NCBI RefSeq assembly: GCF_029962835.1
Contig: NC_080589.1
Coordinates: 16,699,586-16,763,585, forward strand
Direction: 5' to 3'
DNA: 64,000 bases
DNA from: Magnolia sinica
Taxonomy: Eukaryota; Streptophyta; Magnoliopsida; Magnoliales; Magnoliaceae
Both the position numbers and the translations under genes were made by a program. The notes beneath the pieces were generated by a model. That model was not told where the DNA came from. It ran no database searches and saw nothing but the letters and a program-made list of their open reading frames with translations. Positions 1 to 64,000 of this stretch are shown here, one piece after another (the stretch's first letter is position 1; each line of letters starts with the position of its first letter).

Positions 1-479
1 GGATATTCATCTTGTGTGAGGGGACTGACTTGGGTTAGGATGGACAATCACCACCACCGAGAACGGACCTAGTATCAGTTTATGTGTTGCTCTTACCCTG
101 CATAGGAATATGAGTGTATCATGAATAAAGGATACAAGTTCAGACCTTTGGTCACTCACATTAGTGGATCCAGATCAAGTTAAAAGTCAAGGGCCAATTA
201 TCCTAGACTATGATAATGAGATCAAGACTTGATGATGCATAAAAGACGATTAATCCTTATACTTATGGATGTATAAGGGTTATGATTGGTCAACTTTATC
301 TATTCCTACGAGGTTCATACAATGTGAACAAAGTGGACGTAGCTGGGTATTTCCATCAGAAGCCGTTGGATCTTTCATGGTCTAATAAGGGATCTACTAG
401 TTTTCATATGAACATATTTATGGCTTTGATTTGAATTGATCAATGATTTATTAAGTAATTTTTCCACTAGGCCTAACAA
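1..479. other. No gene recognised; probable transposon flank
   Basis: I see no supported coding region here. The stretch leads directly into the LTR-like repeat R1 and may be the internal 3' part of that element, but no polypurine tract or protein similarity fixes this. Confidence 0.35.
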
Positions 480-1236
480 TCTAATTGTTTTAATCGATTT
501 TTTTTATTATAAAAAATTTAACCGTTAAAGTTTTATTTAGATTGTTAAAACTACTTTGATCACACTTGATGATGACTTGATGGTTTATATCTGATGGTCC
601 ATTTCTGATTGATATAGGATATGATCATTAGTAGATGACCATTATAGTGAAGGGATTAAATCATTAGTATATGCATAAATGAGGTGGATTAACGCACTTC
701 CCTCACAGTAGGTTACAAATTTGTAAGTAAGGTGGCGAAGTATCATACTGGTATTCTCATGAAACCTTAATATCCTCCTTATATATTTGATCTCATCCCC
801 AACGAGAGGATACGAGAAACCTTGGACACCCTTTTTACTTGAGCATGTGAATAAGATAAATGAGAAAAAGAGAGTGTAAAGAGAGAAAATGAAGGAAATC
901 TCCATTTTCCTTTCACATCTTCTCCATATTTGTGCGGTTTATCTTTGTGGATGATGGTGAAATTCTTTGCCACATACCAGAAAAAATTCTTTGGACTAGC
1001 TTGATCTCTCTATACTAGGATAGATTAGGGAGAGACTTATTATATGGGAGGACCATTATCGACATTAGATCAACATACACCATCAAATTTAATGTATGAT
1101 CCATCCTCAAGTTAGTTCTTTGATTCTAGAAATTATACATGATCGTACTCGAGAGAGATCTTAGGGTTATAATTAATTTTATTTTAAATTCGAAGAAAAA
1201 GACATTCCATCACACATCTTCGATGAAGTTTTATCA
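480..1236 (+). repeat. R1 repeat, copy 1 (LTR-like, sense)
   Basis: This segment is a diverged match to the reverse complement of about 56867-57545. Shared landmarks, in order, are an AACCGTTAAA tract, a 'gatatgatcattagt' block, a CTCC-TATATAT stretch, a 'cttctccat' block, 'actaggatagatta' and 'ggaggaccat.atcgacat'. Both end near '..TATCA' or '..CATCA'. Copy 2 is followed by a tRNA-Met-like primer binding site, so R1 is best read as an LTR. The start of the repeat is approximate because the upstream alignment fades. Confidence 0.6.
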
Positions 1237-1880
1237 CCATTTTTGTATGCGTGCATGTGTAATGTCTTGTAGAGTCATACCCTCCCAAAGTATCTAATAA
1301 CTCCTCTTTTCTTCAATATGTTATATATATTAAGAAAATTTTGTAAAAACTACCTAATTAACATCAAACATACTAGGGGATGGTTTAGGCCTAGGCCTAA
1401 AAATCAAGCCCATCCTAGATTCAAGTGGATCATACCAAGGTAAACAGTTTGGAGGGTGATTGTTGGCTTGGACATTGTTTTTAATCATGTAGTCCACTTG
1501 AATTAGTGATGGGGCCATTGTTACCTTGTAAAATGTAAACCTGCAGTATATTATAGCCCACCTGACCAGTGGACCAACCTAATTCTTGGCACAGGGGATC
1601 TATGCGGTGCCCTTATGATCAATGGAAGGCTTTGGCATTTCACTTCTCCACAATGCTAGCATGCCTAGTTATCAGAACTCCATTTTAAACTTTATATTTA
1701 AAAAAATAAAAGAATTTATATAACTGATCAAATGTTTAAAACTCACTATATTTTGGAAGATAGGAAGAAGAAATTAAAGAAACTTGTATTTTAGGAAAAT
1801 CAAGTTAAACACGTCTTATTTTTCTTTAATAAAAAAAAATCTTTCCAGATAAATTTTAAAAATAGAAATTATTGCAATCA
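1237..1880. other. Gene-free AT-rich sequence flanking the LINE
   Basis: No reading frame with recognisable similarity and no clear repeat boundary. It forms the left flank of the LINE insertion. Confidence 0.5.
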
Positions 1881-1894
1881 ATCGATAAAATAGT
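1881..1894. repeat. LINE target-site duplication, left copy
   Basis: ATCGATAAAATAGT is repeated exactly at 11662-11675, directly after the LINE poly(A) tail. The 14-bp perfect duplication defines both ends of the element. Confidence 0.93.
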
Positions 1895-1998
1895 TCCTGT
1901 GGATTCGCCTTCATCTGATTCTGTTATGAACAGGATGCTTACAATGTGATTCAATGTCTGCACGGATGAAGGATTGATGGTAGGGTTGCTCACATCGA

Positions 1999-3955
1999 TT
2001 GGGCGAAAGGGTAATCTCGCACAAGGACAATAGTACTGTTATCACCTCGACCCCAAAACTAGGCAGAAGTTACAGATTTGGGTCGATCGTTTGCGGTAGC
2101 TGTAAGAGCGTAAAAAAAGGGAGCGTACAATCAGATGGCAAGGAGCTCGAGGATCACAACCATTGCCGATCTAGAGCAGTGGAGAACAGGATTCGGAAGT
2201 TAAGTCTAGCTCTGGTGGGGATTGTGATCGATCAGGATGTCAGGGTTGATAGATTGTCAGGTGCTTTGAAGGCTTCGAACCTAAAGTCCACAGATGTGGA
2301 AATAGTGAGGATTATAGCCCAGAAATTCTTGCTAACGTTCAAATCAAATGAGGAGATTGATGCCTTCAGGAGAAACACAAATTTGCACAAAGAAATGGGG
2401 CTACAGATGATTGAAAGGTGGACTCCAGCAGAGGTTATTGGGGGTGATGGCGTCTGAATTAGATTATTCGGCATCCCAGCCCAGGCCTGGATTAATTCAG
2501 TCATTTTGGATCTGACAAGCTACTTCGGTGAGATCATTCAGATAGATTCTAACTCCAGATTCGGCTATTTCCAGGCATTTGCTCGAATTAAGGTGATTCC
2601 ACGGCCGGGTGTAAGCTTCAATCAAGTTTTGGAGTTGATGGTTTTAGGGGAGTCTTATCCCATTATAGTAGATATGGAACCATTGTTCAAATATGGATGC
2701 TCCCCGTCCATCAAGCATGCTACCAATGAGAGCACTAAAGCATGGGTTATCAGAAGATTCCATGGTCAGTCGGGGCCCTAGTACCTGTTTGTGAAAAGGT
2801 TACAACAGGGGTAGATGCTTCTCAAGATGGTATATCAGGACATCAATCAGGTGATTATTCAAATGTCAAGCCAAGTGATTGTGCCAATGTTAATTTCGGT
2901 GTGGGTGCGAACGCTATTATGGGAGAAGATCTTAGTTACTCTGCGGATGTGTGTGCTAATGAAATTTCGGGTGATAAGGAAGGCGGTGTAGATCCATGAC
3001 CATTACATGTTTGTCGAACGGTTAATGCAGTAGTAGAAGGTAGTGGAGAGGCTCCATGCCTGCCAGAATTAGGTGGAAGTGAAGAGCGATTTCAGGGCAA
3101 GTGCTGCTGCCCAGCTTGCCTGATCCTCTTCTTCTACTAGATAGAACTGATGACACTTTAGGACCGCTTACCAATTCGATAAGGAACCGGTCAGTGGAGT
3201 ATCAGTAGGATGGAACTCAGGACTATTTGAAGACAAATCAAGCAGAGTAGAATAAAAGCCAGGTAACTGTTTATCATGGTGAAGATGATATGTTGGGTGG
3301 AATGCAGCCATATTCTCAACCCCAACAGAACATATATCCTACGGTAAGGCATCTGGAAATGTTAAAATCTTACGCTATAGCCACATCGCGACAACAGGTT
3401 AGGAAGGCGGGACCAGCATCTGTCGAAATCTTACAAATGAATACGGGAAATCAACTTCAAAACTAGGAGCAGCTTTACGAGGGGATGTCTGCTGGTGGAA
3501 AGGAGACCCGCCTACCAGAATTTAGGCATGGTTCTACTGGGAATAGGCTTGTGGTGAATGTGAGTGGTGGTACGAATGTTGAAGCTTGTGTACTTGCCTA
3601 TCACCTGCAATGCCAAGAACAGCGTCTTGAGAGTATGTCTGCTGGTGGAAAGGAAAACCACCCACCAGAACTCAGACATGGTTCAGCGAGAAACAGGGCT
3701 AAGGTGACTGTAAGTGGTGCTAACAGTGAAGAGGCTGGAGCAGTTGTAGAATGCAGATCTGAGCCTAGATGGTGTACAAATTCAACTCAAAATGTAGAAT
3801 ATGAAAGGAGGAAAAAGGTGAAGGACAGAGTTGAACTGGAGGTTGATCTATCTCCATATTTTTCATCTATTAACAAATTAATTAGCTGCTCTAACAGAAA
3901 TCTGGATGGTGATTATGGGAGCCCGGTGGCCAATCAATATGAGGAGCAGGAATAG
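1999..3955 (+). pseudogene. LINE ORF1 (DUF4283-type RNA-binding protein), degraded
   Basis: The N-terminal part (1999-2781) reads as a DUF4283 domain, the usual first domain of plant L1 ORF1 proteins, which bind the element's RNA. A block LALVGIV..DQDVRVDRL is followed by RLFGIPAQAWINSVILDLTS, typical of this family. The frame is cut by TGA at 2455-2457, where the family has a Trp before RLFGIP, so a TGG-to-TGA change is likely. The 2782-3484 part has further stops. A last open stretch, 3485-3955, is polar and low in similarity. I saw no CCHC zinc knuckle. The true start codon is not certain. Confidence 0.7.
3485..3710 (+). repeat. Direct duplication inside LINE ORF1
   Basis: The peptide MSAGGKE followed by PE-RHGS--NR occurs twice, starting at 3485 and about 150 bp later. 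It is an in-frame duplication in the C-terminal part of ORF1, with moderate divergence between units. Confidence 0.75.
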
Positions 3956-4166
3956 GGACAAGATACAAAATTGGGGGGAGTCTTTGAGTGGGATATCCGG
4001 AATCCGAATTGGGCTGAACAGGGGATGCAGGCGGTACAGGCGGAGTTTGAAGTCGATAAACCCTTGAAGAAGATAAGATGACACAGAATCCTATATGCTA
4101 AAGGAAACTGGGAATCAAGACTTCGCAGGTTGAAGAGAAGGGCCGTAAATACTAGATGTGTGACTG

Positions 4167-7100
4167 ATGGATAAGATCATTGTGTGGAATGTGCGTGGTA
4201 TAGGCAATAAAAGGTCGTTGCGGACTGTTAAAAGGATTCTCAAAAACCATGAGCCTTGGATTGTGGCGCTGCTAGAACCAATGCTTGGAGATGAGAAATG
4301 AGTGCGAACTAGGCTAACATTGGGTTTTCACTCATCATTTTCAAATTGTGATGAGGGTGGCAAGATTTGGCTGTTTTTTAAATCTCTTGTTTCATGTTTG
4401 ATAGTATTCAAATCTGATCAATGTTTATCAATAGTGGCTTCAGTGTAGAATTGTTATCCCTAGTTATATATAACTTTTGTCTATGCCATGTGTGCTCGGG
4501 TATTGAGGAGAGCTCTCTGGTCGAACCTGACTCTCCTATCGTCCTCAGTGCAGGGCCCTTGGGCAATATGTGGGGATTTTAATGCAATAGTTGTCGATTC
4601 GGAAAGAAGAAGTCGAAGGGTTGCGAATACTGCTTCTTCAATAGAATTTGCTGATGCTATCAATTTCGCGGGTCTTTTAGACACAAGTTTTTCTGGTAAT
4701 AGGTACACTTGGAGTAACAATCAATCCAAAAATGCTCGCGTATGGGCGAGGCTAGACCGGGTCCTCATCAACGCGAGCTGGTCCATGTTATTCCCTCAAT
4801 TCTAAGTTTCCCATTTGCCTCGCATTCATTCCCACCATGCTTCGCTTCTCCTCACTTTCCCTCAACCATCGAATGGTGGCCCGAAACCGTTTCATTTTCA
4901 ACGAATGTGGACCCAACATGACGATTTTCTACATGTGGTCAAGTTTGTGTGGAACAAGGTGGAGTCTACTCATCCAGTTTACAATGTTCTTTCTAAACTC
5001 AAACAGGTGAAACAAGATTTGAATATTTGGAACAAAGAGGTGTTTGGGAACATTTTTGAGCAGATAAAGCTAGTAGAGAGTCTCGTGGTTGAGTTGGAGG
5101 ATCAAATCCATGCTTTATCAGGTTCGATTGATCAGATAGTCAGCTTGCAGCAACAAATCAATTCAAATTCAGCCAGGTTAGCCTCCTTGGATCTTATGTA
5201 GGAAATCTTCTGCAAGCAAAAATTGAAGGTGGACTGGCTGACGAAGGGGGACAAAAATACGAGGTTTTTTCATGCCACGGTTTTAGAAAGATAAAGGAGA
5301 GCAATCATCAGTCGGGTGGAACTGGAGTCTGGACAAATCGCGGAAGGCCAAGCAGATTTAAAGGCAGCAATGGTGGCCCATTTCCAGCAGATTTTTAGTG
5401 CAAATACGTGTTAAATAGATCAAGACTTACTTCATTGTATTCCCCAGTCTGTCACGCAGACTCACAATGACATGTTGATGGAGATCCCTTCATTGTTGGA
5501 GGTTCGCTCGGCAGTTCATTCCATTCCAAAAGACAGTGCGGCCGGACCTGATGGCTTCTCAGCTAGTTTTTTTGTATCTAGCTGGGAGGTGGTGGGTCAT
5601 AACATTCATAGGGTAATCTCCTTTCTCTTTCAAGGAGGAAATATCCCCAGGTAAGTATCGGCTTCTATTATTTGCTTAATCCTGAAATTAGCTTCTCCTA
5701 AGCAGTTCTCCAATTATCGTCTTATCAGTTTGTATAACTATCTTTATAAAATTTTCTCCAAGATTGTAGCTTCTAGGCTTAGTCAGAGCCTTCTGTTGTT
5801 GATATCGCTAGAACAGGAGGCATTTGCTCAAGGCCATTCGATAGTGGAAAATATAGCCTTGTCTCAAGACCTATTTAGGGAATTAAATAGGCTGGTTTGC
5901 GGGAAAAACATTGTCTTGAAGTTAGACATGGATAAAGCATATGATAGGGTAAATTGGGAATTTATGAAGCAGGTTTTGAAGCGGTTTGGATTCAGCACGT
6001 CTTGGATTGAGATGGTAGAAAAATGTTGGGCGAATAGTTGGTTTTTTGTACTTATAAATGGAGAGATGGTGGGTTTTTTAAAATCTTCAAAGGGTTTGAG
6101 GCAGGGAGATCCGATTTCTCCAAGCTTGTTCATTCTTTCAGCTAAGGTTCTTAGTAAAGGTCTCAAAAGCCTGTTAAACCATCAAGTTAGCCGGCCATTT
6201 GCATTAAGTAGAGGGTGCCCAACGATCTCGCATCTGCTATACGTTGACGATACCTTAATTTTCACAAATGGGAGCAAATCCTCGTTGTTAGTGATTAAGA
6301 AATTCCTCGACTCCTTCCAAGTGTCCTCAGACCAAAGCATAAATCTGTGAAAATGTTCCTTTTATTGTTCAAAGAAGTTGCCAAGTGCTAGAATCAGAAC
6401 AATCGAGGTTATCCTCGGGTTTGGAAAATTGTCATCTTCTTTCAGTTATTTGGGAGTTCCAGTGGCAGACGGAAGGCTCAAAGCAAGTGCGTTTAAGTCG
6501 TTGGTAGATAGAGTAGTGGGGCGCATTAATGGGTGGAAGGCGTGAATTTTATCCCAGGCCGGGAGAGTGGTCCTGGTGAAGAACGTCCTATCAGGTATTC
6601 CGATTCACTCTATGGCGGCTGTCCATATTCCTTCTCAAGTGCTGAAATCAATTGAGAGGCACATGGTGAATTTTTTCTGGGGCTGGTCCGAAGGGAAACA
6701 GAAGTGTCATTGGAAGAATTGGAATTTGCTGGCTACGCCAAAGGATGAGGGGGGCATTGGCTTTAGAAAACTGGCGGATATTATGAAAGCTTTTTGGCTT
6801 AAAATGGCATGGTCAATTAAATTTGGGCAGGAGGACAATGTTTGGAAATCTTTCATGATGACTAAGTATCACTACGACCTATCTCCAGGTGCTTTGGTCT
6901 GATCAAGGCAGTTATCTTCTCCCTTGTGGAAGAGAATCAGGGAGCTCATTCCTATAGTGGAATCCCAAGTTCAATGGCAAATAGGTGCTGACAACTGCAA
7001 TTTTTGGAAGACAAATTGGACTGGCTTGGGCCCTCTAGCGCATCTGGCTGAATCTGAGGTGCCCGACGGCTTGCTAGATGCATAGGTGTGTCAGGTGCTT

Positions 7101-7803
7101 GGTCCGAGTGGTCCTCTCCCCCCCTCAGCTACATTCCTTCTCCTTCCACAGAGAGTTATAGATCACATGTTTCAGGTAGGGTATTGCATCTCAGAGGACG
7201 CTGACTTGCTAATTTGGCCGCTCACGAATTTAAGGATTTCTCAGTTAAATCAGCGTGGTCATTGAGCAGGGTTCGATGTCCGAGTCGGAGCTGGTTAAGA
7301 TGGGTATGACATGCAAAACTACCTCCTAAAATCTCGCTTCTTGTCTAGAAGATGCTTTAATACAGGGTCCCAGTGGATAGAGCAGTTCAATCTCGAGGTG
7401 TACACATTGCATCCAGATGTGTTTGCTGTGCCATTCATGGTTCCCAGTCCCACACCATTGAGACTTTGCTTCATCTATTCGTCAATAGCAGCGTAGCATA
7501 AACTATATGGCGGGCTATTAGCAGATGGTTAGGAATTACTATATTGGCAGCAATATCAGTTGAAGCTTAGCTATTTCAGTGGTGGGTGGCTGTCTCTTCC
7601 AAGCAGGACAAATCGGTGAGCCAAATGCTTATTCCGTGCATTGTAATATGGGAGATATGGAAAGCATGCAATGCTGCAGTTTTTGACTGTGTGTCGGTAT
7701 CATGTGATCAACTTCTTGCCAAAATCAGGTGGTGGGACGCACTTCTCAACAGTTCTAGTAATGAAGGATGCGCACCTGGGTCAGGGTGGACTGATAGTAC
7801 AAG
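4167..7803 (+). pseudogene. LINE ORF2, part 1: endonuclease, reverse transcriptase, zf-RVT
   Basis: Starts with ATG at 4167, giving MDKIIVWNVRGIGNKRSL, the signature start of plant L1 APE-type endonuclease; ALLEP follows about 35 residues in. Further endonuclease motifs are WAICGDFNAI (about 4560) and RLDRVLIN (about 4750). The RT region has GPDGFSASFF (about 5545), LKLDMDKAYDRVNWEF (about 5920), GLRQGDPISPSLF (about 6095) and LLYVDDTLIF (about 6235); the usual YADD is YVDD here. A zf-RVT-like tail lies near 6560-7500. Stops occur at roughly 100-200 codon intervals, so it is non-functional. The frame is split at 7803 by a solo LTR. Confidence 0.9.
7799..7803. repeat. Target-site duplication of the nested solo LTR, left
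   Basis: ACAAG here pairs with ATAAG at 10959-10963, four of five bases identical. Confidence 0.65.
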
Positions 7804-10800
7804 TGTAACGTCCTGAAAATTGGGGGTCGAGCATAAGTCCAACTCCCGAGTTCCATCGCATCACTTATGCAATATATTTAATGATGATTAAATGTTGTCT
7901 GTGTTAGTGCATTAATCATGAGTGAGATTATACCAAAACAGTAATTCATACTCCAGATCAATTCATATAACGCAAGCGGAAGGCTGAAAAATATATATAA
8001 ACGTATATGAACCAAAAAGATCATGATCGGTCTCTAGAGTATGAATACATCACTGAGTAACCATATACATGTAATAGTCCAAACAGTTCAACTACAAAAA
8101 TAAACCCTGTAGCCTCGTCGATCCGGATGGCCTAAGCGAAACCCCCGGAGAACTGCATATATGAGAACTCGTCCTGATCATCATAGAAATTAGGCTCCGC
8201 CTCTTGAGTCGCATCATCATCTGCAACTAAGATAGAGTCTGGTGGGTGTTCAGAACACCATCTCAGAACGTGGGAGTGAGTGATTAACTCAGTGGAACAA
8301 TAAAGCAAAGGTTAACATGTTATCAATTCAGTCAAGCAGTAATGATAACGCAATACAAGCAAACATCCCTAGGTACTGTGATTAACGCAAGAATGATATG
8401 AATAATGATGCATGCCCTCGCCTACGCTCCCTCAGTGACTTCATCTTATGATCGCACATGCAACACTGCCACAGTGCTTGACCTGCTACGCCAAACGCAC
8501 GCGTAATGCGGTGCATGAGCATGATTACCAAGTTCTTATTAGTCCTTTTCATATAGCAGGATTGAGAAGCTAAGGTACCTCCCTTGTATCAATTCCCAAA
8601 CAATGATCTATTCTAGGGTCGTCAATCCTAGTAAATCTCATACGATGATACGGTTCTAGGTCGTTGCAAAAGGCTCGTCACCTTATTAGTGCAGGCCTAG
8701 TGTACTCCTATTGCTATATAAGGGCTCGTCGCCTCTACACAGTCTTAGTGTACCCTTGAGGTCACTACAAAGGGCTCGTCACCTTATCAGTGTAGGCTGA
8801 CAACTCGAATACAGTATCCCATACCACCGTAGTCGGCTTACGAGTCTGGGTTGCTCACTGGTCACTACGGGAAGGCTCGTCACCCCAGCATAGGCTGACA
8901 GCTCGACCACGGTGTCCCATACCACCATGCCCAGCTCATGAGTCTTAGCAGATCGAGGTACCAAGGTTTAAAAGGGTTTTCACTAGCTAGTGAGTTTGGT
9001 ACCTTGGATTCAAACAATAGTGTCCATACGTGGTGAACATACAATAGGGTCAATCGGGTTACTTGACGAGCTCGATTAATACGAGCGCACGTTGAGTTAA
9101 TCGACATGAAGTGTGAAGCACTTCGTGTGGACTAACCACTGCCGACATCCCAAGTACGGCTCGGATCCATCGATCACGTCCTATGTGGCGAGACAACCTC
9201 AGCCACTAATCAGAACCTGTTACCGATTGCCTGGCCTATTTCACAGTCCTACACACATTCAATAACAACAGATAATCATACAAGCAAATTAGAACATTAA
9301 TAGATCAACAATTCCAATCATACAAGCATGTGAGCATTGATGGATTTCAACTTAAACATGAATTCACACATAAGCAGTGTCTAAGTACAACAGACAAAGA
9401 ATGTAAGCTGCATGGAGGAAATCATACACATCGTTAAGGTAGTTGAGAATCTCTTCTCAACGCCCATAAAAAGTACAATATATTACACACTGATTCATTC
9501 AGACATTTCTACAAACACTTAGACTACATATTCCAACATACATGACGTATGTTGGTGATAGCACGTATTAGGATAAATCCTTTCGCCAAAGAGTTGTTAC
9601 ACATACAACTAGCACAAATACACGACAATTTATCATAGCAAATATATGTTTAAATTTCATACGTGTACGATACTTTCTACATATACATGGAATGCACAAA
9701 TCTCAATATAGTTCATATATATCAGAAACGCAATACAAACATTGCATTTTGCATGTGAAATTGTACCTACATTAGTACTAAACCATTAACCGACACTAAA
9801 AGCCTTGAAAACCATAACCTATACGTTTATAGTCCGCACCTTTCGCTGGTAGACTTGTAATAAACTCAGTTTAAAGCTAAGTCTTTGTCTACAGCAGATT
9901 CGGCAACCTATAGGATAAATTAGGTTAGCTATTTGATAACCTACACTATCAGAAACTCTAAAATAGATTAGGGTTAGGTTTTCTTACCTAAGAACGGAAT
10001 TGGTATCGCCCGTATAGCGATCCAGTAGTGATGAATAAGCACGGGAAGAGGCAGGGTAGAATACCAGGAATCTTCTCCAAGTTCTCTCTCACTTTATCTC
10101 TCTTTACTCTCTTCTCTCTCCTAGGGTTTTTCTCAAATTCATATGGAGTGAATGAGAGTGGATTTAAGGTCTTTATATAGGCCCAGATTTGATGGAAATG
10201 GCCCCAGGGCCAAGGTATACTTAGGTTATATCCAAATACGGATTGTTCCGGTCCAACGGAACACTGCTGGTGGACCCTTTTCCACATGTGGTCGGACTTA
10301 AGCTCCCTGACTATGGATCTAGGTCAGGCTGAGTTTTCGCATCGATCGGATTTACAGATCAGTCGTGGCGGACCAGTTTCAGTTCAGCGGTTACGGTCAC
10401 TCGATCAGGGCCACAAGTACTCGACATGTGTGGGACATTTCTCCTGATTCGAGGGTGTATTTGGGTCAGATTCTGATGGTCTGAATCCTTATATTTGGTC
10501 TACAAGTGACATGACTCGGATTACTTAAATTCGAATTTTATTTCTAAATATTTTCACGTTTCTCACACTCTTCGCTCCGGGCTCAAGTTATGCATTTCTA
10601 GATACAGTTAAGACTTGATTTCTGAGGGGGTTGTCAAGTCCAGTAATGCAGTCATATCCATATAGTTTCGGGGTATTCGGACTTTCAACGTGCGGTCCAG
10701 GTCCGATACGGAGTTTCGGTGTGCTCCCGAGAGCAACTGGGTTTAAGGATGGATTCTAGATTTCAGGGTAATGTAGCGTCAATGATTCTGTACGTTTTGG

Positions 10801-10958
10801 GTCTTGTAGATCATATTTAAAGTGATTAGTGGTAATTCCATAAGCACTCTAGTTTCGCACTTGCTAATATTAACCTAATTTCTAAAGGATTTGGCCCTTG
10901 GTGATTTTTGCCTGAGGTGGTACTCGGGTTTTTGTACGGATTTTTTCGAGACGTTACA
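7804..10958 (+). mobile_element. Solo long LTR (Ty3/Gypsy, Tekay/Del-like) inside the LINE
   Basis: Begins TGTAACGTC and ends GACGTTACA, perfect 9-bp terminal inverted repeats with the TG..CA ends of an LTR. It is flanked by a near-perfect 5-bp TSD and interrupts the LINE ORF2 between the zf-RVT and RNase H regions. No protein domain is present and there is no second LTR, so 3,155 bp of solo LTR remains, the usual product of LTR-LTR recombination. LTRs of this length with a TGTAACG start resemble plant Tekay/Del chromoviruses; that family assignment is inference. Confidence 0.8.
8655..8950 (+). repeat. Tandem repeat inside the solo LTR
   Basis: Imperfect units of about 50-110 bp built around 'ggctcgtcacc' and 'tcccataccacc' occur four times, with the last two units the longest. 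The array is part of the LTR. Confidence 0.65.
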
Positions 10959-10963
10959 ATAAG

Positions 10964-11472
10964 GGTAGGTGTTATCTCACTTATTGACGTTAGAACTAGA
11001 GGTCGAGCAGTACTGATTAGATGGGAGAGGCCATTGCCTGGATGGGTTACAATTAATGTAGATGGGTCAGCCAGAGGTAATCCGGGCAGATCGAGAAGGG
11101 GTGGAATCTGCAGAGGGGAAAGGGCAATTTCCTTTTTGCATTTTTAGCAGGTTATGAGGTCGGTTCTAACACCGTTGCAGAATTGCGTGCGGTGCATGAC
11201 GGCCTTGCACTCTGAATACAAAGGGGTTATAGTCAAATCATTTAAAAATCGGATTCTAGACTGGTTGTAGATTTGCTCAACGGAGTGGATAAGCTGGGTT
11301 GGAAATGGAAAACATGGTTATATAGGATTCATCAGTTGCAGGGAAGAGGTCGAATCAGATTTGTGCATGTCTTGAGGCAAGGGAACTCGCCTGCAGATTT
11401 TATGGCCCGGTTGGGGTGTGCTTCTCAATCTTGTGCTTGGTTCGATCATCAATCAGAGCTTCCTCATTAGGT
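10964..11472 (+). pseudogene. LINE ORF2, part 2: RNase H domain
   Basis: Continues ORF2 after the solo LTR. WVTINVDGSARGNPG is the first RNase H motif with its catalytic Asp. AELRAVHDGL (about 11180, in another frame) carries the catalytic Glu, followed by DSRLVVDLLN with an Asp and HVLRQGNSPADFMARLG as the last motif. A frameshift near 11140 and stops near 11215 and 11245 disable it. Carrying an RNase H at the ORF2 C-terminus is a known trait of a plant L1 subgroup. Confidence 0.85.
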
Positions 11473-11661
11473 TAGAGGCTCTGTCTTCCTCGATAAGGTT
11501 GGATTGGGTTCAATTAAGATGGCCTGATTCCCTTTTTTGGTAACTTTTTGTAATTATTTTGTTGCTTTTCATGCTGGACCCTTGTTTTATGTAAATGGGT
11601 GCCTAGATGTAAAGGTGGGGATTTTTTGAATTGAACAAAGACATATACCATTTAAAAAAAA
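11473..11661 (+). other. LINE 3' untranslated region and A tail
   Basis: Non-coding 3' end after the RNase H stop, T-rich, finishing in nine A residues directly before the right TSD. Confidence 0.8.
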
Positions 11662-11675
11662 ATCGATAAAATAGT
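11662..11675. repeat. LINE target-site duplication, right copy
   Basis: ATCGATAAAATAGT, identical to 1881-1894, placed directly after the A tail. Confidence 0.93.
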
Positions 11676-12595
11676 GTAGAAATTTATTTATTTTATAACA
11701 AAGACGGTTAATTTACACACGTACTACTTGAAAAGGAAGGATTTGAAAGATGCAAAGAACACGGTTCCACCATTTATATATATTATTATTTGTATAAATA
11801 AAAATTTTAATTAATATTTTATAACCTTAACCTCATTTATATATAATATATGCCATCATATAGCCATTCTTTTTAAACTTTTGAACAAACCATATTAATC
11901 CTGCACCTTTAACTATCTGATTTTTTTTTGGCATTTTAAGGAAAATTTTACTGTATTTTCTCCTATTTAGATTGAATTAAACATAACCATTTTCCGTACC
12001 ATATTTTTGTCGTTTGTGGTTTTGCTGACCATGCTGGCGTGTGCATTAGCTGACCTGTACAGGCATGTGATCTTATCAAAGTTCGTAGAAGTTTGCTTAG
12101 AATGCATTGAATACATCCAATGATTTAAACCGTTGATATGACAAATCTCACTTTCCGTGTAGAAATGATAGAAAATAAAAGCTCTCAATTGAATTAGTTC
12201 ATCTTTTAATAATCTGGGTCCTTCGCTTTGAAAATGAACGGTCACCATAACCATTTTAGAGACTGAGAATGCCACACGTGATATAATGCAGCCATCTACG
12301 TGCCGCCATATGCCAGTGTAGAAAATGGCTGCAGGATCTAAGCCATCCGTTGGGTGGTTCTGACAATTCAAATGATCTAACTCAAAAATCAAGGTGGTCA
12401 ACTCATCACGTGGGCCACGATGTTAGAACACCAAGACGGCCGGCTTACAAAAACTTGGCTAAGCTTCTGACAGCCACCCATTTGCTTCATAAACTATGCG
12501 CCCACCCGATGAGTGTTCTGCCCTTATTTTAGGGATTGTACATATACACAATGGGGCCCACCTGATGGATGGTTGGATACTCCACCCGATTGCCG

Positions 12596-12717
12596 TTCCG
12601 ATAAATGTAATGGCCCGTGTATGAGCATCTTCCGACCACCGGTCTTAACTCGTCACAAATGAAATAGTAACTTTAGGTCATCTCCACTAGCACGGTGTAC
12701 AGGCAGTTTCCGATGGG
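12596..12717 (+). repeat. Dispersed direct repeat, unit 1
   Basis: Matches 13158-13278 from 'ttccgataaatgtaatggcc' through 'tccgatggg' with about 90% identity by eye. Confidence 0.8.
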
Positions 12718-13157
12718 TCCAAAAAGTCCTGATTTGAGCAGTGTTCACTTCTAACAAACATCATGGTGAGCTTAGAAAGTTTCAATAACGGATTCCATTG
12801 TCATCATTATTTTCTATTATGTAACCCACACGAGCTCTAGATCAGGCCAATATTTAGGCCCTAGCCCTAAAATGACACGGTAAAAGGATGGACGGCATGG
12901 ATTATACACATACATCAATATGTGCCCCACGAGTTTAGTCCTTGCCTACACACAAAAAGGGTTTTGTAAACATGACATTAAATACTACGTAACTTCTTAA
13001 TCTCTAGAAAACCATGCAACTATTGAACTAAGGTTAGAGTCATTTTCGTCTGAAACAAACTCCAAAAGCTGTCAGAAGGTCCTTTAGAAAATATGTAGAG
13101 TGACGTAGCATTATAGGTAATTTGCCCAAACTTCAAGGCGAGTATGGTGAATTTACC

Positions 13158-13278
13158 TTCCGATAAATGTAATGGCCCATGTATGAGCATCATTCCACTA
13201 TCGGTCTTAACCCGTCACAAATGAAATAGCAACTTTAGGTCATGTCCACTAGCATGTGTACAAACAGTTCCCGATGGG
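13158..13278 (+). repeat. Dispersed direct repeat, unit 2
   Basis: Second unit of the 12596-12717 repeat, 562 bp downstream. Flanking sequences differ, so this is a short segmental duplication or two copies of a small element. Confidence 0.8.
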
Positions 13279-14984
13279 ACATCTAAGCCGCTAATCAGGT
13301 CGGCCCCACCATGTAGCTGATGTGGCTCTAAAGCCAAGATGATCAACTCATTTGGTTGACCACACGCATGAAAACAATGGATGGTTAATAAAAGTTGGCG
13401 ATAAGTCCACATTCACGGTAAACTTTAATTTCGATAAGATGATCAGTCAATGAGCCTTATCTTCTCGCCAAGTCATCTACAGTGGCCCCAAGTGCATTGT
13501 GCGGCCACGCATAGGTCCTTTATGCAAAACTGACCACTGGATCTATATACTTGGATTACACTCAGACCATTCCCTAAGAGGGCCTTACTGTGGAGGGATC
13601 ATAGCTCAAAAAACCAAACTAAGCGGATAATCATAACCATACGATAGTAGGATTTCTCCCTGTGCAATGTGGGCCGTCCCTTACTTTTTTATTCTTCAGT
13701 GTTGTTCGTAGGTCACTGATCAAGTGGTTAAGATCTTCCAATCAGTGCAATACATTAACAGTGCACCCTTCTTGGTATCTGATGAACGTTCTGGATCTCA
13801 TCAATAGACGAAAAGTGTAAGGTTTTGGATCAAGGACAGAAAGAAACTTTTCCTTAGAAAATTCCAATTTGCTTGATGACTACTCAACGTATCCAGAAAA
13901 AGGAAAACACACTGTTAAAGAATTATCAAAAGAACTACACAATCTAAATATTCTTAGAAACACTAGCGGTTATTTTCACATATATGGAGGAATGATCACA
14001 TACAACCCAATGTATGGTAAAGTTGTACCACCTTGCACAACTAGTAAACATGCCACACGTATACATCATCTGAGCCATTGAAAAGATTGGAGCCTCTTGA
14101 AGATCACTTTACGCAAAAATTAGGCTGATCCGTCCATCATTTGGGCACAAGATAGAAAACAATGGATGGACAACGTGTGGACCACATGATGAGTGCATTG
14201 ATTTGATATTTCGCGCTCTATGATCTTCAAGGTGGGATGATATTTTCGGTGGGTCAGATGTCAAGTACACGTGATACAACAGCTGTATGTGGGAGGTGGG
14301 AGCTTGTTTAACCATCCATTGAGGTGTATTTGATCACAGCCTTTTGAGATTTATATATATGCTTAGCACTTTTGTCCACGACGTGATTTGTGTATAAAAA
14401 AGATGCGAAGGAATGCATCATCAGTTATTCGTCATCATATGATGTATTCGATCTCCCATGGTCCAAAGGATGGTTCTGATTGGACAGTAAACATCTGCCT
14501 GATGGACTTGACCGTTGAATGTAAACTGTTCCTTCAGTAGGTTGGACCCACCAGGTGGATGGTCTAGATCAAAGGAGCTATGACACACGTGAGTGTAGAT
14601 CTTGCATCATATACGATGATGTTTAGGAATTGTATCAGATAAGCAGCAAGGCGACAGACCATTTTTTACCACTGATTTCATTGCTAGGTGGGGTCTACCA
14701 CCCTGGACCCACATGCAATAGTGGATTTCGCATCATGGTATGATGTTGGAATTGTACAGGGAAGAAAATTTTGGAAGCATTGCTTGATCTGGGTCATTCA
14801 TCAGGCCCTAGTTTAGGTGGGCCACATTGAAAATATTCCATTGGCTATAGATCCTCATTACCCATAAGTGGAATGAAGTGGGCCACCATTATTTAGCATG
14901 GACAACGAACTTTTTTTCTTCTTCTTTATCAATGGGCGTCTTGTCAAGTAGTCCATCCACGGCAAGACACACAAACATAGAGGA

Positions 14985-15690
14985 AAAATGACGCAGGGAT
15001 GAACGTGATGAGGATAACTACTCTGAATCCACGGAGCTTCTTTGGACTACTTATAGAGACTTCTCGAATCCACAAGGAAAGAAAGCAGAAAAATAGAAAT
15101 AAATTCTAAAAAATTTGAACTTGATTAATTGATGACTAAAAATGAGTTCACAACCCTTTAAATAGGGGTACCAAGCAATGAGAAAGAAATCAGAATCAAA
15201 CTACAACTAAAACTCTTAGAATCCACGACTTACTATAAATAGTAAACTTACTATTTATAGACGGTCGTGATGTCTACTAGTGCGCAAGGTTTTCGGCCAA
15301 AAATAGTAAGTGTCCTATTTGGCTTCACCAAACCGTTCCCCTAATTATTCTAAGTTCTTTTCACGTTTGACGCAACTCCTAAAGCCTGACGGATGAAGAG
15401 TTATAATCAAACTAAAACTTACTATTTATAGTAAAAACGAAATTAAAGCAGGGAAATCATTGTCGAACCAGGATTTTTTTGCAATTCCGGGCTGCGCAAC
15501 CTGGCATAGTGGGGTTGGTTGGCTAAAGTAGCTGGTTCTACCCCAAAATCATATATTTTACGTCACGTAACTCATTCCAGATTGCGAGATATGCCCGATC
15601 TAAGGTATGGCGGTCCGGATCACTTCTGTCGTCGACCGGGTCTTTTCTAATCCATCTTGGCCATGAAACTGTCCGCGACCCTCTCTACAT
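14985..15690 (+). repeat. R2 repeat, copy 1
   Basis: Matches 59120-59703 in the same orientation. Shared landmarks include 'gatgaggataacta', 'agacttctcgaatc', 'ataaatagtaaa.ttactatttata', 'gaagagttataatcaaa', 'ggttggttgg.taaagtagct' and 'gcgagatatgcc'. It has an extra segment of about 50 bp near 15260-15305 that copy 2 lacks. Probably part of an LTR retrotransposon; no protein domain is present to name the family. Confidence 0.7.
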
Positions 15691-16110
15691 CAAAAAAGTT
15701 CCAAACTTGAAGTTGGCCCCATTTGATTCCACCACCAAGAAAGTAAGATCAAGTGGGACCAACGTTCTATCTATATACAAAACTTGCTCATGGTTTTACA
15801 TGTGTGTTCCAAGCATGACCATTTTCCTAGTACTCTTTTTGGTTTTCCTTCATCTTCTGTAAAACAATATCTATAAGGACAAACTCTACCAAATGGAAAG
15901 AAAGTTTCATCACTTCACCTTGGAATGCAAAAACATATATATAAATATTTCACATTCAAAACACTCACTTAACATTCCAAGGAAACATTTCTTATCGCCA
16001 AAACCCTCAACCTCAGACTCCATATATGTAACTTCAATACATTATGAAGAATTAGAACTTCGTAAGTTGTTATATCCATAAGAAACATATGAGCTCTATC
16101 TTTTATATAT
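15691..16110. other. Intergenic, downstream of the glutaredoxin gene
   Basis: AT-rich sequence with no recognisable gene. Confidence 0.5.
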
Positions 16111-16114
16111 GTAA

Positions 16115-16120
16115 TTTATT
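16115..16120 (-). terminator. Candidate poly(A) signal of the glutaredoxin gene
   Basis: AATAAA on the minus strand about 30 bp after the stop codon, in an AT-rich 3' region. Confidence 0.5.
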
Positions 16121-16150
16121 TTTTAATATGATATTAGAGCTGAATTTATA

Positions 16151-16489
16151 TTACAGTCTGATGACTCCTGCTCTTTTAAGGAGCATTACCAGATAGCTCC
16201 TGCTTTCATGAGTGGGGTCGCGTTGGAGCTGAAGAGACATCACCTCGTTGGTAGAGCCCACCAGCTGACCGCCTATGAACACAGCTGGTAGAGGTGAGGT
16301 ATGATGTAGAAGGGTGGCCAACACCTTCTCTATTTCTTTTCCCCTGGGTTCCTGATCGAGCTCATAAACAGTTGCATGGGCCCCAAACTCACAGAAGAGC
16401 CTCTTGATGGAGTGGCACATGCAACATGAGCTGTTGCTGAAGATCACTAACCCGTTCTGGCGCGCCATACTCATCACCAGCTGGTCCAT
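16151..16489 (-). CDS. CC-type (class III, ROXY-like) glutaredoxin
   Basis: A 112-residue intronless frame, the normal structure and size for plant CC-type glutaredoxins. These are small thiol oxidoreductases that use glutathione and often act in the nucleus with TGA transcription factors. The active site is CCMC at residues 22-25 within SNSSCCMCHSIK. The cis-Pro is P68 (LPAVFIGG) and the glutathione-contact loop is GSTNEV (78-83). Two oddities stand out. About eight extra residues (near 89-97, RDPTHESRS) lie before the last helix. The C-terminus is VIRL where most ROXY proteins end in ALWL. An L..LL motif (100-104) is kept. The start Met is at the family's usual position. It is the only intact-looking host gene in the window; the subfamily is clear, the exact orthologue is not. 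Confidence 0.92.
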   Translation of the reverse strand: MDQLVMSMARQNGLVIFSNSSCCMCHSIKRLFCEFGAHATVYELDQEPRGKEIEKVLATLLHHTSPLPAVFIGGQLVGSTNEVMSLQLQRDPTHESRSYLVMLLKRAGVIRL

Positions 16490-16495
16490 ACTAGC

Positions 16496-16499
<4 letters not shown>

Positions 16500-16546
<47 letters not shown>
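16500..16546 (-). repeat. CT microsatellite in the glutaredoxin 5' leader
   Basis: About 23 GA units on the plus strand (CT on the gene strand) end roughly 10 bp before the start codon. They lie between the TATA box and the ATG, so they should be in the 5' UTR. Confidence 0.85.
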
Positions 16547-16549
<3 letters not shown>

Positions 16550-16616
16550 TTGGAAATTTGATTGAAAGAAAGCTAGGAAGGCTTTGTTTGCGATGAAAAT
16601 GAGGTTGCGAGGAGAC

Positions 16617-16628
16617 TTATTTATAAAT
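16617..16628 (-). promoter_or_regulatory. TATA box of the glutaredoxin gene
   Basis: ATTTATAAATAA on the minus strand, about 130 bp upstream of the ATG. It would place transcription start near 16590. Confidence 0.6.
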
Positions 16629-16726
16629 GCTCGTGGGGGATGGTGGATGGCATTTTCTAATGGAAGAAAACAAGGAGAATGTTAGTAGATATTTTGGCTC
16701 ATGCCCCAAATACCCTTTATCATTTA

Positions 16727-16738
16727 TTGACGTTGACG
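16727..16738 (+). promoter_or_regulatory. Paired TTGACG motifs upstream of the glutaredoxin gene
   Basis: TTGACGTTGACG contains two TGACG cores (TGA-bZIP type sites) that overlap W-box cores (TTGAC), about 240 bp upstream of the ATG. The 1-bp spacing differs from the classical as-1 element, so a regulatory role is only suggested. Confidence 0.3.
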
Positions 16739-16739
16739 G

Positions 16740-18005
16740 GCTGCGGCGTCGATACGAAAAAAAAAGGCGGGGAATCAACGGTGGGGCCCTTGATTTGAGT
16801 AGTCCTCGGTCCGGATTGATGCACACGGAAACCATATGTACGGAATATGGGTGCATCAGCATGATCCAACGTACTCTAATATTCAATCCGTACACCTGCA
16901 CCTTGATCCAGACCGTGTGATTTAGTGGCCATCTTTTGGATGAATGGTATTCTAAAGTTTACAACAATCGAGAGGTTACGGTAGCCAGATGATTTTCTTT
17001 TATGGACGCGTGCCAACGACTCCTGACGACCATTGAAAAATTTACGGCATTTTTTATAAGCTATTGGCTAGATTTTCTAAACTTTGAACCCTTTCAAGAT
17101 CTGCCACACTGTATTTTGACATGTACAGGTTGACAGGCACATGTCAGATGGACGGTTGGTGGCTTATATACTGATCTTGAGTATATAATATGCGTACATG
17201 ATCATTCCCCTTAATCTATTATCCAATGCCATTAATAAAGAAATGTCACGTGCGCATGTGTTTCCAACATAAGGCATCCAAAATTTCAACCATTTGTAAG
17301 AGATGTCAATTTTTTGGGCCACCCTCACCTGGCTCGTCAAAAGCTATCGAATCAATGGTAATCCAGCTTTATTGCTGAGTGGTAAAGGTAATATTTCCGC
17401 AGTGAAATAATGGGATCGAGTATTCACGTGGAGTGGAGTGGTTATCCTTGTAAAAAGGAAAGAAAAGAAAACGGGTTGATGTAGGCCAGGCCGGACCATG
17501 CGTGCATGTGTTGAAATTTAGGCTCTTATCTGTATCTAATATTTTGGTGTGAATTCTTGTAAGTCCTACAATATAAAAGTATGACGACATTTATATGAGT
17601 CTCTTTTGGATGCTCCAATAATCAATCCATACCATCCAAGTCCACCATTTGTACACGTGTTGAATGCTACTCACTTTCAGAGTGGATACATTATATATAT
17701 AGGCATGCTCACCTATGCACATGCACACCTTTGCACACATGTCATAGGCGTCTAATCCAAATGGCACATGTGATGCGGCAACTCTGGTGAGCCAAGGCAA
17801 AGAGAGATGCAAATCGAGGGAGGAAACTGTTTTCTCTTTTCATGGCCCACCAAGTTTTGGATTAAAGTAGAAGTTGAGCCTTTTGGGGTTTCATGGGGTG
17901 CTGCATCACGTGGACTATTCAGATTTTGAACTTACATCATGTATGATGAGTTCTCAAAAAGTTCTTGCGAGTTCAGTGCTAATTGCTGCGCAACTTAGCA
18001 TTTGG

Positions 18006-18007
<2 letters not shown>
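16740..18007. other. Gene-free region
   Basis: No supported gene or clear repeat boundary. Short frames on both strands show no recognisable domain. Confidence 0.5.

Positions 18008-18037
<30 letters not shown>
18008..18037. repeat. TA microsatellite
   Basis: About 15 TA units directly abutting the left end of the MITE. Confidence 0.9.
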
Positions 18038-18039
<2 letters not shown>

Positions 18040-18577
18040 AAAGGTTCTATGTGGTCGAGCTCATGGGAACTTCCCATGAGGTCGAGCTGTGTGGGCCCAA
18101 CCATGATGTATGTTGAACATCAACATCGTGCATTTGATGGGTCCCCTTTAGATTATGGGGTATCCCAAAAATCAGCCGTATAGGAAACTCAGGTGGGCCA
18201 TACCATCTAAAATCATGTAAAGACATCCCTAAAACATATAAAAGCACTTGGTAGGCCCCATTTAAAATTTGGATGCATCTGAAACTTGGTCTGAACCCTC
18301 ATCCAAGAGGGACACACATAACGGATGAACTGGATTTGTGAACCACATCTCAGTGGGTCCAACAAATGATTATGAACGTTTTAATGGAGGGTAACCCCTC
18401 TCAACTTTTGTGTGTGGTGTGGCCCACACAAGTCACAGATTGACTTGATTTTTAAGCCCTAGGCCCACCATGGAATGGTGCATCTGATTGATGAGGTAGA
18501 TGTTCGACACGCATCACGGCCCACACAACTCGACCTCATGGAAGTTCCCATGAGCTCCACCACATAGAACCTTTTCC
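18038..18577. mobile_element. MITE with long terminal inverted repeats
   Basis: A 540-bp non-coding element. Its left end, GGAAAGGTTCTATGTGGT, is inverted at the right end (ACCACATAGAACCTTTTCC). The inverted repeat continues inward for about 60 bp as 'gagctcatgggaacttcc.catgaggtcgag'. The GG(A)AAAG start and long TIRs fit a Mutator-like MITE, but the flanks are TA and CA microsatellites, so a TSD cannot be read. Confidence 0.8.
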
Positions 18578-18626
18578 ACACACACACACACACACACGCA
18601 CACACTCACTACACACACACACACAC
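18578..18626. repeat. CA microsatellite
   Basis: Interrupted CA runs at the right edge of the MITE. Confidence 0.85.
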
Positions 18627-19429
18627 AAAATAGAATCATGAGATGTCCTTATTTATATAATCAAGTTCTCCAAGACTATTGATATGGAACCATGCCAATT
18701 GTCATTGTTAGATTTCTAACAAAAGTACAATGCATTTCAAATTTAGTAAATTCAGTTTTTTAATTAATCTATGACGGCTTCCTGTTTATGATGAAGACAT
18801 GTCTAAAGACACAAAACTATTCAACCACAAAGCATACCTTTGCATGGAAAATCTGCTCTGATTTTGCCTCCGTTGATTTCCCAATGGATGGAGTCTCTCC
18901 TCAATTTATCTCTAGTGAGGGAGAGCGAAAAACCATGGGTGAAAGAGAATGGTGAAATTTGTTAGGCACCACTATAAGGCCCATGGGCTAACCCGAGTCA
19001 TCCACAAGGTAGAACCGATGCTTAAGATACACCACCCCCTGACTCACACTTTGTGAGCATCCAAGGGGGCTTAGACATTCACAACTCTGTGTGTGTGTAT
19101 TCCTCTTGAGATAGGATATTATAGACACCCTACCCTAAAACTTGGAACTGAAATCCCAAAATCTGCAACCCTAAGATCTTATATAAGCCCATGTAAATTT
19201 CTATAGGTCCGCAAGAAACTCTCCTCATCTAATTCAAACCAACCCAAGGCTTTATCCCGACCTCACAAACCCCAGAAGAGGACCAAATTGATCTCTCTAC
19301 AAACACAAAAATTGAATTTTCGTTGGAATATTTACCCCAATCAAAAGCTACCATGTGATATCTAATGATATAAGAATCTTGAAGATACCTTGGGATTTAA
19401 GCTAGATACAATGATGGAAATCTATTTTT
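18627..19429. other. Gene-free region
   Basis: Nothing recognisable; it flanks Copia element 1, and its last five bases (TTTTT) are a possible TSD. Confidence 0.5.
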
Positions 19430-19504
19430 TGATGGGGTTTTCCTCCTCAGTTCAAAGGAGAGGTAGTGCAACACGGATATCTTAAAGCCTGTTTCACCAC
19501 GCTT

Positions 19505-19665
19505 CTCGACTGGTCGAGTGGGCGGCTCGACCGGTCGAAAGGAGCTGCTCGACTAGTCGAGGCTCGCTTGACTCAAAGTCTAGTAAGCTCATTTTTTTAG
19601 CGTCGACCAGTCGAGGGTCAGGCTCGACCTGTTGAAGGGGTCCTTCGACCAGTCGAGGGTTACGC
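19505..19665 (+). promoter_or_regulatory. Array of TCGACYRGTCGA palindromes in U3
   Basis: Six variants of the 12-bp palindrome TCGAC(C/T)(G/A)GTCGA lie in 160 bp, 80-240 bp upstream of the LTR TATA box. Some are decayed to TTGA forms, as expected from CpG deamination. The same motif array recurs in all the other Copia LTRs of the window. Confidence 0.7.
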
Positions 19666-19743
19666 AGATTCTGCGTAGATTTTGTGCGGACTGTGTAAAT
19701 TTAAGGCGGTTTCGCAGCTGTGTGGAAAAGGAGTTTCCTAAAC

Positions 19744-19753
19744 TATAAATAGG
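19744..19753 (+). promoter_or_regulatory. TATA box of the Copia 1 LTR
   Basis: TATAAATAGG within 'cctaaactataaatagggg', a block conserved in the 3' LTR and in the Copia 2 LTRs. Confidence 0.7.
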
Positions 19754-20157
19754 GGTCCCTAGGGCTATTTTAGGGTATGCTAAGGTGTTTTCACGACTAA
19801 GGTGAGCGAGAGAAAAGAGAGAGGAAGCTTGTGGAAGGGAAGATTCTGCTCGTAGAGGTGGTCTACTGCACAGTCGACGTCTCAGCGTCTCTACGTCCTC
19901 GTGATTGGTGAGATCTCTCCGTTTTCATTATCTCTTATTGTTCATCCACTCCTACATGAGTGAAGAAGGTTTCATCTAGGCGGTGTGTACTTGTGATCTG
20001 TTCCCGTGGTTTTTACCTCTTTAAGAGTTTTCCACGTAAAATCTCTTGTGTCGTGTGGTTTGTGCTTTGATCTATTTCATTACTTTATTATATCCCATAA
20101 TTCTAGTGTTTTGGGAGGTAAGATCTTAAGATTTTTGTGCAACGCTCCCAACAAAGT

Positions 20158-20169
20158 AGTATCAGAGAG
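20158..20169 (+). other. Primer binding site of Copia 1
   Basis: TAGTATCAGAGA, ten of twelve bases matching TGGTATCAGAGC, complementary to the 3' end of initiator tRNA-Met. Four bases after the LTR. Confidence 0.75.
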
Positions 20170-20207
20170 TCTAGGTTGGTTGAACAGAGTGGGATCAGTT
20201 TTGAATT

Positions 20208-20800
20208 ATGGAAGGTGACTCATCAAGGATGATCAGTCTCAATGATTCTAACTGGACCATATGGAAGGCTAAGATGAAGGACTTTCTTTATTGCAAGGAC
20301 TTGTATGCTCCAATTCCAGGCATATCAGCAAAGACAAAGGATATGTCAGATGATGATTGGAAGAAGTTAGACCGGAAGGCGATGAGGTTTATTAGATAAT
20401 GGCTGGACGATTCTGTATTCCACCATGTGTCTAGGGAGACCTCAGCCGCTAGCCTATGACTGAAATTGCAAGGGTTGTATGAGAGGAAGATAGCCGATAA
20501 TAAGATTTTTCTGATAAGATGACTTGTGAATCTCAAGTTTAAAGATGGTGGTTCTGTGACTGAGCACATGAATGAGGTCAACAACATATTGAACCAGCTC
20601 TCTGCTATGAAGATGATCCTGGACGATGAACTATAGGCTTTGCTATTGCTTAGCTCATTGCTTGACAGTTGGGAGACATTGGTGGTGTTTCTAAGTAACT
20701 CCGCACCAGACGGAAAGGTGTCCATGGAACAGGTAACTAGTTGTCTCTTCAATGAGGAGACAAGGAGGAAGTCTCAGGGGTCTACTCAATAAGAGGCCCC
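20208..20800 (+). pseudogene. Copia 1 gag, degraded
   Basis: ATG at 20208 opens MEGDSSRMISLNDSNW.IWK, the typical start of plant Copia Gag (capsid-like UBN2 domain). The frame continues past stops at about 20397, 20457, 20520, 20634 and 20790 to LLSSLLDSWETLVVFLSNS and the EE-TRR motif. Gag packages the element RNA into particles; this copy cannot make it. Confidence 0.85.
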
Positions 20801-20801
20801 T

Positions 20802-22924
20802 GTGACACAAGATCGGGGGAGAGGAAAGAACAGAAAGGGTGGGAAGGCCCGAGATAAATCAAGAGGCAAGTCGATCATCAGGAAGGATGTTGAATGTTGG
20901 AATTGTGATAAGAAGGGCCACTACAAGCATGAATGTCATAAGAAGAATAAGCACAAAAAAAGAAAAGGAAAGGAGAAGGAAAATGAATCAGACTCCACTA
21001 CGGTCACTACAGATGGTGACGTTGTAGTTATTCTTTCGGTAGATCATGATGTTTGTCTTAGGGCTACAAGTCAGGATACTAATTGGGTGATAGACTCGGG
21101 AGTCTCATTTCATGCGACTCCACATAGGTATTTCCTCACAAGCTACAAGTCAGGTGACTTTGAGACCGTGAAGATGAGAAATTCTGGCATATCGAAGATT
21201 ATATGGGTCGGTGATATTTGTGTGAAGACCGATGTGGGATGCACATTGGTTCTCAAGGATGTGAGGCACATTCCAGACCTTCGCTTCAACTTGATGTCGA
21301 TGGGAAGGTTGGATGATGATGGCTATAAAAGCCGATTTGTTGGTGGGTGGTGAAAGCTCATCAAGAGTTCGTTGATCACAACCAGAGGAAAGAAGTGTTG
21401 CATCCTTTACAAGGTAAGTGTCAGTGTGTGCAAGGGTGAGTTGAACGCAATGGAAGATTCAACTACTGACATGTGGCACAGGTGTCTTAGGCCACATGAG
21501 TGAAAAAAGACTTCAGCTACTAACGAAGAAGATGCTCCTTTCAGAAGTGACATGTATACCTCTCAAAACCTGTATTGATTGTTTATCAAGGAAACAACAT
21601 AGAGTTTCTTTTGTTAAATTTGCTTCCCATGTTAATAAAATGCATGTATTAGATTTGGTTTATTCTGATGTTTGTAATCTTATGAGGACAAAAACCTTGG
21701 GTGGGGCATTGTAATTTGTCACTTTTATAGATGATGCATTTAGGAGGGTTTGGGTTTATGCTTTGAAATCCAAAGATGAGGTCTTTGGTGTGTTTAAAAT
21801 GTTTCATGCTATGGTTGAGAGAGAGAGAGAGAGAGAGGTAGATTATTAAAGTGCATCCGCACTGACAATGGTGGTTAATACATTGGTGACTTCCATGAGT
21901 ATTGTAAGTCCCTCTGTATACGGCATGAACAGACAGTTCCCAAGACCCCCAGCATAATGGTGTGGCTGAGCAAATGAATTGCACCATTGTAGAGAGAATC
22001 AAATGTATGTTATCCCATTCAAAGTTGCCCAAGACGTTCTAGGGAGAAGTAATGCACACGACAATGTATTTGATAAAAAGGTCTCCATCAGCCCCGTTGA
22101 ATAGAGAAGTACCTGAAAAGGTGTGGACTGGATAAGATCCATCGTATAGTCATCTCAGGGTATTTGGATGCAGGGCATCCGTTCATGTACCTAAGGACGA
22201 GAGGTCTAAGCTCGATATGAAGATCAGGCAATGTATGTTCTTGGGGTACGGTGATGAAAAGTCTGGCTGCAAATTGTCGGATCCGACTAAGAAGAAGCTC
22301 GTCAGAAGTAGAGATGTGGTCTTCTTTGAAGATTAATGCATAAAAGATATTTGTAAGGCAGAGAAGACCCAGCCTAGTTCAGGTGAGCGAGAGGACATGA
22401 ATCTGGTTATTCCTCCTATGATGCCTGATGATGGGGGAGTACAACAAGGTGCAGAGGATGAGAGAGTTTCTACAGAAGATGGACCGAGGGAGCAGCCCCC
22501 TCTTGATCCACCTGTTGAGCTACAAGTGAGGAGGACATTTAGGGATAGACACCTATCTAAGAAGTACTCGACGCATGAGCACATTATGCTCATTGATGGG
22601 GGAGAGCCAGAAGATTATTTTGAGGCCCTAGCCGATGAGCATAAGGGAGAGTGGTTGAAAGCTATGTAAGAGGAGATGAAATCCTTGCATAAGACCACAC
22701 CTATGATATGGTGAAATTACCTAAGGATAAGAAAGCTCTGAGCAACAAGTGGGTGTTTAGAAAGAAAATTGAGCAGAAGAATTCACAAACAAGGTCCAAG
22801 GCCAGACTTGTGGTGAAAGGATTTGGTCAGAGAAAAAGTATAGACTTTGAGGAGATATTCTCACCAGTGGTGAAGATGACATCTATACGAGTGTTGCTTG
22901 GGTTGGCAGCCATCATGGATATGG
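20802..22924 (+). pseudogene. Copia 1 pol, part 1: zinc knuckle, protease, integrase, RT start
   Basis: A basic stretch leads into the CCHC knuckle CWNCDKKGHYKHEC (about 20897). The protease motif WVIDSG.SFHATP follows (about 21085; Asp present). The integrase part shows an HHCC-like block (WHRC.. then C-DCL---K). A short GA run near 21818 disturbs the core. KWVFRKK and ARLVVKGFGQ mark the RT start (22750-22830), and SPVVKMTSIRVLLGLAA is cut by the solo LTR. Several stops and frameshifts are present. Confidence 0.87.
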
Positions 22925-23327
22925 TGTGAGACCCATATCCTAGCCCGTACCGTTTCGTAGGCTTCCGCGATCCTCCCAGTCAAATTTCGATAACCCGCGA
23001 TGCGTACACTACATTTACGTCCCATATTCCAGAGTCGGCTTGACCCGAGACTTGTACCCTAGCGACCATGCCGTCGCCGCGGTTCTGATGCAGCGTCTCG
23101 CGCGCTAAGGAGATACCCGGGTCAGGAGATGTGGGCCTACGTTCAGTTCGAGAAAATGTTGTGCGTTTGCAATCCAAAGAGAATCTCTATAACATGTCAA
23201 ATCAATCTAATCAATCACCTCACATGTCAAGTATATGTCCCATCCCCAACAACAACCCTAAAGTCAAAGCTACCCATCCCTTATATGTCAAGTACACATC
23301 ACTCACCCATCACCCATCACTCACTCA

Positions 23328-23375
23328 CCCATCCCTCTCTCTCTTTACATCCCATCCTCTCTCTCTCTCTCTCAT
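23328..23375 (+). repeat. CT-rich microsatellite in solo LTR A
   Basis: Interrupted CT runs whose counterpart is the GA run near 50860-50900 in copy B. Confidence 0.7.
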
Positions 23376-23864
23376 TTCTTCATTTTTTAAAGCAAACCCC
23401 ATGAGAGCAGAGCTTTGTGTGGCTTACTTTCTATCTCCCATCTCCACCATCCAAGTTTCATCTCAACCATTAAAATTGTTCCTATGGAGCTGTAGCATGC
23501 ATTGGCGGAAGAAAGAAGAAAAGATTAAAGGTGGGTGTTCTATAGGCCTAGATTTCATTCTTTTAATGTTGAGCCAAGTAGGGCCTACCGATTGATGGTA
23601 TGGATCTCACTATGGACCTTAGATGTGGCTGATGGCCCACTATGACTCTCATGATCATTCCATGATGGGCCCATTCTCCATGGACTCTATCATGATATTT
23701 ATTTTCTAGTTTAATAAGGGTCATCTAGACCTTCCATTTTAGTGGAGAAGGAATCTCCACCATTGATTTTGATTTAGTGGGCCCACATGTATTGGGACCC
23801 CACTTGATGTATGATTGAATGCATGAAAGGGAGGGCCCATAGTGTCGGGGTCCCTCCATCGCAC

Positions 23865-23866
<2 letters not shown>

Positions 23867-23899
<33 letters not shown>
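23867..23899 (+). repeat. CT microsatellite in solo LTR A
   Basis: About 16 CT units; counterpart of the imperfect GA tract near 50440-50490 in copy B. Confidence 0.75.
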
Positions 23900-23901
<2 letters not shown>

Positions 23902-24819
23902 TCCCTTATTTTGTGGCCCATATGATGAGTTTATGTGAATCCGACCGCCCATCCAACGGACCATATGGCGGTCCAAACATGGGGATCAACCCACCTTGCT
24001 ACCCTTTTATTTGAAGGGTCTAGATGATGGGGAAGTGCAAGCATTTGGTGGACCCCAACACGGCCAGATGGGCCAGCCCAAAACTTACTGGGTGTCCGTT
24101 GTCCAGACCGTCCAACAAGGTTTGGACGTTGCTATGAACAAAACAAAAATATTAGCTTGATTTAAAAAGCTTTGGGGAGGGCCACTCGTGTAGACCCCAC
24201 CTTAATGTATGGATTTAATCCACATCGTCTACCCCATTCCCCATCTCATTTTAGGCGTTGAACCGAAAAATGAAGTTAATCTAATTATCTGGCGGGCCAT
24301 ATCTTTGAAAATGGTGAGTTTTACCGTTTAAATCTGCTATGGCCCACTTTGACACCAAAACACATCGAATATTGGGCTCATTCAGACTGTCTTGAGCCAT
24401 AGAATCCAACAACCGGGTCAGATTCTCCTGATGCGGGCCCCATATAGGAAATACCACCGAAAAATAAAAAAATCATGCAACAGGCGCTGCAGCTCGTCCA
24501 GAGGACGCTGCAGCAGTGTTCTGCGCTGCTGTGGCATGAATGGGCAGGGACCGTGGGTCCCAGCCATGGGCCCCACCATGATGTGTGTTGAACATCCACA
24601 CCGTGCATTTGATGGCCCCTTTAGGGCAGCAGGCCTCCTCAAAAAATCATCTGTACCTGGAACTCAGGTGGCCCACATAGCAGGAAACAGTGAGGGATTA
24701 AACATCTACCATTGGAACCCTTTCTGGGTCACAGAAGTTTTGGATCATTATGAAATTTGTTTTTCCTCTCTATGTGGGTCTGTGTGACCTTATTAACAGA
24801 TTGGATGGTAGATAAACGT

Positions 24820-26230
24820 TATGGTGGGCCCCATGTGGGACCAATTGATGTAAGTGTTTTATCCTCACCGTCCCCATGTGTGGGAGGTGGGATGGTTGGT
24901 GGACCTCACTCCAGCTATATGGCTGCTGAAGTGCCGTTACCAAGGTCTGTGGGGCTTGCCTTGATTAATGTGCCATATATCCACACCGTCCAGCAGCTGT
25001 GGACCCCTCATAATGCATGTTTTATCCACGTTGTCTAGCGGCTGTGGACCCCTCATGATGCATGTTTTATCCACGTCGTCCCCCGTGGCTCGTGGGACCC
25101 ATACATATGTGTTCTATCCACACCATCTAGCTGCAAGGATAGTGGGACCCACCTTCATGTATCTGTTCTATGTCCACACCGTCCAGCGTTCCTAGACGAT
25201 GGGGATCCACCCTGATATGTATATCCACTCCGTCCATAGCTTGGACGTGGGGTCATGTAGATGTGTGTGGGGTCCACCTCGACCATGGCAACCCACCTTG
25301 ATATATTTGTTCTATATCCATCTCGTCCATCTGTCCTGGGGCGTGGACCCCTCTTGATGTATGTGGTTTATATCCACACCATCCATCCTAGGTGGAAACC
25401 ACCATGATATATGGGCTTTTCCTACACCGTCTGTGCAGTGGACCCCACCAAGATATAAGTGTTTCGACCCAGCCGTCCATCTGTCTGGTGAGATCGTTTT
25501 AAGGCCTGAGAAGAGAAATGAGGTAGATCCATATATCAGGTGGACCACGCTGCAGAAACAATGGGGAATGAACGCCTACCATTGGAACCCCCTTTTGGGT
25601 CACAGGAGTGTTGGATCTATATGAAATTTATTCACCCCCCTAATCCAGGTCTTTGTGACCTTATGACTAGATTGGATGGGGAATATGGTGGGCCCTACCT
25701 TGATGTATTTATGGCCCATCCATGGGGCCCACCCAGATGAATTTGTGGCCCATTGATGCAGCTCACTTATAGACGGTGTGGCCCACTAGCGCGGCCCAAG
25801 CAATGAGGCCCACCTTGATGTATCTATGGCCATCCATGAGGCCCTACATTGCTGTATTTACAGCCCATCCATAAGGCCCATTTGATGTATTCGAGGCCTA
25901 TGGGCAAGGCTCGTTGTGATGTATTCGTGGCCTATGGGCAAGGCCCGTTGTGATATGTATTAAGCCCATGACGCATGCTCATTTGATGTATTCGAGAACC
26001 AGATACATGACCCATTTAATGTATATGAGACCCATGTGTAGGGCCCACATGTTATGTATTTGAGGCCCATGTGATGAGGCCCATCTTGATGTATTTATAG
26101 CCCGTCTGTTGAGGCCCACCTTGATATTTATATATAGCCCATATGATACGGCCCATTGGATGCATTTGAGGCCCATGGGTTGAGGCCCAATGAGATGTAT
26201 ATAAGGTCAATCGCAATATGTGATTCTACC
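24820..26230 (+). repeat. Degenerate tandem array in solo LTR A
   Basis: Many imperfect units of roughly 40-65 bp, first of the form 'ccaccgtccagc-gtggacccct-atgatgtatgt', then shorter 'gaggcccac-ttgatgtattt' units from about 25690. Copy B keeps only a short version of this array (about 48690-48990), so the array accounts for much of the length difference. Confidence 0.7.
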
Positions 26231-28063
26231 GTGATGTACATAATGATGTTTATTGCAGGCCGTGCCTTGAGAGCAATGATGGTTTGACGTCCACATTATA
26301 AGAAAAATGTTGGTTAAATGTCCGCATTATAACTCTCCCTAGGGCCCATTGATAGGCCCATACTTGTTGTGTGTAGGCCGTCTAGGTCCATCTTCGTTGT
26401 GAGGATAGGTCATCACCATATAACATGCTTAGTATAATTCCATGACTCATGCCATTTACATCATATATATGCTTGATATGAGTAGTGACTGATCATAGCA
26501 TATGCCATTGGACAGATTATTTATGGGACTCATTGATAGGATTACCCACATGAGTGCGTGGTACGCGCAAGATTGCTGCATGACTGGACGGTGTGACTCA
26601 TGCATCTCGCATATGTGTGACATGATCGTTGTACGCTCTAGTGACATCAGGGCTGTGGCCTCCACAGGCATGTCATGGATGGCCAGATGGGACACCAAAA
26701 ATATTTGGTTCAAGCATCTGGGCACTTTAGATGTCCGTGGGTGAAAGTCCCTAAACCTCCGAGGCCAGGAGACGCCCCAACGTCGAAACTGAGTGGATAC
26801 ATGAGCCCCCGAGTGCCGAATACCAGTAGGTCACATCTCCTAATGTGTCGTGGTTGGTTGGGAGGGAGTGTGGCCTTATTCGCCTGAGTGAGGGGGCTTT
26901 AAGCTAGGCTGAGTTTGACCAGCTTGCAAATGAGTCCGCTATCGACGAGCCAGGTAGGTATTGACAGACTGCTGGCTAGGTGGATAGTGATGTCTTTTCC
27001 ACTCGCTGGTTGTGCGGCTAGGGAGGTGGCAGCCATTATGGAGTGTATAGACCCCGGTGATGATCCCAGAGAGGAACCGTACCGATTTATGGAGCAGGAG
27101 TTTCATACTCATTCATTCATTCATTCACTATCCACTCAGGCTGGTGGTGTGCAATTATTTGTTACGTGTACCTTCGCAATGGCCAAGATTTCAGTTGGGG
27201 CACGTGACTAACCTGAGATCAAGAGTTTACCATATTGAGTCTAACTATCCAAATTTAGGTATGAGACTGGTTTGGATAGAAGTCCCTTGTGATGGACCCC
27301 ACGACTTGCAATACTACGTACTATCATCCCGACTTCACACTCCTGCATGGTCATTCGCACCGCATATTGCATTACATCCTCAACATATAGCATTTGGTTT
27401 ACTGTGCTTCTATATTGCATAACTTGATTAAGGTTAACGGTATTCGTGGACTCGATATCTGATATTGACTTATTATGTTTGTGCATCGCATAACCTAGAT
27501 AAGGCTGACGGTATTTATGAACTTGTCAGCATATTTTCGTATTACTCTGATATTGACTCATGGACTTATCAGTATTTCTGCTTACTTTGAGATCGTATGA
27601 TTCATGATCTTGCCTGTATTTCCAATATTGTATGATTATGACATTGTATTGGATACTTGGCATGTGCATCGCACACACTTACACCACCCTCTAAGCTTTC
27701 TATAAGCTTATGCATAATAGATACGTGCAGGTGGCGTTAGGTTGCAGCAACGTTGAGCATGGAGCGTGCAGCGGTCTTCTGGAGCTTTGATTTTTGACAT
27801 ATGTATTTCCCTTTCAGCATTGTATTCAAATGTTTATATTAGTGGATATGTGATGATGATGTTGCTTTTGTGATTTGGGTTAACTTGTGGTTATGCTTCT
27901 TACGAGATAAATGTACATTAGAAAATCCTCCTTATAGCATCCCAGGATTGGAACCTAGCGTATGAGCGCTAGAAGCCGAGAATGGGGTACTATGGTGGCT
28001 GTCGGCACCGGATTTGGTGATCAGGATTCATGTAAGTCTGATTTTCAGGTTTGGGGCGTGAAA

Positions 28064-29330
28064 GCTTGAGATAGAGCAGTTAGATGTTAAAACTGCCTTT
28101 CTCCATGGTGAACTAGAAAAAGAGATCTACATGCACCAACCAGAGGGGTTCAAAGTCAAAGGCAAAGAGCATATGGTGTGTAGGCTTAGGAAGAGCTTAT
28201 ATGGGCTGAAACAAGTTCCAAGGCAATGGTATAAGAAGTTTAACTCGTTCATGTTAAAGCATGGATATGACAGAATGGAGTCGGATCACTGTGTGTTGAT
28301 GCACAAGTTCTCATATGTTGATTTCTTAGTTCTGCTATTATACGTTGATGACATGCTCATCATGGGTAAAGACATTAAGAAAATTGATAGGCTAAAACAG
28401 GAGTTGGGCAAGTCATTTGTGATGAAAGACTTGGGCCCGGGTAAGCAGATCCTAGGAATGGAGATAACCCGTGATAGAAGTAGCAGAAAGCTTTGGTTGT
28501 CACAAGAACGGTATATTGAGAAAGTCATAGAGCGGTTAAATATGAATGCATTGAAGCCGGTCGGTACTCCACTGGATGGTCACTTCAAATTTAGCAACAA
28601 ACAATGTCCAAAGACGAAGGCAGAGGTAGATGAGATGAGGAAGATACCCTACGCGTTAGCGGTAGGAAGTTTGATGTATGCTATGATGTGTACGCCCCCA
28701 GACATAGCATATGTAGTTGATGTTGTTAGCCGATATCTTACCAATTATGGTAAAGAACCTTGGGCAGTGGTGAAATGGATACTACGGTATCTAAGAGGCT
28801 CATCCAGGTTGAGCTTATGCTATGGTGAAGGAAAACCTATGTTAGAAGGCTACACAGATGCAGATATGACAGGTGACATAGACTCCAGGAAGTCTACATC
28901 GGGGTTCATGTTTATGTTTGTAGGAGGAGCGATGTTTTGGCAGAGTAAGTTACAGAAGATTGTAACATTGTCAACGATAGAGGCCGAATACATTGCAGTC
29001 ACAGAGGCATGTAAAGAGATGCTTTGGATGAAGAGGTTCCTACAAGAACTTAACCTGAAGCAGGAGCAATACGTGGTCTATTGCGATAGTCAAAGTGCTA
29101 TACACTGGAGCAAGAATCCAAGTTAGCACTCCAAGTCAAAGCACATAGATATTTGGTATCACTGGATCAGGGATACTTTGGAACAGAAGGTGTTACAGCT
29201 TGAGAAGGTCCACACAGATGATAATAGGTCATACATAATGACCAAGGCATTGCTCAAGGGCAAGTTTGAGGTTTGTAGTAACCTGGTTAGCTTGAAGAAG
29301 ACGAATTCCTCTTGAGTCGGAAAGAGGGAT
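28064..29330 (+). pseudogene. Copia 1 pol, part 2: reverse transcriptase and RNase H
   Basis: Resumes the RT after the solo LTR with LEIEQLDVKTAFLHGELE and IYMHQPEGF. The catalytic motif is LLLYVDDMLI (about 28335). The Copia linker GSLMYAM-CTPPDIAYVV and the RNase H motifs YTDADMTGDIDSRKSTSGF and EAEYIAVTEACKE follow, then VYCDSQSAIHWSKNPS before a TAG at 29124, past which HSKSKHIDI continues. One long open stretch of 331 codons survives. A purine-rich tract (GGAAAGAGGGA, about 29319) precedes the 3' LTR. Confidence 0.92.
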
Positions 29331-29333
29331 ATT

Positions 29334-30120
29334 TGATAGGGTTTTCCTCCTCAATTCAGAGGAGAGATAGTGTAGCACGGATGTCTTAAAGCCTGTTTCA
29401 CCGCGCTGCTCGACTGGTCGAGTGGGCGGCTTGACCGGTTGAAGGGAGCTGCTTGACCAGTCGAGGCTCGCTCGACTTAAAGTCCCACAAGCTCATTTTT
29501 TTGTTATTGACCAGTCGAGGGTCAAGCTTGACCGGTTGAAGGGGTCCTTTGACCAGTCGAGTACCTAACTCGACTAGTCGAGGGTTACATAGATTTTGCA
29601 CAGATTTTGTGTGGACTGCGTAAATTTGATGTGGTTTTACAAAGGTGCGGAAAAGGAGCTTCCTAAACTATAAATAAGGGTCCCTAGGGCTATTCTAGGG
29701 TATGCTAAGGTGTTTTCACGACCAAGGTGAGAGAGAGAAAAGAGAGAGGAAGCTTGTGGAAGGGAGGATTCTACTCGTAGAGGTGGTCTACTGTGCAGTC
29801 GATGTCTCAGCGCTTCTACGTCATCGTGATCAGTGAGATCTCTCTATTTTTATTATTCTCTTATTGTTCATCCACTCCTACGTGAGTGAAGATGGTTTGA
29901 TCCAATAGTATGTGCTTGTGATCCGTTGTAACGTTTTACTTTATAGTGAATTGTTGATCTCGACTAGGTCCCGTGGTTTTTACCTCTTCGAGGGTTTTCC
30001 ACATAAAATCTCTTTTGTTGTGTGGTTTGTGCTTTGATCTATTTCATTGCTTTATTATATCCCATAATTCTAATATTTTGGGAGGCGAGATCCTAAGGTT
30101 TTTATGCAATGCTCTTAACA
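29334..30120 (+). repeat. 3' LTR of Copia 1
   Basis: Begins TGATAGGGTTTTCC and ends CTTAACA. Contains seven palindrome variants of TCGACYRGTCGA and a TATAAATA box near 29669. Followed by CTTTT, the probable TSD. Confidence 0.9.
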
Positions 30121-30125
30121 CTTTT

Positions 30126-30346
30126 CACTACTACATGTTGAACCTAGATCTTGTTGTTTCTATTGTGGTGATAGCTAAGGGAGGCCTTGGGACTCAAGCC
30201 AACCATCCAGGCATTTAACGAAAATTGAATTTCCATCAGAACCTCTATAAAAGGAGACCCCTTCCCATTTCAAAGACAATCTATAGTTGCTAGGAGGGAT
30301 GTGGGAAGAGAGAAAAAAAAAGAGAGAGAAAAAGAGAAAAAGGAGG

Positions 30347-30397
<51 letters not shown>

Positions 30398-31067
30398 GAA
30401 GGGTGCCCCCAATTTATCAACAAGTCATACATCCAAGTAGCTCGAGTTACGCGGACAATCCAAAACAAGTAGAGTATGGTCAATATTTAAGATCCCAACT
30501 GGATTTTCATTAAAAGAATGTCACGATTCTTTCTTCCTTTCTCACATCTCTAGCGTGCAAAGTTACCCTAGGTGACTCACCCACTATAATTCATCTCATT
30601 CATGTCATGATGCAACATATTCTTTCCCAAACACCCACTTGTTTGTGTTTAATTTCTTATTAGTCAATCCTGCTCGGTGTATGGTCTATGCCTTATTGTA
30701 TTGATGGATCCTACTCCATTAGAAACCAAGGACTGATCTTACTTCTTTCTTTACATTTAAGTAATAATTAATTCCTCAATTATGATCTACGTCGAGCGCA
30801 TAATCTCCATAGTCAGATTGTAAGTCAATATAGGTAGACAAGGGTGCCTAACTCCTTTCTCCATCATTAAGGCCCTTCCTTGAGATTTTTGGATGTGGGC
30901 TAATCGTAGGATACCTTGGTTCATTATGACTCTACGGTGCCTAGCTAGTTGTATGTTCCGAGTTCATTTGGCTAATGGAGACTCCAAGTCTCAAAGAAAC
31001 TCCTAGTCAATTTCCACACCTCACCAATGTAAGACTCAATGACCTACCTCGCGCATGCGTATGAACA
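30126..31067 (+). repeat. Probable Ty3/Gypsy (Tat-like) LTR, partial
   Basis: Contains a TATA box (TATAAAAGG at 30246-30254), a long GA-rich leader and an end '..ATGAACA' immediately before a Tat-type primer binding site. The left boundary is unknown because Copia 1 is inserted just upstream. Confidence 0.5.
30349..30391 (+). repeat. GA microsatellite
   Basis: About 20 GA units inside a longer purine-rich stretch (30313-30403), downstream of the TATA box in the Gypsy LTR. Confidence 0.85.
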
Positions 31068-31069
31068 GA

Positions 31070-31087
31070 TTTGGTGACTCCAATAGG
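31070..31087 (+). other. Gypsy primer binding site
   Basis: TTTGGTGACTCCAATAGG resembles the TTTGGCGACTCC.CTGGGG seen after LTRs of plant Tat/Ogre-type elements. Confidence 0.5.
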
Positions 31088-31700
31088 TAACTTTTCCAAC
31101 CACTAGCTAGGCCCTGCTTGAAACGTGAGATTTTTGAAATTTTTGGGATCCTTAGTTCTAGCCCCTTTCACTCTCATACTTTATGTTTTACCATTTAATT
31201 TTTATTTTTACTTTCCAACATTTTATTTCTCACACTTTATGTTACAATATTTACTTCTAACATTGTATTTTCCCATATTTATGTTCCTGTATTTTAATTT
31301 CTTGCACAACCAAAGTTGTTGCACTATTGGTATTGCATAACATGTGAATTACTACCTTATTGTGTAGGAACCTATCAAGTTTGCAGGGGATTCCTCACCC
31401 ATCTTGTCATTGAGAAGGCCCTCAAAAAGGCACCACCAAAGAATGTACCCTAGGACCGATCCTTCCAGCTTGTAAAGTTTATTGCTTAAGGAACCTATTA
31501 AAGTCAAAAACCCTAGTTGCATTCTTACACTCACGTACTCCCAAGTTTTTGTATAGCAAAAGCCAAAAGAAGAAGAATGAGGAGAAGAAGAAAGAAAGAT
31601 TAAAAAAAGCACTTAAAATCCAAAAGTAAAAGAGAGAAGAGGGGTAAGAATCGCCGACCTCCATCTTGAAGCAGCTTGAAGATGGGCTTAAATATGGGTG
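31088..31700. other. Probable Gypsy 5' leader; no clear coding region
   Basis: AT-rich sequence following the primer binding site. No gag domain is recognisable in either strand before the minus-strand RT begins. Confidence 0.35.
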
Positions 31701-31709
31701 TTTATTAGG

Positions 31710-34110
31710 TGATGATAACTTTGTTCTTGGTTTCATCGACCTTGATACCTTCCTTACTAACCATAAAGCTGAGTATCTTACCCTGGTTGCACCGAAGACA
31801 CACTTTAGAAGGTTTATTCATGCTTGATCTTTTCTAATTGGTAGAAAAGCTTCTTGAGATCCTTAAAATGTCCATTGATAGTTGAGACTTGACAATCATG
31901 TCATCCATGTATTCTTTCATTTCTTTGTTCATCATGTCATTGAACATGATTGTCATGGCTTAGTGCTATGTAGCTCTGATGCTTTTCAATATGAATGGTG
32001 TGACTTGGTAGCAGAAAGTTCTCCATGACGTTATGAATGATGTACAATAGTGGAAAGTCATCCTTAGGACTGAATTTATTGAGGTTGCGAAACTTGATGC
32101 GCATATAGACCTTTTCGTTCTTTCTAGGCACCAGTATGATGTTGGTGAGCCTCTCTAAGTAGCTTTATACTACCAGGAAGCCTCTATTATCCTGCTTAAT
32201 GATTTTTCTCAGATATTGAAAATCCACCCTGATCTCATTCTTCTTAGCTTCTGCTTGATGGGCTTGATTTTTAACTTTATTGACAAATATGTACAACTAG
32301 GTCCTCGTCGAGCACAGGCATGTCTTCATAGGGGAAGGTGAAGTTTGACAATCACGACTTTACGAATTCAATCATCCTCTGCTTATTCTCTAGCTAGAAG
32401 GACTTTCCAACACACTTCCATAGGGGTCTCGGATGTCCCAGGTTCAAGATCTTAAAGTCATCGAGAATGACATTAGCTTTTGTTTCAAACTTTATTAGTA
32501 GATCCTCTAGCTTTAGAGTTAGATCATTGTCTTCCTTTTCCTCGCCTTCATTTAAACCCATGAGCTCAGAGTCTAGCTCCATATCAAAATTGTAATAGTC
32601 AACCTCAAACACATGGACTTCCATAGGCATGCTAAGCTTTTTATTGCTCAAGACTTTTGAAGGGTTTTTATTATTATTATTATTATTATTTTTAAATTTC
32701 ATGGTTTTTTTCTAATTTTTTTGAGATGTTAAGGGTTTTATTCTATGATTTTCACAAATATTTGATGTTTTTGGTTTTTTGATGAAACATTTAAATTTTT
32801 ATATTTTTTAAGAATATTTACTTTGTTCGTATTTTTGAAAACTTTTGAATTTTTAGGGTTTTGACTTTTAGGGGCCTTGAACAGGATGGCACCGCGAACC
32901 AAGAATAGTCTAGGTCTAGTTTGGGGAGTCAAAATCTTTTTATATTGGCTTTTTTAAGGCCATCATCTCTAGGAAAATGTCAGGCGCTTCTACCATTAGG
33001 GAATCATTTTCTAGTCACTGCTTTGAGCTCCTTCCTATGGAAGACAATGTTAGAAAAAGCAATAGGGCACTTGTCTGATACCTGATAACCATTATGTCCA
33101 TGGGATCAAGCTCAAAGTCCTTATTAAAATCATTCACATTAGAGTCATCATCAACATAGTGGAGCTCTATGAGCTCCTCGGGTTCATCCACCTCTACTTG
33201 GACTAGGACCTTGGTCAAATCAATTAGGGGTAGTTTTTGCCCATTGCTCCAGTCCCCATCAGGTAGGTCTAATAACCTTAGTTCACATAATTAGCCCTCT
33301 AAGTTGGATTCCGACTTGCCATCAAGATAGATGATTCTAGTATTGATGAAGTTGATGGGTGTGCACATGAAGCCATCATCCTTATCCCAATGCTCACATC
33401 CTTGTCCATGGTCTTGTCGCTTTGATTTTTCCCCTTGGGTCCTTAATATCCCAAACCTGTCAATCCTAGATTTTCTCGAGCCTCTTTTATCTTTACTTTG
33501 TCTTGATACTATGCTCTGAAGTGGATAATTTGGCATTTGCTAAGGGGAATGACATAGTCCAGGTTGAGGAGACATGGAGAGGTAATAGTTCACAATTTTA
33601 AACTCAAAATTATGATATGGGATGTTCGACTCCTGAGCACCCATAGTCTTAGATGGAAGGACCATTTCAAGGTCAATAAAGATGGAGATGACTTCATCCC
33701 TGAAGACATATTTGACCCTTTGGTGAAGGGTCTATGGGATGGCTCTAACTTTGTACAACTGAAGTATCCCTAGGAGAAGAATGAAAGAGGGCAAGATGTC
33801 CGAATTGATTTAGACCTCGATATTAATTTCTCCTTCAACTTATCTCTTAAATTTGTCAAATACTTACATTCATGTTGCTAGGCCTGAAGGTGGATGGTTC
33901 AATCCTTAAGCGAACGGTAGTCCTTAATGGGCAAACATTTAGGCTTAAGCCATTATCAATGAGCATGGGTGGGATATTGAGATCCTTGTGACATATTGCA
34001 ATGTTCAATGAACACCTATGGTCACGGCTTTGGGAGGGAGATCCTCATCGGTAAATGTGATTGCACGTGATGCGAGGAGTTGGTTGATCATATAGGTGAT
34101 CATTTTGGCA
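31710..34110 (-). pseudogene. Ty3/Gypsy pol (Tat-like): protease and reverse transcriptase, degraded
   Basis: Minus-strand reading. The protease lies at about 34095-33895: ITFTDEDLPPKAVTIGVH, then LIDNGLSLNVCPL, where the family has VDNGSALNVCPL with the catalytic Asp. RT lies at about 32180-31715: NIILVPRKNEKVYMRIKFRNLNK, then FSPKDDFPL, and later YMDDMIVKSQ, the YVDD site with Met in place of Val. The intervening linker (32394-33536) has acidic, weakly conserved frames. Many stops and frameshifts are present. The layout fits plant Tat-lineage pol; no integrase or RNase H is found before the sequence breaks at about 31700. Confidence 0.75.
32668..32692. repeat. ATT microsatellite
   Basis: About eight TTA/ATT units inside the Gypsy remnant. 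Confidence 0.8.
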
Positions 34111-36230
34111 GTACTTCTTAAGAGATGTGCTCATCATTAGGGTCTTGACAAACATTTTTTGGTGTAACTATGATGTGTGCAATAATTCCTAAATAGAGAT
34201 TTGGAAAGGGATGGATTTCAACTAAGCTATTGCATTGTAGGCAATTGGATACACTTCCTGCCAATGATCCATTGTGATCATTTTAGTTGTTCTCTCCTTG
34301 AAAGCACTAGTGATTGGGGTTCATGTTGCCTACCTTGGTACATTCTAGGTAATGTCAAAGGATTAATTGTAGCAAAAAAAAGGTAATGTCAAAGGATTGG
34401 CCGTTTGTCAGAAGGAGGAACTTTCCGTCCTTGGATGAAAACAATGTCCTCAAGAGAAGAGGACTTGGGCCTGGGTGAGGTGATCGGAGTGGCCTTCCCT
34501 TTTAGATATATAAAAAATGATGAGATTTAAGGATTTGAGTGGAAGATTGGGCTTCCCCCTTAGAGAACCAAGTGTTGGTTGGGACTGAGTATGCCAATTG
34601 GGGGACAAGGTTCCTTTCCTGGAGGGTGGCCAACTAATTGAAGTTAGACCTTGATTTGGCTAGGGTGTGCGACATAGCGACCAAGGGAGCTCTCCTTCCT
34701 TTGAGGACGATGAGTGGATTGGAATAGTGAGTCAGACTCCTTCCTTAGAGGAATATTGAATAATTAGAGGGATGCCCTTGTCTTTGTTGCGCAGCACGCC
34801 AACAACGCAGTGAACCGAGATCCAATCTTTGATCTCACCCACAAATGATAAAAAAAAGAAATATAAACTAGAAATAGAATCAAAGCATTCCAAACAAACC
34901 ACAAGATAAGATATACATGGAAAACCCCCAAACACGGGTAAAAAACCATGGGTGCAAACTTCCACTATGAAGAAAACAAGATTTCAAGCAATATACTAAC
35001 CTTTTCCCTTAGATGTATAGAGAAAACCTTTTGCCCACACTTTAGAATAACTCTCAAGTATTCACCTTAATCCTAGAATAGCCCTAGGGACCCCAATTTA
35101 TAGTTTAGGCAACTTCCCTTTCATACCTCTACGAAACCGCTTCAAATTTTCTTAGTCTGTGCAAAACCCACAAAATGAATTTGCGTAACCTCGACTAGTC
35201 GAGCAAGCTACTCCATCGGTCGAGCGGACCCTCGACTGGTTGAGTAGGGGCCTCGACCGGTCGAGCACCTCGACCGGTCGAGCAGGCCACTCAACTGGTC
35301 GAGCGGTTGTCCAGATGTGGCTCCACATCTCAACAGTCTTTCCAGGGCTAGCATTATGACGGGCTAGGGTGTCTCCCTTAGAGGACAATGACTGGAGTGG
35401 GCACAAGGCTAGTTGATGGTGCCCCATGTGGGACCAATGATTCAAAGTGTGTAGGTGTGGGATTGGAGGTGAAGGCGTTGGTGAACTTAATGAGAGGTGG
35501 GGTGAGGCAACTAGATTCGGCCTTAATTACCTTGATAGTAGGTGTACTCAAAGAACTTGTATTTGCTTGATGTTGTGGTAAGGGGTTTTGGAGAACATTA
35601 TTGGTAGTAATGTGGGTTGTAATCCCAATTTTCTTTTCATCGATCAAATTTTAGACCATATGGTTCAAGGTAAAACATCAGTCCCTTGTGTAACCCCTAG
35701 ACTGGTGAAATGCATGGTACTCACTCTCATTGTAGTTGTAAGGCAACAGATTTAGAGGGGACCTAAGTTGTAGCGTGATGAGGATTTTCCTCTGGACTAG
35801 CATGGATAGTATCTCGCTGTAGGATTGAGCTAATGGTGCTAACACCCTAGGTATTAAATTAGCTTACTTGGTTGGGGTATTACATATTTCCCCTCTATTA
35901 TTCTTGTCCCTATTGGGAAATGAATGGAGCGCTTTAAGCATCAACGGTGAGATTATTGACTTCTGGTGGATGTGGGATGGAGATACTTTCGTTTATGTTC
36001 CCACACCTGATAGGCTTTCCTTCAATTCAACTATTTCTCATGAGGACAACTTGATGAGCTTAGAGGAGATCATCCTAGCCCTTATTCTATCTTTGATTTT
36101 TCTCCAGCATGAATGAATTGGGTGAAGTTAGTGATAAGTACAAGATATAACCTTAACATCAAGATGACATGAAAGGTGAGGGTACGCCCACATAAGTAAG
36201 GACCACACACTGCCATAAGTAGCTTGGCAT
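34111..36230 (-). pseudogene. Probable Gypsy gag remnant (split by a solo LTR)
   Basis: Upstream of the protease on the minus strand, broken frames (for example 35647-35378: LIDEKKIGITTHITTNNVLQNPLPQHQ) resemble the linker at the end of Tat Gag, where TNPLP.H is typical. The rest is too decayed to assign. It is interrupted by solo LTR X and ends at the Copia 2 insertion. Confidence 0.5.
34785..35335 (-). mobile_element. Solo LTR X (Copia 2 family) with perfect TSD
   Basis: 551 bp, minus orientation, bounded by TGTTG and CAACA and flanked on both sides by GTCTT (34780-34784 and 35336-35340). It aligns with both Copia 2 LTRs and has the same U3 palindromes (about 35190-35310). No internal region is left, so it is a solo LTR inside the Gypsy gag remnant. 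Confidence 0.9.
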
Positions 36231-36235
36231 ATGGG
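36231..36235. repeat. Target-site duplication of Copia 2, left
   Basis: ATGGG, identical to 55133-55137, almost 19 kb away. Confidence 0.88.
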
Positions 36236-36815
36236 TGTCATGCCGCACACCAACAACGCAGTGAACCGAGATGCAATCTCCGGTCTCACCCACAAATGAT
36301 AAATAGAAAGAAATATAAACTTGAAATAGAATCAAAGCATTCCAAATAAACCACAAGATAAGATATACGTGGAAAAATCCCAAATAAGAGTAAAAAACCA
36401 TGGGTGCAAACTTCCACTATGAAGAAAACAAGATTACAAGTAATGTACTAACCTTTTCCCTTAGATGTATAGAGAAAACCCTTTGCCCATACTATAGAAT
36501 AACTCTCAAGTATTCACCTTAACCCTAGAATAGCCCTATGGACCCCTATTTATAGTTTATGCAACTTCCCTTTCGCACCTCTGCGAAATCGCCTCAAATT
36601 TCTGCAGTTCGTGCAAAACCCACAAAACAAATTTGTGTAACCTCGATTGGTTGAGCAGGGGCCTCGACCGGTTGAGCACCTCGGAGCCTAAAATCTGCTG
36701 CTCACTGGACTTTGAGTCGAGCCAACCCTCGACTGGTCGAGTGGGCCACTCGACCGGTCGAGCAGGGCACTCAATTGGTCGAGCGGCCATCCAGATGTGG
36801 CTCCACATCTTAATA
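36236..36815 (-). repeat. 3' LTR of Copia 2 (LTR Y)
   Basis: Aligns with 54534-55132 and with solo LTR X. TATA box TATAAATAGG on the minus strand near 36545; palindromes at about 36650-36785. The purine tract CCAAGTGGGAGA lies just upstream on the minus strand (about 36818-36829). Confidence 0.88.
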
Positions 36816-36829
36816 ATCTCCCACTTGGA

Positions 36830-37256
36830 GACACATCACCATAAACCTTCGTCTTCTATATCCAGAGTACACCACCTCCCCGTCTTCAAGCCTGAAAACC
36901 AATCAAAGCTGAACAGAGCTTTAACTTCTCCTATATGACCGCTTTGGTCAGCATATCCATAGGATTCTCACTTGTATGAATCTTCTTCAGAGCAACTGAT
37001 CCATCTTCCAGTAACGAACATATAAAGTGATATCTGATATCAATATGCTTGGTCCTTCAATGAAAGGCTGAATTCTTAGCCAAGTGTATTGCACCCTGAC
37101 TGTCACTGTACAGCTTTTAATCTGCTTATTTCTTACCCAACTCTTCCATAAAACCTTGCATCCATACCATCTCCTTGCATGCTTCTGTAGTTACAACATA
37201 TTCTACTTCTGTTGTACTGATAGATACTATCTTCTGTAACTGAGAGACCCAACTGA
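36830..37256 (-). pseudogene. Copia 2 RNase H, C-terminal part
   Basis: Minus strand from the CACTA insertion point: SWVSQLQKIVSISTTEVEYV, then EACKEMVWM and YSDSQGAIHLAKNSAFH, then KHIDIRYHF and SENPMDMLTKAV, the ordered end of a Copia RNase H. A few stops interrupt it. Joined with 46948-47220 it completes the domain. Confidence 0.88.
37254..37256. repeat. CACTA target-site duplication, left
   Basis: TGA directly before the CACTAC end; repeated at 46945-46947. Confidence 0.85.
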
Positions 37257-37304
37257 CACTACTAAAAAATCGAGCAAAGGGTACAGACTTTGAAAGTTTT
37301 TAGC

Positions 37305-37400
37305 TACGGATTAAATCTGTAGTAATTATGCTACAAATTTAATTCATAGCTAAAACCTAATTGATCTGTAGCTAAAGCCTATATCCTCACCAGAACATTA
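37305..37400. repeat. Left subterminal repeats of the CACTA element
   Basis: Variants of 'tagctacggattaaatctgtag' and 'agctaaa' recur close to the left end. Such subterminal motifs are where CACTA transposases bind; the right end has a richer set. Confidence 0.7.
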
Positions 37401-37779
37401 TTAGATATTGATGGTGCTTAAGGGGCTCCATGGGGCCTATTGGAATATATGTGTTTGATCTAAGCCGTTCATCAATTCTAATATATAATTTTAGTGGATT
37501 AGTCCAAAAATTATGTAAATTAAAGGCATACATGGACCACACCATAAGAAATAATAAAAATTAAATTTCAATTGTTAATATGTTGTGTGATCTTATTACA
37601 ACTTCGATCTGACTCGTTTTTTACGTCAACCCTTAAAATAATATTTTAAAATTAATGGACAGAGTGGATAAATAACATACATCACGGTGGGCCCCATGGT
37701 CCTAATGGGCCGTCCGTCATGCGCCCTCCTCAAAATGAAAATCTCAGCCCGCCTTTTTTCTCTTGCCCGCAACATCCGC

Positions 37780-37817
37780 CCTTTTCTCCCTCTCTCCATC
37801 TCCTAAGCTCCCTCACC

Positions 37818-37850
<33 letters not shown>

Positions 37851-38050
37851 GCACTCAGCCTCTCCCCCGCCCTCTCTCGATCTCCCGCTCTCCCTCACCC
37901 TCTCTCTGTCTCTCGCCCGCATTCCCCTCTCTCTGTTTCCCAACCTCTCTCTCTCTCGCTAGCATTTTCAAAACCCCCTTTCGCTGTGAGAAGGAGAAGG
38001 AGAAGAACGGTTAGTCTTTATCTCTCTCTCTCTCTCTCTCTCTCTGTTTC
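37780..38050 (+). repeat. CT-rich tracts, leader-like
   Basis: Two CT microsatellites (about 37820-37851 and 38022-38045) with a pyrimidine-rich stretch between. The Ser/Leu-rich frames they produce are artefacts of the repeat. Such tracts are common in plant 5' UTRs, so this may be a captured gene leader. Confidence 0.5.
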
Positions 38051-41000
38051 TAGAATTAGTTGCATTTGGATGCGCCATTGAAATCTCTATTTCTGTATCT
38101 AATGACTTAAGCGTAGATAATAGGGCTGCAACTTAAACCCAAGTTCTGGTTGTGTTGGGTCAGGTTGTTGAAAAACACCAACCTTATTTAAATTGGTGTT
38201 GGGTTTTCGTTGAGCAAATTCATGCATTTGGGTTGAGTATTGAGGATCTTGGATTGGGTTGTAGATATATGGCATAGAAGCCCCTTTCTACCAAAGATTG
38301 TCTCCAAAAGGTGGCACGATTTGATGGGCCCACATGAGTTTTGGATCTGCCTTATTTTAGAATCCTGTCCACTTGAATTTTTGAAAAACTGATGGACAGA
38401 GTGGATTTATCGTGGCCATCTCTGTAGGCACACATAGCTTATGACTACAAGAAATTCCTGTGGGCGGATTAGGGATTGCCCGAGTAACACCGCAGCATGT
38501 GTTTTTCCTGACCGTGGGCCCACCTTGATGTGTGTTTTATATCCACATAGTTCATCAGTTTTTCCAGATCATTGTATGGGATGTTCCCAAAAATGAAATA
38601 TATCCAAATTTCAGGTGGACAACCTCATAGAAAAGGCTAGTGATTAATCATTAAAAACTTTCTTGCATGCCACAAAAGATTTAAATCGGGCTGATATTTG
38701 TGTTTGACCTTACTAACAAGAGGAAAATAAATATTAAGGTGGAGTTGGGAAGTTTTTAATGGTGGGCGATTATTTCTTGTGTTGTGGTTCATATGAGATT
38801 TGATTTGCTTGAATTTGACATTAAATCCTTCTTATAAATGAATCTCTTTCCAAAAGGTGGCATGATTTTTATGTGGTCCAAAGCAGATCCTGCATAGTGT
38901 AGGCTTCTTAACAGCAGATGTTTTCAATGATAACTAGTTCAGGTATATAGACTTGCAGCTAAGTTGTCAACAGGGATGCATATTGCATACTAAGTTACTC
39001 AGTGAGCCCACCGTTATGTCTTCTTGACTTATCATGAAGTATGTAACATACACGGGGGACTCTTTGTGCATGCATGTACACCTCACAGATTTTTTTAAAA
39101 AGGCTTTTGCAAGCTTGAAATTTTAAATGCTCACTGGATTCCCTCCTCTGTTTTTTTATGGTGAGGATGTGAAAGCGCAACTTTCTTAGTGTTGAGTGCA
39201 TCTAGTTGTGCCCATGTATATAATTACCTTTGCAATATAAAAATGAAAAATGATAATAAAGTTAGTACATTGACCCGTCTTGCAATATATATTTTCTCTG
39301 TTAAGAGCCATTTATACCATGTTTGCAAAAACATGTTAAAACTGAAAGTATTTTTCTTTTGAGACTTTTTATGAAATATCTCATTGTAGTGGTTTCATAG
39401 AAACCACATTGGGTAGAGCAAAATGTTAGCAACATTATTAATTTGTTGTAAAAATAAAATGATTGCAAACTCCTTAATACATTGTATTTGGTTGATAATA
39501 TATGTCTGGGTTCAATCATTTGATAGTGCAGTGAGTATCTTTGGTTTTATGGTTTTACTTGTACATTCCTATATTGATTGCTCATGTATGACAGTTATGC
39601 GCATTCTTTCAGGTGGATGTTACATATGGGAGGATTAGAGCTGCATATTTCATATTCAAGCTTATGTTGTTGTCATACATGCAGATCAATTCTTCTATGT
39701 TTGAGTGCATGGCGATTGGATCTGAAAATTTGAGATTTTCATTCATTTATTTCATGGCTTTCGGTAAGATCTTCTTTAATTGTTAATTTATTTAATTTGA
39801 ATGGAAGAAGGATTGATTATTCAATGCAAACTCAATTTATGGAGAGGTGTAGTTTTAGTCTAAAAATACTTGAGCTTTCATTTGAAATTAAAAAAAAAAG
39901 GAATTATACTTAATTCGTTGTTTCATTTCTTGGCATATAGCTCAAAGAGGACTGCATGCATAAGAGCATCTGATGATTTTTGGCTAAGAGTCCCAGCTCA
40001 AAGAGGACTGCTGTTATTGGGTAACATCTATCATATGTAATGATCAATTCAAATTTGATTGAGAATCCAAATACACCTTTCTTGCATATGCTTTTCCAGC
40101 CACTACAACTCGGATCTCTATTTGGCTCTGGTTTTCCCGATTTTCTCAATAAAACAGTTTGATTGAAGACTGATTTGCTCTGTTTTTCCTGATTTTCTCT
40201 TGTTTTTATAGAAATTAGGGTTTGGAGAAGCTATCTTGAAGAAATTCTAGGCCATTGACTCACAAGTGTAGCTGGGTCACATGCATTTCACTCAACTCGA
40301 AGAAGCTAAAACCGTCTACATGACAGCTCCCACGCGGGCCTCGTTCCTAACATCACAGTGCACCCCACCTGATGAATGGACTAACCCTTGCCTAATTGGT
40401 AATCTGGACCTAATTTGCTGAATGCTTGCTTGAATTACAGAATCACATCGCCATTGGAAAGTTAACTTGATAAGCTAAAACTGATTTATTTATTTATTTA
40501 TTTATTTTTTATAGCTTGAGTGATGTTTAACCTTTGAACTATAGCCATGCTCTTTGTTGACAAAAAATGGATAACCACCTTGATTATTGTCAGCAACAAG
40601 CCTTTTGAGGCAAATATCTGTAGAATGATAAAACCATGAAGTCATCGACTTGGGTTTCATCTTGGACCCCTAACATTGTTTCACGAGAACCCTTGGCCAA
40701 GCCTGCATCACAGGTGAGTGATGTATCCGTCAAATTCACTTAAAATTTGCTTCTAGGAATAGATTCACATAGAGAAGCCTCCATTAAGTTGTGTTTATAG
40801 GTTTTAGGTTTTCCAGAAGACAAAATCCGTCCCTTCTCCTTTGTTATTTCCATTGTAACAAACATGTCCTTTGTTTATCTGTTGCAATAAATTAATAACC
40901 ACTTTATCATTCTTATGTTAGTTGGGTATATTTTCAGTATTACCTGTGTCAATGAAAAAAGTTCTTTAAAGCTATTCTTTGGGCATATTGGTTCTTTGAA

Positions 41001-41149
41001 GAAAAACTTTTCTTTTAGTTTCTCTCTGTATAGTTTCTTTGGGCACTACTCATTATACCACAGCTTAGCGTAAGTTTTTTATGGCATTTTCATTTTATGG
41101 TTTCTGTTTTTGAAGTTTTTGATAACAATTCCTTGGATGTGGGTCTAGA

Positions 41150-41358
41150 TGTTGTATTTTTGACCTTTTCTTTCTAGGTTTTGTTAGGTTATTTTAGTTG
41201 TTTTAGTTGTCTTTTCTTTGTATAACTCCTTTAGGTTTTCTAGTCTTTTGCCTCTTCTTTTTTCCTTAAATTTTTTTCCTTTCCTTTTGTTTTCTTCCTA
41301 TTTATAGTCCCTTGTGTGCTTTAATAAATTTCTCATCTTTCAAAAAAAAAAAAAAAAA
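41150..41358 (+). mobile_element. Possible LINE 3' end (truncated copy)
   Basis: T-rich sequence, 'tgtgctttaataaatttctc', then an A tail of about 16 residues, as at plant L1 3' ends. A weak TSD candidate, ACAAAAA(A/G)TGGAT, follows the tail (41361) and occurs near 40562. No coding part is seen. Confidence 0.35.
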
Positions 41359-41816
41359 CACAAAAAGTGGATGTGTTAAATGAACTTCTTGTTAATTTTT
41401 CATATTATTTAAGATTCTTGCAACATTATATATATGAATTTATATTTGTAGACTACTTATATATATTGTTTCCTTTCATAATCTACTTTCTCATTCTTTT
41501 CGGGTGGTTGTTATTACTTTCTCAGTCGTTGGTCCTATTGTGGGTAGAGCATAGCTGAAATTCACACTGTTTATACAATCTGAAATTTTCAACTCAACTA
41601 TTGAATTTGGGATATGGACCACTTTCTCTTCAACTTTCCATTTGACAATTACCAATGGGATGGTTAGACTTTTGTAAATTAGCATGCATGTATGCAGTGT
41701 CTTGGGTTATGATAATGTTGCGAGTTGGGGGGAAAGCATATTGTAGAGATATGTTGTCTTATTTATGGACATTATGATCACTTAAGTTTTCAGTTTCTAC
41801 AACTAGGCCTGTTGTT

Positions 41817-41939
41817 CAGTGTTCCAAACCATCAATATGATGGGCCATGCCCCATATTGGTTGCCCATGTACCAATAGCCATTCAGTTTGGAAGAGCCTA
41901 GCCAAGAATTCTTGGCCTTCATTTGTTTTTGGAACACTG
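41817..41939. mobile_element. Small foldback element (hAT-like MITE candidate)
   Basis: A 123-bp segment with 12-bp inverted ends CAGTGTTCCAAA / TTTGGAACACTG differing only in spacing. CAG-starting ends are typical of hAT MITEs, but the 8-bp flanks match only partly. Confidence 0.4.
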
Positions 41940-42597
41940 CTGTATTAGAACCGGAAGCTTGAGAAAATGAAAATTGGACAAACGCCTCATCTTAATTTTC
42001 ATTCTTTTGATTGTCCTGTCTATATATATGTTGGCCACTGGATAAAGGGTCAGAACTTCCCCATCTAATCTGGGAGACTTAGAATGCATGGGCCATACAT
42101 AGGCCCTCAAATAAATATGGTTTGGATCCCTGAACCATGGGCTATATGCAAGCAAACTGCATAGTTATTCTTAGGTCAAGCATTGTATCCTACCTCTTTT
42201 AGTTATGCTTTTACAGGGGATCTTGTGCTTTATTTTGTGATTCTAGTTGTTTTTTGAAATGACCATGTTTTTCTACATTCATCATTAATATTGTCACACC
42301 ATCTTCCTCTTTCATACCTTCTGCTTTGGTTTATGTAGCAGATTGTAAGAATCCTTAGGCCATCTCTAGGTTTTACTGCATTCATCATTAATTTGAAAGT
42401 GTCCCAAACATGCTGATTGCAGCTGGTTCAATGTCTTTGCATCAATCAGTTTCAGATGAGCTGGCCTTTTGCAATTGCTTTTTTTTTTATTTAAATTTTT
42501 ACTGGCTTAAATCCAAATTACAGTTTTATGGCCAGTAGCTGATTGGAGTTTGTTGTGTTTTGTGGTTTTTTTTTTTGTTTTGATGGTAACAATGCAG

Positions 42598-42762
42598 TGT
42601 TTGGGTGATGACGAATAAACGAACTAGAAGATTGTCCCAAATGCCGAAAGAAGTTAGAGGGGAAATAGAACCTTATTTTATCGAGCATGCTGCTATCTTG
42701 GATGAGGACAGCCGAAAACTGCCAAAGCTCAACGATAACTCTGCGGATTACATGAGGCGAGA
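42598..42762 (+). pseudogene. FATB: Captured FATB acyl-ACP thioesterase exon
   Basis: One exon with an AG acceptor (42596-42597) and a GT donor (42763). It reads VWVMTNKRTRRLSQMP, then EVRGEIEPYF and ILDEDSRKLPKL, closing NDNSADYM. This is the middle segment of plastid FATB thioesterases (WVMMNK.TRRLSK.P..EVR.EI.P), which release palmitate and other saturated fatty acids from ACP. The frame is open in this exon but all other exons, including the catalytic ones, are absent. It cannot be functional alone. FATB rather than FATA is preferred from MMNK-type wording and EVRGEI; FATA has a different sequence here. Confidence 0.85.
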
Positions 42763-43142
42763 GTGAGCATATAATTTCTTCTATTTCCTTTTTTCCTTTT
42801 TTGTCAAGTGGTCAGTATACACTGTGTATCATCTGTGTTTGGGTAAACCATATTCCGGCAATATGATTGGTATTGGAAACATTTGAAAATCATATATGCT
42901 CCCAGTGATTTTATATTAGATTTTGATTTCCTTCGAATATGCTCGTGACACGTGGTTTCTCTCTGGTAGTAGTGAAGTTAGGAGAGTATCTTAGTACCAT
43001 AATTACTATATTGATTTGCTAGAGCATTTGATTCAAACATGGATGATTTCTATTTTAATGATTGTCTGAGGTCATTTCATAATTGCTTCCCAAATTCATG
43101 ATCCTTGATGTGTCGCTGACATACATTATTTAATTTAATTAG

Positions 43143-43544
43143 GTTCGTGTAATACACGAATGGGCCTGGGCAGGTACTCCAAATGAAGGGGCTGCTTGGC
43201 TCCATTTGTAGAGACTAGTTGATACATGGCACAGGTACTGTTAATTCCAGTGACTGGAGGAGTTGTCGTTGGCATGATGCATGGATTACTTGAAATTTTC
43301 GACCAAATAAAGCAGCCAAGGTCTTCTCAAAGGCAGGGCTTTGATCTGCTGGCTGGAGTCTTCCCTAGAATAAAGGCCATACAGGCTGCTGTAACATTAG
43401 GCACTGGTTGTTCTTTAACTCTTGAGGGACCCAATGTTGATATTGGTAAATCATGTGCAAATGGGTGTCCGGCAATGATGGAAAACAACAACGAAAGGAG
43501 GATAACTCTCGTGGCAACTGGTGCAGCTTATGGAATTTCTTCAG
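43143..43544 (+). pseudogene. Captured CLC-f-type chloride channel exon
   Basis: Begins after AG at 43141-43142 with VRVIHEWAWAGTPNEGAAWL and ends GISSG before GTTCGG. The middle reads LLIPVTGGVVVGMMHGLLEI, GFDLLAGVFP, then AAVTLGTGCSL and VDIGKSCANGC, characteristic of plant CLC-f (a member of the anion channel/transporter family in endomembranes). Damage: a TAG at about 43209 where the family has Gln, a 1-base deletion at about 43233 (WHR/ILLIP), and GPEGP changed to TLEGP in the anion-selectivity motif. Only one exon is present, so it is a dead fragment. Confidence 0.88.
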
Positions 43545-44191
43545 GTTCGGTATTTCTCTCAATTTTTTGCTCTGCAGATGTGAATGGTTGGTCTAGTTGA
43601 ATGACTGACCATGTCTTTGTCGAAAGTTGCTTTGAAACCCACCACCTCTACATGTTTGAATTTTGGGCTTGTTTGGCTAGAATGCAATCTGGGGAATGTA
43701 ACAAGGTTGTATCAACAAGACATTCACACCTATTTGGGAAGCAGTAAATGCTGCAGCAAGTTGTTTGCATTTTCTTTCCCCTCAACAAGAGAGTACAACT
43801 TTTTTTTTCTTTTTCTTTTCAAAAAGTCGAATGGAGGGAAAACAGTTTGTCTCTGATATCTACAGGTTGTCACCAAAAACCTTTCCTAATTGACTATTTT
43901 TCAATGCCCTTAATGCAGAAGCTAGGCCTAGAACTAATATTGAAACCAACACAAATTTTAAAATTCTGCTCCATCTCATTTTAGATCAATTTACTGTTCA
44001 CATACTTTTTTTTTTGAAACAAAATATGTCTTCATTGATAGAAAATTCTGTAGGATTTGATTCACAAACAAAATTTACTGTTCACATACAATTGCCAAAC
44101 AACATTGAAGTTAAATTGTGAATCCTTTGTTATCAGATTCAAATTAAATAGTAGGATTTGATTCACTATCAATTTTATTAACACGCTTTCC

Positions 44192-44316
44192 TCATCAGTT
44201 CATTTGGGGGAGTTTTGTAAGCGCCCGTAGCGTAGCTACGACGCTACGTAGCGTTAGCAAATAACATAAATCCCGCTAACTTTAAGATCTTCAACGTCAT
44301 CAGTTCATTTGGGGGA
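44192..44316. repeat. 20-bp direct repeat flanking a palindromic 85-bp insert
   Basis: TCATCAGTTCATTTGGGGGA occurs at 44192-44211 and 44297-44316. Between them lies a palindrome-rich block (CGCTACGTAGCG and GTAGCGT..ACGCTAC near 44226-44253). Looks like a small insertion with a 20-bp duplication. Confidence 0.6.
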
Positions 44317-44997
44317 TTGGTAAACAAGATCTTTAGACTCATGCAATGGAGTTCATGAGGTGAAGGATATATTTTGATACGGGCTTTCTTATACGATTAT
44401 CTTCTCGATTTCCTTTGTGCCATTGGTTTTGATTAATAAGTGTCAAAATTAATTTAATGAAAATGTGAAGCTGTCTTTAGCTTTCAAATGCATCTCAACA
44501 ATCGACATTACTATATGCATGGATATTTGAACTATCTGCTTATTTGCCTTGATATCAAGAGTTTTACCTTAATAGAAAAAGTTATTGGCTATTGTTTATT
44601 GGAACTCTTTTATGTTCATAATCGTGTTTCAGTGGTAGAACACTTGGATTGCATTTGGCCTTATTTTTTCAGTGTTGAGCTATCTAATGTTGGTTCATGT
44701 TCCCAAACAAAATGTTTAATCCATTGTTTCTGAATTGTCAACTTTAGAAAAGATTCAAGTATCTAATGCTAGGGCTAAAATTAAACAAAATGAAGAGAAT
44801 GAAACTAATTAGGATAATGAATAGAGGATGGATAGATGAAGATTTTGTAAATTCATTCCTTTCAGAATTTTTGATGAAAAATTTACAAGTTTGAGTGAGA
44901 ATTTGAGAGTTTGCTGCTCCTGTTACTTGTTTACTTGTTGCAAATGTCTTTTATTCATAGCAGATCTTGACTAGTTTTTATGTGAACAAATTCCTAG

Positions 44998-45124
44998 GTA
45001 TGTGGATCCACTCAATATAACTGCAATGGCATGTCCCGCACTATCGTTATGTCCTCTGGCAATACCAGAAGCTATGCGTGGAATTCCTAACATTCTCAAT
45101 CGGGTTCGAGCTGTATTTGATAAG
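44998..45124 (+). pseudogene. SIR: Captured sulfite reductase exon 1 of 4
   Basis: After AG at 44996-44997 it reads [20 protein letters not shown], then [20 protein letters not shown] and DK, matching ferredoxin-sulfite reductase, the plastid enzyme that reduces sulfite to sulfide in cysteine synthesis. C of ACPALSLC belongs to the conserved cluster-ligand region (ACPA.PLCPLAITEAE). The donor reads AAG/GCAAGC, a GC-AG type intron, or GT mutated to GC. Confidence 0.9.
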
Positions 45125-45267
45125 GCAAGCCATAAAGCTATATACTCACATTTTTTTTTTCTTTTTTCTTTTTGGTGTGTAATTCAAAAATGAACAGAAA
45201 ATATGCATTAAACCTGTTTTTCCATGGGGTCACCCAGACACTTGAAAATGGTGTTTTGTTGTTACAA

Positions 45268-45378
45268 GTTGGCCTCAAGTACAATGAGTCAGTGGTAATA
45301 AGGGTAACTGGATGCCCTAGTGCCAGACCTTATATAGCTGAGCTTGGACTGGTTGGCGATGGACCCAACATGTACCAG
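45268..45378 (+). pseudogene. SIR: Captured sulfite reductase exon 2 of 4
   Basis: Reads [20 protein letters not shown], then [17 protein letters not shown] and a CAG/GTATTT donor. Family members have GCPNGCARPYMAELG, with the Cys of NGC ligating the siroheme-linked 4Fe-4S cluster. Here NGC is missing and the Cys is lost, so the product would be inactive. The acceptor is ACAA instead of ACAG. Confidence 0.9.
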
Positions 45379-45652
45379 GTATTTCGCATGCTAAATTTGT
45401 CGAAACCCTAGAAACAAATGTATCATAGATGAGTTATATTCTTTTACAAGGATAAGTACCATGTAGTTGCCAGAATGGTGATTTGAGCACGACACGTCCT
45501 GTCCACCCCCAAAAATCGGGAAAAATCCCAAACAAACAAGAACATTGAGATATCCTTCTAAAGATCCATTACAGGATGTCTCTTATAAATCTTTAAAAAA
45601 GGACTTATTTTAGAAGGATGAATGATGGGGTATTTTTGCATGTTTCAAATAG

Positions 45653-45811
45653 GTCTGGCTCGGGGGAACACCTAACCAAACCTCACTATTAAAATGTTTC
45701 ATGAATAAGGTGAAGATTCATGATCTAGAAAAGGTTTTGGAGCCATTGTTCTACAATTGGAGGCGCAAATGTCAACAGGGAGAATCTTTCGGCGATTTCA
45801 CAACCCACCTG
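45653..45811 (+). pseudogene. SIR: Captured sulfite reductase exon 3 of 4
   Basis: Between AATAG and CTG/GTGAAT it reads VWLGGTPNQTSLLKCFMNKV, KIHDLEKVLEPLFYNWRR and ESFGDFTTHL, in frame and close to the family sequence. Confidence 0.9.
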
Positions 45812-46100
45812 GTGAATACCCAAGTTTGTATTTGGGTCATGTTATTTACAACATCTGAATTTTTTTCAGCCATACTTGCAACTTGAATTATTTCATGGGT
45901 TTTAGGATCTGAAATTTAGCGAATGTCTAATCATTTTTAAAAGAACACTACCACAGAAAATTTCTATATCAGCAGTGTCTCAATGCTTGGTTTTGCCCCA
46001 TTTTCATCTACATATCATTCCAGGGGCAATTAATAGAAAATCTGAACGGTTCTATACCGGCAAAGTAAGCATACATTAAGTTTCTTCTTGTCCTATGTAG

Positions 46101-46307
46101 GGCTTTGACAAACTAAAAGAGACAGTTGAGAAGTGGGAGGGCATAGCAAAGGCACTGGCATGATTAAATCTAAAGCTTTTTGCTGACAAAGACACATACA
46201 AAGCCATGAATGAACTTGTAAAGCTGCAGAACAAGATTGCTCACCAGCTGGCCATGGAAGTCATCCGTAACTTTGTTGCTGCCCAGCAAAATGGTAAAAG
46301 TGAATGA
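46101..46307 (+). pseudogene. SIR: Captured sulfite reductase exon 4 of 4 (C-terminus)
   Basis: After TGTAG it reads GFDKLKETVEKWEGIAKALA, a TGA stop at about 46161-46163, then LNLKLFADKDTYKAMNELV, HQLAMEVIRNFVAAQQNGKS and the normal stop at 46305-46307. The internal TGA is at a site that is a sense codon in the family. The exon order and spacing match a genomic copy, so capture was at DNA level. Confidence 0.9.
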
Positions 46308-46619
46308 TCAACCCTTTTTTTCAGCCATTGCTATTTGTTAAGTAAATTCCAGTTTAGATGAACTTATCTTTTTTCTTTTTTCTAAATCATGGATGAGTGA
46401 GACTTAGTTGAAAAGAACTTGAGATATATAACCATCTACCAGGCTATTGCATCGTTTTCCCCTGTACAAATAGTTTTGATTTTAATTTATTTTTTTTAAT
46501 ATAAAGCGATCCCTTTGTCATAAGGCCATGGTATGAAATGAAGATTGTAATTGAATGAATGAATGATCATGCAGGTTGTAATTGAATGAATGAATGAATG
46601 ATTATAAAAAAAAATTTAA

Positions 46620-46944
46620 TGTAGGCAATAGCTACGGATATTAACCGTAGCTGTTACTCTGACAACCGTAGCTGTTATAAAATTCGGCATTTGATATGGA
46701 TCCAACACTACTTTTAGCTACCAATAATATCTGTAGTTGTAGGTGCTTTTGGCTACAGAAATATTTGCTACGGATTATATCCGTAGCTATTTTAAGCTAT
46801 GGCTACGGATTAAATCCGTAGCCATAGGTTTTAGACCTATTGGCTTGGCACCTACGATGATGGTCATGTTACGGATTTAATCCGTAGCCATAGGTGTATG
46901 GCTATGGATTAAATCCGTAGCCTTTGCCCATTTTTCTGGTAGTG
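46620..46944. repeat. Right subterminal repeats of the CACTA element
   Basis: About eight copies of CTACGGAT(T/A)..ATCCGTAG-type palindromes occur before the right end TTTTTCTGGTAGTG. They match the left subterminal motifs and mark transposase-binding DNA. Confidence 0.85.
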
Positions 46945-46947
46945 TGA
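46945..46947. repeat. CACTA target-site duplication, right
   Basis: TGA directly after the ..GTAGTG end, identical to 37254-37256. Confidence 0.85.
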
Positions 46948-47220
46948 CTGCAGCACTACCCAAAGTAAAGATATAATTGTAGTGCTTCTTCTGCTGTTGA
47001 TGTCTCCTGCCAAATCTGAATCCACGTAACCTTGTAACTTGATTTTCGATCCACCATAGCACAACCCTACATCCTTAGTACCTACCAGGTATCTAAGAAT
47101 CCACTTCACGGCTTTCCAATGTTCCTTCCCGGGGTTGATTATGAACCTGCTAACAACTCCCACTTCTTGAGCAAAGTTTGGCCTCGTGCTCACCATAACA
47201 TACATGAGACTCCCAATAAT
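46948..47220 (-). pseudogene. Copia 2 RT end and RNase H start
   Basis: Minus strand: SIIGSLMYVMVSTRPN, then VVSRFIINPGKEHWKAVKWI and GYVDSDLAGDINSRRSTT, then IFTLGSAAV where the CACTA begins. It continues the RT at 51281 and leads to 37256. Confidence 0.9.
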
Positions 47221-48689
47221 TGACATGTCACACACCAAACTCGGAAACCGGGCTCATAAAATTTTCGATCACCGAATCCAGCGCTTACAGCCTCTATAGT
47301 ACCCTATTCTCGGCTCCCGGCACTCATACACCAGGTTCCGATGCTGGGATCCTACAAAGAGGATTTCAAATATAATTTGATTCGTAATGAGCATAACTAT
47401 AAGCATAACCCACAAACAATAACCACAAGAACACCATCACAAAATCTACTATGATAAAAAATATTAAGTACATTGCGTAAGAAAGGAAAATATAAGATAA
47501 TGAAAATAGCAAAAACTCTAGGCTATGGCTGCATCCTGGCCTCGCCTGCACGCATCAATCGTGCATAAGCTTATAGAAAGCTTACAGGGTGGTGTAAGTG
47601 TGTGCGTAGTATGAACGTGCTCAGAATATAATGCTAGAGTAATGCGGAATCATGCTGATGGGTACATGAATGCAATCAGCTATACCAAGGTTATGAGGTG
47701 TAAGACATCAATGCTATCGGCCATATCAAGACCATGCGATGCGAGATGCAACTCAAGCATGCCAATCCTCATCCAAATCCTCATACAGCTTATCAAATAT
47801 CAGTACAGTTCTCATTCTAGATAATCACCGGGGTTTAGTACACTCCAAATGGCACTGCCCCTTTTGCAGGCGCATAGTCTAAGTGAGCGTAAGAAACCTC
47901 ACTATCCGCCTGACCAATATTCTGCCAATATCTATCTGGCACGTTGATAGCAGACCCATTCACGGCTGGTCAAACTCAGCCTAGTGATACCCCCTACCCT
48001 CGAGCGAGTAAGGCCACACCCCTTTCTAACCGACCACGACACAGTGGGAGATACGGCCTCCTGGTATACGGCCCTTGTGCACTCATATATCCACCCGGTC
48101 TCGACATTGGAGTTATCTTTTAGTATCATTGGGTTTAGAAATTTTCATCCAGGGACATCTATGGCACCCCGATGCTTAAAATCAGTATTTTCGATATCCA
48201 ATTCGGCCATCCACGATGTGTCTGTGGAGGCTAAGGCCCTGATGTCGCTAGGGCATACAACAATCACAATCACACAAAATGCAAGTACATGAATCACTCT
48301 ACCAGACCTGCAACAATTCTACGCGTACCGTGTGCTTATGAAGGGCAACTCCGTCTATTAGGGAGCCCATAAACAATCTGCTCGAAGGCATATGTTATGA
48401 TCAGTCACTCCTCATATCAAGCATACATATGATGTGTATGAGCATGAATCATGGATTTATACTAAACATGTTATATGCTGGTGGACTCTGTTCATAACGA
48501 AGATGGGCCTAGACGGCCTACACACTACAAGCAGTATGAGCCTAAAAATGGGCCCTAGGGAGAGTGATAATGTAGATATTTAACCAACATCATCCTTACA
48601 ATGTGGGCATCAATCCATCATTGCTCCCAAGGCACGACCTGCCATGAACATCATTACATAAACCATGGTGGAATCACACATTACAATGG

Positions 48690-48995
48690 GCCTTATGTAC
48701 ATCCCGTTGGGCCTTGGCCCAAGGGCTCCAAATACATCAAAGGGGCCACATCACATGGGCCTCATATATATCCAGGTGGGCCTCAACATCAGCCCTCATA
48801 TATCAAATTGGGCCTAATCAAATGGGTCGAAACAATGGGCCGAATCAACTAGGCCACGTTGAATGGGCCGAGTCAAATACATCAAATGGGCCGCACCACG
48901 TGGGCCACATATATCAAAGTGGGCCTCAACAACATACCTCATACACATCAAGGTGCGCCTCAACAACATGCCATAAATACATCAAGATGGGCCTC
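48690..48995 (-). repeat. Short tandem array in solo LTR B
   Basis: Units of about 35-40 bp built on 'catcaa-gtgggcctcaacaacat' repeat several times. Counterpart of the long array in copy A. Confidence 0.65.
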
Positions 48996-50119
48996 AACAA
49001 CATACCTAAAAAGAGTCATATTGAAGGATCATTTGGACCATACCCCAAGTAATAGTGGAGATGATTTTCACTGTTTAAACAATTCACAGGGGCCCACCAC
49101 AAGGTTTATTTCCCACCCGTTCTAATCCTAAGGTCTTGGATTAAGAGGGAAAAACAAATATCGTATTGGTCCAAACCCTGTAGCCCAAGGGTTTTTAATG
49201 GTGTACATTCAAATCCACTGTTTTCTGTAATGTGGTCTAATTGATCCTAGATCTGTCTTATTTTCAGTCTTAAGCCTTAAGACGAGCTTTCAAAATGGTT
49301 AGACAGTTTGGATGCAACACATGCATCATGGTGGGTCCCATAAATGGAAGGTGTGGATGATATAGGTGAGACCCACAGAACTTGGTGATGCCACTCCAGC
49401 AGCTATGTAGCTGGAGTGAGGTACACCAGTCGTCCCTCTCATGCATGGGGATGGTGTGGGATACAATGCATACATCAGTGGGGCCCACCATAATGTTTCC
49501 ATCTGATCTGTTAATAAGGTCATAGGGACCTGAATGAAAGGAAAAACAAATTTCACAATGATCCAAAACTTCGGCAACCACAGAAGGGTTTCAATGGTAG
49601 ACGCCCAATCCCCACTGTTTTCCTATGACGTGGGCCACCTGAGCTTCGAATATGGCTGATTTTTGGGTGGCCCATAGCCAGGAAGGGGGCCATAAATGCA
49701 CGGCGTGGATGTTCTACACACATCACAGTGGGGCCCACGGCTGGGACCATGGTCCCTGCCTTTTTCCCACGCCAGTGCAGCAGCGTGCTGCAGCGCCTGC
49801 TGCTTCTTTTATTTTTTTAAAAAAACTATTTTTTTATGGTTTTTCCTAGATGGGGCCCGCATCAGTAGAATCCACCACACCCATTGTCTTCTACAGATCA
49901 AGACGGACCCATCAAGCCCAATATTCGATGTGTTTTGGGGTACAGAAACATCAGGGTGGGTTTCAATGGTAGAAAACACTGTTTTCTATGCTATGGCCCG
50001 CCAAATAGTTAGATTTGCTCCATTTTTCGGCTACGCTTAAAATGAGTTGAGGAATGGGATGGACGGCGTGGATCAGCCCTATACATCAAGGTGGGGCCTA
50101 CATGAGCAGCCCACCCCAT

Positions 50120-50140
50120 ATATATATATATATATATATT
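50120..50140. repeat. TA microsatellite in solo LTR B
   Basis: About 10 TA units. Confidence 0.8.
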
Positions 50141-50859
50141 GTTAGCAGTTAGTACACACCCATGTCAGTACACGCACTCCATGTTAGCCACCATCACGTC
50201 CAGCGTCCAGGGACGCTGGATGGCATGGATAAACACAGGCATCGTGGTGGGTCCCTCATGGACGTGGCCCACATTTCATCAAGGTGGGTCCCACATGAAC
50301 GTGGCCCACCTGATTTGAATCAACTTGATATTTGTGTTTTTCCTTCATCTTGGTCGTCCAATGGACCTGCTGCAAGGTGGGCCTCACGATCAAACGATCA
50401 AGATTGTCTTGCACCATGGTAGCCACAAGACATCACACAAAAGAAAGAGAAAGAGAGACAGAGAGACAGAGAGAGAGAGAAAGAGAGAGACGGTGATATA
50501 GGGACCCCGCCACTATGGGCCCCTCATAGTTACATCACATACATCAAAATGGGTCCCATCAACAAGTGGGCTCTAAAATAAGAATCAACGGTGGATCACC
50601 CGCCTATGGCACTCCTCCTAGATCCCTTGGACTCCTATGCTCCTTGCCTTTACTTTTGATGGTGGTTGATGAGAGGTGAGAGGGTGAGAAAAGTGGGCCA
50701 CACTTGGCTTTGGGAGAGAGAGGGCTTGGACGTGGGATGTTTGTTGCTTAGGAGATTTTTTTGAGAAATGAGGAAGAGAGAGAAGTGATGGGTGAAAAGG
50801 GATGGGGTGTGGTGTGATGGGTGATGGGTGGAGTGATGGGGTTGTAAGAAAGGGATGGG

Positions 50860-50862
<3 letters not shown>

Positions 50863-50900
<38 letters not shown>
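50863..50900 (-). repeat. GA microsatellite in solo LTR B
   Basis: About 19 GA units on the plus strand. Confidence 0.85.
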
Positions 50901-50902
<2 letters not shown>

Positions 50903-51285
50903 GATTTTGGGAATGGGAAGGGATGGGTTGATGTACTTGGGGTATGGCTTGTACTTGACATTGATTAATTGATTGATTAATTGATTGATGGGATAGGTTG
51001 TAGAGATTCCCTTGAAATTTATAACGCACGGCATTTTTCTCGAAATGAACATGGGTCCACATCTTCTGGCAAGGGTATTTCAGTGCACGAGTCGTGGCGT
51101 TGGAACCGCGGTGACGACACCATCGCCAAGATACAAGTTTCGAGTCGAGCCGACTTTATTATGCAAGACTCGGCTTAAGATCACGCGCAAACGTCGGTTA
51201 CGGGTCGAGGGTTGCCGAAATTCGACCGAAAGGACTGCGGAAGCCTACGGAACGGTACGGTCTATGATACGGGCTTTACATGACG

Positions 51286-54200
51286 CATATGGGACTTTAG
51301 CCATGTAATCTCGTTCCTCCTGCGTATTCGCACCTTTCTCCTTAGAAAGCTTGAAGTGGTTGGCTAATGGAGTGCTAACAAGCTTAGCACCTCCCATATT
51401 GAATTGATCAAGAACCTTGGCTATGTACTCTGCCTGTGACAAAACCAGTTTCTTGCTTTCCCTGTCACGCTTTATCCTCATGCCTATGATTTATTTTGTA
51501 ACTCCTAAATCCGTCATGAAAAATTCTCTAAATAGTTGTCTTTTGAGATCTGAGATGTCCTTCATGCTTGATTCGGCCATAAGCATATCATCAACATACA
51601 GAAGAAGTATGATGTATGACATATCAAACTTCTTCAAATAGTAATAGTGGTCTGCATGACTTATATCTCCTACAACTGTTTCCCGACATGAAACTGTCGA
51701 ACTTCTTATATCACTGGGAACCTGCTTTAGGCCATATAGACTTTTCTTCAGTCTACACACCTTGTTTCCTTTCCTGGTGCCACGTATCCTGTCAGCTGAT
51801 ACATATATATCTCTTCTTCAAGGTCCCCATGAAGAAAGGCTGTCTTAATATGTAGTTACTTTAGATGTTAGTTCTCTATAGCCACTATACTAAAAACCAT
51901 GCGAATCGTAGACATTTTCACTACTGGTGAAAATATTTCAATGAAATCAATACCTGCCTTTTGTTGAAACCCTTTCACAACCAATCTAACTTTGTACCAT
52001 TTCGAACCATTATGCTCCTCCTTTAGTCTGTAAACCTACTTATTATGAAGAGCTTTCTTACCCTTAGGTAGAGTGACTAGCTCCCATATACGATTAGCCT
52101 CAAGAGAGTCCATCTCATCATTCATGGTCTACTCCCACCTAACCCGTATATCTGACTGTAATGCCTCTTCAAAACACTCTAGTTTACCATTATCTGTCAG
52201 CAGTAAATAATATAAGGAGGGTGAGTATCAGACTGTGGGTATCCTCTCCTAAGTAGACCTCCTCACAACCGGTGTATGTGACTCTGCCTCATAATGTTCC
52301 TGTGCATGATCATCCTGTGGTGCTGTAACACCCGTGTCCAGTAACTCTTCTAACTCTACGAATTCTTTTTCCTCGGCCTTGTTTTGCTGCACATTGTCCT
52401 TATGCATCACTTTTTTATTGAAGAATACGTCTTTGCTTCTGATGATTTTCTTATTTTCTGTATCTCAAAACGTGTAGCTAAAATCATGCTGCCCGTAGCC
52501 TATAAACGTGCACCTCCTAAACTTTGCATCCAGCTTGTTTCTGTGCTCTGCATCAATGTGAACATACGAAGTGCAACCGAATACTCTAAGATGTGAAAGG
52601 TTCACTTCTTTCCCAGTCCACGTTTCTTATGGTAACCCACCATCCAATGGTGTTGAGGGACTTCTATTAATGAGATATGTGGCAGTATTCACAGCATCTG
52701 CCCAAAACGTCTTGGGCAACTCTACATGTAACCTCATGCTCCTGGCGCGCTTAAGGATGGTCCTATTAATGCGCTCGGCCACACCATTCTACTATAGTGT
52801 CCCTAGAATCATTTTTTGATGTTTGATTCTATTTGCTGCACAATTCTCCTCAAACCTCTTATCACAGTACTCTCCCCCATTATTAGATCTGAGACATTTT
52901 ACTGTTTTACCTGTCTCGTTTTCTACCATTACTTTCCACTTCTTAAATATATCAAATACATCAGATTTATGCTTTAAGAATAAACCCACGATTTTCTACT
53001 AGTATCATCAATGAAGGAAACAAAATAACGTGAGCCACCAAGAGATAATACCTGTGCCAGTCCCCACACATCAGTATGTACAAGCTCCAATAGATATATC
53101 TTTAGAGCGCATCCTGTCTTCTTGAAGCTCACCCTCTTCTGCTTGCCATATACGCAATCCTCGTAGAATTTCAAGTCAATAGACTTCAGCCCTGGTAGCT
53201 TCTCTTTTAATAATAGCACTTTCATCCCCTTCTCACTCATATGTCCCAACCTCTGATGCCATAACTGCCCATTCACTCTAGTTGATGCGACTGCGAGTGA
53301 ACTATACGATCCTAAATTCATGTACAAAGTACCTTCCTTCTTGCCTCGAGATATCACCAAGGCACCTTTTGTGATCTTCCAGGAATCACTGGTGAAGGTC
53401 GTTACATATCCGGTATCGGCTAACCGTCCCACAAAGATCAAGTTCCGTTTCAAACTCAGTACATGTCTGACATCCTTCAATTTCAAAGTCGTTCCATCTT
53501 TCTGATTTATATGGACATTTCTCTTTCCAACAATACTGCACGGCTCATCATCACTCCTGAAGTCACCTGACACATAATCATGCAGAACTTCCTTACATAA
53601 AGTGGCATGAAACGAACCACCCGAGTCTATGACCTAAGACTCATTCCTCGCATCAAGAGACAAGATCAACGCCTTTATATCACTCTCCTCAGATAGATTC
53701 ACTGAATCCTTTCCACCTTGAGAGCTTCCTTCTTATTTCTTAAGCGCCCTGCAATCACGTTTTATATGCCCCTTCTTCCCGCAATGCCAACACCTGTCTT
53801 TGCCTTTCGATCCCTTGTACTTCTTCCTTTACTTAGAATATTCATGTTTATTGCCTCCTTTGTTCAGTGATCTTCCTCTTCCTTCAACGTTTAGAGCATT
53901 TCCTGAATCCCCTGAAATTTCTAATATCTTTCTTCTAAATTCTTCACTAAGAATTAGACCGGCCACATCATCGAACTTCAGCTTTGTCGACTTTGAAGAA
54001 TTGCTCACGGCAATCACCAAACCATCCCAACTGTCTAGTAAACTGGACAAGATCAATAACGCCCTGACCTCATCCTCAAAAACAATGTCAACGGATTCGA
54101 ACTAGCTCGTGACTGTATTGAACTCATTTAGATATTCAGCTACGCTCACACCATCTGACATCTTCATGTTGAATAGCCATTTCATGAGATGAACCTTGTT

Positions 54201-54519
54201 AGACACTGAGGGTTTTTCATACATCCTAGCTAGGGCTTCCATTAATTCTTTTGTGTTTTTCACCTTAGATATATTGAAGGCAACGCTCTTAGACAAAGAG
54301 AATCGGATAATTTTTAAGGCCTTTTGATCCAATAAAAACCATTCATCATCTGTCACCTTTTCTAATTTTTTCTCTTTTCCACCTATAGGAATATAGAGCT
54401 CCTTCTGATACAGATAATCCTCCATCTGCATCTTCCGGAAGGCAAAGTTTAAACCATCAAACTTCTCGATTCTAATCTTCCCTTATTCCATCATCGCTCC
54501 TAATAGAACTAAACCAATA
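51286..54519 (-). pseudogene. Copia 2 gag, protease, integrase and RT
   Basis: Minus strand. Gag starts near 54494 (two ATGs, then a stop three codons on) with KFDGLNFAFRKMQMEDYLYQ, later LLILSSLLDSWDGLV. CCHC knuckle CWHCGKKGHIKRDC (about 53795). Protease VIDSGGSFHAT (about 53620). Integrase: LWHQRLGHMSEKGM (about 53260), ELVHTDVWG, SFIDDTSRKSWVY, and NNGGEY in place of DNGGEY. NGVAERINRTI and AVNTATYLINRSPST follow. RT: LLLYVDDMLM (about 51590) and VPYAS at the break. About a dozen stops and frameshifts. Tork/Tnt1-like by motif wording, which is inference. Confidence 0.92.
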
Positions 54520-54531
54520 CTTTTGATACCA
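54520..54531 (-). other. Primer binding site of Copia 2
   Basis: TGGTATCAAAAG on the minus strand, two bases after the LTR end; matches the initiator tRNA-Met type TGGTATCAGAGC in ten of twelve positions. Confidence 0.75.
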
Positions 54532-54533
54532 GT

Positions 54534-55132
54534 TGTTGCGCAGCACACCAACAACGCAGTGAACTAAGATCCAATCTTCGGTCTCACCCACAAACGATAA
54601 ATAGAAAGAAATATAAGCTAGAAATAGAATCAAAGCATTCCAAACAAACTACAAGACAAGATATACGTGGAAAAATCCCAAACAAGGGTAAAAGACCATG
54701 GGTGCAAACTTCCACTATGAAGAAAACAAGATTATAAGCAATGTACTAACATTTTCCCTTTGATGTATAGAGAAAACCCTTTGCCTATACTTTAGAATAA
54801 CTCTCAAGTATCTACCTTAACCCTAGAATAGCCCTAGGGACCCGTATTTATAGTTTAGACAATTTCCCTTTCGCACCTCTGCTAAACCACCTCAAATTTT
54901 CGTAGTCCATGCAAAACCCGCAAAACAAATTTGCGTAACCTCGACCGGTTAAGTAGGCTGCTCGACCGGTCGAGCGGACCCTCAACTATCGAGCTGGGGT
55001 CTCGATCGGTCGAGCACCTCGGAGTCTAAAATCTGCTGCTCGCTGGACTTTGAGTCGAGCCAGCCCTCAACTGGTCGAGCAGGGCACTCGACTGGTCGAG
55101 CGGCCGTCTAGATATGGCTCCACATTTGAACA
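54534..55132 (-). repeat. 5' LTR of Copia 2 (LTR Z)
   Basis: On the plus strand runs from TGTTGCGCAGC to TTTGAACA. Aligns with LTR Y and solo LTR X; carries the TATA block (near 54845) and at least five palindrome variants (about 54940-55105). Confidence 0.9.
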
Positions 55133-55137
55133 ATGGG
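55133..55137. repeat. Target-site duplication of Copia 2, right
   Basis: ATGGG, identical to 36231-36235. Confidence 0.88.
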
Positions 55138-56095
55138 CTACTTCCAACCAAGGGTACGTCGTGCCACACAAATCCTAAATAAGTGGACGTCCAACCAAGA
55201 TCAACCATCAAGGATAAAACATGCACACACATAATGCACATAACAAAACAATATAGATTCAACCGTCCGAATCTCACCAAACGAGGTCCGTTGATTGATC
55301 TGATTGATTCTCCATGATTGAACCATCCTTTCATCAATCTCAATTGATGGATGTTTCCAAGACATGTCCATTGGGCCAGGGAGCAATTTTCATCCCAATA
55401 TGATTTTAAATCAGTTCGATTTGATTAAAATGGTCAATTGATGGTCAACGATGAACTAAAAGATAGTCTACAATTTTTCTGGTTAGATCGGGACATAATT
55501 TTTCCAATGAATGTCCAAAATATTCTTAAGATAAAATTTCATCTCAAAGTGATCGTTGAATCATGAGATATGGACATGATCGCTCAATCACCAGAGAGTT
55601 GATCTTGTCTGGCTAATAACTTCGCGATCTGAACTTCGATTGGGGGAAACAACCTAAGTTTCAAAGCTACAGCTGAGCACTACAAAACCATCAGATTTGA
55701 TGTCCCAAAAGAAATCATCATATGGTCCAAAGTGGACCAAGAGAGGCTGTTGCCCGCTCAAAATAGTGGGTCCACATGCACTTGGATAATCCCACTTGTT
55801 CCAGCTAGATCTCCACTATCCGATGTCCATTTGAGGCATGAGACTACTTGTTTCGAAGGTATCAATGAGTAATTCAGATTAATGATTTACTTCACTCCTT
55901 AGAACGATATAAATAGGTAAAAAATGAACCACAATCAAGTTTTCCAAAAGTGTCCAACAAGGTCCTTTGCATGTGCATTACACAATCACATACGTGGGGC
56001 CCCACAAAATTTCTATAAAATTTTATATTTGAAATTAGAAAATAATTATTTTATATTAGAATCTAATTAAGAATCATGATATAGGAAGCTACTTA
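55138..56095. other. Gene-free region
   Basis: No supported gene or element boundary. Should continue the sequence at 36230 from before the Copia 2 insertion. Confidence 0.45.
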
Positions 56096-56099
56096 AAGG

Positions 56100-56100
<1 letters not shown>

Positions 56101-56152
<52 letters not shown>
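56101..56152. repeat. GA microsatellite
   Basis: About 25 GA units. Confidence 0.9.
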
Positions 56153-56154
<2 letters not shown>

Positions 56155-56849
56155 AACCTAAGAAGGAAACTCCTCGGAGTTGCTTGCACACTAAGCAAAG
56201 GCACTCCATGGTTTTAAAAAAAAAATGTGTGGAGGTTGTTCGTATGGTGGGCCCACCGTGGAACTCTAAAAAATCCGCTCTGTCCATCTCTCTCCTCATA
56301 GGCCTAATACACACGTGCGTATAAAAAGTTTTTCCTCATGTAACTAACATGAATCCATGATGCAAATGGATGGTGTGGAACTTGTCGTTAAAGGTATCAC
56401 ATAATCACGACCCTCTTGACCAAATTGGGCCCACATGATGTATCTTATGGTTACTATAATAAGTATAACGATCCCCTCATCAAGGATATGAGAGTAAATG
56501 ATCCATCTCAAATATGCAAGGAGAGACATTCTTAATGTGGGATCTCCCACCATGACCTATTCAAACCACATTTATATGCAATCCAAGAAAATTAATAAAA
56601 AGAAAAATAAATATAGAATCATCATGTGAAAATTAAGGAAAACAGACCGCACAAACATGATCCAAAACCGAACCCCATAAAGCCAACTTTGACAGACTGG
56701 ATCTCCAAATTCAGGAATCCAATTGACGCGAAACGAAAATCAATTTGATCATTGCTCATAGGACAATGATTTGAATGGTTCCTATTTCTTAAAGAAGCCG
56801 CTGAAATTTTTATAAAAAATCAGCAATTGATGGTGATCATTGCACGCGA
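56153..56849 (-). mobile_element. Probable internal region of the R1 element, non-coding
   Basis: Lies directly downstream (minus strand) of the R1 primer binding site. No gag or pol domain is seen in any frame, as in non-autonomous LARD-type elements. Its far end is not defined. Confidence 0.4.
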
Positions 56850-56863
56850 CCGCTTTGATACCA
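56850..56863 (-). other. Primer binding site of the R1 element
   Basis: TGGTATCAAAGCGG on the minus strand, just after the R1 LTR end (..CCCATCA, then AAT). Eleven of twelve bases match the tRNA-Met type TGGTATCAGAGC. Confidence 0.65.
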
Positions 56864-56866
56864 ATT

Positions 56867-57545
56867 TGATGGGATTTCATTGGAGATATACAACGGAACA
56901 CATTTGTTTCCAAATCCAAAATTAAAATCCCAATCCCAAGATATCCCGAGTATGAACATGTATGATTTCTATAATTTAAAAATTAATTTAAGAATGTTAG
57001 ATCATGTTTGAAATCCGACGATATATGTTAATCAAATGTCGATGATGGTCCTCCAACCTAGGAGTTTTATTCTTAATCTATCCTAGTACTAGATATATTT
57101 ATATAACCCAAGAAATTTTCTCTTGAAGGTGCCAAGTAATTCCACAAACATGCATAATGATAGACCACGTAGAGATGGAGAAGATGTGTAAGGAGGATGG
57201 AGATAGTCTGCCTTTTGCTTTCTCTCTACACAACTCTCTCATTTGTCGAATTCACACATCCAAGGGGAAAGTGTGTCTAGGGCTTCTCATATTTTATCCT
57301 CTAAGATATTATTAATATATATGGAGGAGATTAGGGTTTTAGGAGAACACCAGTATAATACTTCCCTTCACTACCATTGCCATCCACTAATGACCATATC
57401 CCATGCCAATCAGAAGTAGACTGTCAAGTTATCAACAAGTGCGATCAAAATTATTTTAACGGTTAGAATAAATCTTAATGATTAAAATTATTTGAAAAGC
57501 TAATTAAAACAGCTAGAGTATTGAGTCCAATAGAAAAGCAACTTG
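56867..57545 (-). repeat. R1 repeat, copy 2 (LTR-like, inverted)
   Basis: Reverse-complement match of 480-1236. It ends CCCATCA before a primer binding site, which supports its reading as the 5' LTR of an element on the minus strand. Start is approximate. Confidence 0.65.
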
Positions 57546-57558
57546 ATGAGTCCTTAAA

Positions 57559-57568
<10 letters not shown>

Positions 57569-57643
<75 letters not shown>
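57569..57643. repeat. Long TA microsatellite
   Basis: An uninterrupted run of about 37 TA units, the longest dinucleotide run in the window. Confidence 0.95.
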
Positions 57644-57645
<2 letters not shown>

Positions 57646-58785
57646 CTAGGCAAACCACTGTATCTCTTATTGGACCTTACAAGAACTAATGATTCCTGAT
57701 AGAACTACCAAACTATGTTTACTTTATTGGCCCCCACATGAACCTCATAGGAAAAACCAAAGACGACCACCAAGTTATCCTTTCAAAGAACAAAATATGG
57801 TTATCCTTTCAAGATTGTGACCCTTATGTGTCCTCATGTCCAAGGATTAACCATATTTTGTTTTTTGTTTTTTGTTTTTTTTTTCTTTGTAATTACAGAA
57901 CTATACTAAGAACAGTTCTATTCAATGTGCAAGCTGGGAGCAAGAAAAGGCTGATGAGAATTTCTTGAGGCTGGTTAAAGAGAAAAATGTGGATTGTTTG
58001 GATCTTGGATAAATTGTTTAAAGACAGATTTCTACACCAATTCTACAATTCATGTGATTTCTAATTTGATTGGGAATATGCACAGAGGGCGGCGTAGCTG
58101 TAGAATTCGACACCCACAGACATGAAGAGAAAAGAAGCCGATGAGAAGAGCGCCTGCCCCCAACCGCAGTGACAAGCTGGTGCTCATGCTGAAAGACCCG
58201 AGCATTTCATCCATAGGTAGAAAAGAAGGGGTGCATGGAATCCACGACGACGATTGCCTTTTTGCTTGCCTTAACTCATCTTGGCCATTCAATTCTCACC
58301 ATTTGCCATTTAAAGCTTCTCATCGATTAAAAATACATAACGAAATCTGCAGATTCTGATAAGAGCTCAAATGAAAAGTTGTTTTGGGAGTTGGATTTCT
58401 CTAGTCTTGGATTTTTATAAAAAAAAATATCAAGAAAAAAGAAATTATGTAGATTTTGGTGTGGAAGAACTCAATCAAAAGCTACTAGAGAGTTGGGTTT
58501 TTCTTGTTTCTTTTATTTTCAAGGAAACATAAAGAAAATTTCTGCAAAGTCAGTGATATAAACCTAACCAAAAGCTATTTGTGGAATTGGGTGTATATTG
58601 TTTCTTTATTTCTAAGGAAACAAAAAGATAATTTCGGAGATTTCGATGATAAAAAACCCAAGTAAAAGCTATTTGGGAATTGGGTTTCCTTTGGTACTCA
58701 ATTTGTTTACCAAGTTATCAACATATGTGTGTCAGGTTTGTTGCTAGACCAAACCTGAGCAAACATGAGCCTTCATCACTCGAGT
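57644..58785. other. Sequence upstream of a CACTA right end, two exon-like segments
   Basis: A polypyrimidine tract and ACAG (57895-57898) precede a short open segment (57899-58012) containing SWEQEKADENFLRLVKEKNV and then a stop. At 58141 another short frame reads MRRAPAPNRSDKLVLMLKDP. I recognise neither. They may be captured gene pieces within CACTA element 2, whose left end is not visible. Confidence 0.3.
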
Positions 58786-59010
58786 GACCTTTACCGGCGC
58801 TTTAAAAGACATTTACTGGCACTTTTCAGGGATTTCCTATGGCTGGTAAAAGCACTGGTAAAAAGTGTAAACTATCTGTAAAGCCTACATTATAGTGACG
58901 TCTGCTGGTAAATCTTTTACCGATGTAGCCTTTAACGACACTTTCCTGACCGTTAGTAAATATTTTACCAGCAGTTTTGATCCTCAGTAAAGGCTAATTT
59001 TCTTGTAGTG
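58786..59010. mobile_element. CACTA element 2, right end
   Basis: Ends CTAATTTTCTTGTAGTG; inverted this is CACTACAAGAAAATTAG, a standard CACTA terminus. The preceding 220 bp hold repeats of the type TTTACCGGCG/CTGGTAAA. The matching left end is not found in the window. Confidence 0.75.
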
Positions 59011-59119
59011 AGATTTCACTCTCTTGGGTGGGTTGTCTACCCAAAACTAATCAGACAATCCTATTCATCTAAGACAATCTTATTCATATATATAACATGA
59101 CTTCTACCTGCGCAATTGA

Positions 59120-59703
59120 TGTAGGTATAAATGTGATGAGGTCGATCATCATCTTCCTCAAGGATAACTACGAATCCATGAAGCTTCTCTTGACTCCTTA
59201 CAAAGACTTCTCGAATCTATGAGGAAAAATAGAAACTAGAAATAATTCTAGAAAGTTGAAATAAATTTATTAAATATTGATAAATGAATAAATGAGTCTA
59301 CAACCTTTTAAATAGGGATACCAAGACTTGGAATAAGTTTAGGAATTAAACTATAACTAAAACTCCCTGAAATTCATAACTTCCTATAAATAGTAAATTT
59401 ACTATTTATAGTAAGTGTCCTATGTGGCTTAACCACATTATTCTCCTAATTTTTCTAAACACTTTTCATGTTGGTCATAGCTCCTAAATCCCAACAGACG
59501 AAGAGTTATAATCAAATTAAAACTTATTGAAAATAGTAAAAAAAATGGAAATAAACTTCAAATTTGACTTAGATATGATGGAATCTCGCAAATTCTACGT
59601 GGGCAACCCAGCATAGACGGGTTGGTTGGATAAAGTAGCTTGTCATTCCCCAAAATCATATATGACACGTTGAGCAATTCATTCCAGCTCGCGAGATATG
59701 CCT
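59120..59703 (+). repeat. R2 repeat, copy 2
   Basis: Same family and orientation as 14985-15690. It is cut at 'gcgagatatgcc', exactly where the CACTA 3 left end begins, while copy 1 continues. Confidence 0.72.
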
Positions 59704-60775
59704 CACTACAAGAAATATGGTTTTTACCGACGAAACTTTTACTGACGAAATTTTTTTTCATCGGTAAAAAGGACTTTTACCAACGAAATTGTAAATTTGT
59801 AGGTAAAAGTCCCTTTTATAGGTGAAAATTTTCGTCGGTAAAGGTTGTTTTCAATTTTTGAAAAAAAATTCGAACGCTTTACTTTTATCGACAAAAAATT
59901 TCGTCAGTAAAGGTTGTTTTAAATTTTTGGAAAAAAATTTGAAAAGTTTACTTTTACCTATGAAAATTTTCGTAGCTAAAAAATGTTGATAAGACTTTTA
60001 CCTATGAAAATTTTCATCGATAAAGGTTGTTTTCAATTTTTGAAAAAAAATAAAATCTGTAAAGTTTATTTTTACCGACGTAATTGTAAATTCGTAGGTT
60101 AAAGCCCCTTTTACCGACGAATATTTTCGTCTATAGAGGTTGTTTTCAATTATTTTAAAAAAAAAATCGAAAGGTTTACTTTTACCAAAAGCAAATTTTC
60201 GTCGGTAAAGGTTGTTTTAAATTTTTGAAAAAAAAATTAAAAAGTTTACTTTTACCTACGAAAACGTTCGTCGGTAAAGGTTGTTTTCAATTTTTGAAAA
60301 AAAAATCGAAAAGTTTACTTTTACCAACGAAATTGTAAATTTGTTGGTAAAGGTCCCTTTTACCAACAAATATTTTCATCGGTAAAGGTTGTTTTGATTT
60401 TTTGAAAAAAATCAAAAAGATTACTTTTACTGACGAAATTATTATTTCGTAGGTAAAAGCCATCTTTACCGAAGAAAATTGTCGTCAGTAAAGGTTGTTT
60501 TAAATTTTTGAAAAAAAAAATTGAGAAGTTGATGTTTTGATTTTTTGAAAAAAAGTTGGAATAGTTTACTTTTACTGGCGAAAAGTTTCGTCAGTAAAAG
60601 TGGTTTTAAATTTTTGAAAAAAAATCAAAAAGTTTACTTTTACCTACAAAAATGTTTGTAGGTAAAAGATGTGGATGAGACTTTTACCTACGAAATGTTT
60701 CATAGGTAAAAATGTGGATGAGACTTTTACCAACGAAATATTTCATAGGTAAAAGTCTCTTTTTTTTTCACTATT
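59704..60775. mobile_element. CACTA element 3, left end with subterminal hairpin array
   Basis: Begins CACTACAAGAAATATGG at the break in R2 copy 2. About 1 kb follows made of some 13 units of 60-80 bp. Each has an inverted pair TTTACCGACGAAA..TTTCGTCGGTAAA, then 'ggttgttttcaatttttgaaaaaaa'. No right end is seen before 64000, so the element is truncated or runs out of the window. Confidence 0.75.
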
Positions 60776-61080
60776 CCAGCACAAAATTCCTGATTTACAC
60801 CTGTTACAATATATTCTTCCTGATATACACCTATTATATAATATATTTCATTATATTCACATTTACATCCATCTAAACCCAAACTATATGTAAATCCATC
60901 CAAACATAAACTACATCCATCCAAACACAAACAATCTTATCCATATCACATTCATCCATGCATAAATACATATAAGTTTAACATCATAAATAAAATATAA
61001 AAAATTATTCATAGCCTATTTCCTAGTGGGTCTCACAAAATTTAGTGTGGTGAACACATCGCCGACTGTGCATACACACC
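60776..61080. other. AT-rich sequence with short degenerate repeats
   Basis: Variants of 'cctgatatacacctatta' and 'catccatccaaac' recur. No gene recognised. Confidence 0.4.
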
Positions 61081-61084
61081 TAGG

Positions 61085-61205
61085 TCCTTACTCATGCCTT
61101 CATGGTAGATTCAAAATAGTTTCAATACAAGGTCACGAGTTCAAGTATCCCTTGTGGTTGTAAGCGACTTTGGTGTGTGAGTGTGTGTTAAAAGAAAAAG
61201 AAAGA
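61085..61205 (+). mobile_element. tRNA-like SINE, copy 1
   Basis: Matches 63608-63732: 'actcatgc', 'tggtaga', 'agtttcaa', 'aaggtcacgagttcaagta', a GT-rich tail and an A-rich end. GAGTTCAAGTATCCC resembles a Pol III B box. Boundaries are approximate. Confidence 0.5.
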
Positions 61206-61696
61206 AAGAAAATGTTGATTTATCTTTTGGGTTGAGCCTAATGGTACTTGGTGATTTCTCATCAGGTAGAAATTATTATTAGTTGTTTTTAGAAAGGTGA
61301 GATTAGGCCACGTATAATTATATTAACATGATAAAATGTTGTACGTATATTTGAGCAGACACCACAAAATAAACAAATGAAAAGAGAGAGAACATATGAG
61401 AGGTGATCCTTATCTCCTTTGATGGATTCAAGCTGCATGTGCCCTACCTAACTTCCTATAAGGAGAAGTTATATGGCTCTTGGAATAATGTTGGTGACAA
61501 ATGCACCTTGTTTATTAATATTATCATATTATGTCAGGACATGACTCTAAAAATGAAATAAATCCAAATCTCAAATAATCTATGCTATAAGAGATAGTGG
61601 AGATGGAAATAGATGCATTGTGATGCTTGAGTTTGAGTATGCTTGCCAACAAAGCAAGATTTTCTTATTTGTTGCCATGTGCTTGGGCTACATTAT
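61206..61696. other. Gene-free region
   Basis: Nothing recognisable. Confidence 0.45.
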
Positions 61697-62877
61697 TACA
61701 TCAATCGGGTTTGGGTTCAAGATCAGGTTTAGGTTTGGGTTTTCAAGTTTAGGTTTAGGTTAGGGAGTTGAGATTAGGATTAGGTGTAGGTTTAGGTTTA
61801 GAGATTTGAGAATACATTTAGGTTTTAGGTTTTAGGTTTAGGTTTTAGGTTTAGGTTAAGGTTAGGTTATAGGTTATAAGTTTAGGTTATAGGTTATAGG
61901 TTAAGGTTTAGGTTATAGGCTTTGGTTTAGGTTTAGGTTAAGGTTTATGTTTAGGTTATAGGTTTAGGTTAAGGTTTAGGCTTAGGTTATAGGTTATAGG
62001 TTATAGGTTATAGCTTTAGGGAATTGAGAATAGGTTAAGGTTTAGGTTTAGGAAATCGGGTTCAGGTTCGGGATCGGGTTTAGGTTTGAGTTTTCAAGTT
62101 TAGGTTTAGGTTTAGGTTAGGGAATTGAGATTAAGATTAGATGTAGGGATTTGAGAATACATTTAGGTTTTAGGTTTAGGTTTAGGTTTTAGGTTTTAGG
62201 TTTAGGTTTAGGTTTTAGGTTTAGGTTGAGGTTAAGGTTAGGTTATAGGTTATAAGTTTAGGTTATAGGTTATAGGTTATAGGTTAAGGTTTAGGTCATA
62301 GGTTTTGGTTTAGGTTAAGGTTATAGGTTTAGGTTTAGGTTAAGGTTTAGGTTTAGGTTTAGGTTTAGGTTATAAGTTATAGCTTTAGGGAATTGAGAAT
62401 AGGTTAAGGTTTAGGTTTAGGAAATTGGGTTCAGGTTCGGGATCGGGTTTAGGTTTGGATTTTCAAGTTTAGGTTTAGGTTTATTTTAGGGAGTTGAGAT
62501 TAGGATTAGGTGTAGGTTTAGGTTTAGGGATTTGAGAATACATTTAGGTTTTAGGTTTAGGTTTAGGTTATAGGTTATAGGTTTAGGTTATAGGTTAAAG
62601 ATTAGGTCATAGGTTTTGGTTTAGGTTAAGGTTATAGGTTTAGGTTTAGGTTATAGGTTCAAGTTATAGCTTTAGGGAATTGAGAATAGGTTAAGGTTTA
62701 GGTTTAGGAAATCGGGTTCAGGTTCGGGATCGGGTTTAAGTTTGGGTTTTCAAGTTTAGGTTTAGGTTTAGGTTTAGGTTAGGGAGTTGAGATTAGGATT
62801 AGGTGTAGGTGTAGGTTTAGGTTTAGGGATTTGAGAATACATTTAGGTTTGAGGTTTAGGTTTAGGTTATAGGTTTA

Positions 62878-63290
62878 GGGCCTATTTGGCCGGGCAGATT
62901 AGATGGGATTGGATGGTATTAGAGTGGATTGCACGGATTTCAAGGTAATGATAGATGCATCAGTGGATTGGTGCAAGATCCATGGGATTGCTATATCCCG
63001 CGATTGCAATATCTGGTCTGTTTGGCACGCCCGACCAATCCCGGGATTAAACCTTCCAATCCCTTTCAATCCCTCAAACCAAACACATCCCAGGAAATTT
63101 TAAAGGGATTAGGGTGGATTGCATGGGATTTAAAGGTAATGATGGTGATGTCAGTGGATTGTCTTAAGATCCATGGGATTGCTATATCGCGGGATCAGGA
63201 TCTCGTGTCTGTTTGGCATGCCTGGCCAATCCCGGGAACTATCTTCCAATCCCTTCTAATCCCATCCAATCTGCCCGACCAAACAGGCCC
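62878..63290. mobile_element. Tourist-like (PIF/Harbinger) MITE in the telomere-like array
   Basis: 413 bp with inverted ends GGGCCTATTTGGCCGGGCAG / CTGCCCGACCAAACAGGCCC and a TTA duplication (62875-62877, 63291-63293). GGGCC(T) ends with a TTA/TAA TSD are typical of Harbinger MITEs. The interior is a tandem duplication of about 200 bp ('ccatgggattgctatat' at about 62981 and 63172). No coding capacity. Confidence 0.88.
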
Positions 63291-63607
63291 TTAGGTTATA
63301 GGTTTAGGTTTAGGTTATAAGTGTAGGTTATAGGTTAAGGTTTAGGGAATTGAGTTTAGGTTATAGGTTAAGGTTATAGGTTTTGGGATTTGAGAATAGG
63401 TTTAGGTTATAAGTAGGTTAATGTTGTAGGTTATAGGTTTAGGTTTAGGTTTAGGGATTTGAGAATACGTTTACGTTTTAGGTTTAGGTTTAGGTTTTAC
63501 ATTTAGGTTTAGGTTTAGGTTAGGTTATAGGTTAAGGTTTAGGGAATTGAGTTTAGGTTATAGGTTATGGGTTATAGGTTAAGGTTTAGGTTTAGGTTTA
63601 GGTTTAG

Positions 63608-63732
63608 GCTACTCATGCTCGGGTGGTAGACTCTCAGGAGTTTCAACTCACGGTCAAGGGTTCGAGTACCCATAGGTGGTGAAATTCCACCAGTGTGTGT
63701 GTGTGGGGTGTGTGTGCATGTGTGTAAAAAAA
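63608..63732 (+). mobile_element. tRNA-like SINE, copy 2
   Basis: A unique 125-bp block in the array. It has a tRNA-like head, a B-box-like GGGTTCGAGTACC (about 63658), a GTGTGTGTG-rich segment and an A tail of eight before the array resumes. Any TSD is hidden by the repeats. Confidence 0.6.
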
Positions 63733-64000
63733 AGGTTAAGGTTTAGGTTTAGGTTATATGTTTTGGGATTTGAGAATAGGTTTAGGTTATAAGTTTATGT
63801 TAATGTTGTAGGTTAGGTTTAGGTTTAGGTTTAGGGATTTGAGAATACATTTAGGTTTTAGGTTTAGGTTAAGGTTATAGGTTTGGGTTATAGGTTTAGG
63901 TTTAGGTTATAAGTGTAGGTTATAGGTTTAGGTTAAGGTTAGGTTATAGGTTAAGGTTAAGGTTTAGGTTTAGGAAATCGGGTTCGGGTTTAGGTTTGGG

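Follow-up and report, generated by a model that had tools for sequence, protein, structure and literature searches.

A multi-copy CACTA element with captured host-gene pieces, very probably of the Pack-CACTA type, from Magnolia sinica

How pieces of several unrelated plant genes came to lie together inside a Copia element of Magnolia sinica is the question raised by positions 37257-46944 of the window, the 64-kb stretch of DNA analyzed here. On the basis of its ends, target site duplication (TSD), and subterminal repeats, the interval is a non-autonomous CACTA (En/Spm) element. It is very probably of the Pack-CACTA kind, with tnp2-family ends, host-gene pieces in place of the transposase, and a composite of acyl-ACP thioesterase (FATB) and chloride-channel (CLC) pieces that has multiplied. 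The observations that carry this reading are (i) the ends, (ii) the duplication, (iii) empty sites, (iv) matching genes elsewhere, (v) siblings, (vi) a common junction, and (vii) neutral decay. The features are located in Table 1.

Table 1. Features of the element and its borders (window coordinates)
Feature	Positions	Strand	Match or basis
TSD TGA, left copy	37254..37256	.	TGA/TGA and empty sites
Left terminal inverted repeat, CACTACT...	37257..37280	+	19/24 bp vs right end
CACTA family's own 5′ region including CT-rich leader-like stretch; candidate promoter	37257..38100	+	83% to L036 left end
Left subterminal palindromic repeats	37298..37358	.	
Further segment common to tnp2-encoding CACTA element	39126..39526	+	95% to L036:4526-4926
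DNA like introns of SINA-type E3 ligase gene, middle exon absent	40374..42392	+	79%, in pieces, to C7
FATB intron end and partial exon (from 42598, cut at 42753)	42466..42753	+	gene C1:116006-116022 kb
53-bp filler between FATB and CLC pieces	42754..42806	+	matched at six other places
CLC gene piece: one exon (43143 to about 43543-43549) and flanking intron	42807..43647	+	C10 gene match
Sulfite reductase (SiR) 3′ piece: last four exons, introns, native stop, 3′ UTR	44729..46541	+	gene C13:5445045-5448810
CACTA right arm: subterminal repeats and right terminal inverted repeat	46542..46944	.	
TSD TGA, right copy	46945..46947	.	TGA/TGA and empty sites

From one duplicate to the other, the locus reads TGA, CACTACTAAAAAA ... 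TTTTTCTGGTAGTG, TGA. The terminal inverted repeats begin with CACTA (CACTACTAAAAA and CACTACCAGAAA) and are identical at 19 of the 24 bp, and the subterminal repeat GCTACGGATTAAATCCGTAGC, with up to five mismatches, occurs at seven places in the 64-kb window, all within the two ends of the element. The CACTA ends, 3-bp TGA duplication, and matching subterminal palindromes proposed in an earlier sequence-only reading are therefore borne out, with exact coordinates and with repeats confined to the ends. The host is a decayed Copia element with two uninterrupted relatives in the genome (L037 and L029), in which the left and right flanks adjoin with a 3-bp overlap, the pattern of an empty site plus TSD. 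One copy would thus have inserted into the Copia element and generated the TGA duplication. These two empty sites uphold the earlier claim of insertion into Copia; the Copia frame itself, held to resume on the far side, is decayed, with stops on both sides of the element.

The ends recur elsewhere in the genome. The left end (200 bp) has 40 scored places among 1,020 first-look candidates and the right end 40 among 2,300, the window's own included in each case. The FATB-filler-CLC junction is common to seven other copies, five of which also hold the last SiR exon, and is identical and ungapped in all eight aligned copies. The junction-sharing copies lie on C1, C3, C5, C9, and C12. Among the siblings checked, those at C1:51.40 Mb (CTC/CTC) and C12:6.70 Mb (ATG/ATG) have perfect TSDs, the C5 sibling has an imperfect one (AGC/AGT), and the C3 sibling has a degraded left end and lacks a matching TSD. 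Recurrence of the ends as transposon termini had been set as a test of gene capture, and with siblings bearing TSDs the capture model survives. Because the junction is common, the FATB-CLC composite would have arisen once and then multiplied, presumably via borrowed transposase acting in trans. That the genes were instead brought together by segmental duplication or misassembly has a negligible probability: no point in its favor was found, and it is opposed by the precise termini, TSD, and empty sites as well as by the same-junction copies on five other chromosomes, two with their own perfect duplications.

The ends and 5′ leader most likely stem from a tnp2-encoding CACTA family, and read-through transcription may start in this leader. 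One relative, L036, shares the left end of the element (83%) and has PF13963 and PF02992 matches, tnp2 domains, and an in-frame stop; its right end lies outside the stretch examined. The L036 segment matched by the second shared stretch (Table 1) is situated directly upstream of the L036 Transpos_assoc domain, and that stretch is also present at C11, C9, C3, and other places. Pfam detected no transposase among the gene pieces and no family at all when ten of the longest open stretches in the element were scanned, and no nucleotide match to the L036 tnp region was found. No intact autonomous partner was found either, the tnp2 relative examined being the one with the in-frame stop. The transposase genes would have been replaced by host genomic pieces, namely the SINA-type ligase introns, the FATB exon, the CLC exon, and the SiR 3′ end.

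What was captured is genomic DNA, with introns kept. It derives from four or more plant genes that are unrelated to one another (FATB, CLC, SiR, and, as DNA resembling its introns, a SINA-type E3 ligase gene). The intron-containing FATB, CLC, and SiR fragments share one orientation, as the sequence-only reading had it, but its tally of three passengers was too low, the DNA like SINA-type introns being a fourth. A normal locus with the three genes side by side, named there as grounds against capture, is not what the genome holds: the best-matching genes lie at C1:116.02 Mb (FATB), C10:1.13 Mb (CLC), and C13:5.45 Mb (SiR) and contain more exons than the element carries. The C7 introns matched by the SINA-like DNA flank Sina_ZnF and Sina_TRAF exons. 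A closer match (87-95%) is at C12:52.84-52.85 Mb, but the 18 kb examined there yielded no Sina exon.

Compared with solved structures, the FATB piece best matches a plant acyl-ACP hydrolase (E 6.7e-14), and its Pfam match (PF01643, E 0.006) is under the family cut-off. The CLC piece, matched to at least 43647 and with a right limit of at most 44729, corresponds to a gene with exons at C10:1123954-1128496. It matches PF00654 (E 4.9e-8); the top structural match of its exon, a designed helical protein, is uninformative. The test was of membership in the CLC family; the subtype is presumably CLC-f. Places with FATB only or CLC only exist that are more identical than the named genes, so the immediate source of these two pieces is not certain. 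Places that match FATB only lie at C1:119065434, C8:75222779, C2:110047995, C11:29550787, and C7:39317276. The SiR piece aligns colinearly with the C13 gene, and the alignment takes in introns as well as the 3′ UTR. One of its exons matches chloroplast sulfite reductase (5h8v, E 1.4e-11) among solved structures, and the SiR pieces gave no SiR family match in Pfam.

Expression of the passenger exons under selection, whether as a chimeric protein or as a gene made by exon shuffling, would be favored by the single orientation of all pieces behind the CACTA leader and by a splice acceptor that is kept in eight of eight (FATB) and seven of eight (CLC) aligned copies. This is nevertheless very improbable in view of how the exons have changed. 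Private exon changes number 147 nonsynonymous, 51 synonymous, and 5 stop, where the mutation spectrum of neighboring noncoding columns predicts 136.7, 53.2, and 9.6 under neutrality. Total rates relative to expectation are 0.79 for FATB-CLC, 0.78 for the last SiR exon, and 1.30 for the other SiR exons. In the window copy, the CLC exon that begins at 43143 is not open, as it has a stop (CAG to TAG) and a 1-bp deletion. A 6-bp deletion takes out a cysteine codon of SiR, and the last SiR exon has a stop that is present in three of the six copies compared. Selection on the chimeric exons was considered on account of a low pairwise nonsynonymous/synonymous ratio (0.61 pooled over six copies; 0.86 over eleven copies for the other SiR exons), but was rejected because the synonymous share of private changes fits the neutral null (p = 0.69). 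Given the neutral pattern of private changes together with the stops, deletions, and lost cysteine codon, the coding pieces look dead.

The element could also act chiefly as a small-RNA source that silences the parent genes, SiR especially. Exact 21-mers from the examined non-gene loci, pooled, cover 129/129, 116/117, 123/159, and 201/204 bases of four SiR exon stretches, 131/153 of FATB, and 347/405 of CLC; for the window element on its own the figures are 72, 94, 59, and 63 bases for the SiR stretches, 83 for FATB, and 231 for CLC. With many copies at about 92% identity, exact matches of this sort are to be expected and do not count as evidence of regulation, which leaves a predominant silencing role unlikely.

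Several host-gene fragments within one CACTA element have precedents in Tgm-Express1 (PMC1947982), Tpn1 (PMC5105172), and Pack-CACTA (PMC8903248, PMC13317346). The present case is a real but ordinary one of gene-fragment shuffling and a further example of a known element type. Tgm-Express1 is a 5.7-kb soybean CACTA element that lies inside an expressed gene, within an intron, and yields spliced chimeric transcripts (Zabala and Vodkin 2007, PMC1947982), whereas the magnolia element sits in Copia, carries pieces of other genes, and is part of a multi-copy chimera. The Tpn1 family of Japanese morning glory is likewise En/Spm-related and non-autonomous, with 3-bp duplications, conserved ends, and captured host genes replacing the interior (PMC5105172). 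It differs in plant lineage, in passengers, and in having a putative autonomous element, TpnA1, while no intact one was identified in magnolia. Pack-CACTA/Pack-TYPE elements (PMC8903248, PMC13317346) share the CACTA ends and TSD, the lack of transposase, and host coding DNA inside; magnolia adds a new lineage and passenger modules that occur joined in some places and separate in others. In Chenopodium, too, gene-capturing CACTA elements contain host-gene fragments (PMC8978399), but in the examples compared these are short additions upstream of transposase domains, whereas here the interior is largely replaced. The gene combination had been thought undescribed. The literature search found no paper naming FATB, CLC, and SiR in one element, and to that extent the claim holds; the chimera is multi-copy, however, and multi-gene CACTA elements have been described. 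Any particular mix of passengers should be peculiar to one lineage. The locus records how a CACTA family of a magnolia captured genes and was amplified. Matching genes, junctions, and siblings are all present in a single assembly, and the breakpoints allow the order of capture and fusion to be read, which bears on how Pack-type elements gather genes.

Capture may have proceeded through fusion or repair of neighboring elements. Relics of inner CACTA ends, expected after a recent fusion of two neighbors, were absent from the element with the pattern used. A refinement of the Pack-CACTA explanation, with a probability just short of even, is that two pre-existing CACTA lineages, one with the CLC piece and the other with SiR and the right end, were joined at 44729/44730, as opposed to serial gene collection. 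Both parental types exist. C16, which has the CLC piece and a deleted FATB, matches the window element to 44730 and diverges from there on; some of the sequence beyond that point recurs in the FATB-CLC copy at C1:21.08 Mb. In L011, SiR runs into the right end, with no match left of 44930 in the 1.5 kb examined. Across L011-L020, FATB/CLC peptides occur in the examined flanks of none of the ten loci, a right-arm match in nine, and the exact right end in seven; some scored places match the CLC part or the FATB part of the query alone. However, the same pattern could result if C16 and L011 descend from a full ancestor and have lost parts of it by deletion. The SiR right limit (donor position 3124) is common to the siblings and the window element, so any fusion would be older than the subfamily. 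The SiR tree is also star-like, with no inner branch meeting both support thresholds. Tentatively, the CACTA passengers of this magnolia may be exchangeable modules: the SiR 3′ end, CLC, and FATB pieces would circulate separately and fused, with the window element a CLC-lineage/SiR-lineage recombinant and the SiR 3′ end far commoner than the SiR gene. Of recombination between modules there is a hint.

The genome contains 38 more scored matches to the SiR end, and annotation should allow for the many SiR-like exon clusters of M. sinica that are transposon passengers, not genes. Left limits of the SiR copies on the gene vary (772, 1233, 1281, 1328, and 1481), a spread that would fit either repeated capture or trimming. 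At 21 SiR sites all 11 transposon copies are separated from the SiR gene, and of the 365 biallelic sites 241 are changed in a single copy only. The best SiR fork (92/98) leaves the window element together with L011 and L016 on the same side as the gene, apart from the other eight copies.

The element in the window is well supported as a multi-copy Pack-type CACTA chimera (Table). Its 24-bp ends agree at 19/24 positions, and all seven matches to the subterminal repeat within the 64-kb window fall in its two ends. The CACTA-type ends, TGA duplication and subterminal palindromes described in the sequence-only reading are thus borne out, and the ends recur elsewhere in the genome (1.84 Gb, 127 contigs), of which the window occupies C17:16699586-16763585. 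The left 200 bp is matched at 40/40 scored places (best 40 of 1,020 first-look candidates) and the right 300 bp at 40/40 (best 40 of 2,300 candidates), the window's own included in each case. In two Copia copies that serve as empty sites (L037 and L029), the left and right flanks adjoin with a 3-bp overlap, which shows the insertion and its duplication without any sequence having to be joined. The proposed Copia host stands; read on the minus strand, it is a decayed copy. A SiR-bearing CACTA element on C2 (L013, C2:106542130-106546455, positions 76-723) has its right end inside the same Copia family, ~57 bp from the position corresponding to the window element's site, i.e., two very close insertions in one Copia family. 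The surroundings hold further retrotransposon pieces, and a glutaredoxin frame is the sole non-transposon family among five window ORFs scanned.

Features of the window and their closest counterparts
Feature	Window position (strand)	Counterpart or signature
CACTA element	37257-46944	bounded by CACTACTAAAAAA and TTTTTCTGGTAGTG; TGA on either side
Left end shared with L036	37257-38100	83%
Second stretch shared with L036	39126-39526	95%
SINA-type piece	40374-42392	introns of C7 gene, piecewise, 79%
Repeated sequence	42135-42512	L044 (C4:22444500-22454499), C7:19.05-19.07 Mb, C19:59.46-59.47 Mb; 87-98%
FATB piece	42466-42753	C1:116022 kb, 256/296 alignment columns
CLC piece	42807-43647	C10, 795/901 columns
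SiR piece	44729-46541	C13 gene, colinear
Right arm	46542-46944	
RVT_1 reverse transcriptase and Copia-type pieces (RVT_2, Pol_BBD, gag_pre-integrs)	5655-6350 (+), 20793-21353 (+), 28062-29126 (+), 52974-53633 (-)	
Glutaredoxin reading frame	16151-16681 (-)	PF00462, E 1.3e-9

Capture had been taken to fail if FATB, CLC and SiR lay side by side at a normal locus; the best-matching genes sit apart on C1, C10 and C13. The FATB piece ends inside an exon, short of the gene's splice donor, and the FATB N-terminal domain has its sole genome match 16 kb upstream of the C1 counterpart on the same strand. Further exons of the same CLC gene adjoin the matched C10 stretch, another CLC locus on C9 matches at 82%, and 53 bp of other origin separates the FATB and CLC pieces. 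The SiR piece retains introns, as proposed, together with the 3′ UTR. Exon rows of its C13 gene span model positions 2-571 of 581 with stops in none, and the part compared of a second SiR locus (C1:141.07 Mb) gave a partial match at 75%. Apart from the C13 gene and the C1 locus, SiR-like exons also cluster at C12:82334902-82335506 and C19:43583891-43585426, where some rows contain stops.

All three proposed gene fragments find a match, the channel at the level of the CLC family, and a fourth passenger adds to them. Exons of the C7 SINA-type ligase gene flank and separate the introns that match; the element does not contain the middle exon. A closer match (87-95%) lies at C12:52.84-52.85 Mb, where no Sina exons were found in the fetched 18 kb, which leaves the C7 gene as a candidate for the immediate source. 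The repeated sequence in the Table occurs in more than one copy per locus.

Seven other places carry FATB with CLC (C12, C9 twice, C5, C3 and C1 twice; 40/46 candidates scored), and the FATB-CLC junction is identical and ungapped in 8/8 copies. In five of the seven siblings (C3, C9a, C1:51.40 Mb, C12 and C5), the fetched stretch includes the last SiR exon as well. A sixth, C9b, may hold it beyond an inserted Copia, as one such exon is found ~5 kb farther along, in L043. The full siblings at C1 and C12 (10,045 and 10,082 bp) have perfect duplications, carry an extra 2.9 kb in place of the window element's 42127-42529, and lack its 43655-44070 and 44199-45967. The C5 sibling is flanked by AGC/AGT, and that on C3 has a degraded left end and no matching duplication. 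The C9 siblings (C9:5602178-5609412 and C9:5639785-5647982) share one orientation and are separated by ~36 kb; they may form a local pair such as has been suggested to give rise to new Pack-type elements, and a Copia copy seems to interrupt one of them.

SiR travels more widely. Among the best 40 of 145 first-look candidates for window 44950-46560 are the element, the C13 gene and 38 others, including five siblings. Among ten of these others with fetched flanks (L011-L020), nine show a right-arm match and seven the exact right end. Eight have lost the same internal stretch of the gene (donor 2843 to about 3115), and in 16 further places the scored matches stop at, or ≤2 bp from, the same edge. 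The window element lacks this deletion; its SiR limits are donor 1281-3124, the right one common to siblings.

A C16 relative without the FATB piece tracks the window element to 44730 and then continues into other sequence, where the window element switches to SiR, and in another locus (L011) SiR adjoins the right arm but no CLC neighbour was found in the fetched 1.5 kb. Together these alignments suggest that the window element is a hybrid of two lineages; the two loci could also have arisen by deletion from a full ancestor.

A relative on C82 (L036) begins with the same end and, past the stretches shared with the window element, encodes a Transpos_assoc domain, then Transposase_21 in two stretches with a stop between. 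Judged from this sharing, the CT-rich leader-like stretch would be CACTA sequence and not a captured host promoter, and may act as a promoter. A Pfam scan of ten of the window element's longest open stretches found no family.

Tgm-Express1 contains parts of five genes, from introns as well as exons (PMC1947982), Tpn1 elements have their interior replaced by host genes (PMC5105172), and fusion of neighbours is modelled for Pack-type elements. The window element resembles Tgm-Express1 as a CACTA with several host-gene pieces and the Tpn1 family in its host-gene interior. Searches for FATB/CLC/SiR with CACTA gave one unrelated paper, those for CACTA gene-fragment capture in Magnolia only a Chenopodium paper (PMC8978399), and none of the other titles listed concerned a magnolia element. 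Gene-capturing CACTAs are thus a known kind, whose family here appears unreported in the literature searched. The singularity supposed in the sequence-only reading is overstated, since multi-gene capture is already known and the chimera is multi-copy.

Private changes in captured exons number 147 nonsynonymous, 51 synonymous and 5 stop, against 136.7, 53.2 and 9.6 expected from neighbouring noncoding columns (copies compared: FATB-CLC, n=8; last SiR exon, n=6; other SiR exons, n=11). The synonymous share does not depart from neutral expectation (p = 0.69), and total private changes, observed over expected, are 0.79, 0.78 and 1.30 by subset. The private changes have the make-up expected without selection, and the multi-copy chimera is apparently neutral. 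In the window copy, the CLC exon shows a CAG->TAG change and the loss of 1 bp, both private among eight copies, and SiR has a 6-bp deletion (TGCPNGCARPY to TGCPSARPY). A stop in its last SiR exon is also present in the C3 and C12 siblings (3/6 copies compared). Between SiR gene and window copy, C/G in the gene with T/A in the element occurs 47 times and the reverse 21 (unpolarised), a lean to T/A that is expected of methylated transposons.
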